Positions 1 to 64,000 of a stretch of 64,000 bases of DNA are shown here, one piece after another (within the stretch, counting starts at the first letter, position 1; the number at the start of each line of letters is the position of its first letter). The DNA is from a virus. The stretch spans positions 29,590 to 93,589 of the IMG/VR virus record IMGVR_UViG_3300010396_000045; one strand, written 5' to 3'. The notes below the pieces were generated by a model that ran no database searches, was not told where the DNA came from, and saw only the letters and a list, made by a program, of their open reading frames with translations. A program made the translations under genes and the position numbers.

Positions 1-1432
1 CCGCAGCTAAGTGACAAACGGCGCTGTCGATCGTAATCACGAGGTCCAGTTGCTCAATGACAGCCGCCGTATCAAGGATGTCGTAGTCCTCCCCGATAGG
101 CTGCATAATCCTCTCATCATCGACCCGATGATTCGACTGTTGCAGCGAGACAAACTGGAAGCGGTCGGAAAGCGCCAACAGCGGCTCCAGGAGAGGGAAG
201 GGGACGCTTCGCCGCCTATCAATGGCGTAGGCCATCAGATGGTCCGGACGGCTTGCTCCGGCCCATACAAGCCCCATACGCAGCCTTCCGTCTCGCGCAC
301 CGATAGACCGCTCTTGAACAAGAGCATCCGGAGCAGGCAGAAAATACCGCTGGTTCGGGATATTGTCCGTCCGCTGGTCAAGGATCGCGGGTGCATCCAG
401 CATCGGCAGAACGACGTCGCACCGCATGACGTGCTCTTTTTCCGACTCCATATGTCGGCCTGCAATGACATCGTAGTCGCCGTCCATAATAAGCCGCCGC
501 GCCATGCGCTCCATCGAGCGCGGCACGCCGATAGTCAGCTTGGAGACGTATTTCCGCAGGATAGGCGCATACCGAATGAACTGGATGCAGTCGCCCAAAC
601 CCTGCTCATGGATCAGAACCAGATGCTTATCGCGTAGCTCGTCCAACGTCTGGGCAACCGGCAGGCCCAGGTCGGCGATCTTGGACTCAGCCTTGCTCTG
701 GACAGTGTCGCGTAGCCGATACATATGCCACGCCTCGGGCCAGTTGCCGTTGCCCAGGAGGATGAAGGACTTGTTGTAGAGCGTCCCCTTCCGTTGTGGA
801 TCGCGGACCTTGTGCTCCAGCATCCACAGCGCCTCGTCGCGCCGGCCTAGCTCCATCAGGACGGTAGCGTGGTTGTTGACCACATCCTCGTACCATCCGC
901 CGTTGGCGAACTCTTCCACATGCTCGTAGCATGCCAGCGCCTCGTCATACCGCCCTAGCATATGCAGCGCGAAGCCTTTGCTCATCTCGGCGTGCAAGAA
1001 CTCCGGATGCTTCTCCAGGCACTCGTCGAACGCCCGAACCCCGTCTTCATACGCAAGCGTGTGGCAGAGGTTGATACCGCGCTGGTACAGAAGCTCACGG
1101 TTGTCGGGGAACGCCTCCAGCCCATTGACGACGAACGCCATCGAGTGGACGTACATCTTCTCGTCGCAGTAGGTCTTGGCGCAGTTGATAAACCACTCGA
1201 CCCGAGGCTTCGTCAGCGACAACGACGCGCAGGCAAAGTCATATCCCTGGTCGTAGTTTTTCAGCTTAGGTAGCGCAATGCCGCAAATGTGGATCGCATC
1301 GAACGCCAGGCTGTCCTGGAGAATACGAGCGCCTAGCTCAGCCGCCTTGTGGTAGTCCTCCCGCCCGTAGGCGTCGAACATCTCCTCCCGGCGCTTGAGG
1401 AAGTCCGGATGGACGTCAAAGTCGATACCCAT
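1..1432 (-). CDS. TPR-repeat glycosyltransferase-like protein (partial, runs off left edge)
   Basis: The frame is open from the ATG at 1432 to the window edge, about 477 codons with no stop. The N-terminal half has helical TPR-like repeats (for example around the motif ALACYEHVEEFANGG). It is followed by HEQGLGDCIQFIRYAP, the GDxIQFxRY signature of TPR-linked glycosyltransferases, and then VITIDSAVCHLA, the DTAVAHLAG-like element of a GT-B C-terminal domain. Such proteins usually transfer a sugar to a protein or glycan. The start overlaps the stop of the upstream methyltransferase gene (TGATG), so the two are probably coupled. Position at the end of the tail-fibre operon suggests modification of virion proteins or host surface glycan; that is inference. 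The C-terminus is outside the window. Confidence 0.85.
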   Translation of the reverse strand, partial: MGIDFDVHPDFLKRREEMFDAYGREDYHKAAELGARILQDSLAFDAIHICGIALPKLKNYDQGYDFACASLSLTKPRVEWFINCAKTYCDEKMYVHSMAFVVNGLEAFPDNRELLYQRGINLCHTLAYEDGVRAFDECLEKHPEFLHAEMSKGFALHMLGRYDEALACYEHVEEFANGGWYEDVVNNHATVLMELGRRDEALWMLEHKVRDPQRKGTLYNKSFILLGNGNWPEAWHMYRLRDTVQSKAESKIADLGLPVAQTLDELRDKHLVLIHEQGLGDCIQFIRYAPILRKYVSKLTIGVPRSMERMARRLIMDGDYDVIAGRHMESEKEHVMRCDVVLPMLDAPAILDQRTDNIPNQRYFLPAPDALVQERSIGARDGRLRMGLVWAGASRPDHLMAYAIDRRRSVPFPLLEPLLALSDRFQFVSLQQSNHRVDDERIMQPIGEDYDILDTAAVIEQLDLVITIDSAVCHLAA

Positions 1433-2847
1433 CAGTAAACCTCCGGCACCGCAAGAAAGTCGTTGCCGAAGTCTCGGATCAAGTATCCCAGGCTTATTAG
1501 CTTCTGCTGGAGGATAGGCTTATCGACCTTGCCGTATTCGATGAGCATCATCGGACGGTGCAGGCCGATCGTCTTGGCCGCGCCGTCCAGGACTTGCATT
1601 TCCATCCCCTCAACGTCGACCTTGATTAAATCGACGCGGCGGAAGGTCCACATATCCAAGGGGACAAGGGAAACGCGCTCAACCTTGTCCGGATCGTTCC
1701 CGCGCTCCTGGCTCAGCGGCTCACGCTGCCTCTCCCCAAACTCGATAGAGCCGAAGCTACATGGCTTGGTGTAGTCGAACTGCGGAACATCGATCGTGCC
1801 GTGGTGGTCACCGACTGCCGCATGGATGCAGTAGACGTTGGTCCAGCCGTTCAGCGCTACGGACCCAGCCAGCATGTTGAATATCAACCGCTGTGGCTCG
1901 AACGCATAAACCGCGCTGCAATAGGGCCGGAGGGCGAAGGAAAACGTCCCGACGTTCGCGCCGATATCGACGAAGACCGCTCCCGGTCGCTTTTCGATCA
2001 GCGAGATAAGGTAGTCGATCTCATACCACTGCTGGGCAATCCCTCCAGAGCGCAGAGGCGGCGTCTGGTTCGTATCGCAGGACGGCAGGATCATGTCGCC
2101 ATAGCGGGTCCGCGCGACCTCAGAGACGAGGTTCTCCGGGGGCGGCTCCTCAGGCTTAGCCTCAGGCTCTACATTGCCTACCGCGACCGTCGCCCGCACC
2201 GAGAACGGCTGACGGTTCATGAGATTGATCGAGAAGCGCCGCCGCCCGCCTGGCACAAAGCCATGCATCACGGCGTAGTTGGACCGCGTGAACTCCCCCA
2301 GTTCCTTTTCTAAGTCCGGAGGAAGGATCGCAATGACGTCGTGCGCTATATCGCAGATCCGACCAGCCTCGCGCGCCATAGCCTTGATCCGGCTGATTTC
2401 CGGATAGGCCTTCGGATCGTGTGGCTGCGGAGGAATAAAGCACGTCGCGTCGTCGATCAGGATGGCGTGCCGATGCGGAGAGCAGAGGATCAGCATCAGC
2501 TCTTCAATAATCGGGCAGTCGTCCGGCCCGTTGCCGAACAGCCCAGCCGCGTTATGCGCGTCCAGCCAGAACAGCGCAGGCCCATCGAGACGAGCAACAA
2601 CGCGAGGCAAGATGGTCCGTGAGTCGCCCAGCCTGTAGGTGATGTTCTCCAGACCGTCGCAGCGGTTCATGGCCTTCTGGAGAAAGTCCTCGTCGATATC
2701 GAGGGTATCGACCTCCTCGAAGTGCAACGCAGCCCATTGGGTAGACTCACCCTGATAGGTGCCTGTCTCGACAAGGCGCTTAATTCCGATACGGTCGCGC
2801 AGCTTTAGCGCGAACTCCGCAATCGGCGGATCGCTCAAGTGTCCCAT
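1432..2847 (-). CDS. Two-domain SAM methyltransferase with FkbM-type C-terminal domain
   Basis: The 471-residue protein has two methyltransferase-like halves. Residues about 1-200 contain LVETGTYQGESTQWA, a degenerate SAM-binding motif I, followed by an LDIDED acidic loop. Residues about 265-470 are a FkbM-family domain with FVDIGANVGTFSFALRP (motif I), YAFEPQ and IKVDVEGMEMQVLDGA, all typical of FkbM O-methyltransferases. FkbM enzymes usually methylate hydroxyls on sugars or small molecules. The gene lies directly upstream of the TPR glycosyltransferase and shares its stop/start bases. The pair could decorate and cap a glycan on the fibres; the substrate is not visible. Confidence 0.85.
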   Translation of the reverse strand: MGHLSDPPIAEFALKLRDRIGIKRLVETGTYQGESTQWAALHFEEVDTLDIDEDFLQKAMNRCDGLENITYRLGDSRTILPRVVARLDGPALFWLDAHNAAGLFGNGPDDCPIIEELMLILCSPHRHAILIDDATCFIPPQPHDPKAYPEISRIKAMAREAGRICDIAHDVIAILPPDLEKELGEFTRSNYAVMHGFVPGGRRRFSINLMNRQPFSVRATVAVGNVEPEAKPEEPPPENLVSEVARTRYGDMILPSCDTNQTPPLRSGGIAQQWYEIDYLISLIEKRPGAVFVDIGANVGTFSFALRPYCSAVYAFEPQRLIFNMLAGSVALNGWTNVYCIHAAVGDHHGTIDVPQFDYTKPCSFGSIEFGERQREPLSQERGNDPDKVERVSLVPLDMWTFRRVDLIKVDVEGMEMQVLDGAAKTIGLHRPMMLIEYGKVDKPILQQKLISLGYLIRDFGNDFLAVPEVY

Positions 2848-2890
2848 GATGATTAGTTTCCCAGCTAATCCCAGCAGTACATGCGCAACG

Positions 2891-2968
2891 CCCCTCTGGC
2901 CGCTGGGAGAGCCAGAGGGGACGCGCTAACCAGAGGGGCGGAGGTGCCGGGGTGGGCACACCTCTGGT
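2891..2968. terminator. Nested inverted repeats between genes, terminator-like
   Basis: CCCCTCTGGC at 2891-2900 pairs perfectly with GCCAGAGGGG at 2911-2920. A second arm pair, ACCAGAGG 2929-2936 and CCTCTGGT 2961-2968, encloses a smaller GTGCC/GGCAC hairpin. All arms are versions of the same CCAGAGG word, so alternative pairings are possible. No U-run follows on either strand, so this could be a processing or attenuation structure rather than a simple terminator. It lies between the disordered-protein gene and the methyltransferase gene. Confidence 0.55.
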
Positions 2969-2975
2969 AGCTCAG

Positions 2976-3497
2976 TTAGCCTTGGTTCTGTTGGTTCTGC
3001 TGTTCCTGCCGCTCGCGCTCGAGACGCTCGTTCTCCTCGCGCTGCCGACGAGCTTCCTCAGTCTCCTGCGCGTGCTCGCCTTCCGCTGCGGGCGCGTCAT
3101 GGACAACCTCAGGGTTCGGAGCGTTGTCAGCCGCCGCAAAGCGCGGGTCTTCGTCCACGCCCTCGTTCATCGCACGCTCCAGCCGCTCCTTGTCGGTCGG
3201 CGGACGGTTCGCAGCCCAGGAGGCGTTCATCTGCGGGTTGGCGTAGACGGGCTGGTTAGCGTCTACGGCCTGCTTCAGGCCTTCCCCGGGCATCACAGGC
3301 ATCTGTGGGCCTGCAATGGCAGGGTCGGGAGTGAACGGCGTCTCGGGCATCGCAGCCGCTGCTGAGCCGTGTAGGACCTGGGGATGGCCCTCTGGCTGCG
3401 TGCCGGGGATGATGGTCCCGTCCGCATTGCGCAGGCCATGGGGATGCCCAGGCGAGTTCGGCGCTGCCGGCGCCGGACGGTCGGCTTCGTCGGTCAT
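2976..3497 (-). CDS. Low-complexity, probably disordered phage protein
   Basis: The 173-residue product is rich in Pro, Ala, Asn, Gln and Glu. The first two thirds look disordered. The last 45 residues are a run of Glu, Arg and Gln (EEARRQREENERLERERQEQ) expected to form a charged helix or coiled coil, ending in a QNQQNQG tail. No enzymatic motif is seen. It is the last minus-strand gene before a strand switch to the plus-strand island at 3.6 kb, and it is separated from the methyltransferase gene by strong inverted repeats. It could be a virion accessory or scaffold-like protein; the function is unknown. Confidence 0.7.
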   Translation of the reverse strand: MTDEADRPAPAAPNSPGHPHGLRNADGTIIPGTQPEGHPQVLHGSAAAAMPETPFTPDPAIAGPQMPVMPGEGLKQAVDANQPVYANPQMNASWAANRPPTDKERLERAMNEGVDEDPRFAAADNAPNPEVVHDAPAAEGEHAQETEEARRQREENERLERERQEQQNQQNQG

Positions 3498-3591
3498 GTT
3501 TTCTAGAACTCCTTGCGTCGAAATGACCTCGCCACGACAGCGGCTATCGACGCGCTAGCGCCGCTGTAGGGATGGAAAATAAATCGAGGAA

Positions 3592-3608
3592 CTATGCATT
3601 TTGCACTG
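3592..3608. promoter_or_regulatory. Recurrent dyad element, copy 1
   Basis: CTATGCA-TTT-TGCACT lies in the divergent space between the genes starting at 3497 (minus) and 3660 (plus). One half-site is intact and the other partial. It is a member of the CTATGCA-N3-TGCATAG family seen about eleven times in the window. Confidence 0.7.
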
Positions 3609-3625
3609 GACAATCAGCGCGGAAC

Positions 3626-3640
3626 GTCGCATATTGCGAC
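3626..3640. promoter_or_regulatory. Second palindrome with the same architecture
   Basis: GTCGCA-TAT-TGCGAC is a perfect 6+3+6 palindrome 18 bases after dyad copy 1 and 20 bases before the ATG at 3660. It has the same central GCA-N3-TGC core and spacer as the recurrent dyad but different outer bases. It may be a site for a related regulator. Confidence 0.5.
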
Positions 3641-3659
3641 ATAGAGAGGGAGAGGCGAG

Positions 3660-3938
3660 ATGGCTAAGTTCCTGTTCTTCGCAGACCTACCGAACGGCGA
3701 GATGGCCATGACAGTTGATCGTGCTGACTATGACATGGGCGACGGCAAAATGCCGCGCATCTGGACCGAAGCTACTGGATGGGTCCGCTGCACTCGCGTA
3801 GTCCAGAGGAAGTCCAATCCCTCTATGCATAAGTGCGATACTCGCTGCATGTTCGCGCAAGGGCGCACTATGAACTGCGAATGCGCCTGCGGCGGAAAGA
3901 ACCATGGTAAAGGCAATATCGTATGCGAGGCGGCATGA
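3660..3938 (+). CDS. Small Cys-rich, probably zinc-binding phage protein
   Basis: The 92-residue product ends with a dense Cys/His cluster: KCDTRCMFAQG, CECACGGKNHG and a final C. This spacing resembles a metal-binding knuckle found in small proteins of phages and mobile elements. The start is preceded by a purine-rich AGAGAGGGAGAGGCGAG ribosome site. It is the first gene of the plus-strand island and lies downstream of two palindromic elements. No catalytic motif is seen; the role is unknown. Confidence 0.75.
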   Translation: MAKFLFFADLPNGEMAMTVDRADYDMGDGKMPRIWTEATGWVRCTRVVQRKSNPSMHKCDTRCMFAQGRTMNCECACGGKNHGKGNIVCEAA

Positions 3939-4062
3939 TGCGCCGCCGCATGCACTATCCACTTCGCGTCATGCTGATGATGCGAACAGTCTTCCGCCAG
4001 AGACTAAGACTACTACCGTTGCGTCTTGTTCTATTGACGAGATTGGATGAGAGAAAGCGCAA

Positions 4063-4272
4063 GTGACGGGAGCCGAGCTAGTAGCCGCCCTAGACACGAT
4101 AGGGTGGTCTAACCGTAAGCTGGCAAAGCGTCTGAGATGCGACGAAATCCGCATTCGTAGATGGATACAGGACGTATCACAGGTCCCTCCGAGCGTCGCT
4201 AAGTGGCTCTCTACGCTAGCCGCATTCCACGAACGCCACCCGGCTCCTACAGATTGGAGAGTGAGGAAATGA
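4063..4272 (+). CDS. Small helix-turn-helix DNA-binding protein
   Basis: The 69-residue product begins at GTG 4063 and reads MTGAELVAALDTIGWSNRKL, then AKRLRCDEIRIRRWIQ. This is a compact Cro/XRE-like helix-turn-helix: SNRKLAKRL is the first helix and turn and EIRIRRW the recognition helix. It probably acts as a small repressor or anti-repressor. The stop overlaps the next start (ATGA at 4269-4272), so translation is coupled. An antisense frame across 3969-4478 looks like a shadow. Confidence 0.75.
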   Translation: MTGAELVAALDTIGWSNRKLAKRLRCDEIRIRRWIQDVSQVPPSVAKWLSTLAAFHERHPAPTDWRVRK

Positions 4273-4481
4273 CGATACACACAGATGCGTTGATGCCGTA
4301 TCTGCATGGAACAGTGGTTTTCCTTCTTGTTCTGCTGTTCAGCGGGATTTGTGCCCCACCGATCCTCGATGCATTCACGAGAGGAAGGCTGGTCACCGGA
4401 GGTGTCTTTAGCCTGATTTACGGCGGGGGCGTCTTCCTCATCGCCGGCGTTTCGACCGGCTACGTGCAGTTCGCGCACTGA
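4269..4481 (+). CDS. Small two-helix membrane protein
   Basis: ATG 4269 follows a good GTGAGGAA ribosome site and overlaps the stop of the HTH gene. The 70-residue product has two hydrophobic stretches (TVVFLLVLLFSGICAPPIL and FSLIYGGGVFLIAGV) that should span the inner membrane. No known family is recognised. Upstream-frame starts at 4203 would overlap the HTH gene heavily and are less likely. Confidence 0.65.
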   Translation: MTIHTDALMPYLHGTVVFLLVLLFSGICAPPILDAFTRGRLVTGGVFSLIYGGGVFLIAGVSTGYVQFAH

Positions 4482-4498
4482 GGAGTGAGGAAAATAGG

Positions 4499-4699
4499 AT
4501 GCTCAGTAACAAAGACGATATGACGCTGATCCAGGAACTTATCGAGGCCGATCTCCGGACGCGGTTTGCCATGCGGATACGATGCCGCGCGCAGGGACAC
4601 GACTATGAAAAACATGGCAGCATGTCCGCAGAGGGGACGCTTACTCGCGTCGATCTGGTCTGCAAGTGGTGCGGCGAAAATAAACTAAACGCGGAGTGA
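4499..4699 (+). CDS. Small protein with CxxC motif
   Basis: The 66-residue product has a helical N-terminus and a C-terminal VDLVCKWCGENK motif, plus an earlier CRAQGHDYE that may supply further metal ligands. A GAGGAGTGAGGAAA ribosome site precedes the ATG. It is packed in the plus-strand island between a membrane protein and a lipoprotein. Possibly a zinc-ribbon remnant; no function assigned. Confidence 0.65.
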   Translation: MLSNKDDMTLIQELIEADLRTRFAMRIRCRAQGHDYEKHGSMSAEGTLTRVDLVCKWCGENKLNAE

Positions 4700-4703
4700 G
4701 GAA

Positions 4704-4988
4704 ATGAAACGCACCCTGCTAGCCTCATGCGTCCTGCTAAGCGGATGCTACGTCGATCCCAACACCGGACTCGTCTACTCAACGCCGCAGTACCAATACC
4801 AGTCGGTCGCCGTCTATCACTACCAAGTCCCGCCACCCAATCCATACTACCAGGCGCGGCAGGACCAGCCCTACTATCAGGAATGGCGACAGTCCGCCGA
4901 GGAGCAATACAACCAGTGCGTCGCTAGGGACCAGGAGCGCCGAATGTATCAGCAACCGCTAGAGGACTGCGGAGGGTATTTCCGATGA
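4704..4988 (+). CDS. Small lipoprotein, Tyr/Pro/Gln-rich
   Basis: The product starts MKRTLLASCVLLSGC, a type II signal peptide with lipobox LLSG-C, so it should be lipidated at the outer or inner membrane. The mature 80 residues are rich in Tyr, Pro and Gln (YHYQVPPPNPYYQARQ) and contain two further Cys. A GTGAGGAA ribosome site precedes the start, and the stop overlaps the next gene (ATGA). It could be an o-spanin-like or superinfection-exclusion lipoprotein, but no spanin partner is adjacent, so this is only a suggestion. Confidence 0.75.
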   Translation: MKRTLLASCVLLSGCYVDPNTGLVYSTPQYQYQSVAVYHYQVPPPNPYYQARQDQPYYQEWRQSAEEQYNQCVARDQERRMYQQPLEDCGGYFR

Positions 4989-5239
4989 CGGACAGTAATG
5001 ACCAGTCCAAACATCGCTGGTGGGATAGTGAAAGGCAAGAGTGGGCATATCCGGAAGACGACAAAGCCCGCCTGGACCTCTACTTCTGGCAACGAACGAG
5101 TGACCTGGAGCGCGAGAAGTCGCACCTGCTAGAAGTGATCGCCTCGGCCCACGAAGTAATACGCCATGACAATGACCTCGCCAGCGCAGAGACAATGCTG
5201 CGAGAATGCCTTGAGAAATTCGGCATTACTCCACGCTAG
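4985..5239 (+). CDS. Hypothetical small soluble protein
   Basis: The start overlaps the stop of the lipoprotein gene. The 84-residue product begins with a WWDSERQEW segment and continues as a charged helix (DLEREKSHLLEVIASAHEVI). No family is recognised. Its tight packing in the operon supports expression. Confidence 0.65.
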   Translation: MTDSNDQSKHRWWDSERQEWAYPEDDKARLDLYFWQRTSDLEREKSHLLEVIASAHEVIRHDNDLASAETMLRECLEKFGITPR

Positions 5240-5240
5240 G

Positions 5241-5256
5241 TTTGCATCTCGCATAG
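5241..5256. promoter_or_regulatory. Recurrent dyad element, copy 2
   Basis: TTTGCA-TCT-CGCATAG begins two bases after the stop of the preceding gene and 34 bases before the ATG at 5290. This placement suggests an internal promoter or operator for the plus-strand gene at 5290. Confidence 0.65.
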
Positions 5257-5289
5257 CCATGAGGTATCCATCCCGCGCGGAGGAAACCC

Positions 5290-5526
5290 ATGGCAAAGCT
5301 GCTGGAGGAGACGAAAGTCGTCCTCATCGTAGGCGCTCCGGCGCTGCTCGCATCGCTCGGCGTAATTCTGCTCCTGAAGGCCACATGCGGGTTACTGTGG
5401 AACTCTAGCTGCCAAGTCCGAATGGTAGGCGTCCATCACCTCGACGAGCCTATCCAGATAGCCCGGACGCATGTGCCACCAGAGCTTATCACGCCGGTAG
5501 TGCTCGGGACGTACAGAGGACCCTAG
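5290..5526 (+). CDS. Small single-pass membrane protein
   Basis: ATG 5290 follows GCGGAGGAAACCC. The 78-residue product has one hydrophobic helix (VVLIVGAPALLASLGVILLL) followed by two Cys and a soluble tail. Its 3' end overlaps the convergent gene at 5523 by four bases. The family is unknown. Confidence 0.65.
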   Translation: MAKLLEETKVVLIVGAPALLASLGVILLLKATCGLLWNSSCQVRMVGVHHLDEPIQIARTHVPPELITPVVLGTYRGP

Positions 5527-5744
5527 GCGAACAGCCTATCCCATTTCTCCCTGTCCCGCTTCCACGTCGCGCGTAGGTTCGCGATCTCGGCCTCATTCGT
5601 ATGCCCCGAGCACGAGAGCCCAGTGTTCCCGGTCTCTAGCTTCATGTCCGGATGGCCGTAGGCGACCAGCTCTACGCGAGCGCGACCGCACTTTACGCAA
5701 AAGCCGTTCTCGAACTCGTGGTCCATTATTGTTTCGCGCGGCAT
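5523..5744 (-). CDS. Small CxxC protein
   Basis: The 73-residue product contains FCVKCGRARVEL near its N-terminus and a later Cys/His pair (LSCSGH), suggesting one zinc site. Two starts are possible, at 5744 and at the ATG encoding MDHEFENG a few codons on; neither has a strong ribosome site. It is convergent with the gene ending at 5526. Function unknown. Confidence 0.55.
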   Translation of the reverse strand: MPRETIMDHEFENGFCVKCGRARVELVAYGHPDMKLETGNTGLSCSGHTNEAEIANLRATWKRDREKWDRLFA

Positions 5745-5750
5745 TGTCGC

Positions 5751-5766
5751 TTTGCAATTTGCATAG
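5751..5766. promoter_or_regulatory. Recurrent dyad element, copy 3
   Basis: TTTGCA-ATT-TGCATAG lies between the minus gene starting at 5744 and the plus gene starting at 5849. It has one complete and one near-complete half-site with the same 3-base spacer as the other copies. Confidence 0.7.
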
Positions 5767-5848
5767 AGGGAGGGTATAAAACGGGAACAGCGCGTCGGAT
5801 CAGGACACGCTGCCCCTGACCATTACGACTAGAAAGGACAAGAGCCGA

Positions 5849-6619
5849 ATGGCTGAGAAGACTATAGCACGCCCAATGCGTGGAGATAGATGCGCCCGCA
5901 ATCCGCTGCGGGACCTTTATCCGGTAGAATACCAAGCCTGGGTGCAGCTTAGACAGAGATGCTACAATCCAGATAACGAAAGCTACTCGAATTATGGCGC
6001 AAGAGGCATCCGCGTCGAGGCTATATGGGATACCTTCGAGGGCTTTATGGCCACCATGGGGCCTAAGCCATCCCCAGACCTTAGCGTCGAGCGGCCAGAC
6101 AATGATGGGAATTACGGCGCTCAATGCTACTGGGGAACCCCAGATGAGCAGAACAACAACAATCGGCACAATCACCCGATAACCTATGACGGACGAACAC
6201 AGAACCTAGAGCAATGGTCTCAGGAAATCGGGCTTGACCATACGGCGCTTCTGAAGCGGCTTAGACTGAAGTGGACTATAGGTCAGGCGCTAGGGTTCGA
6301 GCCTCCTCCATTCAATCCCAAGGCCCACAATGGGACTACCGTGTCCGAAAAGTTGGCTTGTGGCGTCAACCGGACGACTTACCAAATGCGAATCGCTTCG
6401 GGATGGACCGACGAAGCCGCGAGGCAGAATGTCGATGGGCGCAAGCACAAGCAGAACAAGCATCCGAAGTATATCTACGTCAGCCATCCGGCTCTTGGCG
6501 AAGGAGAGTTCACCATTCAGCAGGCCGCTTTGATCGTAGGAAAGAAACCCAACACGGTGACTGTAGCAATAACCCGCAGAGGGAAGACGCCTCTGCAAGC
6601 TCTTGGACTGGAGAAGTAG
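5849..6619 (+). CDS. Homing-endonuclease-like protein (HNH/AP2-type)
   Basis: The 256-residue protein has the block LRQRCYNPDNESYSNYGARG, then SVERPDNDGNYGAQCYWGTP and DEQNNNNRHN. This is the SxERxDNxGxYxxxNCxWxTxxxQxxN pattern of phage homing endonucleases often labelled HNH or AP2-like. The C-terminal half has repeated short helices (IGLDHTALLKRL, ACGVNRTTY, LIVGKKPNTVTVAI) typical of NUMOD-type DNA-binding modules. It lies beside, and opposite in strand to, a group I intron, so it may mobilise that intron. Its ATG follows AGAAAGGACAAGAGCCGA. Confidence 0.75.
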   Translation: MAEKTIARPMRGDRCARNPLRDLYPVEYQAWVQLRQRCYNPDNESYSNYGARGIRVEAIWDTFEGFMATMGPKPSPDLSVERPDNDGNYGAQCYWGTPDEQNNNNRHNHPITYDGRTQNLEQWSQEIGLDHTALLKRLRLKWTIGQALGFEPPPFNPKAHNGTTVSEKLACGVNRTTYQMRIASGWTDEAARQNVDGRKHKQNKHPKYIYVSHPALGEGEFTIQQAALIVGKKPNTVTVAITRRGKTPLQALGLEK

Positions 6620-6636
6620 GGGGCTCCGCTCCCCCC
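6619..6636. terminator. All-GC hairpin at the end of the endonuclease gene
   Basis: A G-run (6619-6623) pairs with a C-run (6631-6636) around a CTCCGCT loop, directly at the stop codon of the endonuclease gene. There is no U-tract on either strand. On the minus strand it would fall just past the predicted 3' splice site of the intron, so it may be the original end-of-operon hairpin of the tail gene. Confidence 0.5.
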
Positions 6637-6641
6637 AAACT

Positions 6642-6985
6642 CATTACTAAGACGCAGTGGTTTGAAGCACAAATGACGTCCAAAAATCTTGACACTGTCT
6701 CGCTAGGACAGCATGCATCCGATAAGAGATGCCTTTCGCTTTCGCCGAAAGTTGAGACTACATCATCACCCCTTTGCGGGGGCCGGGCGCTTCGGAGCCG
6801 CTCGGCTCCTACTCCCTTGCGGGATAGTCGTTGAAGGTTCCGACGATCTGTCGGCTTCCCTGCTGATTGCCCAATCCGACCACTTTTCAAACCGTGACGC
6901 CTGCCATTCCTGGCTTCGCTGTGGTAGGTCGGCTCTAAGGGGATTCGAGCAATTCACCCAGTTATTCAAAGTAGATTGCTCTACT
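6642..6985 (-). ncRNA. Group I intron (IA-like core)
   Basis: Read on the minus strand, this segment holds the conserved group I core. It has CAATCAGCAGGGAAGCC (Q-like), GAACCTTCAACGACTATCCC (R, P7 5' strand at 6824-6835), a TCCC-GCAA-GGGA hairpin (6813-6824), and GATGATGTAGTC (S, P7 3' strand at 6756-6764). GACTA and TAGTC form P7. Peripheral hairpins CTTTCGGCGAAAG, GCATC/GATGC and CTGTC/GACAG follow. A 5' splice site is proposed after the T at 6986, with TTGCCT pairing to GAGCAA through a terminal U-G. The 3' site is proposed after the G at 6642. The ends are inferred; the core is clear. A homing endonuclease gene abuts it on the other strand. Confidence 0.85.
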
Positions 6986-7586
6986 AGGCAACGCGTGCTA
7001 GCAACTGTGCTTCGTTGTCGTTGCTAACGTCCATTGTGACCTGGACTGTCGTCGTGATAGACGTGCTGCCTATGACGATATCGGCGCTCGACGTCCCCAC
7101 GCTAAAGTCAGCGAGCGTGGCATTCTGCCCGCTAGTAGCCGAGTAGTACGACCACTGGCAGGAGTTGTCCGCGACGGCGTTAGAAGTGCCGCTCGGACCA
7201 CCAGAGGCCGCAGCGGTGCCAGCCTTCGTCAGCACGTAGAAATTAGCGCTGTTGCTGACGATGGTAAACAGGTTGGCGTAGGTCGCGTTAGCGGTCCACG
7301 CTGCGCTGTTCAGGGTAGCGCGGGCGAAGGTGACGGTTCCGTTTGCGCCTGGCGTTACGCTTGTGGCGACGAACGAAGCGGTAGCGGCGTCATTCGGGCT
7401 AGAGAAGGCTGGAGCGCCGAAGGCGGTAGCGGAGAAGACGAAGGTTGCGAGGGCGGTGTTGGTGCCCGCAAGCGCCGTCTCCGGGGTGGCTGGCTGGGGG
7501 TTGTTGTACATCACCAACCGGCCGTTGTTGAAAAGTGGGAGGATCTGATTGAGCCCCCACGAAGCGCTGTTCACAGCGAAGTTCAC
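6984..7586 (-). CDS. Tail-fibre-associated protein, Ala/Thr/Ser-rich
   Basis: The 200-residue protein starts at GTG 7586 behind AGGAG with 9-base spacing. It has a beta-rich, Ala/Ser/Thr/Asn-rich composition typical of distal tail proteins, and ends in a helix (NDNEAQLLARVA). It has no recognised domain. It is the last gene of the fibre operon before the intron. The stop codon TAG (6986-6984) straddles the proposed 5' splice site. If the 3' site is at 6642, the spliced RNA also reads TAG, so the protein would be unchanged. Confidence 0.75.
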   Translation of the reverse strand: MNFAVNSASWGLNQILPLFNNGRLVMYNNPQPATPETALAGTNTALATFVFSATAFGAPAFSSPNDAATASFVATSVTPGANGTVTFARATLNSAAWTANATYANLFTIVSNSANFYVLTKAGTAAASGGPSGTSNAVADNSCQWSYYSATSGQNATLADFSVGTSSADIVIGSTSITTTVQVTMDVSNDNEAQLLARVA

Positions 7587-7777
7587 GTTAAAAGCTCCTA
7601 GTAAATGAGAGGAAAGGGAGGTCTCTCATCACTCGGCGGCGCACGCACGAAGGGGCGTAGTTGCGGCGCGTCTTTATGCTCCGCGTCGCTTTGTGGGAGG
7701 GGCATAGCGGGCGCGTGAGGCTTGATTGGCCTTAGCGTCGCGACTGCTCTGACCCGTATGTGGAGGAAGCCGAGCAC
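7587..7777 (-). other. Leader region with hairpin upstream of tail gene
   Basis: The 190-base space holds a 7-bp hairpin (7605-7611 with 7623-7629) just upstream of the AGGAG ribosome site of the 6984-7586 gene. I see no gene in the rest. It may carry an independent promoter or an RNA processing site. Confidence 0.4.
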
Positions 7778-8848
7778 CTAGACGTACTGCCCGCCTGTTG
7801 CCGTTGTGCCTGCTGTAGAGCCTGGGAAGAAGGTGGTCGACTGGCCGCTAGAGATGATGCCGTTTGAGGTCGCACTGTATCTCGGGCCGTTGGCTGTCCC
7901 GCTGAACGTCATCGTATTGTTGGCGCCTACAGCGACTAGGCCTGCGGCTTGGGCTGCTGCGAAGCCGCCGGAGAAGGTCGGAGTGCCTATGATCGTTGCC
8001 ACCGAGCCAGGTTGTCCGGTCTGGATAGAGCCTGCTGCTGCAAGATAGTGGGAGCTAGCGGCGCCGGTTATCGTGTAACTGGAGTTTACGGTTATGTAGC
8101 CCCCGGACTGCGCCCACATATGGAATGAGGCAGCAGTACCGAAGCTCATCGCTCCGTTTATGGTGATCGCTCCGCCGCTGCCCGTTACGATGCAGGGAGC
8201 AGGGGTTATGCCGCCGATGGTTCCGGACGCCGCCAGCGAGAATCCAGAGACCGTGATCGATGCCCCAGACAGAACCTGGATAGGGACCTTGTTGCTCGTG
8301 GTGATGAGACAACTGGCGGGGGTCAGGGTGTTTCCTACGAACGAGACTGTGTTCCCTGCTCCGAGACCGAGAATGACTCCATTGCATGTCATGCCAGTCT
8401 GGTAGGTGCCGTTCGCTACGCTGACGGTGACGTTGAAGCCGTTCAGGTCGAGCTGCGTGACGATATAGTTCCATGCCTTTTGCAGAGTGGCGAACGGAGC
8501 GGATGCTGATAGGCCTGTGTTCGAGTCGCTGCCCGTAGGAGAGACGAACAGGCTCATATTGCCCAGCAGCTTTGTCCGCCAGACGCCCTGCATGGCGGCG
8601 ACGAAGTTCGCCTCTAGGGTAGCTATGGTCCCGTCGTCGAGCGCGTCCTTTCCTGAGAAGTCGCAGATGAACTGCGCTATCATCGAGGAGACTATGCTGG
8701 ACTGACGAAGAACCTTATTGACCTGGTTCGACTGCGCGATGCCGGTCTGGAACCCGGTTGGTAGAGCGGTCATAGCGAGATACTGAGACTGGCTCAGCAC
8801 GTTCGCTCCAGCGGCGCTCGCAAAGCTCTTGAAGTCATTAGTAGCCAA
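7778..8848 (-). CDS. Tail fibre protein with pectin-lyase-like repeats
   Basis: The 356-residue protein starts at TTG 8848 behind AGGGGGC. Residues 1-95 match the conserved N-terminal module of many phage fibres (MATNDFKSFASAAGANVLSQ, then LPTGFQTGIAQSNQVNKVLR). A segment like SLFVSPTGSDSNTGLSASAP opens a parallel beta-helix of the pectin-lyase type, with Gly/Ser/Thr/Ile repeats to the C-terminus. It should bind, and may cleave, a host surface polysaccharide; no catalytic triad can be picked out by eye. It lies between the GH-A-like protein and the terminal Ala/Ser/Thr-rich protein. Confidence 0.85.
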   Translation of the reverse strand: MATNDFKSFASAAGANVLSQSQYLAMTALPTGFQTGIAQSNQVNKVLRQSSIVSSMIAQFICDFSGKDALDDGTIATLEANFVAAMQGVWRTKLLGNMSLFVSPTGSDSNTGLSASAPFATLQKAWNYIVTQLDLNGFNVTVSVANGTYQTGMTCNGVILGLGAGNTVSFVGNTLTPASCLITTSNKVPIQVLSGASITVSGFSLAASGTIGGITPAPCIVTGSGGAITINGAMSFGTAASFHMWAQSGGYITVNSSYTITGAASSHYLAAAGSIQTGQPGSVATIIGTPTFSGGFAAAQAAGLVAVGANNTMTFSGTANGPRYSATSNGIISSGQSTTFFPGSTAGTTATGGQYV

Positions 8849-8870
8849 AGTGAACGCCCCCTAGATAGGG

Positions 8871-11297
8871 TTATATCGATATGATCGTGATGCTCGGATC
8901 CGGGAAATTGAGCGATGAGGTCACGCCGGCATTCACTGGGATAGTGGTCCGCGTGCCATCCTGAGTAGTTGCGCTTGTCATCTGCCATACGTTTGCTGTG
9001 CTGTTTCCAGAGCTATTCACAGGCCAATGGCTAAGAGCTACGGTCTTGCCGTTCTGCGCTCCCTGGCCGGCGTTGACGATCATAAGACCGAAATGGCCGG
9101 TCGACGGCGTACATGCCATCGTTAATAGGTTCGCCGCGTTCGTTGGCACGTTCCAGCGTGATCCGGTGACTGTACGTATTTGCTGTCCGTTAGCATAACC
9201 CGCTGGAGTAATCGGATTGCCAGCGACATCACTCAGGAAGCCGGCAGGCCCTTGCAATGCGGAGTCCCACTTCCCCCAGTAGCAGGTTACAGGAGACGAA
9301 TTTGCCGACGTAATCTTCTGGATCGCATCCCAGACGGCACCTCTGTAGTCCCCCTGTGCAATATCCTGCACTGACGAGTCCATATTACCGGCGGGATAAT
9401 ATGCACTCGGCTGATACGCGACCTGCGTAGCTGCCGTGCGAATGCCGCCGGCAAAATAGTCGGCGAATGTTGTCTGCAATTGAGACATAGGCACGCCGCC
9501 CGGAGTCGGCGATCCCTCAAAGAAATTGTCCCATTGGAACACGTCCATGCCAGGCACAGCGCTGGAAAACCCGGACCACCCACCATTGACGTTACCCGCG
9601 AAATCGGAAACCGGACCGATTACGATATATGTGCCGCCCCCCGGAAGAGAGACATTCTTGCAGTTTGCAATGATCTGATTGTAATAACCGGCAGAGTCGT
9701 CTGTGTTGGCCGGTTCATTCTGCCCGCAGAATCCGATAACAGGCAGCCTCTTTCCGTTGGGCATCGTCTGGTTCTGAAAGAACAGGGCCATGTTGTGTAT
9801 CATCTGGCCGTATAGAGTCTGGTTAGTGATGTTGAGATCTCGCCAGTTCAAATTGAGAACGATAGCGGAGACCCCCAGCGGATCGACCTTGTAGAAATTA
9901 TTTATGAGGTTCGCATATGCTGCTTGATTTACGTTGGGGAACGTTCCCCATAACTCTGGCGGAGGTGTCAATTCCATCCACAGGCCGGGGCACACTGTCG
10001 CCATCTTGGTCTGATATTCAGTTGACGTCAGTAGAGCGAATGGATTCCCGTTGGCTACGGAGAACGAGCCGACTAGGCTACCGTCATTGGCAAATGCCCC
10101 ATCGGCTACCCCATAGAGCCGAGGTGAGATAATCATCTGCCCTCGGCCAGAGTTCTGGTTCGTTGTTCCCGGAGTCGGGTAGAAGTAGCTGGACGAAAAG
10201 TCGGCCGTCATGAACGAACTAAAGGCAGCAGGACCAGGACCGCCGGACGATGCCTGAGAGACGATGGTAAACGGCGAAGGACCAAAGGGAGAGTTCGACG
10301 CGCTCGATTGCGTCGCGGTTAGACCGATCGAATAGTTGCCAGCCGTCAGGTTGCTCGCAGAGGTTATCAGGCTGCTGCCTGATAGCGAAAAGCTGGAGGA
10401 ATTCGCCCCGCTCAGCGATACTGAGCCACTGAACGTCCCGCTGCTTACCGTGACAGATACAGCGCCTACCGTCGTCCCAGAAGGCGCGGTAGAGGACACG
10501 GTGTTGTTGGATAGCGATATGCCGGTGATCGTCAGCGGCACGCCGCTCGGAGAGGCGCAGGCGACCCACCCGGTAATCGGGGAAGTCGTGGTCGGCCCAG
10601 TCCACGAGAGAGAGCCAGACGTGATCGTCCCGGTCGGCGTAAGACTGTACCAGTTATTGCTTACGTCAAGTTGCCAGACCGTTGATCCGATCAGATAGAT
10701 AGCTTGGGCATGGGATATAGTATCTGTCTGGCCGTTCACTACGGGATTGCCGCTGCCATTGAGCGACCAGACGTTGGCCTTTGTATCCGTAAATGACCCA
10801 CTACCCGGCGTTGCCGTGGGATACGACGTCGTCCCAGCCCATTGCCACCAGCCAGGCGTTCCGAATGAATTCCCGTTGCTCTCCTCGTGGTAGACGATAT
10901 GGCTCTGATAGAAGACCTGGAGGACGCCAGACGTCGTCGCGTCCGTCGTGCCATTGTGGATTACCTGCCCGCCCTGGCCTGTGATGGTCCATGTATCGAA
11001 CGGTCCGCCTGTCGGCGCGGCCTGCCCAGGCGTCTGAGACGAATAGATCGTCTGGCTTGATGAAGTGACGCTGGAGAGGTTCGCGGACTCCTGGGTAACA
11101 GACCCCGTTTGGAAAGGCCCCGCTATTGCAGGCGAGGACTGAAGCCCAGTGATGGTGTCGACCGCAATTACTCGAACCCAGTAGTTCACCCCCACAGACA
11201 GGCCCGTTATAGAAAAGCTGGCAACCGAGGATGTGCCAGCTTGTGTCCAAGGTCCGGTCGCGGATGTTCCGTACGAAATTAGGTAGCTATAGCTCAT
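8871..11297 (-). CDS. Modular tail protein with clan GH-A glycoside-hydrolase-like domain
   Basis: The 808-residue protein begins with a fibronectin-III-like module (1-65). A block follows that is shared with the next gene (about 100-245, with SLNGSGNPVVNGQTDTISHA and SLTPTGTITSGSLSW). Then comes an Ig/cadherin-like segment (250-345). From about 370 it looks like a TIM-barrel glycosidase: VIGFCGQNEPAN near residue 527 is the Asn-Glu-Pro acid/base motif of clan GH-A, and the last 150 residues resemble the beta-sandwich often appended to GH39/GH44/GH5-type enzymes. It probably attacks a host exopolysaccharide during adsorption. The substrate is unknown and the nucleophile Glu was not placed. 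Confidence 0.8.
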   Translation of the reverse strand: MSYSYLISYGTSATGPWTQAGTSSVASFSITGLSVGVNYWVRVIAVDTITGLQSSPAIAGPFQTGSVTQESANLSSVTSSSQTIYSSQTPGQAAPTGGPFDTWTITGQGGQVIHNGTTDATTSGVLQVFYQSHIVYHEESNGNSFGTPGWWQWAGTTSYPTATPGSGSFTDTKANVWSLNGSGNPVVNGQTDTISHAQAIYLIGSTVWQLDVSNNWYSLTPTGTITSGSLSWTGPTTTSPITGWVACASPSGVPLTITGISLSNNTVSSTAPSGTTVGAVSVTVSSGTFSGSVSLSGANSSSFSLSGSSLITSASNLTAGNYSIGLTATQSSASNSPFGPSPFTIVSQASSGGPGPAAFSSFMTADFSSSYFYPTPGTTNQNSGRGQMIISPRLYGVADGAFANDGSLVGSFSVANGNPFALLTSTEYQTKMATVCPGLWMELTPPPELWGTFPNVNQAAYANLINNFYKVDPLGVSAIVLNLNWRDLNITNQTLYGQMIHNMALFFQNQTMPNGKRLPVIGFCGQNEPANTDDSAGYYNQIIANCKNVSLPGGGTYIVIGPVSDFAGNVNGGWSGFSSAVPGMDVFQWDNFFEGSPTPGGVPMSQLQTTFADYFAGGIRTAATQVAYQPSAYYPAGNMDSSVQDIAQGDYRGAVWDAIQKITSANSSPVTCYWGKWDSALQGPAGFLSDVAGNPITPAGYANGQQIRTVTGSRWNVPTNAANLLTMACTPSTGHFGLMIVNAGQGAQNGKTVALSHWPVNSSGNSTANVWQMTSATTQDGTRTTIPVNAGVTSSLNFPDPSITIISI

Positions 11298-11334
11298 CCA
11301 GCAATCCTTGAAGTCTTTTTAGACAGGATGGCCT

Positions 11335-14300
11335 TTAAGGCTTGGTCGCGTACACCCTGTAGTAGTCAAGCGACGCATAGGCCGGAAGGCTGCCGTCTGA
11401 TGGCGTTCCATCGCCGGCATTATAGTCGGCGCCATTGGTGTAGATGTAAGTTCCCATGGGTTGGGTCTTCCAGTCGCCGCCTGGCGTTGCATGGGATGTG
11501 CCCACCTGGACTCCATTTATAAAGCAGCGGATAAAGTCTGATTGCCAGTCGAGCCCATAAATGTTCGGTCGGCTAATATCGAGAGTGGTTGTCGAATAAA
11601 GTGTTATACCTCCTGTCTGGAAGCCTGCACCACTCCCCTGATTCCCGTCATCAACCATCTGGAACCAGACATGCGATACGCCGCTGGTGTCGGTCCAAAG
11701 ATAGATATTGAGTTCAACGCTCCAACCGTCCTGCACGCCCGGGAAGTGGTTCTCGATATCGAATCCGAACATGAAGCCGTTCACCTTCGGAACGGACACC
11801 GAGAATTCGTGGTAGCCGTAAACCCGGTAGCATCCTCCCGGCGTGTTGAAGTTGTTGATGATTGTGCCGAGCAGGTGTTCGGTAATTCCCAACCCACCCG
11901 GATTGACCATCACACCAAGGCGCAACGCGCCGCTAACCAAGCTATAGAGCGAGGAGGCAGACGGCGTGGCGATCGGGTTAACCCACCAAGTAGATACGCC
12001 CGTCGTGGATCCGCCCGGAGACCCAGGAACGCTGAATTCCCACATATCTCCAGACTGCCACACCTGGTGCGACATCCAGGATCCCGAGCTAAACTCGTCA
12101 TCGAAAATTGCTGAGATTGGAGTAGAGCCGGGGAAGGCGTTCCACACCTTGACATATTCAAACTGAGCGGTAACCGGCAGTGATCCGGGGCTACTTATCA
12201 CACCATAGAAACTGGTAGGGTCGGCATCTCCCATATAAATTAAAGGATAGAGAGGGACGCCGTAGCCGGATGGCGTCGGCCATGAGCCCTGGGCTACCCT
12301 ATCGATGTAGAAAGTCGTCGTCGTCGGCGTTACCAGGACGCCGTACTGGTGGAATTGGGAACAGTCTACGGTCCCGACTCCTACCGCATTATATGTGTAG
12401 ACGTTCTGAAGAACCTGAGAAGAAGCAGCGTCCCACAAGGCGAAACCGCCGGCCTGGAACGAAGTCTGGTTCGTGTTTATCTGAATGACGTCGATTTGGT
12501 TCGCACCTTGAGTGGAGTAGAGAATAAACCCGGCTCCCGTACCAGTAAGAGGCTGGACCGCCATCTTGACTTCAAAGTATCCATATGTCTGCGAGAATGT
12601 TAAAGCGGTCTGCAACTGAGCGGAGATATAAGGGAGGTTATTGACCGCCGATAGGTACTGAGACGGAGTATTATCGACTCTTAGGTTCAGAACACCGTTA
12701 GATACTGTATATATGCTTGTAATAGGCGTCGCGGGGTTGAATGGGTTTAGCACCCACATATCACTCCCCGGGTTGCCCGCATTTAGCGGAGCGTAATCCT
12801 CTGCTGGTTGCCACGTTTGTCCCGCAGCGGGAGCATAGATATTGTACATATTCAGAGAAGTGAACTCATCGGAGAATGTCGGATTATTCGGATCCGACCC
12901 GCCAAGGATGCGGGGATCACCGCTTGTGGATGTCCATACTCCGTTGTTCCAGAAGGACCACGATAGCCCCGAACCAGAAGGAGGCGCTGCGCCTGGTCCT
13001 ACCCACGTTGAGCCGTTCCAGAAGTACCAGTTACCAGACCCCTGGTCCTGCGCGTAGATCGTGTCCGTCTGAGGGACGTAGGTAAGCGCTCCCGTCCCGC
13101 CTCCTCCCGGAACAGCGGTGCCGTTCTCTAGGACATTTCCGCTGGCGTCGATCGTCCACACATTGCCGTGGATGTCCGTAATGGACCCGACCCCGGGCGT
13201 GATGGTGGCGATCGTTACCAGTGTCGCCTGATAGACTGCGCTCTGGTAGTAGAGCAGTTCGATAACGTTTGAAGGACTCTGGACCGATATGCCATTACGG
13301 TCGATCTCAAAGCCCCCGCCCACGCCTGCCATCGACCAGTGAGCGCCAGCCGCATCGACAATCTGCCAAGTGCTGTTGTTGACGAACGTCCCGGAAGGAG
13401 ACTGGCCGAGCGTTATATCTGTGCGAGGATCCTTCGTCGCCGATACCCAGGCCGACCCGTTCCAGGAGAACCACGCATTCGCGTTCGTCTTACGGTAGAC
13501 CGTGCTATTCCAGAATAGGAGTTCGACGGTCCCTGTCGTGCCGGAATCAGAAACACCTCCATGAACAACCTGGCCGGCTGAATTGATCTGCCAGGAGGTT
13601 CCCTGAGTGCCGATGATCGTCGCGACTGTATCGGTTACATCTGTCTGCTGCGGAGACGCTGTAATCGCCGGATCGCCGCTATATGGGATCCAATTTCCAC
13701 CGAGCGCATCGCCGCCGTAATAGCTCCACGTAGGCGCCGTCGTAGCAGGACCGCTCGCGACTGGACCGTTCCAGGAAAGCGCTCCAGAGGTAATCGTCCC
13801 GGTAGGCGTTAGGCTATACCAAGATCCGGCTTGGTCCTCTTGCCACACCGTCCCGTTGACCAACTCCAGGAGCTGCGCGTGAGAGACCGTATCGATATTA
13901 CCGTTCACCACCGGATTCCCGGAGGCGTTCAGCGACCACGCATTGCCGAAACTGTCGGTAAACGAGCCGCTCCCTGGCGTAGCCTTCGGCGTTGTCGTCC
14001 CGGCCAGCATCCAGACATTGTGGTTCCAGTAGACAATCTGCTGGACGCTGCTGGTGTTCTGGAGGACCGTGCCATTGCGCGATACCTGCACGCCGCTCGC
14101 TGTCCCGCTGGCATAGAGAGACCACGCGTTGAGGCTTGCGTCGTATAGCGCGGAGGGAATGGCCCAGGAGACGCCTAGAGACGAACCGGACGCCACTGAG
14201 ATGATAGGACCGACAGATGGGACAGTCGTTGCCGAGGAACTGTTGACCCGTGTGTTCTGCGCGGACTCAATGATAGAGCTGGCACTCGTTATGACCGGCC

Positions 14301-14484
14301 CAACAACGCTCGGGGCCGACTTAATACCAAGGACGGTATCCTGAGCCGTGATCCGGAAGAAAAAGCCTGTGCTGCTGGAAAGCCCGCTGACGATGTCGGT
14401 CGTAGCGGAGAACGGCGAGCCGGAGACTGTCGTCCAAGGACCGGATGAAGCGAGAGCCTCTTCTACGATGTAGTTAACGCCCAT
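11335..14484 (-). CDS. Giant tail protein with two GH16-like domains, at least one catalytically dead
   Basis: The 1049-residue protein has an N-terminal fibronectin-III-like module (1-70) and several propeller-like WSLNASGNPVVNG or WQINSAGQVVHGG repeats (about 115-520). Two GH16/laminarinase-like domains follow. Domain 1 (about 535-785) has FSDEFTS and YGYFEVKM, but the catalytic E-I-D-x-x-E reads QIDVIQ at residues 663-668 (12481-12498), so both Glu are Gln. Domain 2 (about 797-1047) has FDDEFSS and VYGYHEFSV, with VELNIYL at 923-929 where the active site should be. The protein probably binds beta-glucan or a similar glycan without cutting it. Its ATG directly follows the stop of the DUF2612-like gene. 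Confidence 0.85.
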   Translation of the reverse strand: MGVNYIVEEALASSGPWTTVSGSPFSATTDIVSGLSSSTGFFFRITAQDTVLGIKSAPSVVGPVITSASSIIESAQNTRVNSSSATTVPSVGPIISVASGSSLGVSWAIPSALYDASLNAWSLYASGTASGVQVSRNGTVLQNTSSVQQIVYWNHNVWMLAGTTTPKATPGSGSFTDSFGNAWSLNASGNPVVNGNIDTVSHAQLLELVNGTVWQEDQAGSWYSLTPTGTITSGALSWNGPVASGPATTAPTWSYYGGDALGGNWIPYSGDPAITASPQQTDVTDTVATIIGTQGTSWQINSAGQVVHGGVSDSGTTGTVELLFWNSTVYRKTNANAWFSWNGSAWVSATKDPRTDITLGQSPSGTFVNNSTWQIVDAAGAHWSMAGVGGGFEIDRNGISVQSPSNVIELLYYQSAVYQATLVTIATITPGVGSITDIHGNVWTIDASGNVLENGTAVPGGGGTGALTYVPQTDTIYAQDQGSGNWYFWNGSTWVGPGAAPPSGSGLSWSFWNNGVWTSTSGDPRILGGSDPNNPTFSDEFTSLNMYNIYAPAAGQTWQPAEDYAPLNAGNPGSDMWVLNPFNPATPITSIYTVSNGVLNLRVDNTPSQYLSAVNNLPYISAQLQTALTFSQTYGYFEVKMAVQPLTGTGAGFILYSTQGANQIDVIQINTNQTSFQAGGFALWDAASSQVLQNVYTYNAVGVGTVDCSQFHQYGVLVTPTTTTFYIDRVAQGSWPTPSGYGVPLYPLIYMGDADPTSFYGVISSPGSLPVTAQFEYVKVWNAFPGSTPISAIFDDEFSSGSWMSHQVWQSGDMWEFSVPGSPGGSTTGVSTWWVNPIATPSASSLYSLVSGALRLGVMVNPGGLGITEHLLGTIINNFNTPGGCYRVYGYHEFSVSVPKVNGFMFGFDIENHFPGVQDGWSVELNIYLWTDTSGVSHVWFQMVDDGNQGSGAGFQTGGITLYSTTTLDISRPNIYGLDWQSDFIRCFINGVQVGTSHATPGGDWKTQPMGTYIYTNGADYNAGDGTPSDGSLPAYASLDYYRVYATKP

Positions 14485-15996
14485 CTAGCTCACCGTAAAC
14501 GCTACGGAGCCGACGACGGCGCCATTCGCCACGACGTAGAGGACATGCTGACCAGCCGCGAGCGACGGGAGCGTAAATCCGAACGACGTCTGAGTGACGA
14601 TAGCTCCGGAAGGTAGGCTGCTGAGAGCAACGGGCTGGTCAGCATTCCATCCGAGTTGGACCGCCGAGGAGGTGGCAATCTCAGTAATTCCGCCGACCGC
14701 TGGCAGCGTCGGATCTACCACGTATTGCAATGTTGGCACCGAGGTAAACCCAGGCAGCGAGCCGGAGACCGGGATGCTTGACGTGTGCGATGCTCCGGAA
14801 ATCGGGTTGATAATCACCTGAGGCGTTGTGGTGACCGTTGCAACGCCCGCCGCACGGAGCGTCATGACGGTAGCAATGCCTACCGTCCGAGATGTCCCGA
14901 CAGAACCGACAGCGGTCAGCGGCAGGATCGTAGCCAAACCTGCTGCATTGGACGCGGCCTGTATGCCGAAGCCAACAGCACTCAGGCCACCGAACGTCGC
15001 GCGCCCGATAGCCGATATACCGCCCGCCGTGCTGCTGGTCGTGACGACGATCGGCGATGATACCGGGCCAGGACCGGACGGGTTTACCGCATAGACCTCG
15101 AAGGCATACTGAGTACCGGGGAGGAGGCCGGAAACGGTCGCAACCGTGTTCGGCGTCGGCGAGCCAGCGGCTTGATATATGCCAGTCGTGCCGTCTCCCA
15201 GGACGAACTGGACCTGGTAGGTATATGGGCCGATGCCAGTCTGTGGAGCGATCCACGACAGCGTCACCGAGGACGACGTCACAGAGACTATACCAAGGCT
15301 CCTGACAAGGCCCGGTCCCTGGCCGAGCGCCCCGCCCCATGCGCCCTTGTCCCAGCCGGCGATCGTGGCGTTGTCTACGTCGAAGCCGAACAGAGCAACG
15401 CTGTTGATCGACGTGATTTCGTAGTTGACGCCTACGCCTTCGGGGTTGATCGGGAGATATCCCCCCTCCAGAAGAGCGGTAATCAGCGGACTGGGGACGA
15501 CGCCGGATATCCCGACCGTCATCGTCATATCCTGGTTGTCCTGGATAGTGACGATAGACGCCGGGTTGTTCAGCAGAAGTCCGAGGGCCTCGGCAGCCTC
15601 GGCTATGGAGCCATCCCAGCTATTGAGGATGACCTTGGCCTTGAGCAGAGCGCGGTAGGTATCATCGTCTAGCCGCGTCAGGCCATCGGTCGGATCGAAT
15701 GGCCCCTTCCAGACGCCCTGGTCGAAGCCAAGCCCTACCGTGTCGAACGAAAAATAGAGGTTCGCAATCGGCTGCTCGACGAAGCGCGTGCGCCCGATCC
15801 ATTGGCCTACTGCGTCAAGCTGGACGCCGATAGCCGTGTCCAGGTCAAAGGTCGTCAGAAGTGAGCGTAGGAGCGCCTGGGAGTCGAGAAACGGCTGGAT
15901 AAGCGCCGTTACGTAAGCGACGAACTTTGGTTGATTGGCGTGTTCGGACGTAATCCGCGCCAGGTAGCTCGCGAGCGTCGGAACACTTGAGGCCAT
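14485..15996 (-). CDS. Baseplate/tail protein, DUF2612-like, with fibronectin-III module
   Basis: The 503-residue protein opens with about 230 residues typical of DUF2612-type baseplate proteins (PFLDSQALLRSLLTTFDLDT, AIGVQLDAVGQWIGRTR, DDDTYRALLKAKVILNSWDG). These act like the P2 gpI wedge component. A fibronectin-III domain follows at about 236-325 (LSWIAPQTGIGPYTYQVQF). The C-terminal part is Ala/Val/Thr-rich and could anchor the fibres. It lies between the gpJ-like wedge gene and the giant fibre gene, as expected for a baseplate-to-fibre adaptor. Confidence 0.85.
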   Translation of the reverse strand: MASSVPTLASYLARITSEHANQPKFVAYVTALIQPFLDSQALLRSLLTTFDLDTAIGVQLDAVGQWIGRTRFVEQPIANLYFSFDTVGLGFDQGVWKGPFDPTDGLTRLDDDTYRALLKAKVILNSWDGSIAEAAEALGLLLNNPASIVTIQDNQDMTMTVGISGVVPSPLITALLEGGYLPINPEGVGVNYEITSINSVALFGFDVDNATIAGWDKGAWGGALGQGPGLVRSLGIVSVTSSSVTLSWIAPQTGIGPYTYQVQFVLGDGTTGIYQAAGSPTPNTVATVSGLLPGTQYAFEVYAVNPSGPGPVSSPIVVTTSSTAGGISAIGRATFGGLSAVGFGIQAASNAAGLATILPLTAVGSVGTSRTVGIATVMTLRAAGVATVTTTPQVIINPISGASHTSSIPVSGSLPGFTSVPTLQYVVDPTLPAVGGITEIATSSAVQLGWNADQPVALSSLPSGAIVTQTSFGFTLPSLAAGQHVLYVVANGAVVGSVAFTVS

Positions 15997-15997
15997 A

Positions 15998-17179
15998 TCA
16001 TGGTATGCTCAAAGAAACAGTTGCCGATGAAGCCTGCGCTGCCTCGTTGAAGGCTATGGGCACGTCGGCGGAAGCCGGCGCACCGCCGCCACGAGACATG
16101 AGAAGCGAAGTCAGGTTGAACGTCGTGTTGTCCGTCCCGGCGATCGAAAGCGCCGCCCAGATAACGTGGGTCAGGTAGACGTTCGTCCCGATGGGAACCG
16201 AGTTGATATAATTGACTACGGCAGCAACGATCTCGTTACCTACCGTGCTCGTAAAGCCCTGCAACGCAGTCAAGTGGATGACGACCGTGATCTGAACGTC
16301 TGTCACCACGAAGAAGTTGTATGTGTGCGGGATGTTATATGCGTCCAGGACGATTTCGCTCGTCGTCCCGTAGGTTCCGGCTCCTGGCGTCTTATGGGCC
16401 GCAATAGCGTTCGCTATCTGCTGCGTATCGCCGCCCTCGACGACGAAGGACACCGAGTGAGAGGGTATCCCGTTGCTGTCCGTCAGAGACGTGTCGTTCT
16501 CGTAGACCCGAAGCCGGGTAACGCCGTTGACCGCAAAGACAGCGCCCGTCATGCCATCGATGGCCGTCACGCTCGGGAGCATGGTCGAGACCGTCTGGCG
16601 CGCCCTAAGAGCGGGATCGGACTCCAACGGAGCGCCGGCCAGAGCGGACTGTAGAAACGATGCCGACTGCCAGCCAAGGATAGGCGTTGCGATCGTCACT
16701 GGACCGGCAGGCGACGTTATAGCGCCTGCTACGGAGGCTGTAGCGGTTACAGTCGCTTGGCCCGTCGTATCAATGACAGTGACTGTCGGAAGCGTCCATT
16801 GGTTGCCGCTGCCGTCCCGGACTATGCCGTCGAGGATCACCGTCCCGGCCACACCAATGCACTGACAAAGTGCCGTGCTATTAGTCGGCAATTCTCGCGC
16901 TAGGCCATTGATCTTGACGACGCTGCTAAGGCCTACGCCGACTGCGGTAGACGGCGAGTAGCTATTGTAGACAGCCGTAGCCATCGAGTTCGTGTCGTAG
17001 ATAGCCTGGGCGAAGATGCCGAGGAGCTGACCGTCCTGCCCGTCGCTACCAAGATAAACGTCCGAGCCGAATATCCCCTGCACCTTGCCCTGCAAGTATG
17101 AGAGGATGTCCGTGAAGGCCGGACTGTGGATACCAGTATCATCCACATAGCAGGCGGTCGGGCTAGTCGTTCCGCTCAT
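15998..17179 (-). CDS. Baseplate wedge protein, gpJ-like
   Basis: The 393-residue protein matches the baseplate J family. It has an N-terminal FTDILSYLQGKVQGIFGSDV with YLGSDGQDGQLLGIFAQAIY, a central ESDPALRARQTVSTMLPSVT, and VTRLRVYENDTSLTDSNGIP. These proteins form the wedge that controls sheath contraction. It sits between the tail spike gene and the DUF2612-like gene. Assignment is by motif recognition. Confidence 0.9.
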   Translation of the reverse strand: MSGTTSPTACYVDDTGIHSPAFTDILSYLQGKVQGIFGSDVYLGSDGQDGQLLGIFAQAIYDTNSMATAVYNSYSPSTAVGVGLSSVVKINGLARELPTNSTALCQCIGVAGTVILDGIVRDGSGNQWTLPTVTVIDTTGQATVTATASVAGAITSPAGPVTIATPILGWQSASFLQSALAGAPLESDPALRARQTVSTMLPSVTAIDGMTGAVFAVNGVTRLRVYENDTSLTDSNGIPSHSVSFVVEGGDTQQIANAIAAHKTPGAGTYGTTSEIVLDAYNIPHTYNFFVVTDVQITVVIHLTALQGFTSTVGNEIVAAVVNYINSVPIGTNVYLTHVIWAALSIAGTDNTTFNLTSLLMSRGGGAPASADVPIAFNEAAQASSATVSLSIP

Positions 17180-17182
17180 CCG

Positions 17183-19723
17183 TCACCCGACTTCGCCTGA
17201 GGTTATGACGATCACGGCGTCCCATTGGTCGGTATTAGTGGGGTGAGTGAATTCAACGTCTATGCAACTATTCGCATTATCCCGCGCGATAGTGGCTCCT
17301 ATCCCCGTTGTCGTCCCGACCGACCTAGTTCCATCCGGGTTTACGGTAGTAGTCACACCATCTAAGAGCGTGCTGGTAGACGTATGGGCAATAATATGTG
17401 GGCCGACACTTCCGCCGCCCCACATAGCCGCCCAACTGCTTCCCGGCGTTGTCTTGTCTGTGGCGACGAGCATAGCGGTGAAACCGTAAGCCCCATTGAG
17501 CGGCACGTTCATGCAGTTCGCAGAACCCGCCGCATTGCCGTCCGATGTTAGCCTGATAGCGCCACCCGATGTGGTTCCCTTGCCGCGCAGGACGATCTTT
17601 CCCGTCTGGGCGTCGCCTTGTGTAGCAAAGTCCCCGCTTCCCCATACATCCGCTCCTATGCGACCATTGTCGCTAGTGAAGCCGCCACCAGCCCGACTAT
17701 ATTGGGTTCCGGTAATCTTATTACTCTGCCCCCCTCCTATGAAGGAGAAGCTAGAATTAACTGTCGAGTTGTTCTCTCCGCCGATGATAACGGAGGCGGT
17801 CCCGTTCGTTACGCTCGTATTTAGCCCACCGATAGCGACCTCAAACGCGCCTGTGGCAGCACCGCCGCACAGTCCCATGATGATACTGTTTTGCCCCGGA
17901 GCGGCAGGGGAAAGATTGGTGCAGAATGATGAGCTATACCCACTCAGGTTAATGCCGCCATTATAAGTAGGAGGCGTTATGAATGGATATGGGTTGCCTA
18001 TGAATGTATAAGAAGCGCTGGTCACACCTGGCGCGAAGTACGGCTCTGATACCCCGTTAATCGAGTCCACGCCGTCTATCTGGATATTATGCGGGGCACG
18101 AGGGACGACAACCGTCCATGTATCTCCGGCACTGGCTGAGCCGGACCATGGGAACACCATGTCAGTAAATGAGAGGACGCCACTCGATACCGTTACCCCG
18201 GTCTGGCTGTTCCCCCCAGACGGAGCGGTTATATCAAAGGTGGTGGCATTCTCCGCTGTAACCGTATAAGTGCCGGTAACAGCTTTGGCGGTTATACCAT
18301 AATCAAACTTGCAAGTGGTGCCGCTTGCCACAGAGCCATTGTCATATCCGGGCTCTACGGCAACTCCCGTGTCAGTGCTCAGACGCGCTATTGGCACGTA
18401 GTTGGGAACGCCGGAAATCGGGCCTCCGCAGGTGAACTGCATGTTCACACCCAGACCTGCAGTGGAGGCGAAGTAGATGTGTCGCCCGTCACCCTGTGCA
18501 TTGGTCGTCAATGTGATCGGCGTATCCGCGCCGCTACCCGCGTTGCCCGCTCCTGGAGTCAGGGTCGCCCCGGCCCTATAACCGAAAACGCTAATTGCCG
18601 TCCCGGCATGGTAAACCTGCTGGTTGGAATTAGCCAAGTTGCTTGACGTCCGGTTCCCGTTGGGCATTAGGTAGTTCGAGGGGGCGAACACGACCGGAGA
18701 CCCAGTTCCTCCCGGCTGGCGCGTCGCCTCTAGGTCATAGATGAGGTTCGTGTCGCTGTTCCCAAAGACGATCCCATCCCCGTTCTGATACCATGCGCTT
18801 AAGTAATGCACACGGTTATAAGAGATGTTGTAGCTTGAGCTACTGTCTCCATTGAACAAGATCCCTGTCGGGGAATAGGCGCTGTTGGTCGAACGCGAGA
18901 TGATCCATATGTCGTTGCTCTGCGTTCCAGGGGCGTCTGTCAGAGTTGGCTGGGTTGTCAGCAGCGCTCCGACCACTCTAGGTTCAGCAACACCAATCCT
19001 GATCTGGCTATCCGATACGCTAGAGAACTTTGCACATATGTCGGCGAGAGACGCGCAGTCGAACACGATGTCGGTCACATCGGCAGAATACAGGGTCATT
19101 GTTCCGGACGGTTCAACGTCCAGCATAGTCCCATCAGCGGCTCCGATCCAAAGAAGCCGGGTCACTGACTGCCACCTGTTAAACTGGGTATTGTCTCGCT
19201 TATCGCCAATCCCCGCACCCTGAAGGTGGACGCCACGAGTATTCTGGGTGATCGTCGTCGCTAAGCCGAATAGGCCAGTCGGTATCATCACTGTGCGACC
19301 ACCAAGCGCGACAGCCTGGGCAATCGCCGCGTTGATGCACGGTCCTACGTCGTGCGTCGAATCCCAGGTACAAGAGCCATAGTCCACGGCCTGGATTACA
19401 TCGTTTGCCCGGTCGGATGGAGACCTGGCTGTGCCGCCTCCAGTTGCGGTAAAGGTAGTGGACCCAAGACTTGTCGGCGATAGCGGGGTATATCCTAGAG
19501 ACGATGTTATGACGCTAGGCTGGAAACCAGGAGAACCACCGACTGCCCCGTTGATTGTTGGGGTATTAAGAGTCCCACTGTTTACATCTGTCTTGCTAGA
19601 GAAGTAGCCCTGCCAATCTGTGACCGACGGGATCTGGCCCTTCGTAAAGGAGGGAGCACTCTGCGCAAAAGCAGAGCCAGCCGTCAGTACGGCCCCGAAC
19701 AGGGTAGCGACGAGCACTTTCAT
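17183..19723 (-). CDS. Tail spike, beta-helix protein with an N-terminal signal peptide
   Basis: The 846-residue protein starts MKVLVATLFGAVLTAGSAFA-Q, which reads as a complete type I signal peptide. SFTKGQIPSVTDWQGYFSSK follows, then the beta-helix entry AVDYGSCTWDSTHDVGPCIN and ALGGRTVMIPTGLFGLATTI. Around 630-700 there are AIGGLNTSVTNGTASVIIGG-type repeats like the stalk of trimeric adhesins. It should be a trimeric spike that binds or cleaves host polysaccharide. The start overlaps the stop of the upstream baseplate gene. A secretion signal on a virion protein is odd and suggests recruitment from a bacterial surface-protein gene. Confidence 0.8.
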   Translation of the reverse strand: MKVLVATLFGAVLTAGSAFAQSAPSFTKGQIPSVTDWQGYFSSKTDVNSGTLNTPTINGAVGGSPGFQPSVITSSLGYTPLSPTSLGSTTFTATGGGTARSPSDRANDVIQAVDYGSCTWDSTHDVGPCINAAIAQAVALGGRTVMIPTGLFGLATTITQNTRGVHLQGAGIGDKRDNTQFNRWQSVTRLLWIGAADGTMLDVEPSGTMTLYSADVTDIVFDCASLADICAKFSSVSDSQIRIGVAEPRVVGALLTTQPTLTDAPGTQSNDIWIISRSTNSAYSPTGILFNGDSSSSYNISYNRVHYLSAWYQNGDGIVFGNSDTNLIYDLEATRQPGGTGSPVVFAPSNYLMPNGNRTSSNLANSNQQVYHAGTAISVFGYRAGATLTPGAGNAGSGADTPITLTTNAQGDGRHIYFASTAGLGVNMQFTCGGPISGVPNYVPIARLSTDTGVAVEPGYDNGSVASGTTCKFDYGITAKAVTGTYTVTAENATTFDITAPSGGNSQTGVTVSSGVLSFTDMVFPWSGSASAGDTWTVVVPRAPHNIQIDGVDSINGVSEPYFAPGVTSASYTFIGNPYPFITPPTYNGGINLSGYSSSFCTNLSPAAPGQNSIIMGLCGGAATGAFEVAIGGLNTSVTNGTASVIIGGENNSTVNSSFSFIGGGQSNKITGTQYSRAGGGFTSDNGRIGADVWGSGDFATQGDAQTGKIVLRGKGTTSGGAIRLTSDGNAAGSANCMNVPLNGAYGFTAMLVATDKTTPGSSWAAMWGGGSVGPHIIAHTSTSTLLDGVTTTVNPDGTRSVGTTTGIGATIARDNANSCIDVEFTHPTNTDQWDAVIVITSGEVG

Positions 19724-20214
19724 CCGAGGAAGTCCACCCCTATTCGCCCTGTGCCAATTGCAAAGTCTGTAGAAGGACTTGTCGGAGCGGTTCCGGTACC
19801 TGGAGGTGTGGGAGTTACCGTCTGCGCTCCGCCACCCGTCTGTGCAATGCCAGCGATCGGCAATAGCACATCAGAGACTGGCACTACTCCGTAGATCGTA
19901 TCGAGAGACACCGAGACGTTGAACGTCCGCGTGGCACGGTCGAGGCTGCTGCTATAGCTCAGGATGACGTTTACGCCAGGAGTCGTCAGGATCCGGTTGC
20001 GGATGACAGCGTCCCGCGTTGCCTGCGTATTACGCCCCAGGACGCCCGTAGGCCACGCGGTCCCGTCCGTAGTATCAAGGAACCACTCCCCACTCCATAG
20101 GGATAATCTCGTCTTTACAGCCTGCGCAACGGCGTCCGGCGTGTTGACGTAGAACGCGGAGATACCGCCGCCGAGGCTATAGTCTCCGCTTGCGTCGAGG
20201 GCTCTGTAGCGCAC
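19720..20214 (-). CDS. Baseplate wedge protein, gp25-like
   Basis: The 164-residue protein begins MRYRALDASGDYSLGGG and contains DAVAQAVKTRLSLWSGEWFL and TRDAVIRNRILTTPGVNVIL. This pattern is seen in small baseplate proteins of the gp25/W type in this phage group. The C-terminus is a Thr/Pro-rich linker. Its 5' end overlaps the iron-permease-like gene by 38 bases and its 3' end overlaps the spike gene by 4 bases. Confidence 0.8.
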   Translation of the reverse strand: MRYRALDASGDYSLGGGISAFYVNTPDAVAQAVKTRLSLWSGEWFLDTTDGTAWPTGVLGRNTQATRDAVIRNRILTTPGVNVILSYSSSLDRATRTFNVSVSLDTIYGVVPVSDVLLPIAGIAQTGGGAQTVTPTPPGTGTAPTSPSTDFAIGTGRIGVDFLG

Positions 20215-20551
20215 TCTTGCGTCGCTCCTGGATGTGGAGGAGTTCCTCCTCGGTCAGATCCTCGATCCGCTGCATTTGATTCGACGCTCTAGCGGTCGCT
20301 GCGATCAACTCATCAAGCTTGAGCTGCATAGCAAGAGTGTCGCGGTTCTGGCTGTGCTGGAGGAGGAAGACCATAAGGAAGGTGATGATCGTCGTGACCG
20401 TGTTGGCGATAAGCTGCCAGGTGTCAGAAAAGTCGAATAGCTGCCCGGTAGCGAGCCACGCTATGACAAGTATAACCGCCGAGACGAAAGCGTAGGCATG
20501 GCCGCATTGCACGGCCATCCACCGCGCTAGCCGTGCAAACTGCTCGTTCAT
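20177..20551 (-). CDS. Low-affinity iron permease-like membrane protein
   Basis: The 124-residue protein reads RLARWMAVQCGHAYAFVSAV, then FDFSDTWQLIANTVTTIITF and LMVFLLQHSQNRDTLAMQLK. This matches the bacterial family annotated as low-affinity iron permease (PF04120-type), with two membrane helices and a QNRD motif followed by a cytoplasmic helix. Such a gene is unexpected inside a baseplate operon and is probably host-derived. It could alter the membrane, act holin-like, or exclude other phages. It overlaps the next baseplate gene by 38 bases. Confidence 0.8.
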   Translation of the reverse strand: MNEQFARLARWMAVQCGHAYAFVSAVILVIAWLATGQLFDFSDTWQLIANTVTTIITFLMVFLLQHSQNRDTLAMQLKLDELIAATARASNQMQRIEDLTEEELLHIQERRKSALQSPRRKRRL

Positions 20552-20553
20552 TC

Positions 20554-21363
20554 CTAAGTCCCTGGAGTTGGTGGGACTGTCTGGGCGGCAGCCGGAACAC
20601 CAGCTACGCCGTGCCTGTGAGTAGACAGCCCCACCTGGTCTGCCGTCCCAAAGCCGCCCGTTACCGTCCCGGTGATCTGCAAGTTGCCGTTGATCTTCAC
20701 CAGAGGACAGTTAATCGTCATCAGGCTCGCGCTGTTGACAGTCACGGTAGGCGCAGTGACCGTAGCCGAATTGTTGGCCGTCACGGTCACGCTAGAAGCG
20801 CCGGTAATGTTGACGACGTTGTTCTGCGCGTCCGCCTCTATCGTTATCCCCTTGACGACCAGCCTGACCTTCTCGTTGTCGTTATCGACCTCGGCATAGA
20901 TCGACCCGTCGCTCGTCCGGAGCTGCGCCGTCGTCGTCGAGAGGTTGCTGATCTTTGTGGCTTGAGACCAAGGCCCAGGTATCGCGAAGCCGTCCGACAA
21001 ATCGTGCATTCGCAATTCTCGCTGCGTTTGCACTCCGCCTTGCTGCCACCAGTTGTCGATGCACCGGGAGCTGAAAACGATCAGGCATTCGTCCCCCTGC
21101 TGCACCGGAAACGTCAGCGCATATTGCCCGCCCCGAGGAAAGATAACCGGGACGTCGGGAATGACAGGCATGACCTTCCATTCCTTCGTCTGGTCTGGCC
21201 CCGTATAGAGCGCGTGTAGCGCAGGCTGGACCTGTGCCGTTATCGTATCCGCATCGTAGCTGGTGATGATGCCGGGTAACGCGGTCCAAATGCCGGATTG
21301 TCTGCTCTGAATAGCACTTTTAACCGCGCTCTGGGGGTTTTCGTAGCGTTCTCGGTCTTGCAT
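20554..21363 (-). CDS. Baseplate central spike protein (gpV/Gp138-like)
   Basis: The 269-residue protein has an N-terminal OB-fold-like region (TALPGIITSYDADTITAQVQ and YALTFPVQQGDECLIVFSSR) as in Gp138/gpV spikes. A beta-helical shaft of short Val/Thr repeats (SVTVTANNSATVTAPTVTVN) ends in STHRHGVAG, whose His pair resembles the apex metal site. This is the membrane-puncturing tip of a contractile tail. It shares one base with the hub gene upstream. Confidence 0.85.
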   Translation of the reverse strand: MQDRERYENPQSAVKSAIQSRQSGIWTALPGIITSYDADTITAQVQPALHALYTGPDQTKEWKVMPVIPDVPVIFPRGGQYALTFPVQQGDECLIVFSSRCIDNWWQQGGVQTQRELRMHDLSDGFAIPGPWSQATKISNLSTTTAQLRTSDGSIYAEVDNDNEKVRLVVKGITIEADAQNNVVNITGASSVTVTANNSATVTAPTVTVNSASLMTINCPLVKINGNLQITGTVTGGFGTADQVGLSTHRHGVAGVPAAAQTVPPTPGT

Positions 21364-22466
21364 TATAGAGGTGTCGTCCCCGGCGAAGGTCCTAACACAG
21401 CCGATGCAGATAGAGGCGGAGGGGGAGGAACGTTGAGGTTAGCTTGCGGCGTGTTAGCCGTGGGATCTACCGATAACGCCGTAAGCCTAGTGTACCACTC
21501 GCCGCCTCGCGTATCACCGACGTGGCTCGCGTAGATCACGACATAGTCTCCGTCGCTATTCAGCGGAGGAACCCATGCTCCCTGGTTCCCAAAGGCAGCA
21601 TTAGGAGAAGCCGCCCGTTGGTTTATCGTCGCATTAGCTGCCGCAAGGCGTAGCTGCGCAATCTCACTATTATTGAAGCGAACCCGCGCTCCCCAAACGA
21701 CACTTGGGTTCAACAAGCACATCGCCTGTATTCCCGTTTCAGTCTGTTCCGGAGTTCCTATCTGGCCTGTGGCCGAATTTATGATTACTGCCTCTCCAGG
21801 ACGGACAGAAAACTTTGGGAGAACCTGGAGCTGGTTTTGATAAATGTTCCAAGTGCACGAATAGGAGTCAGCAAAATCGTCAAGATAATCGCGTGTTAGC
21901 CCATGCATTACCTTACCACGAGGAGCCGGCTGGGCCTGCAAGCCATCGGGAGGGCCGCCATATGTTGCCTGCCACGGAGAAAGTGAATCGGCACAGTGTT
22001 GAAGAACATCCTCGCTCGTATAGCCTTTTGCTAGGCTCTTGGAGAGGAATCCGAAATTATGGGCCATATCTCCGTCAGCCGCAAAGATGTCGATGTATGT
22101 ATCTACATTGGACTCTTTGCCGGTACGGAGTTGATAGATGTAGCCCTGGAATAGTTGACCAAAGTTCTGCTGGTAGCCGGCCTTCAACACGACCTGCGCC
22201 GAAGTCTTCCTAGGAACTCCGACTATCGTCGCACCGTTCTGGCTTGCTAGACCTACAATCCTTTCCGTAGTGTTGGAACTCAGGTTATAAACTCTTGCAT
22301 GTAGAGACGCGGGGGTATCTCTCGTCCAATAGTTGACAGTGAAACGAATCCTCAAGACATTCGGCTGGTCAGGACCCGCTAGCTCGATACCATTACCTTG
22401 CATGTCAGCAACGACGAGGGAGCATGCTCGCAGCCACTGAGCAGCGCTACTTACTGTCTGGCTCAC
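21363..22466 (-). CDS. Baseplate hub protein, gpD-like
   Basis: The 367-residue protein contains VLRIRFTVNYWTRDTPASLH, ARVYNLSSNTTERIV and GYQQNFGQLFQGYIYQLRTG. These are typical of baseplate hub proteins that replace gpD in this phage group. The C-terminus is Pro-rich (NLNVPPPPPLSASAV). The gene sits directly upstream of the spike gene, the usual order. On its 5' side the operon is interrupted by an accessory cassette flanked by period-5 repeats. Confidence 0.8.
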   Translation of the reverse strand: MSQTVSSAAQWLRACSLVVADMQGNGIELAGPDQPNVLRIRFTVNYWTRDTPASLHARVYNLSSNTTERIVGLASQNGATIVGVPRKTSAQVVLKAGYQQNFGQLFQGYIYQLRTGKESNVDTYIDIFAADGDMAHNFGFLSKSLAKGYTSEDVLQHCADSLSPWQATYGGPPDGLQAQPAPRGKVMHGLTRDYLDDFADSYSCTWNIYQNQLQVLPKFSVRPGEAVIINSATGQIGTPEQTETGIQAMCLLNPSVVWGARVRFNNSEIAQLRLAAANATINQRAASPNAAFGNQGAWVPPLNSDGDYVVIYASHVGDTRGGEWYTRLTALSVDPTANTPQANLNVPPPPPLSASAVLGPSPGTTPL

Positions 22467-22519
22467 TTGCTTCTTGCCGCCGTAAAGCTATATAATGAGG
22501 CACGCTCCCCAGAGCGCAT

Positions 22520-22619
22520 GGCTTGGTGTAGTCCGGTCAGGCGATGTATGGCGCGGTGGGGCTTGGAAGGGCAGTGTCAGGTATGGCACGGCTGGGTAAG
22601 GCAAGGAGAGCGGGGCTTA
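22520..22619 (+). repeat. Period-5 G-rich array 1 (GGYNN)
   Basis: Twenty consecutive 5-base units can be read in register, from GGCTT at 22520 through GGTCA, GGTAT and GGCAA. Fifteen of the 20 units begin with GG, usually followed by T or C; exceptions are AGTCC, TGTAT, TGTCA and the last two. It lies downstream of the minus-strand RHH gene and upstream of the baseplate hub gene. It has very strong G-over-C asymmetry on the plus strand. Confidence 0.85.
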
Positions 22620-22628
22620 GGCTCCGCT

Positions 22629-22829
22629 CTATTTCTTTCTGTCCAGCCCGATCATCATGAGCCGACGAACTGCTTCTGGCCGGGTCGGCAAATCATCCTG
22701 AACTCGCCGCCAGTCATCCAACCGTACTAGCTGCGACCGCTCTAGCCGTACGTTGACCGCCTCGCTATCTACGCTTGGCCTGCCAATTTTCTTTGCCGAT
22801 TTCTTAGCGCCGGATATTGACATGCCCAA
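22629..22829 (-). CDS. Ribbon-helix-helix DNA-binding protein
   Basis: The 66-residue protein has a basic N-terminus (GAKKSAKKIGRPSVD) and then EAVNVRLERSQLVRLDDWRR and RPEAVRRLMMIGLDRKK. This is a beta-strand plus two helices as in Arc/CopG repressors, which bind palindromes as dimers. A perfect palindrome, GCTATGCA-N3-TGCATAGC, starts 9 bases upstream of its start, so autoregulation through that element is plausible. It is a candidate regulator for the whole dyad family. Confidence 0.75.
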   Translation of the reverse strand: MGMSISGAKKSAKKIGRPSVDSEAVNVRLERSQLVRLDDWRRVQDDLPTRPEAVRRLMMIGLDRKK

Positions 22830-22837
22830 TACATAGC

Positions 22838-22856
22838 GCTATGCAATCTGCATAGC
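22838..22856. promoter_or_regulatory. Recurrent dyad element, copy 4 (perfect palindrome)
   Basis: GCTATGCA-ATC-TGCATAGC is a perfect 8+3+8 dyad centred between the divergent RHH gene (start 22829) and HNH gene (start 22873). It is the clearest candidate operator in the window. Confidence 0.8.
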
Positions 22857-22872
22857 AACACGGAATACATGA

Positions 22873-23298
22873 ATGCCGTGCCAGGGTCTAATCGGCGACT
22901 ACTCATGCTCTGGCTGGCGCTCACTTGCTCAGCATATCCGAGAGCGCGACGGCAACCGATGCCGGGGCTGTAACCGGGGGCAGGAGACCATCGCGCTTGA
23001 GGTTCACCATCGGACCTACGGGACTCCGGGCCGCCCATGCGGAGCGTGTTATCTGACTGCCGTAGAAGACGACGACCTAGTTACCCTCTGCATTGAGTGC
23101 CACGAAGCGGTGACGAACGTGCGCCGGAAAGTGCGCTACGCCACCAGAAGCATAGAGATCGATACGATTGACCCTCCTGTGGCCGTAGTAGAGCCAGTCA
23201 GGAGGGTTCTGATCGTTCCCGTCGAACTGGTTCCTCCTCCGGTAGCCGCCGGAGTCGTAGTCAGGCCTAAGAAGTTCAATCCATTCAGCGAAGGTTAA
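22873..23298 (+). CDS. HNH endonuclease
   Basis: The 141-residue protein has a compact HNH core. Metal-binding Cys pairs flank the active strand-helix: CRGCNRGQETIALEVHHRTY, then DDDLVTLCIECHEAVTN. The His pair in LEVHHRTY and the later CxxCH supply the catalytic and zinc ligands. The C-terminal third is Val/Pro-rich. It may be a homing enzyme or a helper for DNA processing. It starts the plus-strand cassette and its stop is two bases before the next gene. Confidence 0.8.
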   Translation: MPCQGLIGDYSCSGWRSLAQHIRERDGNRCRGCNRGQETIALEVHHRTYGTPGRPCGACYLTAVEDDDLVTLCIECHEAVTNVRRKVRYATRSIEIDTIDPPVAVVEPVRRVLIVPVELVPPPVAAGVVVRPKKFNPFSEG

Positions 23299-23300
23299 GT

Positions 23301-23891
23301 ATGCACAAAATACTCAAGACACGTCTAATCTCTGTTGCGCCATTTATCATGCACAACGGTCAGACTGCCGATCCCCTAAACAAGTTCGCCAAGGCGATGA
23401 AGGAAATCAGCGGCAAGCGGAAGAAGACCGAGGCGGACTTCATTGAACTGGCCCGCATCGAGTACTTCGCCGGCCTTTACATCGATAAGGATGGCCCAAT
23501 CATCCCATCCGTAATGCTAGAAGCTATGATTACGAAAGGCGCGGCAAAGGCCAAGAACAGTAAGCTAGCCGAGGCCGGAGTTATCGTCGACCAGCACGGT
23601 TACCTAGAATACGACGGTCCTCGGACCCCGGAGGAACTTGTCGCTGACGATCGGTTCCGGCTGACAGTTCCTGTCCGCATCGGCCAACAGAAGGTCATCA
23701 GGACGCGCCCAATCTTCCGGCAATGGGCGGCTGACATCGAGATCAAATACCTGGATGATATCATTAACGAACGCGACCTGCTTACCGCACTGCGGGCAGC
23801 GGGCACGTATGTCGGCATCGGTGACTGGCGCCCGCGCAACGGACGCTTCGCTCTCGCTGCCGATATGGCAGCCTTGAAAGAGGCGGCCTAG
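23301..23891 (+). CDS. Conserved phage protein with RAMP-like C-terminal Gly motif
   Basis: The 196-residue protein begins with LISVAPFIMHNGQTADPLNK, continues with a Lys-rich SGKRKKTEADF segment, and ends with AGTYVGIGDWRPRNGRFAL. The arrangement recalls ferredoxin-like RNA/DNA-binding folds such as the RAMP/Cas7 group, with a Gly-rich loop near the C-terminus. I know similar proteins only as hypothetical phage proteins, so the fold is inference. It follows the HNH gene closely and is itself followed by the second period-5 array. Confidence 0.7.
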   Translation: MHKILKTRLISVAPFIMHNGQTADPLNKFAKAMKEISGKRKKTEADFIELARIEYFAGLYIDKDGPIIPSVMLEAMITKGAAKAKNSKLAEAGVIVDQHGYLEYDGPRTPEELVADDRFRLTVPVRIGQQKVIRTRPIFRQWAADIEIKYLDDIINERDLLTALRAAGTYVGIGDWRPRNGRFALAADMAALKEAA

Positions 23892-23978
23892 GGCTTGGTC
23901 AGGTCAGGCTCGGTATGGCTCGGCAGGGCAAGGCATAGTTGGGCAGTGTCCGGTCAGGCTTGGTATGGCTTGGTGAGG
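23892..23978 (+). repeat. Period-5 G-rich array 2 (GGYNN)
   Basis: Seventeen in-register 5-base units begin at the base after the stop of the preceding gene: GGCTT, GGTCA, GGTCA, GGCTC, GGTAT, GGCTC and so on. Fifteen of 17 begin with GG; the exceptions are AGTTG and TGTCC. It shares unit words with arrays 1 and 3. Confidence 0.85.
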
Positions 23979-24037
23979 GCTTTCATAGCGGGGAGGAGGC
24001 GATACGTCGCCTTCTCTTCGGTGCGAAAGTACCGCAT

Positions 24038-24114
24038 GGTCGAGTACGGCCTGGTCAGGTGAGGCTGGCTATGGCGCGGTCTAGTCAGGTCCGGCGATGT
24101 TGGGTATGGCAGGG
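24038..24114 (+). repeat. Period-5 G-rich array 3 (GGYNN)
   Basis: Fifteen in-register 5-base units run from GGTCG to GGCAG; eleven begin with GG. It ends 11 bases before the ATG at 24125, so it occupies the leader of the secreted-protein gene. The order GGCGA-TGTTG-GGTAT-GGC echoes GGCGA-TGTAT-GGC in array 1. Confidence 0.85.
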
Positions 24115-24124
24115 AAACTACTTT

Positions 24125-24511
24125 ATGATACGAGTACTGACCGTCACGGCAGCAATCCTATTAGCAGGATCTCTAGCTAATGCGGATGAGATCCGCTGGT
24201 TCGCGGGGCGCTATGTCAACGTTATGGATGGCTATGCCTATAGCGATCCCGACTCAATGATCGAGTGCTCTATAGATAGAGACTGGACAAAACCTCCGCT
24301 ACCCCAGTTCCGGCATAAGCCGGCCCATGGCTCTTGTCAGCATGTCCTTCGTTCCGCAGCCAATCCTGGCTTCGTCCCATTTAGGGACGGATGGTTTATC
24401 AATACCGAGCCACCATACGCAGGTATTATAGGTATGCAGTGCGGCGCGACTGTCGGCCAGAAGGATGGGGGATTCTGGTGTGACTGGCCCCCTTATGGAA
24501 CCACAAAATAA
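24125..24511 (+). CDS. Small secreted protein
   Basis: The ATG at 24125 gives MIRVLTVTAAILLAGSLANA-DE, a clear type I signal peptide, so this start is preferred over an in-frame start at 23939 that would translate the repeat array. The mature protein of about 106 residues is Trp-, Pro- and Cys-containing (DPDSMIECSIDRDW, HGSCQHVL, MQCGATVGQ, FWCDWPPYG) and may form disulfides in the periplasm. The family is unknown. Its 3' end overlaps the convergent baseplate gene by 19 bases. Confidence 0.75.
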   Translation: MIRVLTVTAAILLAGSLANADEIRWFAGRYVNVMDGYAYSDPDSMIECSIDRDWTKPPLPQFRHKPAHGSCQHVLRSAANPGFVPFRDGWFINTEPPYAGIIGMQCGATVGQKDGGFWCDWPPYGTTK

Positions 24512-24876
24512 AGGTGCCCAGTCGTTCCAAGACCTGAGAAGTCCGGAACGCCGTCCGGATCACCGTCGACCTGGACCATAAGCGCTCCCCCGATGCCGAG
24601 GTATTCGTACTGGTAGAGTAGGTCGATGCCTGGGATTAGTGGCAACCCGGCGGCAATCGAGTTGCCAGTCGTATCACTGATATCCAGAAGCCAGCCGTCC
24701 AGCACGTTAGTGTCGAAAACCACATTCTGGCTAAGCGTATCTGCACCGATGGGTGCGCCAGATATTCCAGCGTTGGCCTCATGGTAGGTCAGCCTCATCG
24801 TATAGGTTACGCCCGCAAGCTGGATAGAGAATTCCTGCGCTTGGGCGATAAGCGGGATCTCGTACCATGTAGCCAT
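24493..24876 (-). CDS. Baseplate plug protein
   Basis: The 127-residue protein has the sequence rhythm of the small baseplate plug family of Pam3-like myoviruses: EIPLIAQAQEFSIQLAGVTY, LDGWLLDISDTTGNSIAAGL and IDLLYQYEYLGIGGALMVQV. The plug closes the tail tube end in the baseplate. It overlaps the Dit-like gene start by one base, consistent with an operon order of tape measure, Dit-like, plug, then hub. Confidence 0.8.
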   Translation of the reverse strand: MATWYEIPLIAQAQEFSIQLAGVTYTMRLTYHEANAGISGAPIGADTLSQNVVFDTNVLDGWLLDISDTTGNSIAAGLPLIPGIDLLYQYEYLGIGGALMVQVDGDPDGVPDFSGLGTTGHLYFVVP

Positions 24877-25481
24877 CAGGCCGCGATCCTCGTAATCACG
24901 TTCCCCGTCTGAAGCGTGTCGCTGAACGTCGACGCCTGCTGCTGCGGCTGAACCGCACCACGCTGCGCTACCGCCGCCGTAGTCTGGGGAGAGGACTGCG
25001 CCGAAGCAGGGGTGATCTGCGCCGCCTCCGTGGAGACGATGATAACCTCTCGGCAGACCATGACGGCCTGGAGCGCGTATTCCGAGGCGCTGTTCGTCGT
25101 GATCCCTAGGCTGATGACCAGCATGTTGAGGTAGAGGCTCTTGCCGGTCGTGATCGATATCAGCGACGGAGGAGGCCCCTGAAGCGCCAGGAGCTGCTGG
25201 TAGACGTCCTGAACCCGCGTCTCGTAATAACCGCTATTGGACCAGGACCAGCGAAGCGTGACCTCGCGCGGCTTCTTGTATGCGTGGTCGGCAATGACGG
25301 TCCCGATCTCTACGGGGTGTTCCGTAACCTGGACGTCGTCCCGGCTGGTTTCCTCAATCACGCAATCAGGTAGGATAATGCCCCATGGCCCGCTGATCCC
25401 CCGAGGCCTCCGAAGGAGGAGAACGTCCGTGACCTCTAAGAATGTAGCGGCAGCAGAGAGCGCCGTGAGAGCGCCACTCAT
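24876..25481 (-). CDS. Dit-like baseplate protein
   Basis: The 201-residue protein contains GIILPDCVIEETSRDDVQVT, EHPVEIGTVIADHAYKKPRE and VTLRWSWSNSG. This is the pattern of Dit-like proteins in small myoviruses, which form the ring joining tube to baseplate. The C-terminal 50 residues are Gln/Ala-rich and probably flexible. It overlaps the tape-measure stop by four bases. Confidence 0.8.
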   Translation of the reverse strand: MSGALTALSAAATFLEVTDVLLLRRPRGISGPWGIILPDCVIEETSRDDVQVTEHPVEIGTVIADHAYKKPREVTLRWSWSNSGYYETRVQDVYQQLLALQGPPPSLISITTGKSLYLNMLVISLGITTNSASEYALQAVMVCREVIIVSTEAAQITPASAQSSPQTTAAVAQRGAVQPQQQASTFSDTLQTGNVITRIAA

Positions 25482-27739
25482 TGGAACGCACCTTGCTGGT
25501 TGCGCTGAAGGTCTGCCCAGTGCCGGCGGTTATATTCGTCCCACGCGCGACCTACCGCGTTCGGATCAGCAGATGTGTTGATGGTGACGTTGTTGTTCTG
25601 CGTGATCGAATTTCCGGCCTGGAAAGAGTCGCCTTGCAGCCTAGGGTCGGCTCCTAGAGCCTTGGCGTAGCTTAGACGCTTTCCTAGAGACCTATCGTCA
25701 GCGCCAGGACGTTCGTTGAAATTATAGTCCGCGACCGTCGCGCCTAAAATATCCTTCGTCTGGCTCAGCATGAAGCCGGCCTTCGCCTCGCTATGCTCCT
25801 GTTCCCACTTCGCGAAGTCGAGCTGCTCGTGCATCGAAGCCGACGTTAGCGGCTTACCGTATAACGACTGGAATGTAGCCTGCCGCTGCTGGTCCCACTG
25901 CCGCAAGCCGGCATGGCCCGAAGCATTGACGACGGTCGTGCTTAGACCGCTCTCGGCCATCATGTTCGAGACCATGCCGATAGCCTGGTGCATCGGCACG
26001 CCCTTGGACATGAGGTATTTGACCGCCTCAATCGCCTTCGGATCGGTGATGCTCTTTACCGCGTCCTCGCCGCCAGACGCGCCGCCTCCGAATAAATGAC
26101 CGACGATCCCTGCGCCTAATCCAGTAGCCCAGGAGCCAAAGCCTCCGGTCCCGCCTTCGCTCATTCCCTCAAGCGTGTCGTTCAGCTTGGCCATCTGAGT
26201 CGATAGCTGTTTGACGTTCGTCGGCAGCTCCGCCCCCTCGGCGACGGAGACGGGATTCAGATAGCTCAGGACGTGGCCCAGGCGCTCCAGGAGCGAGGGA
26301 CCGCCGCTCCCCTTGTCTAGTAGCAGTTCCGGGTTGGTCGGCCCCTCACGCGCCCCAGGAGGCGCCGCGCGGAAGCCTGGGCGGCTGCGTGGATCTCCTA
26401 TCTCGTCCTGCCCAGGACCGGCCATCTCGCCCTGGCCTATCGTCATCCCGGCGTAGACGCCGCCAGCTACTCCAGCGAGAGGGCCGAGGAAGCGTGCTGC
26501 CGCACCCGCTCCGCGCAAGATAGTACCTACAAGCCCCGTCAAACCCGCAGCAAAGCCAGTGCCAGTCGCTGCTACCGTTGCGCCCGCTGATACCGCCGCA
26601 CGAGCGATGGCAGCAAACCCAGTTACGAACGAGACGACAAAGCGCCCGACGAAATAAGCCTCTAGCGCATGGAGTGGGGTAATCCAGCCGTTCGTCGCCT
26701 CGGCCAGCTTTCCCATGAGTTCTAGGAGCTTGCTAAGGCCGCTCTCGATCTCGCCCCACGGCAGGAAGCTCTTTCCGGTCTCCTGGAAGCGCTTGTAGTC
26801 CTCGAATAACTGAGACAGCAGCCCGATCAGGAGCGCTATCTTGCTCGTCTCGGGGAATATGAACGCCGCCATGATGGCAGCTATCGCCGTGACGATCTGC
26901 TGCTGGTCGGCAGGTAATCGCTCGAACCACCCGACGACCTTTCCGATCATCTCTACCGCGCCGCCGAACGCGGAACTGATGTGCTGGCCTATCCGGTCTA
27001 GAGTGCTGATGATCTGGTCTGAATGGCTATCCAGCCAGCTAGTCATCGTCTGGAGAGCTGCCGTCATCCTTTGCAGGATCGGCAAGCCCTGATGACCCAT
27101 TATATCATTTAAGCGTAGCTGGAAGCTCTGCCACGCTCGCTCAAAGAGCGTCGATTGCCTAGCGAACTCGTCTGGATCGAAATGGAATAGGCGGCGCGCG
27201 AAGTTGAACTCTTGGACGCCTTCTCCGACCTGGCCACCTCTGGTCAGAATCGCATTGAAGAAATCGGCACCGAGAAACTTCTCAAACTGCTGTCGGATAA
27301 TGAACTGTTGGCCGGCTGACTCACGAGCGAAGCGCTCGCCGAAGTGCTGGAGCTGCTGGGTTAAGGAGCCAGGACCGGCATACTCTGTAAAGACTTGCGC
27401 CCACCCAGGCTGGGTGCGCATCATATGCGCGAGGTTAGACAGAGCCGTCATGGTCTGCTGGGGAGCTAGACCTAGCTTCTGCCAAGCGAACGTCAGCGCA
27501 TCGATGTTGTTGACGGTATCATTTACCGTCATAGCTAGATACTGCATCTGCGAAGCGCTGCTCGCCATGTTGGCGACAGCCGCAGTTACAGCACCAGCAG
27601 CGCCTGCAATTCCGGCGCCAAGGCCGATAACGGCATTGGACATACTGGTGATGGCATCGAGGAATCGTCGTTGCGAACTCTCATCGACCCTATATCCAAG
27701 AGTCGCTAAAAATTCTTTGATTACGACGGTATCAGCCAC
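25478..27739 (-). CDS. Tape measure protein with C-terminal tail lysozyme domain
   Basis: The 753-residue protein has an alanine/glycine-rich helical N-terminus (NAVIGLGAGIAGAAGAVTAA), long helices and several hydrophobic segments (about 300-430). A tail-lysozyme-like domain at about 565-700 contains AVKYLMSKGVPMHQAIGMVS, NMMAESGLSTTVVNASGHAG and LRQWDQQR; the Glu in AESGL is the likely catalytic acid. It sets tail length and locally opens peptidoglycan during injection. A short tail would be expected for this length. Confidence 0.9.
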   Translation of the reverse strand: MADTVVIKEFLATLGYRVDESSQRRFLDAITSMSNAVIGLGAGIAGAAGAVTAAVANMASSASQMQYLAMTVNDTVNNIDALTFAWQKLGLAPQQTMTALSNLAHMMRTQPGWAQVFTEYAGPGSLTQQLQHFGERFARESAGQQFIIRQQFEKFLGADFFNAILTRGGQVGEGVQEFNFARRLFHFDPDEFARQSTLFERAWQSFQLRLNDIMGHQGLPILQRMTAALQTMTSWLDSHSDQIISTLDRIGQHISSAFGGAVEMIGKVVGWFERLPADQQQIVTAIAAIMAAFIFPETSKIALLIGLLSQLFEDYKRFQETGKSFLPWGEIESGLSKLLELMGKLAEATNGWITPLHALEAYFVGRFVVSFVTGFAAIARAAVSAGATVAATGTGFAAGLTGLVGTILRGAGAAARFLGPLAGVAGGVYAGMTIGQGEMAGPGQDEIGDPRSRPGFRAAPPGAREGPTNPELLLDKGSGGPSLLERLGHVLSYLNPVSVAEGAELPTNVKQLSTQMAKLNDTLEGMSEGGTGGFGSWATGLGAGIVGHLFGGGASGGEDAVKSITDPKAIEAVKYLMSKGVPMHQAIGMVSNMMAESGLSTTVVNASGHAGLRQWDQQRQATFQSLYGKPLTSASMHEQLDFAKWEQEHSEAKAGFMLSQTKDILGATVADYNFNERPGADDRSLGKRLSYAKALGADPRLQGDSFQAGNSITQNNNVTINTSADPNAVGRAWDEYNRRHWADLQRNQQGAFQ

Positions 27740-27792
27740 GGATGGACGATTTTCCTGTTGCTACAATTGGCGGCATCAGAGAGGATATTCCG

Positions 27793-27993
27793 ATGTCTGA
27801 GAAACCTGTTGAAGATCAGCTATCCGCAATAGCATCAGAGTTGGTCTGGGATCTCGTAGACCGCTTGGGAGAGATAGGAGACCTAAGCGGCATCCCCGCC
27901 GGCGCCTGGGACGACTTTGAGAAATGGGCAGTATCGGAGACACTGCGCGTGCTAAAGCTGGCTCGCGAACTGCCTAATGCCTCGGAGCGTTAA
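27793..27993 (+). CDS. Small hypothetical acidic protein
   Basis: ATG 27793 follows GAGAGGATATTCCG, a good ribosome site resembling the leaders at 60605 and 63791. The 66-residue product (MSEKPVEDQLSAIASELVWD) is an acidic helical protein. An in-frame ATG at 27742 is possible but lacks a comparable site. It is divergent from the tape-measure gene, and its 3' end overlaps the frameshifted chaperone reading frame. Unknown role. Confidence 0.6.
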   Translation: MSEKPVEDQLSAIASELVWDLVDRLGEIGDLSGIPAGAWDDFEKWAVSETLRVLKLARELPNASER

Positions 27994-28222
27994 CCTGTTG
28001 GACTCTTCTCTCGTTCTCGCTGCGGACAGAGAGCGCGTCGTTCATTAGGGAAATGTCGTAGAGGTCGACCGCCCCGTTCTTCAGGCTCTCGTAGCTACAC
28101 AGCCCCTCAACAACCGGCGTCATTAGGTAGTCCAGCCCGTCCTCTAGCTGGACATATTCCCTTGGCTCGCGCCAGTTGTCGGGGAGGGTTGGAGTGTAGC
28201 TGAGAGAGGGGCGCGCATAAAA
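27974..28222 (-). CDS. Tail assembly chaperone, -1 frameshift extension
   Basis: In the -1 frame relative to the chaperone gene there is a well-formed coding stretch without its own start. It reads FYARPSLSYTPTLPDNWREP, then DGLDYLMTPVVEGLCSYESL, LYDISLMNDALSVRSENERR and a TAG at 27974. The DGLDxLMTPVV and DISLMNDALxVRxEN blocks are the hallmark of the second half of tail chaperone pairs. A slip on the four T of AATTTTATG (28216-28224) would join the frames; other slip points in the overlap are possible. The fusion would be analogous to lambda gpG-T. Confidence 0.8.
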   Translation of the reverse strand, partial: FYARPSLSYTPTLPDNWREPREYVQLEDGLDYLMTPVVEGLCSYESLKNGAVDLYDISLMNDALSVRSENERRVQQVNAPRH

Positions 28223-28632
28223 TTCGACAGGTTCTCCTGGATCACCTGGAATGTGATCTGCAACAGCGCCATGCCGTCAATGTCCTCGAACTGCATACGC
28301 TTCGCCGCAGCGTTCCAGACCGGCGTCCAGCCCGTCCCCTGGTTGCGTGATACGACCGAGAGGCAGGTAGAGGATATGAAGTCCACGTCCTCCGACTTCA
28401 TCTCCGCTAGGCCTTCGATAACCGGCAGCATCATCTCGGCCATATCGACCATGGGACGATCATCGCCATTGGCCCGAGCCTGCGCTTCGGCCTGCAAGCG
28501 CTGCCGCATCTCTGGTGTGGGGGTAAGTGACACCAGGAGAGGAGCTAGCTTGCGGGCTACGTGTAGCTGCGAAAATGCATCAAGCTTTCTGACTAGTCGG
28601 TACTGCTTTCCGTCGACCTCGAATTCCGTCAC
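28144..28632 (-). CDS. Tail assembly chaperone (unshifted form)
   Basis: The 162-residue protein starts at GTG 28632, overlapping the stop of the tube gene (GTGA). It has the small alpha/beta profile of tail assembly chaperones: EVDGKQYRLVRKLDAFSQLH, VARKLAPLLVSL, and DFISSTCLSVVSRNQGTGW. It lies directly between tube and tape measure, the canonical place. Near its 3' end the -1 frame opens into a conserved second domain, so most ribosomes would make this short form and a minority the long form. Confidence 0.85.
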   Translation of the reverse strand: MTEFEVDGKQYRLVRKLDAFSQLHVARKLAPLLVSLTPTPEMRQRLQAEAQARANGDDRPMVDMAEMMLPVIEGLAEMKSEDVDFISSTCLSVVSRNQGTGWTPVWNAAAKRMQFEDIDGMALLQITFQVIQENLSNFMRAPLSATLQPSPTTGASQGNMSS

Positions 28633-29096
28633 GACAGCACCGTGCTACCCGCGCCTAGCGTCTCGAAGATGTATCCGGCGTTGAACTGCCACTCGATCAC
28701 GTTGGCGTCCTTCGCGTAGGTGTTCGCTGGCTGCCGTCTGAACGCACAGAACATGCAGGTAATCGCGTCCCCGCGCGAGAAGTCGGTGATGACGATCGTG
28801 TTGCGGCCCCAGTTCGCAGAGCTACTGGACTGGAACGCATACATCGCCGAGAGCAGCGCATTATACGCTGAGACCTTGAGGAGCCGAACAGTTACAGTGC
28901 CGCCCTGGCCCGCATGCAGGCTATGCATAGGCTCGCCGCCTGCGCCGATCTGTAGAGTGTCCTTGTCCTCGCTTAGCTCAAGCGAGATGCCGCCTTCAGC
29001 AGCGCCAGCTTCGTTAGCTAGCGAGAAGGCGCCGCCGGGACCAACAATCGTTGCCCCTACATCGACGAAAGAATATGCGCTGAAGCCGACAGGCAT
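28629..29096 (-). CDS. Tail tube protein (DUF3277-like)
   Basis: The 155-residue protein MPVGFSAYSFVDVGATIVGP, with FSLANEAGAAEGGISLELSE, DKDTLQIGAGGEPMHSLHAG and GTVTVRLLKVSAYNALLSAM, matches the DUF3277 tail tube family. A hairpin-bearing leader precedes it. In related phages the sheath gene is immediately upstream; here a GIY-YIG gene on the opposite strand separates the two by about 1 kb. Confidence 0.9.
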   Translation of the reverse strand: MPVGFSAYSFVDVGATIVGPGGAFSLANEAGAAEGGISLELSEDKDTLQIGAGGEPMHSLHAGQGGTVTVRLLKVSAYNALLSAMYAFQSSSSANWGRNTIVITDFSRGDAITCMFCAFRRQPANTYAKDANVIEWQFNAGYIFETLGAGSTVLS

Positions 29097-29156
29097 GGCT
29101 CTTTTCTACCTTTTAGAGTTGAACCGGGCGCAAGTCCCGTTTAAGTAAACCGTTAG

Positions 29157-30098
29157 ATGAGCACGCCCCGATTTAAGACTGATCCAGACAATCATCCTCG
29201 TCCGATGCCAGGAGCCTATCTGGTAAGGAACCTAATCAACGGAAAATGCTATGTCGGAATCAGTCAAAAGGTCAGTCGTCGGAGGGCAGAACACACCAGA
29301 GGCGACGGAACAGCGCCTCTCCTGACCAAAGCTATTCGCAAGTACGGCGTAGAGAACTTCGAGTTTGTCCCGCTATTCTACTCAATGACAGGAACTCTGT
29401 TTCTCCCAGAGCTGGAAGCAACTCTCATTGCTGCCTATGACGCTCTGGTGCCTAACGGATACAACGTTCAGGCGTCGTCTGGAGCAGTCGGTCCTTACGG
29501 CCCTGCGTTCGGCGAAATACTCCGCCTAGCCTTTGCAAAGCCAGAAACTAAGGCGCGCAAGAGTGCCGCCGCTAAGAGTCGAGATCCTATTCTAATGAAG
29601 AAGTTCTGGGAAGCCGCGCAGGCCCCAGAAGTCAAGGCCAGAGCCATCGCGACAATGACAGCCACCAGGAGGAGACCGGAAGTCCGTCTAGCTCAGTCTA
29701 TTCGGGTGAAAGCTATGAATGCTGACCCGGAGTTCGTCGCTAATCGAACGCAGAAGGCAGTTCTGACGAAGTCAGATCCCGCATGGAAAGCCAGGGTAGC
29801 CCCGAGCTATTCGGAGGCACAAAACCGTCCCGATGTGAAAGCTAAGAAGTCCGTAGCGATACAGGCTGCCTTAGCGACCCCGGAAGCTAAGGCCAACAGA
29901 TTAGGGAGATTCTGGATAACGGACGGAACGGTCGAGTTAAAGGTTGCTAAAGGCAGCACGATTCCCGATGGATGGACCCGTGGTCGGAATAGCAAGTTCA
30001 AGGAGGCTCATTCTCCCGATGCTATGGGGAAAATAGCAAGGAACCCCAGACCCCCTCGTCGCGGATATAAGTTACGCCGGATCAACGGTTCACATTGA
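29157..30098 (+). CDS. GIY-YIG homing endonuclease with NUMOD-like repeats
   Basis: The 313-residue protein has the GIY-YIG core: GAYLVRNLINGKCYVGIS holds the two short motifs, RRRAEHT the conserved Arg, and LPELEATLIAAYDAL the catalytic Glu. The rest consists of basic repeats (ETKARKSAAAKSRDP, PEVKARAIATMTATRR, PDVKAKKSVAIQAALA) that resemble NUMOD3 DNA-binding modules. It is inserted, in opposite orientation, between the sheath and tube genes and overlaps the sheath 3' end by 17 bases. This is typical of a free-standing mobile endonuclease. Confidence 0.85.
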   Translation: MSTPRFKTDPDNHPRPMPGAYLVRNLINGKCYVGISQKVSRRRAEHTRGDGTAPLLTKAIRKYGVENFEFVPLFYSMTGTLFLPELEATLIAAYDALVPNGYNVQASSGAVGPYGPAFGEILRLAFAKPETKARKSAAAKSRDPILMKKFWEAAQAPEVKARAIATMTATRRRPEVRLAQSIRVKAMNADPEFVANRTQKAVLTKSDPAWKARVAPSYSEAQNRPDVKAKKSVAIQAALATPEAKANRLGRFWITDGTVELKVAKGSTIPDGWTRGRNSKFKEAHSPDAMGKIARNPRPPRRGYKLRRINGSH

Positions 30099-31599
30099 TA
30101 ATGACATTGGCTTGGTGCACGGCGCCGGCCAATTTTACAGCAGCCTGGATCGTTGGTGCGATACGCGCCGCTCGCTGATCCTCGCTCTGTGAGTTTACGT
30201 CCGGGGCGTAGCAATAATATCCCTTATCCAGATACTGTTGCGGCTTTAGCTGTCCGAAGACTGAACTGCTGTTCCACTGCCCAGGTGCGATGAGGCCATT
30301 GTTCAGCCCGTCGATCATCGCCGCCTCGACGCCGGTCAGCAGGATATGCATGCCCGGGTTGGTCAATGGGATCTTCGTATTCGCGGTGAAGAGGATATTG
30401 AACAACCGCGTCTGGGTGTTGTTCTGAAGCCAGTCGAGGCCTTGGCGCTCGTCGATGAAGAAGCCGCCGCTCATCACGCCTTGCTGGATGATGGGCGTAA
30501 AGCCCGCTACACCGTTCGCGTAGTTGACGTAGACATTGACGTTCTTGTTCGTCAGCGCCTGCGCCTGGGTCTCGGATAGCGTCTCTGCCACCACGCCAGG
30601 CTCTTGCTTGAACTTGCCGGTAATGACCGAGTTCTGCGCCGTAAAGTCTACCGTCGCGAACCGGCCTAGCAGCGAGAAGACTGCGTAGGCAGACGAGGAG
30701 CTGTACTGAACCAGCGTGTGCTGTAGGTCGAGGCTCTGGAGGACAGAGCCAAGGTCGCCAGTCTGCGTAGGATCCGCTACCGCCGCTTCCTGGGTCGTGA
30801 TGCCGTAGATCCGCGACGGGTTCTCGGCCTCAATGACCGTTGCAACCGCTTCGTGCTGGCTGTCGGTGATATCCGAGGAATTGACCGGAGCGAAGCCGCA
30901 CGCATACCAGGAGTTAGAGGCAGCAGCGAGCGCGGAGACGGCTACAACCGGCGTCTCGGCAGCAATGCCCGCCACCGGAGCAGAAGCCCCAGCGGCTTGC
31001 GACAGCCCGCTAGTGGTAGAGATATCCGTCCCACTCCCTGCTGTCGTGGCGTAGCTGACCGCGCCGCTCGTGCCAGTCGTAATGCCGCGCACTTTCAGGC
31101 GAGAGTAGGGAGCGTCCCACTGGCAAACAGTGCCCGCAGGCAGACCAGCCTGGATGATGCTCGCTACGCCGTTCATGTTGGTAGCGGTCGAGAAGTTTAG
31201 CCCCGTCACCGTATGCGGAGTGCCGTCGATGCTGATCGTAAAGCTACCGGACGTGATAGCGTTCCACGTCGACATGCTCTGGTTTGTCGTCGATAGCGCC
31301 GCGCCGTAGAGCCAGCCATGCGTTGCCGACTGCGCCCATCTGCCGATGTAGCAAAGGCTCGGCTGGGGCGTCTGAGCAAAGAATAGCGCCGCTGCTTGTG
31401 CCTCGGGGTTAGTCGTCCCGAAGTCAGCCTGGACTTGCGTCAGCGTGCTGTACTGGCGGAAGCGCTCGGATACGTTGATGATGCCCTCGGTCGGGCCGAT
31501 GATCATAACGGTGCCGAAGTTCCGTTGCGCTAGGGGCAGCGGGCTAAGGCTGACCTGGACCGACACCACATCCGAAACAGACAAACCCGAGCCTGACAT
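30082..31599 (-). CDS. Tail sheath protein (DUF3383-like)
   Basis: The 505-residue protein has DVVSVQVSLSPLPLAQRNFG, TVMIIGPTEGIINVSERFRQ, YIGRWAQSATHGWLYGAAL and GVMSGGFFIDERQGLDWLQN. This is the DUF3383 sheath profile of small myoviruses. It wraps the tube and contracts on infection. The neck-terminator gene ends four bases upstream. Its 3' end is overlapped by the GIY-YIG gene. Confidence 0.92.
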   Translation of the reverse strand: MSGSGLSVSDVVSVQVSLSPLPLAQRNFGTVMIIGPTEGIINVSERFRQYSTLTQVQADFGTTNPEAQAAALFFAQTPQPSLCYIGRWAQSATHGWLYGAALSTTNQSMSTWNAITSGSFTISIDGTPHTVTGLNFSTATNMNGVASIIQAGLPAGTVCQWDAPYSRLKVRGITTGTSGAVSYATTAGSGTDISTTSGLSQAAGASAPVAGIAAETPVVAVSALAAASNSWYACGFAPVNSSDITDSQHEAVATVIEAENPSRIYGITTQEAAVADPTQTGDLGSVLQSLDLQHTLVQYSSSSAYAVFSLLGRFATVDFTAQNSVITGKFKQEPGVVAETLSETQAQALTNKNVNVYVNYANGVAGFTPIIQQGVMSGGFFIDERQGLDWLQNNTQTRLFNILFTANTKIPLTNPGMHILLTGVEAAMIDGLNNGLIAPGQWNSSSVFGQLKPQQYLDKGYYCYAPDVNSQSEDQRAARIAPTIQAAVKLAGAVHQANVIINVNR

Positions 31600-31602
31600 C
31601 GG

Positions 31603-32172
31603 CTAGTTCTCCTGAGAGGCGGTTATTGTGCAATGAAGTCCGGTGTCAGTAATGAAGCTGACCGAGACCTGGGCGATGGCCGGAATAGAATCGTATGTCC
31701 GGTCAATAAAGCGGACGAACGACATCGGAATGTCCGAACGCGAGACGTACTGGCTGTTTATCAGCTCCCCGAGATGCGTCGTCTCATCGACGCTGCGGAG
31801 CTTCAGACCTTGCGCGGATAGCGTCTCGTGGTTCTGCGGGATGTAGATGCCGTCCCGTAGGAGTGCAGCATACCAAGCCGACTGAGGACCGTAGAACGTC
31901 GCTAGAGCGTCTACTCGCTCATAGCGATGCAGGGAGCCGGAGGTATCGTCGTCCTGAGTCCATATCGGGTAGTCGTACGGCGTGTAGCCGGTGATGCCGA
32001 TCGCGCACCAGGTCGTAGTGACTGACGGCTGCGTCGGAGGCTGCGGTTGCCAGCGCGGTCTAATCAGGTTTCCGGCTAGACCCGTCACGCCCGCGATCAT
32101 CGCTTGCAGTATGCCGGCGAGCGCGTCGTCGTTTGGCGGCGGGCTTCCACTTGCGAGAACGTAACCACTCAT
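31603..32172 (-). CDS. Neck/tail terminator protein
   Basis: The 189-residue protein includes LIRPRWQPQPPTQPSVTTTW, CAIGITGYTPYDYPIWTQDD and DIPMSFVRFIDRTYDSIPAI. This is the pattern of the gp12-like neck terminator family found before DUF3383 sheath genes. It caps the tail tube at the neck. Its first 113 bases overlap the end of a putative small membrane-protein gene in another frame. Confidence 0.8.
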   Translation of the reverse strand: MSGYVLASGSPPPNDDALAGILQAMIAGVTGLAGNLIRPRWQPQPPTQPSVTTTWCAIGITGYTPYDYPIWTQDDDTSGSLHRYERVDALATFYGPQSAWYAALLRDGIYIPQNHETLSAQGLKLRSVDETTHLGELINSQYVSRSDIPMSFVRFIDRTYDSIPAIAQVSVSFITDTGLHCTITASQEN

Positions 32173-32266
32173 GCTTGGCCCGATCGTAAGCAGCGCTACC
32201 TAGGACAACGACGAAGAACAGGAGGAAGGCGACGCCTATGGCCACGACGTGCCAGTTAGGGGCCAT
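32060..32266 (-). CDS. Possible small membrane protein overlapping the neck gene
   Basis: The 68-residue frame begins with WHVVAIGVAFLLFFVVVLGS, a strong membrane helix, followed by a very basic Arg/Lys tail. The hydrophobic part fills the otherwise empty gap 32173-32255 between two structural genes and the tail overlaps the neck gene. The ribosome site is weak. It could be a small holin-like or regulatory peptide, or a chance frame. Confidence 0.45.
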   Translation of the reverse strand: MAPNWHVVAIGVAFLLFFVVVLGSAAYDRAKHEWLRSRKWKPAAKRRRARRHTASDDRGRDGSSRKPD

Positions 32267-32636
32267 CCGGGACCATGTCGACGAGCTGGCAGATAGCGCT
32301 CACGAAACCCTGGCCAAAGTTCGACCAGTCGGCGACGTGCTTTACGCGGTAGTTCTTCTGCTGCCACACGATCTGATCCGGCGCCGTAGTCGCCGTCAGA
32401 GGAAACAGCCGAAACGGAGTGACTACCGTGACGAATACGCCAGTTCGTTCTGCCTCTGGTAGCTGCTCGAGGTCGCGGCCAGGTGTCGGCTGCACACATC
32501 CAGTAGAATAATAATAGCCAGGCGTATCGACCGTTAGGCCTTGCACGTTGACGGACCGTTGGCTCCGAATGACCGTGATGTCGTCCATAAACAACGGATC
32601 GAACAGGACGTCGGAAACTACATCGAGGAGAGCCAT
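32256..32636 (-). CDS. Head-tail connection protein
   Basis: The 126-residue protein MALLDVVSDVLFDPLFMDDI contains TVIRSQRSVNVQGLTVDTPG and a QKNYRVKHVADWSNFGQGFV segment. Small proteins of this kind lie between the gp10-like and neck terminator genes in this phage group and act in head closure. Family assignment is from context and general resemblance. AAAAAGGACTCAG precedes the start. Confidence 0.65.
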   Translation of the reverse strand: MALLDVVSDVLFDPLFMDDITVIRSQRSVNVQGLTVDTPGYYYSTGCVQPTPGRDLEQLPEAERTGVFVTVVTPFRLFPLTATTAPDQIVWQQKNYRVKHVADWSNFGQGFVSAICQLVDMVPDGP

Positions 32637-32713
32637 CTGAGTCCTTTTTCGCTTGACCCGGTTTCAGACGCTTCTCTAGGTAATGCGCGAAACCTCACGC
32701 ACTCTGTCTGTAG

Positions 32714-32746
32714 ACGAGCGTCGAACCTGTATCAGGCGGCGCTCGT
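32714..32746. terminator. Inverted repeat between lytic-enzyme and connector genes
   Basis: ACGAGCG (32714-32720) pairs with CGCTCGT (32740-32746) across a 19-base loop within the roughly 110-base space between two minus-strand genes. There is no U-run on the minus strand. It may be a weak terminator or RNA processing hairpin; no gene is seen in the space. Confidence 0.3.
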
Positions 32747-32747
32747 T

Positions 32748-33221
32748 CTATTTTGCGGCTACCGTGCTGCAAGCCATCGAGTAAGCCGATCCCCAGCGCG
32801 TATCGTCCGGTTTCCCAGGCCTCCAGCATCTGGAATAGTAGTCCCATGATCTAGTGGCATCGCCGATAGCCGGGAGAGGCGCTGCATCCGACCACAGCAG
32901 CAGGCGCGCGAATACGCAGGCCATCTGGTCGTTGTATTGAATAACCGTATATGCCGGGAAGCCAGCCAGATCCATTGTTGCCGACGCCATCGCAACGATA
33001 GGAGCCGCTCTCGGATCGTTTAGGACCGCCGCCACACCACCTGGCTCAAACTGCCAATAGCCACGAGCAGGACCGTCATTTGCTTGAATGCGCGCCGCCC
33101 AGTTCGTTTCCTGACCCGCTATAGCCATCAGCATGACGCGCGCTGCATCGGAGACCATGTAGCCGGGGAGGAGCTGAAGACCCGGCTCTACGACGCGGAG
33201 AAGGAAGAGGCGAGGGGACAC
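32748..33221 (-). CDS. Putative peptidoglycan-degrading enzyme
   Basis: The 157-residue protein starts at GTG 33221, overlapping the previous stop. It contains AIAGQETNWAARIQANDGPA, then RGYWQFEPGGVAAVL and ATRSWDYYSRCWRPGKP. The Glu in AGQETNW followed by GxARGYWQFE resembles the active-site region of lysozyme/transglycosylase-fold phage proteins. It could be the endolysin or a virion lysozyme. No other obvious endolysin is seen in the window, so the former is possible. Confidence 0.7.
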   Translation of the reverse strand: MSPRLFLLRVVEPGLQLLPGYMVSDAARVMLMAIAGQETNWAARIQANDGPARGYWQFEPGGVAAVLNDPRAAPIVAMASATMDLAGFPAYTVIQYNDQMACVFARLLLWSDAAPLPAIGDATRSWDYYSRCWRPGKPDDTRWGSAYSMACSTVAAK

Positions 33222-33721
33222 TAACTGGTGCTGCCCTTCTTTCGCAGAACGTAGGTCACAGAATTGAGCATCTGAGCCGTATCAACTAATGGGCGGTCAG
33301 ATCCCTTGCGCGCGATAGTAGACGGCGCATTCGGAGCGAACTTCGGATCGCCGCCCGCCACTATATTCGCCTTGACCTTGTTTTGAGCCGTCAGCCCGAG
33401 CGCGTTCAGCACTTGATCGGACTCAGCAGCCTTGCCGTCGAACCGTAGCTCTGCCGCCTTCTTCAGCATCGCAGCGGCTTCGTCTCGCATCCGATTGACC
33501 GGAGGTCCAAGCCAGGGGCGGGCAGGGATGTTGTGCGCGGGGCTACCAAACTCGTGTATATAGCCAAGAGCGGCGTTGTTTATCGGGTCACCTTGACGCG
33601 GACTTTTTGCGGCCGGGATGCCGACGAGGACTTGCGTTGACGCGATGTCCTGCACCTTCCGCATCATCTCTTCCATGCGGTCTAGGTTCAGAATTACCCC
33701 GTTCTCTACATCCGGCATCAA
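33221..33721 (-). CDS. HK97 gp10-like neck protein
   Basis: The 166-residue protein has ALGYIHEFGSPAHNIPARPW, the IHEFGxPxxNIPARPW signature of gp10-like tail completion proteins. A C-terminal KGSDRPLVDTAQMLNSVTYV, also typical, follows. It joins the head connector to the tail. It overlaps the 3' end of the 33588-33962 gene by 134 bases in another frame. Confidence 0.88.
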   Translation of the reverse strand: MMPDVENGVILNLDRMEEMMRKVQDIASTQVLVGIPAAKSPRQGDPINNAALGYIHEFGSPAHNIPARPWLGPPVNRMRDEAAAMLKKAAELRFDGKAAESDQVLNALGLTAQNKVKANIVAGGDPKFAPNAPSTIARKGSDRPLVDTAQMLNSVTYVLRKKGSTS

Positions 33722-33962
33722 TGCCCTCTCGCCGCTTAGCCCCGTCTAACCGCGCATCAATTGTCGCCGATAATTCGCGGACGAATTGGTTGCCCTCTCC
33801 TTGCGCTCTATCGAAACTCTCGCAAGGCCTATCTAGAATGATAGCGTCTGCATCTTTGTTCGGATGGTGGAGTATAGGCCACCAATAGCCATCCTTATGG
33901 ATTACTGAGGCAACGAGATGGATCTTGACTTCAAACCAGGCACGCACCTGAAAGCTCGACAT
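33588..33962 (-). CDS. Hypothetical protein overlapping the gp10-like gene
   Basis: ATG 33962 has a good GAGGAT ribosome site with short spacing. The first 80 residues (FQVRAWFEVKIHLVASVIHK, then DGYWWPILHHPNKDADAIIL) occupy the otherwise empty 248-base gap between structural genes. The C-terminal 44 residues overlap the gp10-like gene and look like shadow sequence. The N-terminal part looks like a genuine small alpha/beta protein. No family is recognised. Confidence 0.6.
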   Translation of the reverse strand: MSSFQVRAWFEVKIHLVASVIHKDGYWWPILHHPNKDADAIILDRPCESFDRAQGEGNQFVRELSATIDARLDGAKRREGIDAGCRERGNSEPRPHGRDDAEGAGHRVNASPRRHPGRKKSASR

Positions 33963-33969
33963 ATAATCC

Positions 33970-34515
33970 TCAAATGCTGCCGATAAATCCCGGCCCGACC
34001 GTTCCCCGAATAAGATCAGCCTCGCTCACGTTCGCCGCATCCGTCCCGACTACCTGGACCGGACCAGTACCGACCATACGCGCCAGACGGAGGAGCTGGA
34101 TGCCGTAGATCGTCAAATTCAGGTCGCCGCCGCCTTCGATCAGGCCGATGCTTGTGTTGTAGCTGACGGAGACGCCGTTGACGGCCTTGCTGGCTACCAT
34201 GCCGAAGCCAAAGCCAGGAACTCCGCCTCTCTGCGCCTGGAGCTGCGCCATCTGGCTAAGCGCTAGTTCGTGCGCGACAAATAGGCCAACCGCCTTGGCG
34301 TGGTATTGCCGCCAGCGCCACGGATTGAGGCTCGCATTCGCTACGTCAAGCCACGGCTGGACTTGCTCGTCCAGGTAGACCGAGGAGTCAGCGAACTCTC
34401 GGAACGATTGACGGAACTGCTTAAGCGTTATGTCGTACGTCTGAGGAGGCGGACATACCGGGTTGCTGGCCGATGCTGTAGCGACGATCGGCAGAAGAGT
34501 GTTCGATCCGCTCAT
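33970..34515 (-). CDS. Head-tail adaptor protein (DUF4054-like)
   Basis: The 181-residue protein contains YDITLKQFRQSFREFADSSV, VQPWLDVANASLNPWRWRQY, AVGLFVAHELALSQMAQLQA and VASKAVNGVSVSYNTS. This matches DUF4054 head-tail adaptors, which bind below the portal. It lies at the head side of the neck cluster, as expected. Confidence 0.9.
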   Translation of the reverse strand: MSGSNTLLPIVATASASNPVCPPPQTYDITLKQFRQSFREFADSSVYLDEQVQPWLDVANASLNPWRWRQYHAKAVGLFVAHELALSQMAQLQAQRGGVPGFGFGMVASKAVNGVSVSYNTSIGLIEGGGDLNLTIYGIQLLRLARMVGTGPVQVVGTDAANVSEADLIRGTVGPGFIGSI

Positions 34516-34518
34516 GGC

Positions 34519-34707
34519 CTATCCCGCGTAATAGTCGACTACCGCTTTCTCAGTCTCGGACTCCTCTATCGGAGCCCGAAGCTTTGCCCTGCACGTAGGA
34601 ATGGGACATAACGCCCCGACCTCAAGAACCTCGTCGATATGCTCACGAGGGCAGTCGGATATGTGGATAAATCCGCAGTTGATACAGATCCAACGCCACC
34701 TGCTCAT
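34519..34707 (-). CDS. Small zinc-ribbon-like protein
   Basis: The 62-residue protein has CINCGFIHISDCPREHIDEV and then CPIPTCRAKLRAPIE, four to five Cys spaced like a rubredoxin or zinc-ribbon fold. It overlaps the next upstream gene by four bases (ATGA). Function unknown. Confidence 0.65.
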   Translation of the reverse strand: MSRWRWICINCGFIHISDCPREHIDEVLEVGALCPIPTCRAKLRAPIEESETEKAVVDYYAG

Positions 34708-34949
34708 GGCTTCCAGAACTCTATGCTCGTATCCCCGTTCGTGCAGACCGTCATGCCAAATGGGCCATGCATATCTATGTCAGGGCGCGTCTCGACCTTG
34801 ATCCTGCCCGCGTCAGTAATCCAGCCGCCTTGTTCGTGCTGGCCCTTGTCCAGACGGTAGACGTATGCCGACCGACAGATAGGCTCGCCAGTATGCGCGT
34901 AGGAGACGCTAGGAAGCGCTAGGAGGGCGATGAATAGCCAACGGGTCAT
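34704..34949 (-). CDS. Small secreted protein
   Basis: The 81-residue product begins [20 protein letters not shown], a type I signal peptide. The mature part is about 63 residues with two Cys ([19 protein letters not shown]), suggesting one disulfide in the periplasm. It overlaps both neighbours by four bases, so it is part of the operon. Unknown role; it could be a superinfection-exclusion factor. Confidence 0.7.
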
Positions 34950-36130
34950 ATCGCCCGACGAGGCACCGCACGACGGGCACGCAGGCCAGCGGGACGGTCG
35001 ACAAAACGCCGCACCGCATCCTTAGCCGATCCCTTGAAGAAATGCCGCGACTTGTCGTCTACGTCAGGCTTGTCTGCTCCTCGGTCGGGTCCGGACATCG
35101 GCTGGCCACGACCAGATACCTCTCCGAGCTTCAGGGAGCCAGCAACAACGTCTGCATCGGCGATACGGATAGCGTCCTGGGTGCCGAAGCCAAGGCCGAG
35201 CGCATCACGGAATCTACGCCGCACGCGAGCTTTGTCCTGCATCTGCCAGGTGTCGTGCCCGCCCTTGCCAGTGCCCCAGGTGTTGCCGAACTGGAGCACC
35301 TTTGGTAGCGGCTCACCGGCTCGCACAGCATCACGCACGCGCTTGCGGAAGGCGTCCTTGGTCGGGAGAGCGTCATACATCGAATTCTCGTAGGCGTCCG
35401 CCGGCTTGCTCGATACCGGATTGGAGGGGAAATCGACCTCCTCCGCAGCCGCAGCCTCGTCGAGAAAGCGCTTGATGGTCCTGCGGTCGCGAGACATGGC
35501 GCGGTCTCCAGACTCATGATGTTCGACAAGCGCCTTAATGGCATGCTTTTCGGAAGGAAAGCTCTTAGGGTTAACTCGCTTATTATATCCCCGCATCGCC
35601 GACATTGTCGCGCGAGCCGGGTGTAGACCCCTCGTAGTGTCGACCTCGCGACCGAGGAATTGCCCAGTCTTCTTGCTAAATGCCTGATGGCTGCTTTTCG
35701 TTCCGGGAAGCTTAGCGACTGAGCCGATAGAGCCGGTTTCCGGATGATGAACGTCTAAGCGGCCATTCTCTTGCCGATGCGTCGAGTATGTAGTGCCGCT
35801 TGCTGATGCAAACTTTCCATCAGGATCGCGCCCTTGTTCGTCCTTCGCACTATGCAATGCGGCTGCGACTGCTTGCTTTTGTGGGTGTCCGGAGTGGACC
35901 ATCTCCGAGATGTTCTCGGAAATCACCTTGCGGCTGGACCCCTCTTTTAATGGCATGTCAGTCGTCCTTGCGTCATGCGTGGCGCGTGCGAACAACTCGC
36001 ACCAGTATTCCGGGTCTATGGGGCTTTCGACTAGCTCGCAGGCACTGGGAGCGAGGAAATGCTTGCATATGCCGCAGTGCGATTCCGGCATCCCCTTGCT
36101 ATAGTCGACGGACTCGTGAGACCGCTTCAT
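34946..36130 (-). CDS. Putative head-associated protein with HiPIP-like Cys motif
   Basis: The 394-residue protein starts with a Cys-rich module, [20 protein letters not shown] followed by [10 protein letters not shown]. This is the CxxCxxF...C...I...WC spacing of high-potential iron-sulfur-like motifs seen in some phage structural proteins. A conserved [20 protein letters not shown] stretch follows at about 67-95. The rest is basic and Gly/Arg-rich, with no recognised enzyme core. It might be internal to the head. A cofactor is only inferred from the Cys pattern. Confidence 0.65.
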
Positions 36131-36134
36131 GTGC

Positions 36135-36224
36135 TCAGCCGAAGATCCACTGCCCGAGAAGCACCAAGCCCGATACCATCGCCGCTATGACGAGCGCCTC
36201 GATAAGCGGTCCCCAGTCAGTCAT
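36135..36224 (-). CDS. 29-residue membrane peptide
   Basis: ATG 36224 overlaps the stop of the upstream gene (ATGA) and the frame ends at TGA 36135, five bases before the next start. The product, [20 protein letters not shown] followed by VLLGQWIFG, is essentially one membrane helix. Its exact fit in the gap and coupled start argue that it is real. It may act like other tiny membrane peptides in this phage. Confidence 0.6.
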
Positions 36225-36451
36225 ACGCGGCCGTCCTTCAGCGCCGCCAGCACATAGGGCCGGATAGAAGCCAGCAGTCCGGACTTAGGCGTAGGCCAGA
36301 ACGCATCTGGATAAGAAAAGTCGCCCAGGTGACGACGCGGCGGGCCAATATCTATCAGCCTAACAGTATCACCCTGCTCGACTAGAACGCAGGACAGCGG
36401 GTTGAACGAGCCGTCCTTCCGCTGCGCTACCTCTAGTTCCTTGACGGCCAA
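36221..36451 (-). CDS. Hypothetical protein, phage-specific
   Basis: A TTG at 36451, directly after the stop of the upstream gene, gives a 76-residue product (AVKELEVAQRKDGSFNPLSC, then TVRLIDIGPPRRHLGDFSYP). A longer version from 36544 would overlap the SANT-like gene by 92 bases and is less likely. No family is recognised. The stop overlaps the start of a 29-residue membrane peptide. Confidence 0.6.
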   Translation of the reverse strand: MAVKELEVAQRKDGSFNPLSCVLVEQGDTVRLIDIGPPRRHLGDFSYPDAFWPTPKSGLLASIRPYVLAALKDGRV

Positions 36452-36452
36452 T

Positions 36453-37091
36453 CTATGCTCCGAACCACCTAGTAACGAGCTGAAAACCGGGATGCCCAGG
36501 CTCAGCACGGCGAATGGCCTTGTTGATAGCCTCCAGGTCGTCACGCTTGTTCACCGGCAGGAAACCGTCCTGCCATAGCTGGAAGCCCTGGTTGTAGACG
36601 ACGTGCAGCGAAACCTTGATCGGAGACTTCGACAGCTTCGGAGCACGAATAGGCTCCGAAGCACGACGCGGCAGCGGCATGCGCGGAGGCTTTCGCTCTA
36701 TGGCATGGACCGCCTTAACCTGCTTGAAATGCGCGGGCCGACGAATGTGCAGCCGCTTGGCCTCGTCGGCAAGCTGCGCAGACTTGATAAAGGAGCGGCC
36801 CTCCATAGCATTGAGCGCAGCGATAATATCGCCATGGCTATCGCCTGCCTGCCACATACGCTTGAAAGCCTCGCGGCGCTCATCAGACCATATAGCGCGA
36901 TCAGCATTAGGCCGACGCACATTCAATATACCGGCACGGTCACTGAGCTGCTGGCCCTTGGTAATCTTGATGCCAGGGAGGGAGTTCAACTCGTCGATAA
37001 TGTCCCGGGTCTGGTCTGTCGTAGGCCAGCGGCGCAGCAAGACCGCATCACGCTCCGAGGTCCACGGAGAAGGCATATGGTTGGCAGCCAT
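36453..37091 (-). CDS. GcrA/SANT-like DNA-binding protein
   Basis: The 212-residue protein has two SANT/Myb-like repeats: SPWTSERDAVLLRRWPTTDQ and IWSDERREAFKRMWQAGDSH, followed by DIIAALNAMEG. The W...ER...L...W pattern is shared with GcrA, the alphaproteobacterial cell-cycle transcription regulator. A basic linker and a C-terminal compact region (SLHVVYNQGFQLWQDGFLP) follow. It may be a transcription factor acting on host or late phage promoters. It is embedded among small virion-region genes. Confidence 0.7.
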   Translation of the reverse strand: MAANHMPSPWTSERDAVLLRRWPTTDQTRDIIDELNSLPGIKITKGQQLSDRAGILNVRRPNADRAIWSDERREAFKRMWQAGDSHGDIIAALNAMEGRSFIKSAQLADEAKRLHIRRPAHFKQVKAVHAIERKPPRMPLPRRASEPIRAPKLSKSPIKVSLHVVYNQGFQLWQDGFLPVNKRDDLEAINKAIRRAEPGHPGFQLVTRWFGA

Positions 37092-37291
37092 TAGAGGCCA
37101 CGTTCCTCGCCGTTCGGCAATCCAACGCTACTAGCCGCCTGATTGTGTAGCTCCCGGTAGCGCTGCGCAGCCATACGAGCAGCCTGTATCTTCTCCGGGT
37201 TGGCAGGATCCGCGAAGACCGCTCTGCTCGCTTCTACCATCCGGTCGAACGCAGCGTCCGCTTCCGTATAGAAGCCGATATCGTCAGCCAT
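37091..37291 (-). CDS. Small helical hypothetical protein
   Basis: The 66-residue product (YTEADAAFDRMVEASRAVFA, then AARMAAQRYRELHNQAASSV) is predicted to be largely helical. Start and stop overlap neighbours by one base, as in a coupled operon. No family recognised. Confidence 0.6.
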   Translation of the reverse strand: MADDIGFYTEADAAFDRMVEASRAVFADPANPEKIQAARMAAQRYRELHNQAASSVGLPNGEERGL

Positions 37292-37575
37292 TACCGGCCA
37301 CGCTTCGGAGATTTCATCTGGCGAGCAGCCTCGTCAGCCATGACTTCCTCGAGCAGAATCCGCTTAGCCTCTAGCCGGCGCTTATGCTCGGCCCACTCCG
37401 GCGTTCCCTCCTTAGGAGCAAACGAAGGAGGGTCTGGCATATGCATACGAACAAAGTCGCTGTCGGCATACTCCTCGGGGATCTCGTGCGTCTTTCCCCC
37501 CTCGTATCGCGTCACCGTGCCGTCGACGTTTAGGTTCATAGTCTTAGCCAGTAATACGCTCTTCGTCCCAGCCAT
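37291..37575 (-). CDS. Hypothetical small phage protein
   Basis: The 94-residue protein has an N-terminal beta segment (MNLNVDGTVTRYEGGKTHEI), a Pro-rich middle (MHMPDPPSFAPKEG) and a C-terminal basic helix. This resembles small head-region proteins of unknown function. It is coupled to the downstream gene by a one-base overlap. Confidence 0.6.
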   Translation of the reverse strand: MAGTKSVLLAKTMNLNVDGTVTRYEGGKTHEIPEEYADSDFVRMHMPDPPSFAPKEGTPEWAEHKRRLEAKRILLEEVMADEAARQMKSPKRGR

Positions 37576-37581
37576 CGTGCC

Positions 37582-37827
37582 TTATGCCTTGCGAATAACC
37601 ATGATCGTGTTGCGCGCCGTCATACCGTGCGTGCCGGTAAACGCGCCGCTAGACTGGAGCGCCGATACCATGTTCGTCAGCGCCGTAGCGTTCGTCGTAT
37701 CGCTCAGGCCCGTAGCGGTCGTAGCCTCACCCCGTAGGCTCGCGATGCAGTTGTCGATGCCCATGTAATCCATGCGCTCCCGCACCCACGGCGGAATACC
37801 CGGTACTGGGCGGTAGTAAACGGCCAT
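37582..37827 (-). CDS. Hypothetical small phage protein
   Basis: The 81-residue protein begins YYRPVPGIPPWVRERMDYMG and has a Thr/Ala-rich middle (TTATGLSDTTNATALTNMVS). No family recognised. It lies in the run of small genes between head and neck genes. Confidence 0.55.
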   Translation of the reverse strand: MAVYYRPVPGIPPWVRERMDYMGIDNCIASLRGEATTATGLSDTTNATALTNMVSALQSSGAFTGTHGMTARNTIMVIRKA

Positions 37828-37836
37828 TGCTGCTCC

Positions 37837-38037
37837 TTACGCGCTGTAGACGCGCATCTCGATCTGTACGACGCGGTAGCCTTGCGATAGCGCCTTCTTC
37901 AGCGTCCCGCCGATGTTCTCAGCCGCCATACACTCAGCGCTCGCCTTATTCATGAGAGGCGTCGTTATCATTATGCCGTCTCTGTCCAGCACTATCCACG
38001 CCAAGCACGGCAGAGAGAAGCTGCACCAGGAGGTCAC
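37837..38037 (-). CDS. Hypothetical small phage protein
   Basis: A GTG at 38037 overlaps the stop of the 31-residue peptide gene upstream (GTGA). The 66-residue product contains LAWIVLDRDGIMITTPLMNK and GGTLKKALSQGYRVVQIEMR, which look like a small alpha/beta fold. Family unknown. Confidence 0.55.
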   Translation of the reverse strand: MTSWCSFSLPCLAWIVLDRDGIMITTPLMNKASAECMAAENIGGTLKKALSQGYRVVQIEMRVYSA

Positions 38038-38129
38038 TCGTCCGCCTTAGACGGCATCACCGGACTTAGCGCCGCCGCGATATTCATCAGCAGCGCTAGC
38101 GACATAAAGCCAGCCAGGAGCGTGATCAT
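38034..38129 (-). CDS. 31-residue membrane peptide
   Basis: ATG 38129 overlaps the stop of the winged-helix gene (ATGA) and the stop TGA overlaps the next gene's GTG. The product, MITLLAGFMSLALLMNIAAA followed by LSPVMPSKADE, is a membrane helix with a short polar tail. Its chain of overlaps with both neighbours supports it. Confidence 0.6.
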   Translation of the reverse strand: MITLLAGFMSLALLMNIAAALSPVMPSKADE

Positions 38130-38458
38130 GAGCGCGCCACCTTCAGGACGCGAGCATTTCGCCCGGTGCTGGTTGGCCGGCGCTCACCACAGTCCACAAG
38201 CAGACCCATCTTCACCAACTCAGTAGTGCGAGCGCTACAGTTCTGATGAGTCAGATCCAGAGCTACCTGGATCTCCTCGCTCGTCAGTCCGTGGTAGAAT
38301 GCAGCCACCAGTCGGCAGATACGGTCGTGCAAGTCGCTACGAGCCTTGGGAGTGATGCTTTTAGCCGCCGCCTCACTAGTGTCCGAACCCCGCACAAAGC
38401 CAGGAGCGTTAGGATATATCGGCTGCGAAGGGTCGTAGTCGTATGAGAACAGGTCCAT
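38126..38458 (-). CDS. Winged helix-turn-helix protein
   Basis: The 110-residue protein has HGLTSEEIQVALDLTHQNCS, ARTTELVKMGLLVDCGERRP and TSTGRNARVLK. This is a winged-helix fold with helix, recognition helix and beta-wing, a pattern common in small phage proteins that influence transcription or replication. The N-terminal 40 residues are polar. It couples to the 31-residue peptide gene. Confidence 0.7.
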   Translation of the reverse strand: MDLFSYDYDPSQPIYPNAPGFVRGSDTSEAAAKSITPKARSDLHDRICRLVAAFYHGLTSEEIQVALDLTHQNCSARTTELVKMGLLVDCGERRPTSTGRNARVLKVARS

Positions 38459-38469
38459 TCGTGCCTGCC

Positions 38470-39951
38470 TTAGCTATTATGAGCGGCGAAGACCTTTTGC
38501 AGAGAAGCGCTGTCCACCAGGGCAGTGTCATGCCCAAATCCTGATGGCGTCTGCTCGCCCCACGAGTAGGCGATATCGAACGCAGGATTGGGCAGCAGGT
38601 CCTGCCAGCGATTCATCAGCGCGACCTCCTGGCTGTCGGTCGGCATGACCCAGTCACCAGACCCGTAATTGCCGAACGCCTGATACCAGGGAACCATTTG
38701 GCTGTCTGACCATCCTGCATTCTCCCAGGCGGTCACCCGGTCGTTTATGATGTCGAGGTTCATCCCACCGCTGAAGCCTGACTGCACCGGATAAGGGTCA
38801 ACACCGACCAAATCCTTACTGGTGGTCATATCCACGGCCGAGGGACCAAAAGCCGCAACCGGGCTGGTGTCGCTTCCAGTGTTTGTCGGAAGAATGAATA
38901 CCATCTTGGTCGGCGCATTGGTGTGGATATAATCCACTTCCGCCTTGAGATTGGCCGTATCGGACGAGGTCGCATCGTCGGCCAAATAATAGCCGTAGAT
39001 ATTGCTGTCAGAAGCGGTCGCCCCGATCGTGCTCTCGAAGCCTGACGTGTCCCCAGTGATAGGCAGAAACATCAATGCTTTATCGCCAGTCGGAAGACTG
39101 TCCGCCAGCGACTGAGACGAGACATCGGCGAGGTTGAAACCGTCGCTTCCGGGATCGCCTGCCGAGTCATAATTCCCGTTAGCGAAATTACCGTTCGGCG
39201 AGTAGTGCAGCGAGGTCGACGGAGCATTGAGCGTGTTGTGCGCCGAGAAAACCGCCTGCAGAGTAGTGTCGTTCTGGATCGCGGTATCGCTACCGACAAC
39301 ACCATAGGTCTGCGCGTAGTCGAACTTAGGCGTGGGCACAACGCTGCCCCATGCGCTGATAATCGCCTCTTCCTGCGTCTGCGTAGGCACGGCGAAGTTC
39401 GCGACATTCCCCTCGGCCTGGTAGCTCGGGATGATCTGCCCTACGTTCCAGCCATCCGTTTCCAGCGTACTAACGGCATCACCGATAATGCTGGTATCGA
39501 ACCCGGACGTAGTCGCCGGCCAGACGTTAGCCGTCACATAATCAGCGTCGGTATTCGTGGGCGTCGCGTAGTAGGACGGACTGGTCGGCGAGCCAGAATT
39601 GCTCGCGGTGATAAATGCGAACTTTCCAGGCGCATTTGCGTGGATATAGTCAATTTCCGACTTCACGTTGGCAGCGTTGGTCGAATCCACCTTGGCCACG
39701 TTGTAGCCGATAATCCGAGGGTCACTGGCCGTTGCGCTGATCGTGTTCTCGAAGGCGGTCGTAAGTCCGCCAGTCGCCCCGAGATACAGGATAGAATTAT
39801 ACTGAGACGGCAGATTATCGGCATCCGACTGATTGCTCACGTCGGCAAGATTGAACCCATACGGCGCATCGGCCAGAGAGTAGGTTCCACTATTATTTAC
39901 CACGTTGCCGTCGACGGCATAGTGCAGAAAGGTCTGTGGGCCGGTTGTCAT
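38470..39951 (-). CDS. Tandem TIM-barrel glycosidase-like protein (two repeats)
   Basis: The 493-residue protein consists of two related halves of about 245 residues. Each has GFNLADVS near the start, a YGYYLADD or IGYNVAKV strand, EVDYIHTNAPTKMVFIL and a final PxFDxAxxxG...DTALxxxxxLQxVFxAHN block. The second half also has VGVDPYPVQSGFSGGMNLDI. This layout resembles secreted TIM-barrel glycosidase-like proteins of alphaproteobacteria. A single-copy relative lies at 50114-50926. It has no signal peptide, so it is probably virion-borne or cytoplasmic. Catalytic residues cannot be assigned with certainty. Confidence 0.7.
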   Translation of the reverse strand: MTTGPQTFLHYAVDGNVVNNSGTYSLADAPYGFNLADVSNQSDADNLPSQYNSILYLGATGGLTTAFENTISATASDPRIIGYNVAKVDSTNAANVKSEIDYIHANAPGKFAFITASNSGSPTSPSYYATPTNTDADYVTANVWPATTSGFDTSIIGDAVSTLETDGWNVGQIIPSYQAEGNVANFAVPTQTQEEAIISAWGSVVPTPKFDYAQTYGVVGSDTAIQNDTTLQAVFSAHNTLNAPSTSLHYSPNGNFANGNYDSAGDPGSDGFNLADVSSQSLADSLPTGDKALMFLPITGDTSGFESTIGATASDSNIYGYYLADDATSSDTANLKAEVDYIHTNAPTKMVFILPTNTGSDTSPVAAFGPSAVDMTTSKDLVGVDPYPVQSGFSGGMNLDIINDRVTAWENAGWSDSQMVPWYQAFGNYGSGDWVMPTDSQEVALMNRWQDLLPNPAFDIAYSWGEQTPSGFGHDTALVDSASLQKVFAAHNS

Positions 39952-39970
39952 TCGGTCATTCCGATATAGT

Positions 39971-39987
39971 TGAATCTGTTGGATTCA
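39971..39987. terminator. Short perfect hairpin upstream of tandem TIM-barrel gene
   Basis: TGAATC-TGTTG-GATTCA is a 6-bp perfect stem in the 43-base gap between two minus-strand genes. It could attenuate read-through or shape the leader of the downstream gene. No U-run follows. Confidence 0.35.
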
Positions 39988-39994
39988 GAGCCGC

Positions 39995-40300
39995 TTAGGA
40001 CCGCTCCGCCTTAAGGACGCGAGCTACGTCGGTGAGGATATCAAGACGACTACGGCGCGCCCTTACAGAGTCCAGGGTTATCTTTCTCCAGACGGCGTGG
40101 AGCACCTCGTTGCCGTCTAGCTGCTGCTTCTCTACCGCAGAGACAATCTGCCGGCAGACCATATCGTAGATAGCGTCCGCAGCGTCTTCTTCGGTGTAGA
40201 TCGAACAAGTAACGGGAGCCGTAGCATCTTCCCGGACGATAAGATCACGCTCCCAGGTGAGGGATACCTCACCCAGCCATTTGTCTGTAAGAGCGCCCAT
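39995..40300 (-). CDS. Hypothetical small acidic protein
   Basis: ATG 40300 overlaps the stop of the upstream gene (TAATG), preferred over an earlier in-frame ATG at 40321. The 101-residue product (LTDKWLGEVSLTWERDLIVR, then IYTEEDAADAIYDMVCRQIV) is mostly helical and acidic. No family recognised. It shares general character with its two upstream neighbours. Confidence 0.6.
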   Translation of the reverse strand: MGALTDKWLGEVSLTWERDLIVREDATAPVTCSIYTEEDAADAIYDMVCRQIVSAVEKQQLDGNEVLHAVWRKITLDSVRARRSRLDILTDVARVLKAERS

Positions 40301-40548
40301 TAGCCGCGCGCCTTCATCCAAAGGCCGAACATCTCTCTGACGATCTCGGACACAGTCTCTGGGCTATTCTTGTTGTCGAACATATCGAGGAGCATAATCC
40401 GGAAGACATCCTCGTAGACCAACTCACAGTCGGAGCTTGTCCGAGCCGCCTCAATACGGACGTCACCCTTCATGAGAGCGTAGATATCGCGAGCGATACG
40501 CTCCTCTTGCTTTGGCACGTAAGAAGCCGCATTTGTTTCGTCAGCCAT
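40300..40548 (-). CDS. Hypothetical small helical protein
   Basis: The 82-residue product (VPKQEERIARDIYALMKGDV, then VYEDVFRIMLLDMFDNKNSP) is helical and acidic. It lies downstream of dyad copy 5, which is about 80 bases before its start and may control it. No family recognised. Confidence 0.6.
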   Translation of the reverse strand: MADETNAASYVPKQEERIARDIYALMKGDVRIEAARTSSDCELVYEDVFRIMLLDMFDNKNSPETVSEIVREMFGLWMKARG

Positions 40549-40625
40549 GTGCAGGGTTCCTCTGCCTGTGGTCAGGATGGCCGGGGTGTTCGCCGCATCC
40601 CGACCATCCGTATCCTAAGCACATA

Positions 40626-40642
40626 CTATGCATTTTGCAAAG
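40626..40642. promoter_or_regulatory. Recurrent dyad element, copy 5
   Basis: CTATGCA-TTT-TGCAAAG lies in the 107-base space between the minus genes at 40656-40910 and 40300-40548, upstream of the latter. Confidence 0.7.
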
Positions 40643-40655
40643 TGGGGAATCGCTA

Positions 40656-40910
40656 CTACGAGGGGTTATTCTGCCCGTAGTGGATCCGCTCGTGGGTTGT
40701 CACATCGCGCGCTAAGTCGGCGCTGTTCCATCCACACTCGAACAGAAAGTGCGTAATCGTCACCCATAGGGCATACATCATGACTACTGGATCGACGTCC
40801 TCTTCCTCCACCACGCTGCCCATATCGTCCATGAGAGCGCAGAACGTGTCGTCGGCGATCTCTACTTCCCGGTCGAAGCGGTCCTGTTCCTCGGGAGTGA
40901 TATCGGTCAT
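40656..40910 (-). CDS. Hypothetical small acidic protein
   Basis: The 84-residue product (EEQDRFDREVEIADDTFCAL, then MYALWVTITHFLFECGWNSA) is strongly acidic and helical. It overlaps the stop of the HNH gene by four bases. No family recognised. Confidence 0.6.
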   Translation of the reverse strand: MTDITPEEQDRFDREVEIADDTFCALMDDMGSVVEEEDVDPVVMMYALWVTITHFLFECGWNSADLARDVTTHERIHYGQNNPS

Positions 40911-41665
40911 GCTGCTTTCCTCCGCGCTCTCTTGGCTACAAACTCCTCAACCGTCAGAGTATTTTTCTGTCGGTTGCATGGCCCACAGACAAGGTGGAGG
41001 TTATCTGGCAAATTGGAGCCGCCGCGCGAGATAGGCAGCTTGTGGTCTATCTCGAAGTCCTCCCAAATCTCAGTGCAGCATCCAGGGATTCCGCAGACGC
41101 CGCCTTGGTAGACGAGTAATTCCGCAACTTGGCCTGTAGTCAGGCCAGCACCCTCCGCGCCATCGATAAGGCCCCGGCGCCGCAATCTGGCGACTCGCCC
41201 CTTGAGGCGTTCCCGATCTGGATGTTTTTGCCGCTGAAGCTTCCGATAGGCGCTATCATACGCGCGGACGTGCTCCGCCTTCTTATCACGCCAAGCCCGC
41301 ATGATCTTGCGGCGCTGCGCCCTTTGATCCGGCGTAAAACTCTCTCGCTTGAGGCGATCCTTCTCACGCGCAGCTTCGGGGTTCTCTCGTCGCTTCTTCT
41401 TGTTCCACGCTAGAACCCTAGCGTTATGCTTAGCCCGGTTCTCAGGCTTTGCATCGAGCCATGCGTAGTAATTCTGGACAGACGCGGCTCTACGCTCGGG
41501 GAGCGCCTCACACTCCATACAACTCCCGTTGCTGGTGCGGCGGGGAGCTAGATGCCCATTCTTGCACGGATTAGATGAGAGGTAAAAAGGCGAACCGATA
41601 GACTTGGCCTCTTGCCGCGAGCGCGGAAGGCCCTCAGAATCAGGGATAGCCATGCAGCAATTCAT
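40907..41665 (-). CDS. HNH endonuclease with N-terminal zinc module
   Basis: The 252-residue protein has an N-terminal treble-clef-like module (FYLSSNPCKNGHLAPRRTSN, GSCMECE), a long basic helical middle, and a C-terminal HNH core. The core holds CGIPGCCTEIW, then EIDHKLPISRGGSNLPDNLH and LVCGPCNRQKN, giving the CxxC, DHxxPxSxGG and LxCxxCN motifs. It is probably a homing or DNA-nicking enzyme inserted between the capsid gene and small genes. Dyad copy 6, a perfect palindrome, sits upstream of its start. Confidence 0.85.
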   Translation of the reverse strand: MNCCMAIPDSEGLPRSRQEAKSIGSPFYLSSNPCKNGHLAPRRTSNGSCMECEALPERRAASVQNYYAWLDAKPENRAKHNARVLAWNKKKRRENPEAAREKDRLKRESFTPDQRAQRRKIMRAWRDKKAEHVRAYDSAYRKLQRQKHPDRERLKGRVARLRRRGLIDGAEGAGLTTGQVAELLVYQGGVCGIPGCCTEIWEDFEIDHKLPISRGGSNLPDNLHLVCGPCNRQKNTLTVEEFVAKRARRKAA

Positions 41666-41740
41666 CCTTGCTGTTGTGGTTAGGGCCGCGTCGGTGCTCG
41701 AACACCGCCGTGGCCCGATCTATATAATACACTCCGATAC

Positions 41741-41759
41741 GCTATGCAAGCTGCATAGC
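41741..41759. promoter_or_regulatory. Recurrent dyad element, copy 6 (perfect palindrome)
   Basis: GCTATGCA-AGC-TGCATAGC lies 76 bases upstream of the HNH gene start at 41665 and just past the stop of the major capsid gene. It is identical in arms and spacing to the copy beside the RHH gene. Confidence 0.8.
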
Positions 41760-41769
41760 CTTTCGTTGC

Positions 41770-42945
41770 TCAGCCGATACCATCGACGCTAAAGCACGTC
41801 TCCGGGTACACGAACTCAACCACGCCAATTCGGCCGAAATAGGTGGTCAACTGAAACAAATTCCTGTATTCCAGGGGGGTCCGCTGCAAAGGAACCAACG
41901 GGAAGCGCACCCGATCCCGCTCCTTCGTATAGACGAACATCCGGTCGGTATTGCCCGTCCCGCGCCCTGTCAGCCACTTCACCGGCTGGATATTCAACGG
42001 CCTGCCATACGCTGCGTTCGACAAGCTGTTGTTGCGCAGGAATTCGAGGACAGACACGTTACCGGCGCTGGAGACCTTCTGGCTGACGAGGTAGCCGAAC
42101 TCGACGGGCGGAAGGCGCAGTTCGGTCGGCATGACGGCCCAGCCGCTGTTGGTCCAGCACTGCGTCAGAGCGGTATTGACGTCGGCCAGGATCGCGTCCG
42201 GCGTCTTGTCGATCCACTTGAGGCTGGTGGTCTGGCCGGTCGGCGAGGTAGCGCCAGCCTGGGCGGCGTTCGTGAACGAGACGAGCGTGTCGTTGTTCAC
42301 CAGGCCTTTCTGACCCAGACTGGTGTCGCCGATGTAGACCATCTCATCGACGTCCATCTGGTACTTGAGCTTGAGGCCGTCATACTTCTGCACGTCGATC
42401 GGGCGTCCGATCTTCTGCGCGGAAGCCAGCTCGGGCATCGTGTATTTCAGTTCCATCGCCCAGAGGTACAGGGGATGGGTGGTCTTACCGATGTCGAGAG
42501 CGATGCCGGTGATCTGGTTGGCATCTTTGGACAGCCACGCCTTGCCGGTCGGCACAACGCCGCCTGCTGATGCGAAGCTGGAGTTGGTGAAGGACGACAC
42601 TTCGTCTGCGATCGTGACGTCTTCACGGAGGTCGATATCGCGCCCCCAGGTTACGGCCACCAACGGGTCGTGGAGGGTCTGGTCGAGGCGCTCAAGTTCA
42701 CCGATGAGAAATGAGCCGGTCGAGTCCTTCGTGTAGGAGAACTCGTCGAAGGTCATAAACGAATCGGTCGTGTAGGCGCGGCCTTTGGATACGCCTTCAC
42801 GATAGCCGCGCTTCCAGTCAACGGTCATGCCGTTGTCGAAGCGGATGATGTCACCCTTGACGCGAGGGTCGCTGTGGCCGGGTTGGATCAGGTTTGGGCT
42901 GACATACGCCGAACGCGCACCGCCGTAGAGCAGGCGATTGCTCAA
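41770..42945 (-). CDS. Major capsid protein (DUF2184-like)
   Basis: The 391-residue protein starts at TTG 42945 behind AGGAG. It contains VDWKRGYREGVSKGRAYTTD, SFMTFDEFSYTKDSTGSFLI, LREDVTIADEVSSFTNSSFA and MVYIGDTSLGQKGLVNNDTL, a clear DUF2184 major capsid profile. It forms the HK97-fold shell. A strong hairpin precedes it (43002-43024), downstream of the cement gene. Confidence 0.92.
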   Translation of the reverse strand: MSNRLLYGGARSAYVSPNLIQPGHSDPRVKGDIIRFDNGMTVDWKRGYREGVSKGRAYTTDSFMTFDEFSYTKDSTGSFLIGELERLDQTLHDPLVAVTWGRDIDLREDVTIADEVSSFTNSSFASAGGVVPTGKAWLSKDANQITGIALDIGKTTHPLYLWAMELKYTMPELASAQKIGRPIDVQKYDGLKLKYQMDVDEMVYIGDTSLGQKGLVNNDTLVSFTNAAQAGATSPTGQTTSLKWIDKTPDAILADVNTALTQCWTNSGWAVMPTELRLPPVEFGYLVSQKVSSAGNVSVLEFLRNNSLSNAAYGRPLNIQPVKWLTGRGTGNTDRMFVYTKERDRVRFPLVPLQRTPLEYRNLFQLTTYFGRIGVVEFVYPETCFSVDGIG

Positions 42946-43001
42946 TTTAAGAAACTCCTAGATTTGTCGGTTGATCCGTTCCCAGCGGTCCGACGCGATT
43001 T

Positions 43002-43024
43002 GAGAGGCGGCGTCGACGCCTCTC
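43002..43024. terminator. Strong hairpin between cement and capsid genes
   Basis: GAGAGGCG (43002-43009) pairs perfectly with CGCCTCTC (43017-43024). It lies at the end of the cement gene and upstream of the capsid leader. No U-run follows on the minus strand, so it may stabilise or process the capsid mRNA rather than end it. Confidence 0.55.
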
Positions 43025-43028
43025 AGGC

Positions 43029-43538
43029 TCAGAGGTTGAAAGCGATCTCGACCATACCGTTCGAGTCAGCCGGACCCATGAAGTAGCTATTGGAGGTCAG
43101 CAGCACGGCGCTAGTCGTGGAACTCGCTTCAACGGAACCGAGCGAAGGATGCGTCGTGCTGGTAGTGCCGAGGAAAATCCAGGGAGCCCCTCCCTTCACA
43201 GCAGCCGCAGGTCCCTGGAGTTGAACGGTCATGTAACCGCGCTTCAGGATATCGACGAGACCCGAGGTGGGAGGCGTCGAGATGTTCAGAGGATCCTGGC
43301 TCGACTGCGTCGGGTATGGGCGGACGATAAAGCCGTAGGGCTGGCCTGTATCGCCGCTGGTCATGACGCGGACGTTGCCGACCTGGCCCGAAGTGCTGCT
43401 CAGCACAACAGGCAAGCCGTAAGCGAGAGGAGCCTCGCCAGCAGCGCTGCTGACAACCTGAGTTTCAATCGTGGCAGACGCAATACGGTTGACGTCGCCG
43501 GGGATGCCAGCAGGCATCCGGAACGCATAAGCAACCAT
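43029..43538 (-). CDS. Capsid cement/decoration protein
   Basis: The 169-residue protein (AYAFRMPAGIPGDVNRIASA, TIETQVVSS, APLAYGLPVVLSSTSGQVGN, and GFIVRPYP) resembles the structural cement proteins encoded just before DUF2184 capsids. It should bind the outer shell. Family call rests on motif resemblance and position. Confidence 0.8.
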   Translation of the reverse strand: MVAYAFRMPAGIPGDVNRIASATIETQVVSSAAGEAPLAYGLPVVLSSTSGQVGNVRVMTSGDTGQPYGFIVRPYPTQSSQDPLNISTPPTSGLVDILKRGYMTVQLQGPAAAVKGGAPWIFLGTTSTTHPSLGSVEASSTTSAVLLTSNSYFMGPADSNGMVEIAFNL

Positions 43539-43571
43539 TTTCTATGTGGTCCTTAGTCTTGAATGGAGGAT

Positions 43572-45173
43572 TTAGTGGCGGGTCTGCTTCGCCCAGAAGT
43601 CTGCGTTCTTCTGGTTCATCTCAGCGACCTTGCTCTGCATGTTCTTGTTGCCTGGCATGTCGCGGTAGTTCACGCCGTCATGGACATAAGCTGCGCGCTT
43701 GCTGTTGGCCTGCTGGACCATGCTGCTTGCGGCGTTGAACAGCGTCTTGACGGCATCGCACGTCATCTGACGCAGTTCCGGACGGCCCTCGTGGATGCCC
43801 TCGATGACATCGCGAGTGTCGTCTTCCTTCAGCGCCTCGCCGAGCACCTTGCGACGGAAGCCGCACATAGCGTCCTGCGTGGACCTTGCTGACGCCTTGG
43901 CGTCGAACGTCGGCATGCGGATGCCAGGCGCGAGCACTTCGGCGCGGCTCAGCAATTCCTGCCAGGAGCCCTTGAGCGACGTGCTGTCGCCTACCATCGC
44001 CTTACGACGGCGGTCGCCGGTCAGATGGCCTTCCTCGGTCGGGCCACCAGTATCTTCGCGAGGAGCGTCATCCGGCATGTCGGTATCCGGAGCGGTCGGC
44101 GCTTCGTCGCGCGCACGGCCACGTCCGCCACGGTCGACGGTGCGACGGTCGCCGCCTGGAGGCGCTGACTCTTGCTCCTCAGGCGCTTCTTCCATGCCGT
44201 TGCCGCCTTCCTCTTGCGCGAGGATAGCGATGGCACGCTCTACGGCCTCCAGACGCTCCAGGATGCTCTGGAGGTCGCCGCCGCCTGCGCTTGCAGTGGG
44301 ATCACCACCACCAAACGACGGGGGAGAGCCGCCTTCGGCTTCGTCACCGCCCATGCTCATACCGCCGCCGCCGTTGTGGAGGTGGATGTGCATGCCGTTG
44401 TTGTCTGAGGTGGTCTTTGCCTCAATCGGCGCGTCGATCTTGGCGAAACCGCCTTGCTCGTTAGCGCCGGAGAGAACGTCACCCAGCATGCCAGTCACGC
44501 GCTGAAGCTCGGATACCAGTTCGTCGACTGTTTTCGCGTCTCCGGCCCGAGCGGCACGCGAGATGGCATCGCGGTAACGAGCTTGAATGGCGTCGAGAGA
44601 CACCATGCCACGCGAACCTGCCATTTCGTGGTCTCCAATGTAGCACTTAGGACCGCATCGACCTTTGTCGACTAGGGCCACATGATTGCCAACAATGAGG
44701 TGTTGGCGTCCTTCGCCGGGAGATATCTGGCTGTATTCGGCATCGTACCCGGCCGAAAGCTGCCTTTTGCCTTCCCGCACGTCCCTGATCGCGTCTGCGT
44801 CCTGAATGAGCAGGTCCGCATACAGAAAATCGCTGTCGAGCAGCGCCCCGTCTCCGCGATGGGGATTAAGCACGACGCCTATTGCGTAGTCTTTCCATGT
44901 CAGAGGATCGACCTTCTGAGGTGGGTGGTCGTTCGTGACAGGTTTTCCGTTGAATGAGGCGACGGCGATGGGCGCAAATACATCAGCCGCGTCTCGATGA
45001 ATCCTGATTATGCCGTCTGGCCCAGCCTCTACGGGCACTTCCCCCTGCGCATAAAGCATGGAGCCTGTGCGGGCTATCGGCGCGTCTTTTACGAGCAGGA
45101 ACCCCTCTGGCGTGAGTTCCTGGTGTACGCCGAGTTTTTCCGCAGTGTAAAAGCGAAGTACGGGATCGGGCAT
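43572..45173 (-). CDS. Prohead protein, DUF2213 protease-scaffold fusion
   Basis: The 533-residue protein has a DUF2213 domain at about 1-185: LTPEGFLLVKDAPIARTGSM, PVTNDHPPQKVDPLTWKDYA, GKRQLSAGYDAEYS and VGNHVALVDKGRCGP. The conserved His in NDHPP and the Ser in LSAGYDAEY are candidates for a herpes-type prohead protease site. The C-terminal half is a long Glu/Gly/Arg-rich scaffold-like region ending in MRQMTCDAVK-like helices. It should guide capsid assembly and be cleaved. Dyad copy 7 lies upstream. Confidence 0.85.
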   Translation of the reverse strand: MPDPVLRFYTAEKLGVHQELTPEGFLLVKDAPIARTGSMLYAQGEVPVEAGPDGIIRIHRDAADVFAPIAVASFNGKPVTNDHPPQKVDPLTWKDYAIGVVLNPHRGDGALLDSDFLYADLLIQDADAIRDVREGKRQLSAGYDAEYSQISPGEGRQHLIVGNHVALVDKGRCGPKCYIGDHEMAGSRGMVSLDAIQARYRDAISRAARAGDAKTVDELVSELQRVTGMLGDVLSGANEQGGFAKIDAPIEAKTTSDNNGMHIHLHNGGGGMSMGGDEAEGGSPPSFGGGDPTASAGGGDLQSILERLEAVERAIAILAQEEGGNGMEEAPEEQESAPPGGDRRTVDRGGRGRARDEAPTAPDTDMPDDAPREDTGGPTEEGHLTGDRRRKAMVGDSTSLKGSWQELLSRAEVLAPGIRMPTFDAKASARSTQDAMCGFRRKVLGEALKEDDTRDVIEGIHEGRPELRQMTCDAVKTLFNAASSMVQQANSKRAAYVHDGVNYRDMPGNKNMQSKVAEMNQKNADFWAKQTRH

Positions 45174-45200
45174 TGAAAACGTACCTCGTAAGCACCTAGA

Positions 45201-45217
45201 CTATGCAAAACGCATAG
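45201..45217. promoter_or_regulatory. Recurrent dyad element, copy 7
   Basis: CTATGCA-AAA-CGCATAG lies between the divergent prohead gene (start 45173) and the plus-strand Cys gene (start 45227). Confidence 0.7.
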
Positions 45218-45226
45218 GAGCGCGCG

Positions 45227-45433
45227 ATGCGCGAATGCCGGGACTGCAATTACTCGACTAGCGACGGGATCTGCCTGCATGAGTCAGCACGCGACCCGTC
45301 AGGCACACATCCGAACCTCTCGACCGCTGAGAACCGCGCCTTCGTCGATACGCAGGGACGCTACTGCGGTAGAGAGGGACGCTTCTGGATGGCTCGAGAC
45401 CTCGTCTGGCCGTCCGCGCCGATTGAGGGATAG
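45227..45433 (+). CDS. Small Cys-rich protein, paralog of 53938-54138
   Basis: The 68-residue protein has CRDCNYSTSDGICLHESARD and GRYCGREGRFW, a CxxC...C...C pattern expected to bind one metal. A minus-strand relative at 53938-54138 shows the same CxxC...C...CGxxGxxF layout. It is one of the isolated plus-strand genes inside the head operon and has a dyad element 10 bases upstream of its start. Unknown role. Confidence 0.7.
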   Translation: MRECRDCNYSTSDGICLHESARDPSGTHPNLSTAENRAFVDTQGRYCGREGRFWMARDLVWPSAPIEG

Positions 45434-45546
45434 TTAGCGCGCGGCGTAACCGCGATCACGAACCCTAGCCAGACGACGAACGCGCCAAATATGATGATGC
45501 CGTGGGCCATCCAATCCAGCACGTCGACTATCAGGTAGACGGACAT
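45361..45546 (-). CDS. Possible small membrane protein antisense to the Cys gene
   Basis: The 61-residue frame has a membrane helix (WMAHGIIIFGAFVVWLGFVI). It starts one base after the stop of the glycosidase-like gene and its 3' end overlaps the plus-strand Cys gene by 73 bases. The ribosome site is weak (CAGTAGG next to ATG). Plausible but not certain. Confidence 0.45.
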   Translation of the reverse strand: MSVYLIVDVLDWMAHGIIIFGAFVVWLGFVIAVTPRANYPSIGADGQTRSRAIQKRPSLPQ

Positions 45547-45547
45547 C

Positions 45548-47164
45548 CTACTGGGCCGAAAACCCGTAGCCCCCAGTGCTATGAAACGAATGGCTAGCGC
45601 CAGAGATAGCTTTACCGTCGTACGACCCGCTTAGGAGATACATATTCCTGTCGGTCTGCGGCGTGCCGTTATAGAGATCGTTGGTGAACGTGACGGTGAT
45701 CTGCGGAGGCGACGACCACGTTCCGAAGACCGTAAAGACCTGTTGCTGCTTCTGAGAGTGAAGCGCTTTGACAGGCTGTGGGTTGGGCCAAGCGGGAGAG
45801 CCGTTGACGCTTATCTGCGCCAAGGCATCGCCCTGGTAAGCGTCCTCGTTCAGATATAGCTGCAAGGCGTGTCCGCCTAGAGCCGCTACAGGCCCCGCCA
45901 TTGCCGATGGAGTAGGAGCGGGAGGGGGAGTTGGCGTCCCGCTCGCTGCCTCGAGGATATATGTCGAATAGCCGTTAAGCGTAAGCTGCGCTGAGGAGGC
46001 ATTGCTCAGAGTGGCGGTAGGAGTCGTCCCCTTGCTGACGTCGTAGATCTTTACCGTGCCGAACGTCTGACCGAACTGCACAGTTACCGGAGCAGATCCG
46101 GAGGCTATTTCACTCCAGACGGCAAGATCATATGCGCCGTTCGACTTCTGGAGCAGCAGGCTATGAACCGTTCCTGGTTGGTTGGAGATAGAATAATCCA
46201 TTGACCCCAGACTGGCAGGAGCGGAGTTGTCAGCTAGGATCGACGTCAGGTTGTGGATATAGGTCGCGGCTGGCTTCGCTGTCCCATCGCTATGGTACAG
46301 ACCTTGTGCGCCGCTTGAGCCCTCGCCATCGACCATCTCGTAAATGAAGGTATAGCGCCAGCCACGCGCAAACTGCGCTAGATAGGTGTTCGTCAGCACG
46401 CCAGCCTGGACGGCCTCATTACCATCGGAGACGCTGTCCCAGCCAGTCTCGGTCGTCACACGAGGCAGCGTTTGAAGATCGGCGTTTGAATAGCCGGAGA
46501 AGCCCTTCATCCATGTGCGGCCATACTCGACGTAGAGCCCATCCCACGCGCCGTTCAGCGTCGGATCTGCTGCGGACCACGGCATGTTGTCGATAAGATG
46601 CCCGACGTGGCCAGAGACGTAGTTGTGCGGGTTAGCATAGTCAGCGAGCTTCGTGCCGGGAGGAGCGGCGCTTATCGTCCCCGCACCGGAGGGGACAATT
46701 AGGAACTGCATCCCCGCGTTGTTGGTCTCTGCCCCTCCCTCGCTTACGTGGAAGACCGGGTAGTTCTTTAGCTGCGGATCATTCTTCAGGCCGCTGTAGA
46801 GTGCAGCCTGGCATTGCGCGACAGGCCCCCAGTCTCCCATCCCGCCGCCTTGCTGGCCATTGAAGGTAATGGGCCAGTTGTTCGGCTCGTTCGCTCCTTC
46901 AAGCGATAGCAGCGCTCCAGCCGAGGCTAGTTGCTTTGCCTGCGAAAGCTGGTCGGCTACTCCACATTCAGCAACGAGGTCCATCAGGACGCCGGTCTGC
47001 TGATGCACTGAAAGGGTGGTGGAGAGGTTGCGCCCGCCGTCACGGATATTGCGGACGCCGGTATATTGCAGCATATCCGCATGGCCCGGGTAGCCCTGGT
47101 CGATGTGGGTTACGACGCCGAGAGACGAAAGGAACGCCACAGCGGCAACAGCAGTTGTGCTCAT
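45548..47164 (-). CDS. Clan GH-A glycosidase-like protein with C-terminal carbohydrate-binding module
   Basis: The 538-residue protein has a TIM-barrel-like core. LLSLEGANEPNNWP has the Asn-Glu-Pro acid/base motif with Glu93, and LPRVTTETGWDSV near residue 240 is a likely nucleophile site (TETG). After a linker (PTPPPAPTPSA), the last 115 residues (LQLYLNEDAYQGDALAQISV, HSQKQQQVFTVFGTWS, TFTNDLYNGTPQTDRNMYLL) match the calcium-dependent xylan-binding CBM60-like module. It lies between head morphogenesis and capsid genes, far from the tail fibres. It may be a head-borne or released depolymerase. GAGGAG precedes its ATG. Confidence 0.8.
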   Translation of the reverse strand: MSTTAVAAVAFLSSLGVVTHIDQGYPGHADMLQYTGVRNIRDGGRNLSTTLSVHQQTGVLMDLVAECGVADQLSQAKQLASAGALLSLEGANEPNNWPITFNGQQGGGMGDWGPVAQCQAALYSGLKNDPQLKNYPVFHVSEGGAETNNAGMQFLIVPSGAGTISAAPPGTKLADYANPHNYVSGHVGHLIDNMPWSAADPTLNGAWDGLYVEYGRTWMKGFSGYSNADLQTLPRVTTETGWDSVSDGNEAVQAGVLTNTYLAQFARGWRYTFIYEMVDGEGSSGAQGLYHSDGTAKPAATYIHNLTSILADNSAPASLGSMDYSISNQPGTVHSLLLQKSNGAYDLAVWSEIASGSAPVTVQFGQTFGTVKIYDVSKGTTPTATLSNASSAQLTLNGYSTYILEAASGTPTPPPAPTPSAMAGPVAALGGHALQLYLNEDAYQGDALAQISVNGSPAWPNPQPVKALHSQKQQQVFTVFGTWSSPPQITVTFTNDLYNGTPQTDRNMYLLSGSYDGKAISGASHSFHSTGGYGFSAQ

Positions 47165-47174
47165 CGGCGCTCCT

Positions 47175-47987
47175 CTAGGCGGGCATTTTGCTGGCTAAGA
47201 ACCGATCAGGAACGATAACTTCGCTGAAGCATCTACAATTCCAGATCATTCCCGCGTGGTATGGCGGAACTCCTGCGTCGACCTCTGGAGGCTGGTCCCA
47301 TCGGACGAATTTGCCCTCCATCTCGCGGTGGCTTTTTCGGACTCTACCGTCGCGAACAGTCCGCCAAATGTACCCGGGAGAGCCGATATGCTGCGCTCTA
47401 GCCTGCGTCAGCGACGACGAAACCCGCGCCGTCTCCGTCCGCGCTATCATCGTCGCCCGGTTCCGCGTTACGCGCCCGGTCTCCATGATATGTTCGATCA
47501 GTGAGCCGTAGCGCTCGCCCGCGTAGAGGTTACCGATCGCTATCTCGTGGACTCTCTCTGCCGCCTGCGTCGGGAGCGACGTTATGAGGTGGACCTGCTC
47601 CTCTAGGTATTGCCGCATAGCAAAGCCGGTCGGAGCCGTCTGTATTTCCCGAGCTAGCTCTCGGCTCATCTTCTTCGATAGCCGAAACCACGCCTGCTCG
47701 TCCCTGCGCGCGACCTCTGCTATAAAGCGTGTGGCTACCGCCCTCGCCCACGGCTCTATGAGTGCCGAGTAACGGTGTAGGAGTTGCTCCAGGTGCGCCA
47801 GGTCCATTTCAACGCCCGGGGACGCGAAGGCCCGCACCAGGTCTTCGATGTGCTTTGCCACTTGGCGCAAACGTCGGCCATAGTCGTTTTCCGCCCTGCG
47901 AACTTTCGCAAAGGCTGCGCGCTCCTCAAAGCTCTCCTGCTGACGGTCAGAAGCGAAGGATATTGCGGACAACGCTGAGAGCGGCAT
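47175..47987 (-). CDS. Head morphogenesis protein, Mu gpF-like
   Basis: The 270-residue protein has TRNRATMIARTETARVSSSL and a C-terminal HAGMIWNCRCFSEVIVPD, with WRTVRDGRVRKSHREMEGKF between. These are the conserved features of phage Mu gpF-type minor head proteins, which assemble at the portal vertex. It overlaps the short 47947-48135 gene by 41 bases. Confidence 0.9.
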   Translation of the reverse strand: MPLSALSAISFASDRQQESFEERAAFAKVRRAENDYGRRLRQVAKHIEDLVRAFASPGVEMDLAHLEQLLHRYSALIEPWARAVATRFIAEVARRDEQAWFRLSKKMSRELAREIQTAPTGFAMRQYLEEQVHLITSLPTQAAERVHEIAIGNLYAGERYGSLIEHIMETGRVTRNRATMIARTETARVSSSLTQARAQHIGSPGYIWRTVRDGRVRKSHREMEGKFVRWDQPPEVDAGVPPYHAGMIWNCRCFSEVIVPDRFLASKMPA

Positions 47988-48135
47988 CGAAGTCCCTGTC
48001 TATCCCCGACATCGCCCCGCGTTCATACTCAATATGCCAGACGAACGGGCCGGGTATCGGCTCCCCTGTATCCCTATTGATCGTCTCGCGCTCGCCGATC
48101 CGGATCACCTTAACGTCGCCGAAGTCGTGTTGCAT
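47947..48135 (-). CDS. Small hypothetical protein between portal and gpF-like genes
   Basis: The 62-residue protein (FGDVKVIRIGERETINRDTG, then FVWHIEYERGAMSGIDRDFD) starts on the stop of the portal gene (TAATG overlap). It is a compact alpha/beta-like sequence without a known family. Coupled start and operon position support it. Confidence 0.6.
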   Translation of the reverse strand: MQHDFGDVKVIRIGERETINRDTGEPIPGPFVWHIEYERGAMSGIDRDFDAALSVVRNILRF

Positions 48136-50081
48136 TAGACCTCGCCGTTCGGCTGGGTGGTCGCGGACTCCTCAACGAACCTGCGGAAAGCGTCGATGTT
48201 CATACGCCGTACCTTGCCGACCTTCTTGCCCTGGAGCGTCTCGTAGCTTTCCACAGCGCTCTTCCGGTCAGGGTATCCCAGAGCGAACTGGTAATCCTCG
48301 AACGCGCCGTCATCGCCTAGCTGCTCGATAGCCCATACAGCCGTGCTGTCCGCTGCGTCACCCACGAAGCATGATATCCTGGCGTCCTCGGACTGGACGA
48401 ATCCGCGACCCGCGTCGTCTACCTGTACCGGGACGCCCTGGACGTCGACCACATGAAACTTGCGCCTCACGTCCTTGCGGGATTGCATAGGCCTCAGATG
48501 AGCGTAGTGGTCGTCTACGTCCTCCTTGGTATCCAGCCCGCTCTTGTGCCCCGGCATAAGCCCTACGTCCGCGATCTTGGGCGCTCCGTGGGCGCCTGCG
48601 GAACTCTCCTCGCTACCAAATAGCTCCTGGGACTCAGGGTGCTCTACGCCGCCCTCACGGCCCGCAGACGCAGCCTCCGGATTATCCGTCAACTCAGACG
48701 GCATCGGCGGCATCATCTCGGCGTCCTTGATCTCCTCGTCCGTGATGTTCGAGAAGATACCCGTTACCTTCGAGTTCTGCCTCAGTTCCTTGAGCGCAGC
48801 CGAATTGGACAGGATGCCAGCGCCTTGGGCATTTACGACAGCCTGTGTCACCGTTCCCGCGATCTGCGCCTTCTCTGTATCGGCAAGCTGCCACAGTGGC
48901 GCAAAATCGAAATTAAAGCCCTCAGGTAGAGGTTCGTTAAACAACGACCGATGGCACAGGTCATAGAGCATCCTTACCGGACGCCGTAGCCGGTCCTCCT
49001 GGGCGCTGTTGATGAAGTCGTAGTAGTTGCGGATATCCGACTCGCCAGTCGCGTTGAGACCCGCAGGAGACTGGCCGAATAGCCGAACAAGCGGGATCTG
49101 CGCCGCGCCGGATAGTTGCTGGCCGAACTGGATCAGCGTCTCGGATAACCCGCCGAAGCCGTAGCTGTGAGTCTCGAACTCGTCGTCCGCATCGAGGAGG
49201 GTAATGCCCTCGTTGGCCTGATACAGTCTGAGCTGCTTGACCATCTCGATAATGCCTTGGTACGCCGCGCCCCCGAAAGCGATAGCCTCCCGGAGTTGCT
49301 TGACCTTCAGCGTCCGTAGATGCGCCCGGTAGATAAGCTGTGCTGCGCCCTGAGTGGCTGAGTCAAACGCTACCAACCGATCATATAGAGGCTCGATGAC
49401 GGACAGGCCCCAGTAGTTCTCCGCCATACGCTGCCAGTAAGGCAGTTCCACGCCGTCCATGCGGATGCAGCGCGTGTAGTGGATTCTTGCGTGCGGTATG
49501 GTGCGCGCGTCGCTGACGACCTCGTAGTATTTCGGCATACCGTAGTCTTTGCCGAGGTCTCTAACCGGATCGTCGACGTGAGGCCAAACCATCCAACGGT
49601 CTAGGACCTGAAGCCCTTTGAACTGGCCTTTGCCGACCGTATCAATCCGTAAGGGGGTCTCTGGCCTTTGGCCTTCTATCAAGATGAACGCTAGACAGCC
49701 ACCGTAGAGGCGAGACCATTTAATCGTGTCGGTCAGACGCTGCCAGATGAGATTGTCTTCTACATATTCTTCTAGCCGGTCAATCTTGTCCGGAGGCATA
49801 TCCGACTCAATGTTGATCCGCTCTCGGGTCATATCCTCCGCGACGGCGTCAACGATCGTTCTGATTAGCCAACTTCCCCTGTAACCAAACTCCAAAAGTG
49901 TGTGATTTCTAGTTATTGGGTTCAGCGTATAGGTCGAACCCGAACTAAGATTGCTGGCGCCTAGCCCGAGGCTGGCTGCGAAGTTCTGATACGTGTCGCC
50001 AACAAACGCCTTATTGCTGCCCGCAGGCACGCGGACGGTAGGCTTAGTCGAGGCAGGCGCTACCTTTGGTCTCCTTGCCAT
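48135..50081 (-). CDS. Portal protein (DUF1073-like) with C-terminal extension
   Basis: The 648-residue protein has AEDMTRERINIESDMPPDKI, TIKWSRLYGGCLAFILIEGQ, VLDRWMVWPHVDDPVRDLGK and QQLSGAAQIPLVRLFGQSPA, all typical of DUF1073 portals. The family core is about 450 residues. Here another 150 or so follow, with GRGFVQSEDARISCFVGDAA and DYQFALGYPDRKSAVESYET, resembling a small alpha/beta module sometimes labelled pyrophosphatase-like in phage polyproteins. The extension's catalytic competence is not evident. Confidence 0.9.
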   Translation of the reverse strand: MARRPKVAPASTKPTVRVPAGSNKAFVGDTYQNFAASLGLGASNLSSGSTYTLNPITRNHTLLEFGYRGSWLIRTIVDAVAEDMTRERINIESDMPPDKIDRLEEYVEDNLIWQRLTDTIKWSRLYGGCLAFILIEGQRPETPLRIDTVGKGQFKGLQVLDRWMVWPHVDDPVRDLGKDYGMPKYYEVVSDARTIPHARIHYTRCIRMDGVELPYWQRMAENYWGLSVIEPLYDRLVAFDSATQGAAQLIYRAHLRTLKVKQLREAIAFGGAAYQGIIEMVKQLRLYQANEGITLLDADDEFETHSYGFGGLSETLIQFGQQLSGAAQIPLVRLFGQSPAGLNATGESDIRNYYDFINSAQEDRLRRPVRMLYDLCHRSLFNEPLPEGFNFDFAPLWQLADTEKAQIAGTVTQAVVNAQGAGILSNSAALKELRQNSKVTGIFSNITDEEIKDAEMMPPMPSELTDNPEAASAGREGGVEHPESQELFGSEESSAGAHGAPKIADVGLMPGHKSGLDTKEDVDDHYAHLRPMQSRKDVRRKFHVVDVQGVPVQVDDAGRGFVQSEDARISCFVGDAADSTAVWAIEQLGDDGAFEDYQFALGYPDRKSAVESYETLQGKKVGKVRRMNIDAFRRFVEESATTQPNGEV

Positions 50082-50113
50082 AAGCGCCTGACCTCAATCC
50101 AAGGAAAGCAGAA

Positions 50114-50926
50114 TTACGCCGCATTATGAGCGGCAAATACCTGCTGCAAGTCGGGAGACATCGACAGCGACGTATCGCCGAGCTGCTGACCCCACGAATA
50201 GGCATAGTCGAACTTCGGGCTAGGCAGCAGGCTCGCCCAACGCTGGAGGATCTCGTTCTCCTGCGTCGTGCTCGGCAGGTTCCAATCGCCGCCCGGATAG
50301 TTGCCGAACGCCTGGAACAACGGGACCATCTGGCTATCCTGCCAACCGGCGCTCTCCCAAGCAGCAACCCGATCGTTGATTACGTCTAGGTTCATGCCGC
50401 CGGCATATTGTGAGCGTACCGGGTAGGGATCGACGCCAACGAGGTCGTTGCTGGTCGTCATATCGACCGCTGCTGGGCCAAACGCCGCAACCGGGCTGGT
50501 ATCGCCGCTCATGTTCTCGGGCAGAACGAAGGACATCTTCGTCGGCGCATGCTGGTGGATATAATCAACCTCGGCCTTGAGGTTCACCGCGTCCCCAGGC
50601 TGCGCGTCGTCCGCCAGATAGTAGCCCCACACCTTCGGGTCACTGGCAGTGGCGTTGATCATGCTCTCGAACGAAGCCGTGTCGCCGGTCGGGCCACCAG
50701 TCCACATTAGACCGACAACGCCAGAAGGCAGGCTGTCCGCGACGGACTGCGAGCTTACGTCCGCCATATTGAAGCCGACGCTGCCGGGGTCGCCTGCTGC
50801 GTTGAAGTCGCCGTTCGCGAAATTCCCGTTCGCTGAATAGTGCAGCGTCGCGCCTGACGGTGGAGTTACAACCGGAGGCGGAGCGGGAGGTGGAGGTGAT
50901 GGGGAATGATGATGGCCATGACTCAT
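50114..50926 (-). CDS. Single TIM-barrel glycosidase-like protein, paralog of 38470-39951
   Basis: ATG 50926 is chosen because it follows GGGAGCG and because the earlier in-frame ATG at 50959 falls inside dyad copy 8. The 270-residue protein has a His/Pro-rich N-terminus (MSHGHHHSPSPPPPAPPP). One copy of the repeat seen at 38470-39951 follows: HYSANGNFANGDFNAAGDPG, WGYYLADDAQPGD, EVDYIHQHAPTKMSFVLPEN, LVGVDPYPVRSQYAGGMNLD and a final LQQVFAAHN. It may be a virion surface enzyme or lectin. It has no signal peptide. Confidence 0.75.
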   Translation of the reverse strand: MSHGHHHSPSPPPPAPPPVVTPPSGATLHYSANGNFANGDFNAAGDPGSVGFNMADVSSQSVADSLPSGVVGLMWTGGPTGDTASFESMINATASDPKVWGYYLADDAQPGDAVNLKAEVDYIHQHAPTKMSFVLPENMSGDTSPVAAFGPAAVDMTTSNDLVGVDPYPVRSQYAGGMNLDVINDRVAAWESAGWQDSQMVPLFQAFGNYPGGDWNLPSTTQENEILQRWASLLPSPKFDYAYSWGQQLGDTSLSMSPDLQQVFAAHNAA

Positions 50927-50945
50927 ATTAGCGCTCCCATGTTTG

Positions 50946-50961
50946 TTTGCAGAATGCATAG
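50946..50961. promoter_or_regulatory. Recurrent dyad element, copy 8
   Basis: TTTGCA-GAA-TGCATAG lies 20 bases upstream of the ATG at 50926. It fixes that start, because the longer reading frame would run through the element. Confidence 0.7.
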
Positions 50962-51009
50962 CGGCGCCTATATAGTCCCCGTCATGGGCAAAGCAAGCTG
51001 AGATTCGTC

Positions 51010-52188
51010 CTACGACCAGAAGGTAACGTTGAGTGTGCTGGCAAGATTAAATTGCGCAGTAGTATTTATTGGCCCTCCGGTCGGCCCGGTCGAATTGTTA
51101 TGGAAAGCCCAGATATTTGACGCGATCTGGCAGTTCGTGTTGCCGCCGCCATCATAAATAGCCCAGAACGGGGAATTATATCCTCCGCCAGCGTCATTTA
51201 GACCCGTCCGGCTCGTGTTGCCGGTGACGATTACGCCGTTGCAGTTCTGTAGGTAGATATCGCAGTCGTCAGCACTTCCGGGCGTACCGCTCTGGCCCTG
51301 TCCGCCTCGAGACAGCGAATTGCCGGTGACCGCCGAATTGCTCACAGCTCGTAGCTGGATATTCGCCTTGCCGTTCGCGTCGAACGAATTGCCGCCGGCT
51401 ATGACCAGGTCTCGCAGCGATCCGCCTGTGCCATCGGCTGTGATGCCGTAGTTCGAGCAGAACTCTACCCGAGAGACCGCCATCCTCACGCTGTGGCAGC
51501 CGTTCGTCAGGACGATACCGCTACCGCAGTTGGTTATCGTGCTGCCGCCTATTGAGGCGTGGTGCGCGCCTCGTATGCCAGCCGTAAAGCAGTCGTGTAT
51601 CCGCAAGCCCAGAAGCGTAGACGGGCCTCCTACGTTGAGGAAATCGACGCCTACCGAGCCGTTGAGGAACGTACAGTCGAAGAGGTCGATATAGCCCTTC
51701 GTCGCCTGGACACACGGCTGCGCGCTCGTGCCGACAACCTGGATATTGTGGAGCTGGCAGAACTGCCCGAGAGATATTGTCGGGTTGCTCGCGCTACTGC
51801 CCTGGATAACCGTGCCTAGGTTCGGGAAGCCAACCGTTCCTGAGTAGGATCCAGTGTTGCGACCGATAATCGCGCAACCGTCAGGGACGTTGAACGCCGA
51901 GACCTTCGATACGCCAGGAGGAGCTACGACCCACGCTCCAGTCCCTTGCGCGACCAGCATAACAGTCGTCCAGGCCGTTGTGTCGTCCGTAGAGCCGTCT
52001 GCTTTAACCCCGCCACCAAATATCGGGTCGGCAGCGTAGATTAGCCCCGAGGCGCTCAGGATGTCCGCGACAGGCTTGCCATAGGTAACGCCAGTGCCGG
52101 GACCACCATAGCCTACCGTGACGGGGATAATGTCCGTCTGAGACGTGCGCGTTGCCGTCTGGGGTAGATTCGAGATCGTCTCGGACAT
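51010..52188 (-). CDS. Beta-helix (pectin-lyase-like) protein
   Basis: The 392-residue protein opens with ISNLPQTATRTSQTDIIPVT, a motif that begins many phage spikes. It continues with GGGVKADGSTDDTTAWTTVM, the usual entry of the pectate-lyase superfamily, and then right-handed helix repeats (GIRGAHHASIGGSTITNCGS, NIQLRAVSNSAVTGNSLSRG). It probably binds or cleaves polysaccharide. Its position among portal and lysis-region genes, not with the tail spike, is unusual. Confidence 0.85.
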   Translation of the reverse strand: MSETISNLPQTATRTSQTDIIPVTVGYGGPGTGVTYGKPVADILSASGLIYAADPIFGGGVKADGSTDDTTAWTTVMLVAQGTGAWVVAPPGVSKVSAFNVPDGCAIIGRNTGSYSGTVGFPNLGTVIQGSSASNPTISLGQFCQLHNIQVVGTSAQPCVQATKGYIDLFDCTFLNGSVGVDFLNVGGPSTLLGLRIHDCFTAGIRGAHHASIGGSTITNCGSGIVLTNGCHSVRMAVSRVEFCSNYGITADGTGGSLRDLVIAGGNSFDANGKANIQLRAVSNSAVTGNSLSRGGQGQSGTPGSADDCDIYLQNCNGVIVTGNTSRTGLNDAGGGYNSPFWAIYDGGGNTNCQIASNIWAFHNNSTGPTGGPINTTAQFNLASTLNVTFWS

Positions 52189-52200
52189 GAGAGCGGAAGA

Positions 52201-52383
52201 TCACCAGAAGCCGTGGTGCCAGGGACCAATAAAGCCCCCGAATAACACTACAAGGATGACTACGAGCAGGATGAGCCAGACCAGATTTCCGCTACCCGAG
52301 CCTATATATCCCGAGCGATAACCGTAATACCCGCCGCCACCAAACAGTAGCACCAGGACGATGATTAAAAGGATTAAACCCAT
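52201..52383 (-). CDS. Small two-helix membrane protein, DUF3309-like
   Basis: The 60-residue protein is two Gly-rich hydrophobic hairpin-like helices: MGLILLIIVLVLLFGGGGYY and NLVWLILLVVILVVLFGGFI, ending WHHGFW. It looks like a duplicated version of the 27-residue peptide at 53673-53756. It could be a holin-like or membrane-perturbing peptide. Function unknown. Confidence 0.7.
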   Translation of the reverse strand: MGLILLIIVLVLLFGGGGYYGYRSGYIGSGSGNLVWLILLVVILVVLFGGFIGPWHHGFW

Positions 52384-52403
52384 TGGATTTTCCTACGAAG
52401 CTA

Positions 52404-53081
52404 TTAGGGCGCCAATGCTGACTTGTTGAGCGGCGCGACCGCAATGGCGCTGGGAGTGGCATCTGAATGAGATGCATGAGAATTCACCCACAAACCGCCT
52501 ATCATCACCAACAGCACGAAAAACCCGACAATACCGCTGATGATCGTTATAATCTGTGTTAAGTTAGCACGCGCGTCTTCGGTCTGCGTCCGCGCGCCCT
52601 GATAGCCGCCCTCACCACGATCGAGCCGCCCCTTCAGGTTGGACAGATCGGCGCTTAACCCCTCAACCTTGGCGTTGATCAGGCTTTTGATGCCGTCTAG
52701 TTCCTTGGTGGCCGCCGCCTCGCTTTTAGTCAGAGCGGCAGTTGTAGCGACTATCTGTGCAGTGGCCGCATCCTTATGCGCAGCAATCGCGCCATCAAAG
52801 CGGAGATCACGCTCTACTAAGCGCTGGTCGACACCATCGATCCTGACGAGCGCAGTATGGACCTTCTCGTCGAAGCGCTGCACCACCCCCTCGAGTCGCG
52901 CTTCAAATAGGCGCGCGTAGCCTTCCCGCACGGCAGCAAGCGTATCGCGCATCCCGTCTAGCGCTAGATGAAACTCGCTGCGTATCTCCGACTTGGCTTT
53001 GGCGATCTCCCGCTCCGTGATGACGGTCGGGTCCGGTATCGGTATGTTGCTCGGAGCGGGATTCCTATAATTACCAGACAT
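52404..53081 (-). CDS. Coiled-coil membrane protein
   Basis: The 225-residue protein has a Pro-rich start, then about 130 residues of charged heptad-like helix (EIAKAKSEIRSEFHLALDGM, LKGRLDRGEG). A single C-terminal membrane helix (ITIISGIVGFFVLLVMIGGL) and a short tail follow. It may be a lysis-related or injection-related coiled-coil protein; a spanin-like role is possible but unproven. It lies beside other membrane and lipoprotein genes. Confidence 0.7.
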   Translation of the reverse strand: MSGNYRNPAPSNIPIPDPTVITEREIAKAKSEIRSEFHLALDGMRDTLAAVREGYARLFEARLEGVVQRFDEKVHTALVRIDGVDQRLVERDLRFDGAIAAHKDAATAQIVATTAALTKSEAAATKELDGIKSLINAKVEGLSADLSNLKGRLDRGEGGYQGARTQTEDARANLTQIITIISGIVGFFVLLVMIGGLWVNSHASHSDATPSAIAVAPLNKSALAP

Positions 53082-53091
53082 CGGTCGGGAG

Positions 53092-53325
53092 CTACTTTAT
53101 CTTATATAAGCGCTGCCTACGCCATTCCTGCTCCGCAGCCTGTTCGCTAAGACGACTGATCAGCATACCGTCTCGCTCCAAACGACGAAGTATCCGCTCG
53201 ATAGCATCAAGAGGAATATCGGTGCGCCGATGGAGATCCATCGCTGTCATCTCGTGCATATTAGTCATAAAGAACGAGAGGATAATATCTTCGCGTCGTC
53301 GGTTTCTGCGGGAAAATGGCCACAT
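53092..53325 (-). CDS. Small winged-helix protein
   Basis: The 77-residue protein has LSFFMTNMHEMTAMDLHRRT, DIPLDAIERILRRLERDGML and ISRLSEQAAEQEW, a winged helix-turn-helix arrangement. The basic N-terminus is FSRRNRRRED. It may regulate the nearby lysis or head genes. No named family is claimed. Confidence 0.65.
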   Translation of the reverse strand: MWPFSRRNRRREDIILSFFMTNMHEMTAMDLHRRTDIPLDAIERILRRLERDGMLISRLSEQAAEQEWRRQRLYKIK

Positions 53326-53333
53326 CAGAGGAT

Positions 53334-53660
53334 CTACTCTTCCAGGCCCATCCTAACTAAGGTCGCATGATCGGCCAGCCCCGTGACGGGCAGGTCATTC
53401 TGCTGTTGATAGGACCGCATAGCGGCAGATGACTTCGGCCCCCATTGGCCATCCATAGGACCGCGATACAAGCCGGCGTCGCTCAACTTCTGCTGCACGT
53501 TGGTGATGTCTGCCACCGAATGCGGCGACGCGGCAATGCCTGACTCCATGGGTGGAGCACGCTCAGCAGCCGGAGGCGGCGCCTTGGCCTCGTGTCCGCC
53601 ACCTAGCAGGGACGAGCATCCGGCCATCGCCAGCACGCCAATGAGAGCAACATAACGCAT
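53334..53660 (-). CDS. Lipoprotein with peptidoglycan-binding domain
   Basis: The product starts MRYVALIGVLAMAGC, a lipobox signal peptide (AMAG-C), followed by a Pro/Ala-rich linker. From about residue 50 it reads ITNVQQKLSDAGLYRGPMDG, QWGPKSSAAMRSYQQQNDLP, a PG_binding_1 domain. It should sit in the envelope and bind peptidoglycan, possibly as part of lysis or a superinfection block. GAGGAG precedes the ATG. Confidence 0.85.
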   Translation of the reverse strand: MRYVALIGVLAMAGCSSLLGGGHEAKAPPPAAERAPPMESGIAASPHSVADITNVQQKLSDAGLYRGPMDGQWGPKSSAAMRSYQQQNDLPVTGLADHATLVRMGLEE

Positions 53661-53672
53661 CTTCTAGGCTCC

Positions 53673-53756
53673 TCACCAATGGTGGTAATAACCGAAGCCG
53701 CCTCCCAGCAGGATGAACAGTACAACTATGATCAGGATGATTGTGAGAGGGTTCAT
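53673..53756 (-). CDS. 27-residue membrane peptide, DUF3309-like
   Basis: ATG 53756 overlaps the stop of the upstream gene (ATGA). The product, MNPLTIILIIVVLFILLGGG followed by FGYYHHW, is the single-copy version of the Gly-rich membrane repeat in the 52201-52383 gene. Tight packing supports it. Such peptides are common in bacteria and phages without known function. Confidence 0.65.
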   Translation of the reverse strand: MNPLTIILIIVVLFILLGGGFGYYHHW

Positions 53757-53941
53757 GGCCGTTTCCGCTTTGCTTTGCGTTTCACGCCAGCCGTTACCTT
53801 GCCGACAGGAGCGACGATAGTGAGAGGCTTCGACGGCGGCTCGGTATGGACTACAGGCGTTACAACGATCAGCGCTGGCGTCTCCTCGCTATACTTCGCG
53901 AGATATCTGCAAAAGCGCTTATACCAGGGCTTCGCCATCAT
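53753..53941 (-). CDS. Small basic protein
   Basis: The 62-residue protein (KPWYKRFCRYLAKYSEETPA, then GKVTAGVKRKAKRKRP) is strongly basic at its C-terminus and may bind nucleic acid or membrane. Start and stop overlap its neighbours. No family recognised. Confidence 0.55.
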   Translation of the reverse strand: MMAKPWYKRFCRYLAKYSEETPALIVVTPVVHTEPPSKPLTIVAPVGKVTAGVKRKAKRKRP

Positions 53942-54138
53942 CGAGCCTCAAATAGTTTGCCGTCGCGTCCGCATACCAACTGGTCGCCACGGGCGCTCTG
54001 ACAGCGCCAGTTCAGTTGCTCGCCGGTAACTACGTTGAATACCGCTTGGCAGATATAATCGCCTGCCAATGGCTTTGGGATATTCGGCGGGAGGATGTGG
54101 TGCTTGCAGTCAATACAGAACGGGGGTTGCTTGGCCAT
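53938..54138 (-). CDS. Small Cys-rich protein, paralog of 45227-45433
   Basis: The 66-residue protein has FCIDCKHHILPPNIPKPLAG, then YICQAVFNVV and VCGRDGKLFE, a CxxC...C...C...CGxxGKxFE metal-binding layout. The plus-strand gene at 45227-45433 shows the same layout, indicating duplication in the phage. Unknown role. Confidence 0.7.
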   Translation of the reverse strand: MAKQPPFCIDCKHHILPPNIPKPLAGDYICQAVFNVVTGEQLNWRCQSARGDQLVCGRDGKLFEAR

Positions 54139-54139
54139 C

Positions 54140-54490
54140 CTATGTCTCTCGCTTGGTCAGCGTCTTGTTGATAAGCGCCACAGCCTGCTCGCAGAGATAC
54201 GGCTTCATAAGCAGAGGCCAGCGGATTTCTCCCTTGCCGCCCGAGTAGCCCGTCGTTAGAACTACAGCGACCTCTGGATGGTCCCGGTGCGTCATATACG
54301 CCAGTTCGAGGCCAGATTCCCTGCCCAAGCGAATATCCGAGAACAGGACGTCAATCTGCTCGTTCTCTAGGATGGTCAGAGCCTCGGTAGCCGATGTCGT
54401 GGCGATAACCTCGAATCCGGCATAGCGTAGCAACTCAGCCTGCGTATCGAGTATCGCCGTCTCGTCCTCGACCAGCAGGATTCTTGTCAT
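54140..54490 (-). CDS. CheY-like response regulator receiver domain
   Basis: The 116-residue protein is a single receiver domain. ILLVEDETAILDT carries the acidic pair, VLFSDIRLGRESGLELAYM the phospho-acceptor Asp (near residue 52), AVVLTTGYSG the Thr/Ser position and LMKPYLCEQ the conserved Lys. It has no output domain. It resembles stand-alone receivers of alphaproteobacteria. It could interfere with host two-component signalling, or be an unselected cargo gene. It overlaps the next gene by four bases. Confidence 0.88.
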   Translation of the reverse strand: MTRILLVEDETAILDTQAELLRYAGFEVIATTSATEALTILENEQIDVLFSDIRLGRESGLELAYMTHRDHPEVAVVLTTGYSGGKGEIRWPLLMKPYLCEQAVALINKTLTKRET

Positions 54491-54921
54491 GACTTGGAAA
54501 ACAGCCTGTGGATAAGATCACTTACGACTGGACCCACGAAATACCAGATGACCGCACCTACGCTCGTGATTATGAGACCATAACCGACTATGCGCTCTCT
54601 AAGCGCCTCTAGCCGCTTGACCGGCTCCTTGAGCTTCTCAAGCTCGGCTACACTATGCTTGACCGATCCCAACTCCTCCGAGATAACCCGCGCCTTGTTA
54701 TCCAGATCATGGAATTGCTTCGTTAGCAGTTCCATCCTGCTGGTGATTACCTGGTCGGACTGGCGTTGCTCGTGCTTGACCGTCCGGATTTCAGAGGACA
54801 GCCGGTCCTCACGACGAAATCCTTCCTCTTTTACTTCCTTGAGGGCTTCTGCCAGACTTCGGACTGTTCCCAGGATTTCGCCGATTTGCTGACGGACTGA
54901 ACCAGCGTCCTCAGGCATCAT
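54487..54921 (-). CDS. Coiled-coil membrane-anchored protein, DUF1515-like
   Basis: The 144-residue protein begins SVRQQIGEILGTVRSLAEAL with a long charged helix, similar to DUF1515-type phage proteins. It ends with a membrane helix (YGLIITSVGAVIWYFVGPVV) and a short basic tail. It may be part of the lysis group. Its start overlaps the stop of the multi-pass membrane protein gene. Confidence 0.7.
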   Translation of the reverse strand: MMPEDAGSVRQQIGEILGTVRSLAEALKEVKEEGFRREDRLSSEIRTVKHEQRQSDQVITSRMELLTKQFHDLDNKARVISEELGSVKHSVAELEKLKEPVKRLEALRERIVGYGLIITSVGAVIWYFVGPVVSDLIHRLFSKS

Positions 54922-55535
54922 TACTTAACGAGGCGTAAGAGGGACCACCACGAAAATAGGCCCATCAGAAGGCTATTGAAGCCGAATAGCGTATTGGGGT
55001 TTCCAAGCATGACGCCTCCTCCCATCATGGACCAGAAAAGCCCCGACATAGCCAGGCCCGCGTACCGTACTACCCGCCCCCAGAATGTATCTCCGAAGAC
55101 ACAGGTTGCGATGCCAACGACTTTTAGCGCCGCAGCCAGAAGGGCAAACACAGCCCATGACTTCTCATTGCCTTGGATCATCTCAATGAGCCGAAAGGCG
55201 GCTGGGAATGACTCAAAGAGCTGCGGATTGTGCCAGAGAGTAAATGCGGCCCAGATGCTAGCTAGGCTTAGAAACACCTCGATCACCACGATGTCTCTGT
55301 TGGGCAGAGAATATAGCGGCGATCGGTATGCCTCTAGCAGCTCGTTTAGCTGCTCGACCTCTCCTGATAAGCGCTCTAGCTCGTCCGACATATGCTGCAA
55401 TTCGCGCAGCGTGCCAGTGCGGAAACCTATAACCGATTGGTCAGACGGATGGTCCGCAGAGTGCTCCGCGAAATCGGCGTCGTTCAGCTCAATATCTACT
55501 TTACGGCTAGAGGGCGGATTACTCTGGTCGGCCAT
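54921..55535 (-). CDS. Multi-pass membrane protein
   Basis: ATG 55535 (MADQSNPPSSRKVDIELNDA) is preferred to an in-frame ATG at 55649, whose extra N-terminus is shadow sequence. The 204-residue product has a soluble helical N-terminus (MSDELERLSGEVEQLNELLE) and about four membrane helices. The last is followed by SWWSLLRLVK. No family recognised. Confidence 0.7.
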   Translation of the reverse strand: MADQSNPPSSRKVDIELNDADFAEHSADHPSDQSVIGFRTGTLRELQHMSDELERLSGEVEQLNELLEAYRSPLYSLPNRDIVVIEVFLSLASIWAAFTLWHNPQLFESFPAAFRLIEMIQGNEKSWAVFALLAAALKVVGIATCVFGDTFWGRVVRYAGLAMSGLFWSMMGGGVMLGNPNTLFGFNSLLMGLFSWWSLLRLVK

Positions 55536-55710
55536 CCGGAGCGCCCTGAGCCCGAGCAGCAGCCCAGGTGATCTGGTCACGGAAGCCGCTGGAGAAGGCG
55601 ATGAACTGCTGCGTGTGCTGGAAGTAATCGCACTTCTCCGGCAAGCCATCGCGCGCAGCTATCATGCCCTCGACGTAGGCCTGTCCGATCGTCTCGTCAT
55701 GAGAGGGCAT
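55519..55710 (-). CDS. Small hypothetical protein
   Basis: The 63-residue protein (DETIGQAYVEGMIAARDGLP, then CDYFQHTQQFIAFSSGFRDQ) is a soluble helical protein. It overlaps the membrane protein gene by 17 bases and follows the holin-like gene with three bases between. Unknown family. Confidence 0.6.
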   Translation of the reverse strand: MPSHDETIGQAYVEGMIAARDGLPEKCDYFQHTQQFIAFSSGFRDQITWAAARAQGAPDGRPE

Positions 55711-55713
55711 TGA

Positions 55714-56163
55714 TTACTCCTTCGGAACGCGCCTGACAGTCACCCGGGACTCAGAGGCCGTCACCATATTCACCCCAGGCGCAGCGACACTCGCGGAGAC
55801 CGACGCAACAGGAACGAGGCCCGTGTTGTAGAGCTTGTGCGCTTCCCCGAGGATTATGTGCTGCGCTAGTTCCGCATCTATACCTAACTTATCTGTATAT
55901 TCCGGATAATGTCGCAGTAAGTCCTGAGCCAAGCTCACAAGCACCGGGTCCCCGGCGCTTATTTGGCGGATATCCGGGACGCTCGACAGCAGCATCGCTG
56001 CCTCTCGGGATGCAGAAGCGGCTACCGTCTGATTCATCGCCGCGTTCTCCTTGACGGAGAAATAGCTCCTGAGATAAGCGACAACGAGCGGCGTCGCAGC
56101 TCCGACTATCGTCACGGCAGCGGTTATCAATGCCGTAACGAGCGGCCTTACGTCGTCTAGCAT
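55714..56163 (-). CDS. Phage holin-like protein
   Basis: The 149-residue protein has an N-terminal membrane helix (PLVTALITAAVTIVGAATPL), followed by VVAYLRSYFSVKENAAMNQ and a soluble C-terminal domain. This is the shape of LL-H-type holins, with a single N-terminal anchor. It lies in the membrane-protein cluster near a lipoprotein. Holin function is inferred from shape and position only. Confidence 0.6.
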   Translation of the reverse strand: MLDDVRPLVTALITAAVTIVGAATPLVVAYLRSYFSVKENAAMNQTVAASASREAAMLLSSVPDIRQISAGDPVLVSLAQDLLRHYPEYTDKLGIDAELAQHIILGEAHKLYNTGLVPVASVSASVAAPGVNMVTASESRVTVRRVPKE

Positions 56164-56213
56164 CGTTCCACCGCTTTACCAAATAGATCACTTAAGCGTG
56201 TGCAATTTTCTCA

Positions 56214-56230
56214 CTATGCAAAGTGCAAAG
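56214..56230. promoter_or_regulatory. Recurrent dyad element, copy 9
   Basis: CTATGCA-AAG-TGCAAAG sits between the divergent holin-like gene (start 56163) and the plus-strand membrane gene (start 56239). An in-frame ATG at 56200 would put the element inside the gene, so the later ATG is preferred. Confidence 0.7.
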
Positions 56231-56238
56231 AGTGCGCT

Positions 56239-56484
56239 ATGCATACCGATGTAATCTCGTTCCCCCGAGATTTGCTCAAGACTGGCAGGGCAGCGTTGAC
56301 CGCGTTGCTCTGCCGCTTTTTCCGGGTGCTAAGTGGAATGGATGGATTTTTCGTAAGAGAGGCAGGACTCTCTTGCCCCCATGATGGGAATGGGCTTTCA
56401 GCAGCGCGTGGCATCATATTAGGAATTGCCTTGGGCGGCGCCCTCTGGACAATCATAGGCGTCGCGCTCTGGGCTATCCTCTAG
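56239..56484 (+). CDS. Small membrane protein
   Basis: The ATG at 56239 gives an 81-residue product starting MHTDVISFPRDLLKTGRAAL and ending with a membrane helix (ARGIILGIALGGALWTIIGV). It lies immediately after dyad copy 9 and 12 bases before the HTH gene, so the two are probably co-transcribed. Unknown function. Confidence 0.65.
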   Translation: MHTDVISFPRDLLKTGRAALTALLCRFFRVLSGMDGFFVREAGLSCPHDGNGLSAARGIILGIALGGALWTIIGVALWAIL

Positions 56485-56496
56485 GAGGGAGAACAG

Positions 56497-56841
56497 ATGT
56501 CAGATCGGAACAGCCTTGGCACTATCCTGAAGGAAAGGAAGGTCAAGATTAATGATCTCGCCTCGGCTGTAGGAGTCACACCAGCCGCCGTCTATAACTG
56601 GACGCGAGGCGTTATGCCGAGCAAAGCGAACCGCACGAAGGTAGCTCATTATCTCGAAATAGAGCCGAGCGAGCTGTCGTTCGATCCACCTATGACGGAG
56701 AGTAACGGCGGAGGAATTTACGTCACGGTCCGAGGAGACGGACTAAACCTCGAAATGGTGGTCTCAAAGAGTACCGCTCGAAGCCTCCTCAATCTGCTCC
56801 TGAACGGTGAGCCCGACCCTAGGCGGCATCCCACGGATTAG
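56497..56841 (+). CDS. XRE-family helix-turn-helix regulator
   Basis: The 114-residue protein has LGTILKERKVKINDLASAVG, then VTPAAVYNWTRGVMPSKANR and TKVAHYLEIEPSELSF. This is a classic Cro/CI-like HTH with VTPAAVYNWTRG as the turn and recognition helix, and AHYLEIEPSEL as the fourth helix. The C-terminal 45 residues may be a dimerisation or effector region. It could bind the nearby dyad. Its 3' end overlaps the convergent 56764-57066 gene by 78 bases. Confidence 0.82.
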   Translation: MSDRNSLGTILKERKVKINDLASAVGVTPAAVYNWTRGVMPSKANRTKVAHYLEIEPSELSFDPPMTESNGGGIYVTVRGDGLNLEMVVSKSTARSLLNLLLNGEPDPRRHPTD

Positions 56842-57066
56842 GTTGGTCTTCACCGACCAGATATTTCCCTTCGACGAAACCAGCATCGGACCTGTCGGCA
56901 CCCAGGCTTTGACCTGAGGATAACCGCGCGAATGCCACCAGGCCTCGATCTCAAGCGCCAACTCCTTAGCGCCACGCTCCGACGATAGCTCGCGCGGGAT
57001 GCCCTCGACCGGCCTAATGCGCGTCGTATGCTTATCCGGCTGGTAGAAGTAGTAGAGATCAGCCAT
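56764..57066 (-). CDS. Hypothetical phage protein
   Basis: The 100-residue protein (DLYYFYQPDKHTTRIRPVEG, VKAWVPTGPMLVSSKGNIWS and VKTNLIRGMPPRV) looks like a compact beta-rich fold. It is read against, and overlaps by 78 bases, the HTH gene, so the two transcripts are convergent and partly antisense. Unknown family. Confidence 0.6.
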   Translation of the reverse strand: MADLYYFYQPDKHTTRIRPVEGIPRELSSERGAKELALEIEAWWHSRGYPQVKAWVPTGPMLVSSKGNIWSVKTNLIRGMPPRVGLTVQEQIEEASSGTL

Positions 57067-57153
57067 CTCAGGAATAACTCGGTGCGTTTTTCCTATTGCC
57101 CAGGCATGGCCTGTTGCTCTAAGCGCCTAGCCGATTAGCGGGGAAATGGAACG

Positions 57154-57387
57154 ATGGCTCGCCGTAATAGGGCTGTGGCGGAGCTTGTCAGCCTGTGGTG
57201 CCCTATACAGGCAGAACTGGTCCCGGAAGACGACGAACGCGCTAGGCTTACCGGAATTATCCGAGAGGCTATGGAGGCGCTCCCCATCCCCCGCAATGAT
57301 CTAGAGGCTAGGCGCTATATGGCAGCTATCAGGCTCGCCGTGCTGGCGACGCTCGGGATTGAGCCGTTGCTGGGGATTACCTGCTAG
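57154..57387 (+). CDS. Small hypothetical protein
   Basis: The 77-residue protein (RRNRAVAELVSLWCPIQAEL, then MEALPIPRNDLEARRYMAAI) is helical and mildly basic. It is divergent from the 57066 gene; no dyad element was found in that 87-base space. Its 3' end overlaps a minus-strand membrane-peptide gene by four bases. Unknown function. Confidence 0.6.
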   Translation: MARRNRAVAELVSLWCPIQAELVPEDDERARLTGIIREAMEALPIPRNDLEARRYMAAIRLAVLATLGIEPLLGITC

Positions 57388-57554
57388 CGGCTTGGTTTTC
57401 TAATCGCTTTTCGCAGTATTCTAGCCCGTCGCCAGGAGACGAAAGCGGAGAGTATATTCGCCACGAGGAACGGAGATATTACGAATAGGAGGCCTTCAAT
57501 AGCTAGCCGAAGGTCGATATGTGTCCAGAAACCTATAACGGACTGGTTCGGCAT
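57384..57554 (-). CDS. 56-residue membrane protein after the large terminase gene
   Basis: ATG 57554 shares its last base with the TerL stop (TAATG). The product (MPNQSVIGFWTHIDLRLAIE, then LLFVISPFLVANILSAFVSW, then a basic tail ending RKPSR) has one membrane helix. It fills a gap otherwise empty of genes. Unknown role. Confidence 0.65.
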   Translation of the reverse strand: MPNQSVIGFWTHIDLRLAIEGLLFVISPFLVANILSAFVSWRRARILRKAIRKPSR

Positions 57555-58792
57555 TACCTGTTAGGCCTTACAAGCCGCTCCCAAACGCCAAGACCGCCCC
57601 GTTTCATAATAAGGCCGTCTAGGCTATATCTGACCGCATCTACTGAGTGATCGTGTTTATCAACGATTATCGGGAGAACCTCTTTGGTATGAGGATCTAC
57701 CTTATAGGAATAAAGCCGGAAATCCCTGGCCGTGTGCGGACAGTGGCGTTCGTGCACTACAACGCGCCGAAATCCCTTGATGTGGGCCAGGCCATCTTCA
57801 ACCGACCCCTGCCATTTTTCCGCCGGCGAAACGGTAAATCCTTGTCTCACTAAGTAGCTGATCGTCTCTGGTCTGGCGTTGTCCGCTTTGATCGGCCACA
57901 TGCGGACGTCAGGCATCTTCTTATCAAAGAAGTCCGCCATCTCGTCGATTTCGAGGTTGTAAGCGTAGGCTTCTCGATCAATCATCAGGTCTTCGCCATG
58001 GCCTTCGGCGCTTGGCTTCACCCAACACCGGACAAGAGCCGTAGGGTCGACCGAAAACCCAAAATCGAGACCTAGATAAAACCGCGTCTTGAGCGGCGCT
58101 TCCTCGAAATTCTCGACGTGCAGCTTGCCACGGAAAATCATGGCCTCGCTGATGCGCCTAGTCTCGCCGCCCCAAACGTGCTCATAAGCTTCTGGGTCGG
58201 TCTCCAGCATGTACCGACGCTCAGCGTCCAGCTCAGGCGAGAACCAAGGATTGTCCTCCCAGCCTATCTTGCAGACGATTGCGTTTGGTGGAGGATTGAG
58301 GACGAACCGCTTATAGGTGGGATCCTCGTCCGACATGGGGTTGAAGCTAAGCCAGATTTCGCTGCCTGGCGTGCGGATCGTGGGGATAAGCGTCTGCCAG
58401 CTTTCCTCAGAAACGCTCTGTGCCTCCTCGATCCAGCATATATCGGCAGCTTCGGTCGACCGGATGCCTTGGATGTTCTGCTTCAGACCCTTGAAGATAA
58501 ACTCACTTCCGGTGACTTTGGAGTAGATCGAGTTCTGCGTTACGCCGAAGCTATCGGCCAGCCCCATTGCGTTAATGCGGTCCTTGAGTAACCTGTGGAC
58601 CGAATCAGCCATAGATGCCTGGAACTCACGAGCGCATAGGACGCGTTTTTTCTGCGTATGAGTGATGGCAATCAGCGCATGAGCTATTGCCCAGGACTTC
58701 GATCCGCCGCGCCCACCATACAGAACCGCATACCGCTTGGGCTTAAAGAGGAAGTCCAGCTTGCGCGGGATGTCCAGTAGGATGTCCGACAT
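57554..58792 (-). CDS. terL: Terminase large subunit
   Basis: The 412-residue protein has a Walker A motif YGGRGGSKSWAIAHALI and a Walker B motif ADICWIEEAQ. The nuclease domain starts with FYLGLDFGFSVDPTALVRCW (Asp of the RNase H-like active site) and a later KADNARPETISYL. It is the ATPase-nuclease that packages DNA into the head. The N-terminal 50 bases overlap the GIY-YIG gene, consistent with insertion of that gene directly before terL. Confidence 0.95.
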   Translation of the reverse strand: MSDILLDIPRKLDFLFKPKRYAVLYGGRGGSKSWAIAHALIAITHTQKKRVLCAREFQASMADSVHRLLKDRINAMGLADSFGVTQNSIYSKVTGSEFIFKGLKQNIQGIRSTEAADICWIEEAQSVSEESWQTLIPTIRTPGSEIWLSFNPMSDEDPTYKRFVLNPPPNAIVCKIGWEDNPWFSPELDAERRYMLETDPEAYEHVWGGETRRISEAMIFRGKLHVENFEEAPLKTRFYLGLDFGFSVDPTALVRCWVKPSAEGHGEDLMIDREAYAYNLEIDEMADFFDKKMPDVRMWPIKADNARPETISYLVRQGFTVSPAEKWQGSVEDGLAHIKGFRRVVVHERHCPHTARDFRLYSYKVDPHTKEVLPIIVDKHDHSVDAVRYSLDGLIMKRGGLGVWERLVRPNR

Positions 58793-59660
58793 TCTTACGC
58801 CTCTTACGCGGCGCCCATTTACGTTGACGGACCGTCTTGTCCCGTATTGAGGCGTAGCTGGGAATTCCCAGCCTCCTGCGCATTATAGCTACTCCAGGCC
58901 TAGAAAAGCCCGAGAGGACAGCGAAGTCGGCGTCCGTCATTTTACCAAGCTGCGCCAGAATCTCAGGCGCAACAGGCCTTAGCCGCAGGGAATTTCCTTT
59001 CTTTGCCTTGCCGTCTTGACCAGTCGTTATGGCACAAGGAAGGATGCCTAGAGAGCGACGATGCTTAGCAATAACGAACTTGCTTATCCCGAGAGACGCA
59101 GCGATTAGGTAGTCCGGCTCTTTTCCTAGCCTAGCGACTGTCTCCTCGGAGAGGTAAATCGTAGATGCTGGAACTGCCTGCACGCCGTATTTCGGAATAC
59201 CCAAAACTTCGCGTCGATATGCGACGGTCTGCCGATTACATCCGACGATCTTCGCAAGGTTCTCGTCCGACATCGTCCCAAGCAATGCCGTTAATTCGGG
59301 AGTCCAAGGCACCCGACCGATTCCCGGATTTCCTCCGCCACCAGGAGACAGGTTTAGTAGATCAAACCGGACACCCAGCAAGCGTATCCACTCGCGCTCT
59401 ACGAAGCAGGATGCCGCCACAGAGCACTGCTCAAGCTGAACAATCTCAGGCGCCCTCACGTCCGCAAGGATCCCATTAAGCCATAGATGCTTGGGAGTGC
59501 TCGGGCGCTTAGTAGCCTCACGTCGGTGAGAGTGTTGTCGCCTAGCGAGGTCCTGGCTCGTCTTGCCTACATAAACTGGCTTGCCGGTGTCCGGACAAAC
59601 CCATGCGTAAATAATCACTCGACGGGGAGGATCTGCCGTCTTACCCTTCTTTGCAGCCAT
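58743..59660 (-). CDS. GIY-YIG homing endonuclease inserted between terminase genes
   Basis: The 305-residue protein has RVIIYAWVCPDTGKPVYVGK, with IY and YVG as the GIY-YIG motifs, TSQDLARRQHSH with the Arg, and FVEREWIRLL with the catalytic Glu. Three helical repeats follow (WTPELTALLGTMSDENLAKI, IYLSEETVARLGKEPDYLIA, APEILAQLGKMTDADFAVLS), each with an HTH-like IVGCNRQTVAYRREVLGI or equivalent that should bind DNA. It is a free-standing mobile element between TerS and TerL. Confidence 0.88.
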   Translation of the reverse strand: MAAKKGKTADPPRRVIIYAWVCPDTGKPVYVGKTSQDLARRQHSHRREATKRPSTPKHLWLNGILADVRAPEIVQLEQCSVAASCFVEREWIRLLGVRFDLLNLSPGGGGNPGIGRVPWTPELTALLGTMSDENLAKIVGCNRQTVAYRREVLGIPKYGVQAVPASTIYLSEETVARLGKEPDYLIAASLGISKFVIAKHRRSLGILPCAITTGQDGKAKKGNSLRLRPVAPEILAQLGKMTDADFAVLSGFSRPGVAIMRRRLGIPSYASIRDKTVRQRKWAPRKRRKNVGHPTGHPAQAGLPL

Positions 59661-59734
59661 GTTCTCCCGCTCATCCCGGGGTTATGGTCAGAGGTCAGCT
59701 AGGCGTCGGAAGCGCCTACTGGCCTCGATTTGTT

Positions 59735-60169
59735 CTACTCCGTTTCTTGCGATCGTTCCAGCGCTTCGTGGCCGGTCGCATCGACAAATCGCACAGTTAG
59801 AGACGGCGGAATGACTGGTGGTGCATCTGGCATAGCGCCGAGCAACTGACGGCTGGCGAACTCAGGCCCGCCCAGGCGTTCTAGGAGCCACGTGCACGCG
59901 CGGATATTGCCATTCTGAGCAGCCTTGACGACCTGAGCCTTGAGCGAAGCTACGAGGTTCTCGCGCCCCATCTCTAGCTCTTCGGTGAACGCCTTGCGGA
60001 GCGTCTTTTCGTCGATCCCGCCTTCAGCGACGTTCTTGGCGATCGTCTTGATGGGAACCTGCATGCCGACCAGGACTTGTACCAGCTTTCGCTGTTCCCG
60101 CGTCGGCTCGAATTTCGGACGCCCCTTCCCCCGCTTTTCTTCGTCCTCGCGGAGTGGATGCACGCTCAT
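59735..60169 (-). CDS. terS: Terminase small subunit
   Basis: The 144-residue protein has an HTH-like start (PIKTIAKNVAEGGIDEKTLR) and KAFTEELEMGRENLVASLKA, then VVKAAQNGNIRACTWLLERL. This is the KTLRKxFxxEL and GNxxAxxWLLxR pattern of phage TerS. It recognises the packaging site and recruits TerL. The TerL gene lies just beyond the GIY-YIG insertion. Confidence 0.82.
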   Translation of the reverse strand: MSVHPLREDEEKRGKGRPKFEPTREQRKLVQVLVGMQVPIKTIAKNVAEGGIDEKTLRKAFTEELEMGRENLVASLKAQVVKAAQNGNIRACTWLLERLGGPEFASRQLLGAMPDAPPVIPPSLTVRFVDATGHEALERSQETE

Positions 60170-60236
60170 AATCAGGCAGTCCCTAGGGTGGAGAAAATCC
60201 TGCCGAGCTATTCGACAGTAAGGAGACAGGAAATAA

Positions 60237-60506
60237 TCAGGGAATTTCGTGTCCGGAACTCGCGGCGTAACGCTCAGCCTCCGCTAGGAGGTCTAGGCTA
60301 TATTTCCGCTCGAATGTCCGGCGTCCGTGGTTATGGTATTCTCTGTGGTGCTCTACGCAGCATGGGACGGCGTAGCGGTCGTTTGGCTTCAGTCCTGTTC
60401 CTGAGTTGGCCGCTGTCCGGACGTGGTGCGCTTCTATCGGAGCCTTGCGGCAGTCAGGCACGACGCACGGAAGCGTGCGGAGCCAGGATAGATGGCGAGC
60501 CGACAT
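60237..60506 (-). CDS. HNH protein next to terminase
   Basis: ATG 60506 gives an 89-residue protein: MSARHLSWLRTLPCVVPDCR, KAPIEAHHVRTAANSGTGLK and DRYAVPCCVEHHREYHNHG. This is the compact DUF968-type HNH fold with HH and HxxxH zinc/catalytic residues. An earlier in-frame start at 60578 adds shadow sequence. HNH proteins beside terminases often assist packaging, as with HK97 gp74, so this may be a packaging component rather than a mobile enzyme. Confidence 0.8.
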   Translation of the reverse strand: MSARHLSWLRTLPCVVPDCRKAPIEAHHVRTAANSGTGLKPNDRYAVPCCVEHHREYHNHGRRTFERKYSLDLLAEAERYAASSGHEIP

Positions 60507-60579
60507 GCTGGTGCAGCATCCTAGGTGTGCTGGGCCAGCATCGCTTTTCTGCTGGCTGGACGAGGGAGACCATGGCAAC

Positions 60580-60599
60580 GTCTGTCTCGTCAGACAGAC
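60580..60599 (+). promoter_or_regulatory. Hairpin in the leader of the DUF3489-like gene
   Basis: GTCTGTC (60580-60586) pairs with GACAGAC (60593-60599) as a 7-bp stem with a 6-base loop. It ends five bases before the CGAGGAGAGCATCCCG ribosome-binding leader. It may modulate translation or mRNA stability. Confidence 0.5.
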
Positions 60600-60604
60600 A
60601 CTTT

Positions 60605-60620
60605 CGAGGAGAGCATCCCG
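60605..60620 (+). promoter_or_regulatory. Shared ribosome-binding leader, copy 1
   Basis: CGAGGAGAGCATCCCG lies immediately before ATG 60621. The same 16 bases precede the GTG at 63790 on the other strand, and CGAGGAGTATATCCC precedes the GTG at 63967. Confidence 0.65.
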
Positions 60621-61172
60621 ATGTCAGCTACCACTACCGTTATCGTCCCGCTCGCCATAAAGGCGCTCAGCAACGACCAGTTGCTCGCTCTGTACAACCG
60701 CTGGGGCACGAAGCCCTGCAAGAAATTCGAGAAGCGCTCGTGCGCCGAGCAGCGCGTTACCAAGCTACTGGCCGACCTGGAGATGAGCGTCGAGGACGCC
60801 GTAGCGCCGCCTTCTGATGGCTACGGCGGTGAAGGCTGGGACGTAGCGTTCCCCGCGCCGCAGGAAGCCGCTAGCGAGCCTGAGGTTGTCGAGGTAGTCA
60901 AACCCGAGCAGGTCGTAGCAGAGGCGCCAGTCGCGCCCGTAGAGCCGGAGACTAAGCCCTCGCGTAAGCGCGGGGAGTTAGGCAAGACGGCTCAGGCTAT
61001 CTTCGACCTCGCCTCGCGTGAGACTGGTGCGTCGGCTAAGGAACTGATGGCGGCTACTGGCTGGAAAGCAGGCCCGTCCTGGCCGAACCAGTTCAGCCGA
61101 TTGTCGCTTCGGACTGGGACGCGCTTTCACCAGCAGAAGGTGAACGGCGAGATGCGGTACTATCTCAGCTAG
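60621..61172 (+). CDS. DUF3489-like HTH protein
   Basis: ATG 60621 follows the strong GAGGAG leader. The 183-residue protein has an N-terminal segment (IKALSNDQLLALYNRWGTKP, CKKFEKRSCAEQRVTKLLAD), an acidic Pro/Val linker, and a C-terminal HTH-like domain (LGKTAQAIFDLASRETGASA, KELMAATGWKAGPSWPNQFS) as in DUF3489 proteins. It probably binds DNA and may regulate early genes. Its 3' end overlaps the convergent methyltransferase gene by eight bases. Confidence 0.75.
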   Translation: MSATTTVIVPLAIKALSNDQLLALYNRWGTKPCKKFEKRSCAEQRVTKLLADLEMSVEDAVAPPSDGYGGEGWDVAFPAPQEAASEPEVVEVVKPEQVVAEAPVAPVEPETKPSRKRGELGKTAQAIFDLASRETGASAKELMAATGWKAGPSWPNQFSRLSLRTGTRFHQQKVNGEMRYYLS

Positions 61173-62457
61173 CCAACTCTAGAGGATTGGAGGCTGGTGG
61201 CGGCTCGGACAAGCGTTCAGCCGCCACTTCTTCGTACGTCTGGCCTGTGGACTCTAGTGTCGCCTGTTTTCCGGTGAAATTCCGCCAGCGCTCAACAGCT
61301 ACGTCGCAATATTCTGGGGCAATTTCCAAGGCGTGGCAGGAGCGGGCCGTCATCTCGGCGGCGATAATAGTCGTACCCGATCCCGAGAACGGATCGTATA
61401 TAGCATGACCTGGGGAAGAATTATTCTCAATAGGGCGCCGCATGCACTCCACAGGCTTCTGCGTTGAGTGGCCCGTTTCGTTATGAAGCGGCTTATCGAT
61501 CTGCCACAAAGTGTGCTGTTTGCGGTCACCCTGCCAATGCCCAGTCGAGCCCCGGCGAACGAGGTAAAAGCAAGGCTCATGCTGAACGTGATAATGCCCG
61601 CGCCCAATTACGGATTGATGCTTGGCCCATATTATTTGGGCGCGCACCTCGAATCCACAATTCGCAAATGCTTGCTGCGTTTCAGCACTATGCACGCCCG
61701 CGTGCCAAACGTAGACTACTTCACCGGGGAAAAGCGACCAAGCATCAGTCCAGTCGGCTCGTTCGTCATTCTCAACCCGACCGTGCGAGCCATTGACCGT
61801 ATTCTTTTCTGGCATAGCATTCAGCCGCCAGCGGGCATCATAGTCCACCCCATAAGGCGGGTCCGTCACCATGAGGTGCGGCTGCACGCCGTTGAGCGCC
61901 AGGGCTACGTCAGAAGCGTCTGTAGCGTCGCCGCAGACTAAGCGGTGCCGACCAAGTATCCATACGTCACCACGCCGCGACACAGGCGTCTGTGGCGGGT
62001 CTGGCGCTTCGTCTGGGTCAGTAAGTCCAGCGGGCGGCTCAGTGAGCAGATCGGCCAGCTCGGTATCGGAAAAGCCGGTGAGGGATAGATTAAAATCTAG
62101 ATCCCGCAATTCCGACAATTCGGCTCGCAGGATATCGTCCGCCCATCCCCCATTAATCGTGAGCTTATTATCAGCGATAATATACGCGCGCTTCTGCTTC
62201 TTGCTCCAGCCCGCCGCCACCATAACGGGGACTTCGGTGAGGCCGACTTTCTTCGCGGCTTCGGCGCGAGCGTGGCCGGCAATAATGCCGCCTTCCTCAT
62301 CGACCAGGATAGGCATCGTCCAGCCCCACTCGCGGATGCTGGCAGCGATTTGGTCAATCTGGTCTGGAGAATGAGTGCGTGCGTTTTTTTCGTATGGTGT
62401 CAGGCGGGAAATGGGCCAACGCTCGACCTTGTCCGCCGGCCAGGAAGTCTCAGCCAT
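61165..62457 (-). CDS. ParB/Srx-domain DNA methyltransferase
   Basis: The 430-residue protein has an N-terminal ParB-like domain at about 10-110 (PISRLTPYEKNARTHSPDQI, GGIIAGHARAEAAKKVGLTE). A methyltransferase domain follows with LMVTDPPYGVDYDA (DPPY catalytic motif), STQKPVECM and YDPFSGSGTTIIAAE (SAM site). DPPY indicates amino-methylation of adenine, or less likely cytosine. Many phages carry this fusion to modify their DNA against host restriction. The target sequence is not known; the dyad element, with its TGCA core, is one candidate worth testing. Confidence 0.9.
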   Translation of the reverse strand: MAETSWPADKVERWPISRLTPYEKNARTHSPDQIDQIAASIREWGWTMPILVDEEGGIIAGHARAEAAKKVGLTEVPVMVAAGWSKKQKRAYIIADNKLTINGGWADDILRAELSELRDLDFNLSLTGFSDTELADLLTEPPAGLTDPDEAPDPPQTPVSRRGDVWILGRHRLVCGDATDASDVALALNGVQPHLMVTDPPYGVDYDARWRLNAMPEKNTVNGSHGRVENDERADWTDAWSLFPGEVVYVWHAGVHSAETQQAFANCGFEVRAQIIWAKHQSVIGRGHYHVQHEPCFYLVRRGSTGHWQGDRKQHTLWQIDKPLHNETGHSTQKPVECMRRPIENNSSPGHAIYDPFSGSGTTIIAAEMTARSCHALEIAPEYCDVAVERWRNFTGKQATLESTGQTYEEVAAERLSEPPPASNPLELAS

Positions 62458-62489
62458 AGCACCCCACTAGGGGCGCTTGATCACCCCGC

Positions 62490-63152
62490 CTAAGTCAGTC
62501 CTGCGTTTTTCCTGTAGCGCTGCTGGCGTAGCCAGTCGGCTAGATGCTGGTCGATCGGCTCCTTGCCGCTCGCCATCTTCCGCACACGTGAGAGGTCACG
62601 ACCGGCCTTCGAGGCGATAGTGCCCCATCCCCAGCCGAGAGCGTTCTTGATCTCGTGCAACTCGCTCGGAGTCATCGCTGCTTCACCTCCGGAAGCAGCT
62701 AGCACCCTCTCTCGTCGATCGTCGGGCCATTCGCCAACGCCGGTAGAGCGCTTCTTTATGACATCCAGGCGCTCGCAGTACCAGCACATCTGATTGGCGT
62801 AAGCGTCAGGATCCAGCCTTGAGGCCATGATGGTCTCGGTAGACCGCTCTTCGTAATCTCCGCAGGAGCAGCGAACTACCCAGAGATATTTGACCCCAGC
62901 TAGTTTTCCATCTTCCCAGAATTTTCGCTGGTGCCGGTATTTCATGACCGTAAGGCGACCGAGCTTTGCGCCAGTTAGATCCGGAACATTCCCCGGCTGC
63001 GGGCGGCAGTCGTTAGGGGGAGCCGTCCAATGCGCCCGGTCGGCTGGAAGCTCGTCTGCTGGCGTCCAGTGCTCGCCACGCGCCGTGACGCGCCCAGCGG
63101 TCTTATTGGCCGGGACAGAGGCTATGACCCGTCTGTAGCGGTCGTCAGACAT
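62490..63152 (-). CDS. Protein with zinc-finger AP2-like module and C-terminal HTH
   Basis: The 220-residue protein has DLTGAKLGRLTVMKYRHQRK, WVVRCSCGDYEERSTETIMA and QMCWYCERLDV. This is the GxxxGRLTVxxY...CxCG...CxxC pattern of DNA-binding modules found with AP2/HNH homing proteins. The C-terminus reads LHEIKNALGWGWGTIASKAG, then RDLSRVRKMASGKEPIDQHL, an XRE-like HTH. No nuclease core is visible. It may be a DNA-binding regulator derived from a homing endonuclease. Confidence 0.7.
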   Translation of the reverse strand: MSDDRYRRVIASVPANKTAGRVTARGEHWTPADELPADRAHWTAPPNDCRPQPGNVPDLTGAKLGRLTVMKYRHQRKFWEDGKLAGVKYLWVVRCSCGDYEERSTETIMASRLDPDAYANQMCWYCERLDVIKKRSTGVGEWPDDRRERVLAASGGEAAMTPSELHEIKNALGWGWGTIASKAGRDLSRVRKMASGKEPIDQHLADWLRQQRYRKNAGLT

Positions 63153-63224
63153 CCTGCCCCTATAGGGCAGACAGACGCGAGCCGATAGTCTGGATTCTGC
63201 TACAGAGAATATAGGATCAGCGTC

Positions 63225-63452
63225 CTATTTCTTCAGCGCCCACGGAACCTCGCCGTCCCGCTCCAGGATCTCCTCCGCGTCATCGCAGAACGAGGATATC
63301 GGATGCATCTCCTCACGCGCCTGCTGGATCACGAGCGCAGCGTCGGTCGCCGACAAGAACGTCATCGTCGCGGTAGAGAGGAACAGGTTGTGGAGTCTGG
63401 AGGCGGCTTGGAGAGCGTTGGCGAAGCCCTGGTTGATGTTGGGTTCCGGCAT
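63225..63452 (-). CDS. Small hypothetical protein
   Basis: ATG 63452 overlaps the stop of the upstream gene (TAATG). The 75-residue product (PEPNINQGFANALQAASRLH, NLFLSTATMTFLSATDAALV, then DDAEEILERDG) is helical. A longer version from 63620 is shadow. Unknown family. Confidence 0.6.
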   Translation of the reverse strand: MPEPNINQGFANALQAASRLHNLFLSTATMTFLSATDAALVIQQAREEMHPISSFCDDAEEILERDGEVPWALKK

Positions 63453-63790
63453 TATGCCGCCGCTTCGAGAGCGGCAGCGTAGCGTGGCATCCACCCGTTC
63501 TTCAGCACTCGCGCCTTCGGGTCCAGATTCCGACGTATCCCGAGTATGTCGTGGACGAAATAGGAAGCTGGCGCGTCGCGTAGCTGGCATAGCCGCAATG
63601 GACAGCAGAAGGCGTGACACGATGCAAGGTCAAAGAACACTTCTGTGAGCAAAGATACTTCAGATGTGTTCCTTTTCGCACGCTCGCGCACGTTGTCTTC
63701 GTCTCGGTACACCTCAACCGCCAATTCGGCGATATCGTGGATTACATAGAGTTCACGAAGCGGGATTTGCGCGAACGATTCTATCTTCAC
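63452..63790 (-). CDS. Hypothetical early protein
   Basis: GTG 63790 follows the CGAGGAGAGCATCCCG leader and lies downstream of two dyad elements, so it is preferred to an earlier ATG at 63946. The 112-residue product reads IPLRELYVIHDIAELAVEVY, ERAKRNTSEVSLLTEVFFDL and FVHDILGIRRNLDPKARVLK. No family recognised. It is the rightmost minus-strand gene and probably an early gene. Confidence 0.65.
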   Translation of the reverse strand: MKIESFAQIPLRELYVIHDIAELAVEVYRDEDNVRERAKRNTSEVSLLTEVFFDLASCHAFCCPLRLCQLRDAPASYFVHDILGIRRNLDPKARVLKNGWMPRYAAALEAAA

Positions 63791-63806
63791 CGGGATGCTC
63801 TCCTCG
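63791..63806 (-). promoter_or_regulatory. Shared ribosome-binding leader, copy 2
   Basis: On the minus strand CGAGGAGAGCATCCCG directly precedes GTG 63790, identical over 16 bases to the leader at 60605-60620. Confidence 0.65.
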
Positions 63807-63813
63807 ATCCTAC

Positions 63814-63829
63814 TGTGCGGAATGCATAG
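63814..63829. promoter_or_regulatory. Recurrent dyad element, copy 10 (one degenerate half)
   Basis: TGTGCG-GAA-TGCATAG is 24 bases upstream of the GTG at 63790. The right half is perfect and the left half diverges. Confidence 0.55.
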
Positions 63830-63836
63830 CGGCCAA

Positions 63837-63853
63837 GTATGCGATTTGCAACA
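63837..63853. promoter_or_regulatory. Recurrent dyad element, copy 11 (degenerate)
   Basis: GTATGCG-ATT-TGCAACA lies 8 bases from copy 10, giving a tandem pair between the divergent genes at 63790 (minus) and 63967 (plus). Confidence 0.45.
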
Positions 63854-63966
63854 GGGAAAAATCGCCGAATTTTCGGCCGATAATTGACTGGACTTCCACG
63901 AAAAGCCACGCAAGAGTTGCTGTGTCAGGGACGCCCCAGACCCCATATCAACGAGGAGTATATCCC

Positions 63967-64000
63967 GTGGATCAGACCATGACTCAAGACGATCTCGACA
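63967..64000 (+). CDS. Start of a plus-strand gene (partial, runs off right edge)
   Basis: GTG 63967 lies 8 bases after GAGGAG and the frame (MDQTMTQDDLD) is open to the window end. The leader CGAGGAGTATATCCC resembles the shared leaders at 60605 and 63791. Only 11 codons are visible, so no function can be given. Confidence 0.6.
   Translation, partial: MDQTMTQDDLD

Follow-up and report, generated by a model that had tools for sequence, protein, structure and literature searches.

A probable VIPR locus with an HNH-like partner gene in a tailed phage

Arrays and genes at the locus

We analysed a window of 64,000 bases (positions 29,590 to 93,589 of IMG/VR record IMGVR_UViG_3300010396_000045) in which three arrays of G-rich pentamers lie in the non-coding DNA around a small gene cassette (Table 1). 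The features are named after the Viral Interference Programmable Repeat (VIPR) systems, relatives of CRISPR that were described only recently and that allow a bacterial virus to silence DNA of competing viruses; the name was introduced in PMC13142463 (bioRxiv 2026.04.26.720920). An earlier note on this DNA, made from the letters alone, had described a three-gene cassette, and its outline was borne out: the cassette comprises a ribbon-helix-helix (RHH)-like gene, an HNH-endonuclease-like gene and vipr, encoding a RAMP protein. Two opposite-strand genes enclose it, one for a baseplate hub and one for a Pam3-gp18-like plug; in Burkholderia phage Magia, the position after the hub is filled by a different opposite-strand gene. 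Homologues of the RHH-like gene recur beside the VIPR loci of several relatives. The 128-aa gene at the downstream end had no homologue in the related loci examined and is a passenger of the cassette. No DNA similar to the locus was found in the phage collection searched.

Table 1. Features of the locus, in positions of the window
Feature	Positions	Strand	Description
Weak -35 candidate for vrRNA1	22467-22472	+	TTGCTT, read in the sequence
Possible -10 box of vrRNA1	22491..22496	+	TATAAT hexamer, read in the sequence; about 24 bases before vrRNA1
vrRNA1 repeat tract	22520..22609	+	18 pentamers (15 GG, 13 GGY); NN series TT GT CC CA GA AT GC GG TT AG AG CA AT AC TG AA AA GA
vrRNA1 tail hairpin	22607..22630	+	AGAGCGGGGC-TTAG-GCTCCGCTCT, then a T-rich tract; terminator-like
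RHH-like gene	22629..22829	-	66 aa; PHROG 4738 repressor, E 1e-5
HNH-endonuclease-like gene	22873..23298	+	141 aa; PHROG 119, E 4.6e-12; probable vap
vipr	23301..23891	+	196 aa, single-domain RAMP; PHROG 4652 (function unknown), E 3.5e-53; homologue of SUSP1 Vipr
vrRNA2 repeat tract	23892..23976	+	17 pentamers (15 GG, 15 GGY); NN series TT CA CA TC AT TC AG AA AT TG AG CC CA TT AT TT GA
vrRNA2 tail, long hairpin	23979..24030	+	GCTTTC...GAAAG closing a GGGGAGGAGGCGA/TCGCCTTCTCTTC stem
vrRNA3 repeat tract	24038..24112	+	15 pentamers (11 GG, 11 GGY), more degenerate; NN series CG AC CT CA GA TG AT GC CT CA CC GA TG AT AG
128-aa gene	24125..24511	+	Signal-peptide-like N-terminus, without family match; starts 12 bases after vrRNA3

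In all three arrays the unit is a mostly conserved GG plus pyrimidine followed by two variable bases (GGYNN). The autocorrelation of G at lag 5 was 0.47, 0.77 and 0.44 in arrays 1, 2 and 3, with further peaks at lags 10 and 15, and no such peaks appeared in the flanking or intervening genes. The best stretch of 15 pentamers held 13 GGY in phase on the + strand versus 6 on the - strand; in 100 order-3 Markov copies of the window, the best stretch held 4-6. The strict 5-base GGY-NN period that the earlier note had claimed for three non-coding arrays is thus confirmed, with an autocorrelation peak at 5 and 13 units against a Markov maximum of 6. Its counts of 17 and 15 pentamers for the second and third arrays held, but its 20 for the first was re-measured as 18: the start at 22520 was right, and the end lies about 10 bases before its 22619, where the array runs into the hairpin. 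Likewise, its description of the units as mostly GG with T or C in third place was correct overall; eight departing units have (A/T)GT instead of GG. These eight units without the first G all read AGT or TGT, never AGC or TGC, and the same T bias, in weaker form, was seen across 538 tracts.

An exact search for (GGYNN)5 over the whole 93,589-base record matched two of the three arrays and nothing else, the third being missed because it is too degenerate; the reversed control pattern gave zero matches in the same record. The statement that nothing similar exists elsewhere in the window therefore extends to the 93.6-kb contig. Tandem Repeats Finder did not list the arrays as period-5 repeats because the NN positions vary. 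There are 12, 9 and 10 distinct NN in vrRNA1, vrRNA2 and vrRNA3, respectively, and NN are free to differ between copies within the locus. The TATAAT hexamer before vrRNA1 was not among the hits of a promoter consensus scan.

To assess the vrRNA1 tail, we aligned it with 15 array ends of relatives that share the arrangement GGCAAGG-NGA-hairpin. Seven of the nine predicted pairs showed changes on both sides that preserve pairing; the tails were picked by eye, and these compensatory changes therefore support the predicted hairpin, short of proof. Over the 60 bases after the array, 163 array ends from loci with the HNH-like gene had a mean folding energy of -21.3 kcal/mol, against -16.4 kcal/mol for mononucleotide shuffles. 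No clear tail hairpin was seen in the sequence after the vrRNA3 tract, and Rfam at gathering thresholds gave no match in the window or in nine array loci.

Linkage of the arrays to the Vipr family

A profile built from 66 array-linked proteins had one strong hit in PDB, 36pp_D ('SUSP1 Vipr protein'), at E 2.8e-42 over the full length. Using tblastn against SUSP1, we found vipr (34% identity, E 4e-33) with arrays around it. The 66 aligned homologues are 16-45% identical to the window's protein; R136, W142 and G181 are invariant, and the C-terminal loop GxxVGxGDxRPxxGRF is conserved, as befits Vipr, a single-RRM RAMP. AlphaFold modelled the 196-aa protein with a pLDDT of 96.4 from the 66-row alignment, which was needed (37.5 from the single sequence). 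The best PDB matches of this model in Foldseek were Csm3 subunits of type III CRISPR complexes (E 3.6e-5, probability 1.00), so the predicted fold would be one shared with class 1 CRISPR RAMPs (Csm3/Cas7). In contrast to class 1 CRISPR systems, the guide at the window locus would be a pentamer tract rather than a contiguous spacer, and no cas genes stand beside it: none of the four cassette genes matched a cas family above cut-off in NCBIfam or PADLOC, and none did in Pfam. Neither a CRISPR repeat-spacer array nor long tandem direct repeats were found at the cassette. The suggestion that the arrays bind a 'repeating protein filament' came close, in that the neighbouring gene encodes a Cas7-like RAMP, of a family that binds RNAs with GGY/NN repeats.

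Employing DNA alone, we scanned IMG/VR with (GGYNN)8 and obtained at least 120 stretches. Among the matches listed, 88 of 120 loci contained a Vipr homologue when the window's own locus was excluded (89/121 with it; that locus counts by construction, since arrays and query gene are both present in it). The homologue was usually beside the arrays and on the GG-carrying strand. About a quarter of the loci listed had no homologue in the fetched stretch, some stretches being short or cut off. Conversely, a search with the protein alone found sense-strand arrays near the gene in 68 of 80 loci. For 111 loci, taken from viral contigs and genomes by protein search, one uniform measure was applied, a minimum of 6 GGY in phase among 10 units. 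It was reached in the sense flanks of 105 loci and in the antisense flanks of 0, and in sense DNA further off in 2/75. A scan of IMG/VR with the reversed pattern is an unclean negative control, as it also picks up true arrays and exact tandem repeats; the protein was present in 24 of its 113 loci, most with an array at the match. The arrays thus do accompany the same gene in relatives, as the earlier note had proposed to check. Drawn from sequence alone, this two-way linkage shows that GGY/NN arrays and Vipr belong together as a single system in a broad range of phages.

The linkage also bears on a possible role of the arrays as DNA, be it as a replication origin, through R-loop or G-quadruplex formation, or as the site at which a DNA filament binds. 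The strong local G skew and the short-period clusters of G would fit such a role. Against it, the arrays track one RAMP family across many contigs and phages and are sense to its gene, fixed GGY with free NN and hairpin tails suit an RNA, and the skew profile of the window, which the earlier note had wished to see, has no turning point at the arrays. An origin, R-loop or G-quadruplex does not explain GGY plus two free bases, and hairpin tails end two of the three arrays; protein-family linkage, sense orientation, unit structure and tails thus lend these readings no support. To action of the arrays as DNA in general we give almost no credence.

Several loci departed from the common pattern. In L202, L175 and L163, all with a Vipr homologue, the period-5 tracts are built on other triplets (GGANN in L202, GTG-type in L175); PMC13142463 mentions 'a related consensus' in some VIPR types. 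Short CGGGACGGGTCGGG-type period-5 tracts occur in the viral contigs L141, L154, L156, L162, L164 and L209, where no Vipr homologue could be detected within the stretch fetched. Long arrays in L069 (5698-6002), L104 (2076-2429) and L123 (8676-9093) are modular, with about 8-11 pentamers to a module and either a constant GGCACCGCA or a shift of phase by two bases (GGCAGGC) between modules; they are perhaps the staggered vrRNA arrays of PMC13142463.

The HNH-like gene and its clade

In a tree of 197 Vipr proteins, SUSP1 included, a homologue of the HNH-like gene lay just upstream of vipr in 90 of the 92 tips of the window's group and in 0 of the other 105 tips, SUSP1 among them. Support for the 92-tip node was low (0.17); it was 0.89 for a nested group of 77 (76 with HNH) and 0.83 for one of 38 (all with HNH). 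The HNH-like protein keeps the HNH-domain pattern CxxC...EVHH...LCxxCH. By tblastn, the gene had no match in the phage collection and none of significance in the SUSP1 segment searched. Because of this distribution over the tree, the HNH-like gene is likely the accessory gene (vap) of the window's clade. Counting it as vap, the locus has the layout of a minimal VIPR locus, namely vipr and vap with arrays in the flanking intergenic DNA.

The same arrangement is found at loci L406-L412 of Methylobacterium, Microvirga, Roseomonas and Brevundimonas, where the HNH-like gene mostly lies directly upstream of vipr and the arrays are in sense; several have the same GGCAAGG-hairpin tail as the window's vrRNA1. 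They differ from the window in NN content and in being on bacterial contigs, and are probably prophages. The analysis describes a clade with a fixed HNH-like partner gene and with relatives mainly in Alphaproteobacteria.

According to PMC13142463, enzymes, for example nucleases or helicases, belong to VIPR types III-V, and the types with predicted nucleases (III and V) are described as enriched in host defence islands. We tentatively consider, as a possibility with the odds against it, a nuclease-armed VIPR branch in which the HNH-like protein would cut the DNA that Vipr and vrRNA together mark; rivals of the phage would then be destroyed and not only silenced. The window's clade is suited to testing whether cutting accompanies silencing in phage VIPRs.

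VIPR interpretation, target search and host

As described in PMC13142463, a vrRNA consists of 9-16 YNNGG repeats and an invariable structured 3' tail and serves as the guide that brings Vipr to double-stranded DNA. Its NN dinucleotides form the pairs with the target, one target base being skipped in each repeat, and transcription is repressed by the bound complex. In nature, the targets are for the most part competing phages, prophages and satellites (PMC13142463). The window locus has GGY/NN tracts with hypervariable NN, although 18 and 17 pentamers are slightly above the published range, and structured 3' tails on vrRNA1 and vrRNA2. It is also virus-borne, as the IMG/VR record carries portal and baseplate genes. 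Compared with the type II VIPR of Escherichia phage SUSP1 (PDB 36pp), the window locus has in common a Vipr homologue, sense GGY/NN arrays both up- and downstream, structured 3' tails and a tailed phage as carrier. In SUSP1, vap1 is downstream of vipr and there are three downstream arrays, whereas the window has the HNH-like gene upstream, two downstream arrays and an opposite-strand RHH-like gene. We conclude that the window locus is very probably a VIPR, with the arrays as vrRNA genes, vrRNA-guided binding of rival DNA by Vipr and an HNH-like accessory protein. This kind of system is already published, and the window locus adds another member; the data of the preprint may already include this contig. 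The simple GGYNN pattern could serve to annotate many viral contigs.

RNA binding, the one-base skip and repression come from experiments on SUSP1 and P. fulva (PMC13142463), and by analogy we infer expression, guide use and target in the window phage. On this view, a tailed phage would carry the locus as an accessory cassette placed between its baseplate genes. Its + strand arrays would be transcribed into two or three vrRNAs, and the 196-aa Vipr RAMP would assemble along each of them, gripping the GGY triplets and leaving the NN pairs exposed to read double-stranded DNA as NN-x-NN-x with one base skipped per repeat. Once bound, the Vipr-vrRNA complex would block transcription at its target, for which the likeliest candidate is a gene belonging to a rival phage, satellite or prophage that shares the host. 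As accessory protein of the clade, the HNH-like protein encoded upstream may add cutting of the target.

Alternatively, the RAMP-like protein could act in cis, binding GGY repeats in its own mRNA for self-regulation with no DNA target. TRAP, which binds spaced triplets, would be a parallel. In keeping with cis action, arrays directly precede or follow the gene and share its sense, and the first base of array 2 immediately follows the vipr stop codon. Yet several copies of the array, with terminator-like tails, occur in a locus, NN vary freely between copies in one locus, for which autoregulation has no need, and SUSP1 vrRNAs direct DNA binding in trans (PMC13142463). We regard action in cis as highly improbable and retain the VIPR interpretation.

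Targets were sought under the rule of a one-base skip. In IMG/VR we made four scans, with 8-NN seeds of vr1, vr2 and vr3 and a second vr1 seed; the seeds of vr1, vr2 and vr3 gave extensions at chance level only. Patterns of 13 NN with up to 3 mismatches revealed no convincing target in genomes (vr1: 10 and 101; vr2: 385; vr3: 101), nor did the window itself contain one for any of the three vrRNAs. A test of the skip rule on 538 array tracts did not separate skip 1 from shuffles.

With the second vr1 seed, one contig (L439, 6639-6692) matched 12 consecutive NN of vrRNA1 with one-base skips, 30/36 bases overall; by our estimate, about 0.01 such matches are expected by chance over all seeds tried. 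In natural VIPR targets the skipped base is reported to be at the codon wobble position (PMC13142463). We did not accept L439 as a target of vrRNA1 because the contig has 38% GC, the skipped base is off the wobble position and several seeds were tried.

That the scans yielded no target, and that vrRNA3 has only 11/15 GGY and no clear tail, would be consistent with a partly decayed VIPR, with vipr intact but with arrays, vrRNA3 in particular, that have lost their function. However, the vipr frame is open with its conserved residues kept, and vrRNA1 and vrRNA2 retain both register and hairpins. Such decay appears unlikely to us, and a working VIPR remains the preferred interpretation.

The closest relatives of the window's Vipr in genomes belong to Methylobacterium, Roseomonas, Brevundimonas, Microvirga and Caulobacteraceae (47-53% identity). 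Judged by these sequences, the host is probably an alphaproteobacterium. One genome, of Methylobacterium haplocladii, has two different Vipr genes, each on a contig of its own (L406 and L422). Vipr-like sequences were also present in archaeal metagenome bins assigned to Methanoperedens and Diapherotrites (L434 and L436).

Follow-up and report, generated by a model that had tools for sequence, protein, structure and literature searches.

What do glycosidase-like barrel proteins do when a phage encodes them among its head genes, and do they cut polysaccharides or hold them? We addressed this question for a locus in a stretch of 64,000 nucleotides (the window) taken from a virus record of 93.6 kb (positions 29590-93589); the whole record was also searched for further copies of the barrel domain. 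The original prediction had described a three-copy family of TIM-barrel-like proteins, located near head genes rather than fibres.

Four copies of a barrel domain in one phage

Both open reading frames are present on the minus strand, the plus strand being interrupted by stops at the same positions (Table 1). The predicted architecture was borne out, with a tandem duplication in the longer protein (domains D1 and D2) and a single copy with a His/Pro-rich leader in the shorter one (D3). D3 matches the C-terminal half of the longer protein, D2, at 66.5% identity (E 2e-116) and the N-terminal half, D1, at 39.5% identity (E 9e-51). Judged by these alignments, the resemblance to both halves is far above chance, and the repeat family is real. 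The start of D3 at 50926 is plausible, with GGGAG just upstream, and a longer ATG frame opens at 50959. Exact forms of the sequence blocks said to be shared by the family, LADD, EVDYIH, VGVDPYP and VFAAHN, are confined to D2 and D3; the variants in D1 are EIDYIH and VFSAHN, and LADD and VGVDPYP are missing from it.

Table 1. Coordinates of the barrel domains and of neighbouring or related genes within the window
Feature	Position	Strand	Remarks
493-aa protein, two tandem TIM-barrel-like domains (D1 N-terminal, D2 C-terminal)	38470..39951	minus	
Domain D1, degenerate copy	39211..39951	minus	strand-4 Glu absent
Domain D2	38470..39210	minus	DPYP retained; strand-4 Glu replaced by Asp
LADD motif of D2	38974..38985	minus	same position as in D3
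Domain D3, single copy, 270 aa from ATG 50926, His/Pro-rich leader	50114..50926	minus	
LADD motif of D3	50606..50617	minus	end of predicted barrel strand 4; xDEP in relatives
Beta-helix, tail-fibre-like protein (phrog_6518)	51010..52188	minus	gene before D3
Portal protein	48135..50081	minus	directly after D3
538-aa GH-like protein, C-terminal CBM60	45548..47164	minus	MuF-to-DUF2213 slot of head operon
Major capsid protein	41770..42945	minus	context
Tail-region protein with GH16 domain	11335..14484	minus	context; another carbohydrase in same phage

Three domains, on two genes, is the correct count for the window, but the whole-record search yielded a fourth copy outside it, D4 (G000:23804-24547), which is 34% identical to D3 (E 4e-33). 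D4 lies within a 1099-aa open frame that is fibre-like and, by eye, made up mostly of short repeats. The preceding gene encodes a fibre-tail-adaptor-like protein (PF23148) and is itself preceded by a gene whose 984-aa product matches CBM5/12 weakly, below threshold. D1–D3 do not lie in a protein of this kind.

The head operon occupies the minus strand of the window in the order beta-helix protein, D3, portal, MuF-like protein, GH-like protein with CBM60, DUF2213 protein, small virion protein, major capsid protein, HNH protein (assigned by eye), several small genes and the D1–D2 gene. The major capsid protein finds its best matches in Bordetella, Acinetobacter and Burkholderia phages, and the Baseplate_J and tail-fibre PHROG matches found elsewhere in the window fit a tailed phage. 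A position among head genes was supported, and it recurs at head or packaging genes in three other phage lineages. The opposition to fibres held only in part, as D3 also adjoins the tail-fibre-like beta-helix gene and D4 forms part of a fibre-like protein whose gene adjoins one for a fibre-tail adaptor. As predicted, no secretion signal was seen, by eye, on D1–D2 or D3.

The slot between the MuF-like and DUF2213 genes holds a second type of putative carbohydrate-active protein. Its assignment as GH-like is based on the CBM60 domain, on homology and on conserved NEP and TETG motifs, whose glutamates are kept; its AlphaFold model (pLDDT 47) was too poor for use. Identification of this protein as Omp10 was dismissed, the NCBIfam match (0.0035) lying far under the cut-off. 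Relatives of its GH-like domain occur in tail-region proteins of L103 and of L101, the latter sharing its contig with the capsid relative L020. Others are found next to polysaccharide genes in Rhizobium and Roseomonas. The slot is variable across related phages, with GH5 in L019 (1272-2747) and L061 (3142-4509), GH16 in L056 (4543-5496), and short signal-peptide-like proteins in other relatives. In addition to the tail-region GH16 protein, the phage encodes a protein with an alpha-amylase C-terminal domain.

Several other features of the record were noted. At its C terminus the portal protein (48135-50081, minus strand) matches the InPase domain PF18823 (residues 567-636, E 6e-7), and an FkbM-type methyltransferase domain is encoded by the phage at window positions 1432-2847 (minus strand). 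Outside the window, a papain-family cysteine protease (PF00112, E 4e-9; phrog_16701 peptidase) lies at L066:6671-7543, and a TrwC relaxase with AAA helicase domains at G000:3740-7042 (L065:3740-7042). The relaxase raises the possibility of a phage-plasmid or of a chimeric contig.

Predicted fold and the strand-4 residue

The AlphaFold model of D3, built from a nine-sequence input, reaches a pLDDT of 77, and its eight strands follow the order of a barrel, with low confidence in the N-terminal leader and at residues 45-60. The best Foldseek matches in the PDB include GH5, GH158 and GH18 enzymes (E about 1e-6 to 1e-5, TM about 0.5), and VIA-align gave Z scores of 13.6-14.9 to GH5, GH2 and GH18 chains over 210-249 residues. 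These comparisons support a (beta/alpha)8 TIM barrel with a glycosidase-like fold for D3. No model in Pfam, NCBIfam or PHROG matches the D1–D2/D3 family: Pfam Cellulase (PF00150) gave no match, nor did any Pfam family at E<=1, and neither a DxxDxDxE motif nor a Pfam GH18 match was present. Searching PDB sequences with D3 or the family profile returned no convincing match.

The predicted glycosidase-like character therefore stood as regards the fold but not at the end of strand 4, where all four copies lack a glutamate. We aligned 38 sequences, comprising the four phage copies and 34 others, and assigned strand numbers from the AlphaFold model. The residue following the invariant Asp117 is Glu in 34/34 relatives and 0/4 phage copies; the relatives are not independent, 24 being Streptosporangiales, and the count leans on that order rather than on alphaproteobacterial chromosomes. 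The replacing residue is Ser in D1 and Asp in D2, D3 and D4, the motif alignment being ambiguous by two residues for D4, which sits on a long branch. D2 and D3 retain D117, the replacing Asp, DPYP, Gln216, Tyr254 and Trp256. D1 has also lost DPYP (VGVDPYP reads VTANVWP), Phe218 (to E), Tyr254 (to Q) and Trp256 (to Y).

Clan GH-A enzymes have their nucleophile, a glutamate, at strand 7. The family has Gln216 at strand 7 in 38/38 sequences, and the phage copies lack the strand-4 Glu, so the GH-A/GH5 pattern of glutamates at strands 4 and 7 is absent. The position of the strand-4 Glu points to a catalytic role for this residue; no characterised family member was found. On the alignment, the phage copies are homologous to the other members yet deviate from the putative active-site pattern of the family.

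Relatives, origin and selection

By whole-domain homology, D1–D4 belong to an undescribed xDEP/DPYP/Q barrel family. Single-sequence searches of phage records and viral contigs with D3 gave no match; the IMG/VR relatives were found by profile, which retrieved six contigs with the family. One of these, L016, was dropped as a phage lineage, as it resembles by eye a stretch of actinobacterial chromosome, leaving five other viral contigs. Portal, terminase or capsid genes lie close to the family gene in L011, L014 and L015; the L013 locus is that of L014, and the terminase families differ between L014 and L015. The three lineages with the gene at head or packaging genes are accordingly L011, L013/L014 and L015. 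A fusion of the domain to GH16 is seen in L012, whose phage status is taken from the IMG/VR listing; two large neighbours there matched no PHROG.

Among cellular sequences, homologous plasmid proteins of Mesorhizobium and Bradyrhizobium are about 37-42% identical to D3 (tblastn E 5e-43 over 78% for Mesorhizobium), and two places on the Mesorhizobium japonicum plasmid pMLb (L007) match the barrel family. A Streptosporangiaceae MAG carries a homologue, as do 49/297 genomes of its order, Streptosporangiales. Several cellular relatives look secreted, and some adjoin genes that are, or resemble, polysaccharide biosynthesis genes.

In the tree, D1–D3 are sister to the L011 phage protein, which keeps the Glu (100/99), and D4 groups with L013/L015 inside a rhizobial clade (90/88). 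Parsimony on this tree gives at least two changes of the strand-4 Glu. A single clade of the four copies was disfavoured by topology testing (p-AU 0.02), and a clade of the four copies with L011 was not rejected (p 0.097). The family was probably captured from bacteria twice. For D2–D3, dN is 0.27 and dS 3.1 (saturated); for D3–L011, the values are 0.39 and 1.1. Since dN is well below dS in both comparisons, the domains have been kept by selection, and D2 and D3 are under purifying selection.

Candidate roles and comparison with known systems

All four copies have lost the invariant Glu while the fold has remained under selection. We therefore consider it close to an even chance that D1–D4 are captured glycosidase-like barrels that now act as carbohydrate-binding, lectin-like (pseudo-glycosidase) modules for host exopolysaccharide. 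Loss of the Glu in every copy suggests that host slime sugars are mainly gripped, not cut. Further points counted for this reading are the barrel model, the contrast of 34/34 with 0/4, the degeneracy of D1, the location of D4 in a fibre-like protein, the two or more changes on the tree, the D2–D3 dN value, and the occurrence of relatives of both the family and the GH-like neighbour near polysaccharide genes. A GH barrel has become a lectin before, in the chitinase-like lectins (PMC3662789). We infer sugar binding, the exopolysaccharide target and a location in or on the virion.

We propose that a bacterial glycosidase-like barrel was captured by phage, probably twice, and that the strand-4 Glu was then lost from all four copies as selection maintained the fold. 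The barrels would bind host exopolysaccharide, alongside separate glycosidases with intact catalytic residues; D4 would act within a tail fibre, and D1–D2 and D3 either on the particle or after release by lysis. A bolder version is possible but rather doubtful: an unrecognised bacterial glycosidase family would have been taken up at least twice, every copy becoming a non-catalytic polysaccharide binder in head-operon genes and a tail fibre, and this barrel-lectin system would hold the virion in host slime while the slot glycosidases cut.

Against a binding role, D2 and D3 have Asp at the site together with DPYP, and D4 has nearby Asp residues, so that weak or altered catalysis may occur. The main rival accordingly regards D1–D4 as active exopolysaccharide depolymerases with Asp in place of Glu, carried on the virion surface or set free when the host lyses, so that slime is cleared ahead of the progeny. 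The other conserved residues kept by D2 and D3 favour it, as do the Glu of L011, the sister of D1–D3, and the other carbohydrases of the phage. The loss from all four copies of a residue invariant elsewhere, and of further conserved residues from D1, makes this unlikely in our view.

Alternatively, the genes could be auxiliary cargo, encoding carbohydrate enzymes that benefit the host or act on polymers in the environment and play no part in the virion. A soil viral GH5 has measured endomannanase activity (PMC6786970), head operons of related phages carry GH5 and GH16 genes, and several cellular relatives look secreted; however, the lack of a visible secretion signal on D1–D2 or D3, the fusion of D4 into a fibre-like protein and the absence of the Glu from every copy render this explanation improbable. 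Decoration of the capsid by D3, D1–D2 or both, bound through the leader or the tandem arrangement, would suit the placement of D3 next to the portal gene and of D1–D2 after the capsid gene, as well as the head or packaging setting in L011, L013/L014 and L015. Yet the family occurs in 0/47 capsid-gene relatives examined and nowhere in the whole G522 and G523 records, and is therefore not a core head component; no capsid-binding motif was recognised, and we regard decoration as quite improbable. That the domains are decaying, functionless passengers is hardly credible, despite the divergence of D1 and its several lost residues, given that the frames are open and that dN/dS lies well below 1 in the D2–D3 and D3–L011 comparisons.

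These results reveal an unannotated barrel family across Streptosporangiales, rhizobia and several phage lineages. Its Glu-bearing and Glu-less members form a natural set for asking whether phages turn glycosidases into lectins. The head operon, besides tail fibres, also emerges as a phage site for polysaccharide-handling genes (GH-like with CBM60, GH5 and GH16).

Among known systems, GH5 of clan GH-A resembles D3 across the whole barrel domain (Thermoascus Cel5A, 1h1n: Z 14.6, 222 residues, 13% identity), whereas the family here has no Pfam match, a strand-7 Gln throughout and phage copies without the strand-4 Glu. Glycosidases of soil viruses with measured activity are already known (PMC6786970), and they too are bacterial-type carbohydrate enzymes encoded among structural genes on phage contigs; their GH5 endomannanase is active, while the present family matches no GH model and its phage copies lack the invariant Glu. 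Viral barrel proteins in BFVD, such as a putative depolymerase of Acinetobacter phage Aci07 and a protein of Erwinia phage phiEaP8, have a similar predicted fold but are about 700 aa long, whereas D1–D2 and D3 are encoded by short stand-alone genes at the head operon. The uncharacterised "calcium-binding protein" of Mesorhizobium and Bradyrhizobium plasmids is a homologue of D3, but is cellular and has the Glu; on reading its sequence, the C-terminal tail resembles an RTX/T1SS export signal. GH18 chitinases and chitinase-like lectins (TCLL, PMC3662789; RobpsCRA, 4uri, Z 13.8) share the barrel fold, although GH18 has a DxxDxDxE motif where this family has xDEP and no Pfam GH18 match. In the chitinase-like lectins, loss of active-site residues yields lectins; in the phage copies the lost residue is an otherwise invariant Glu with a putative catalytic role.
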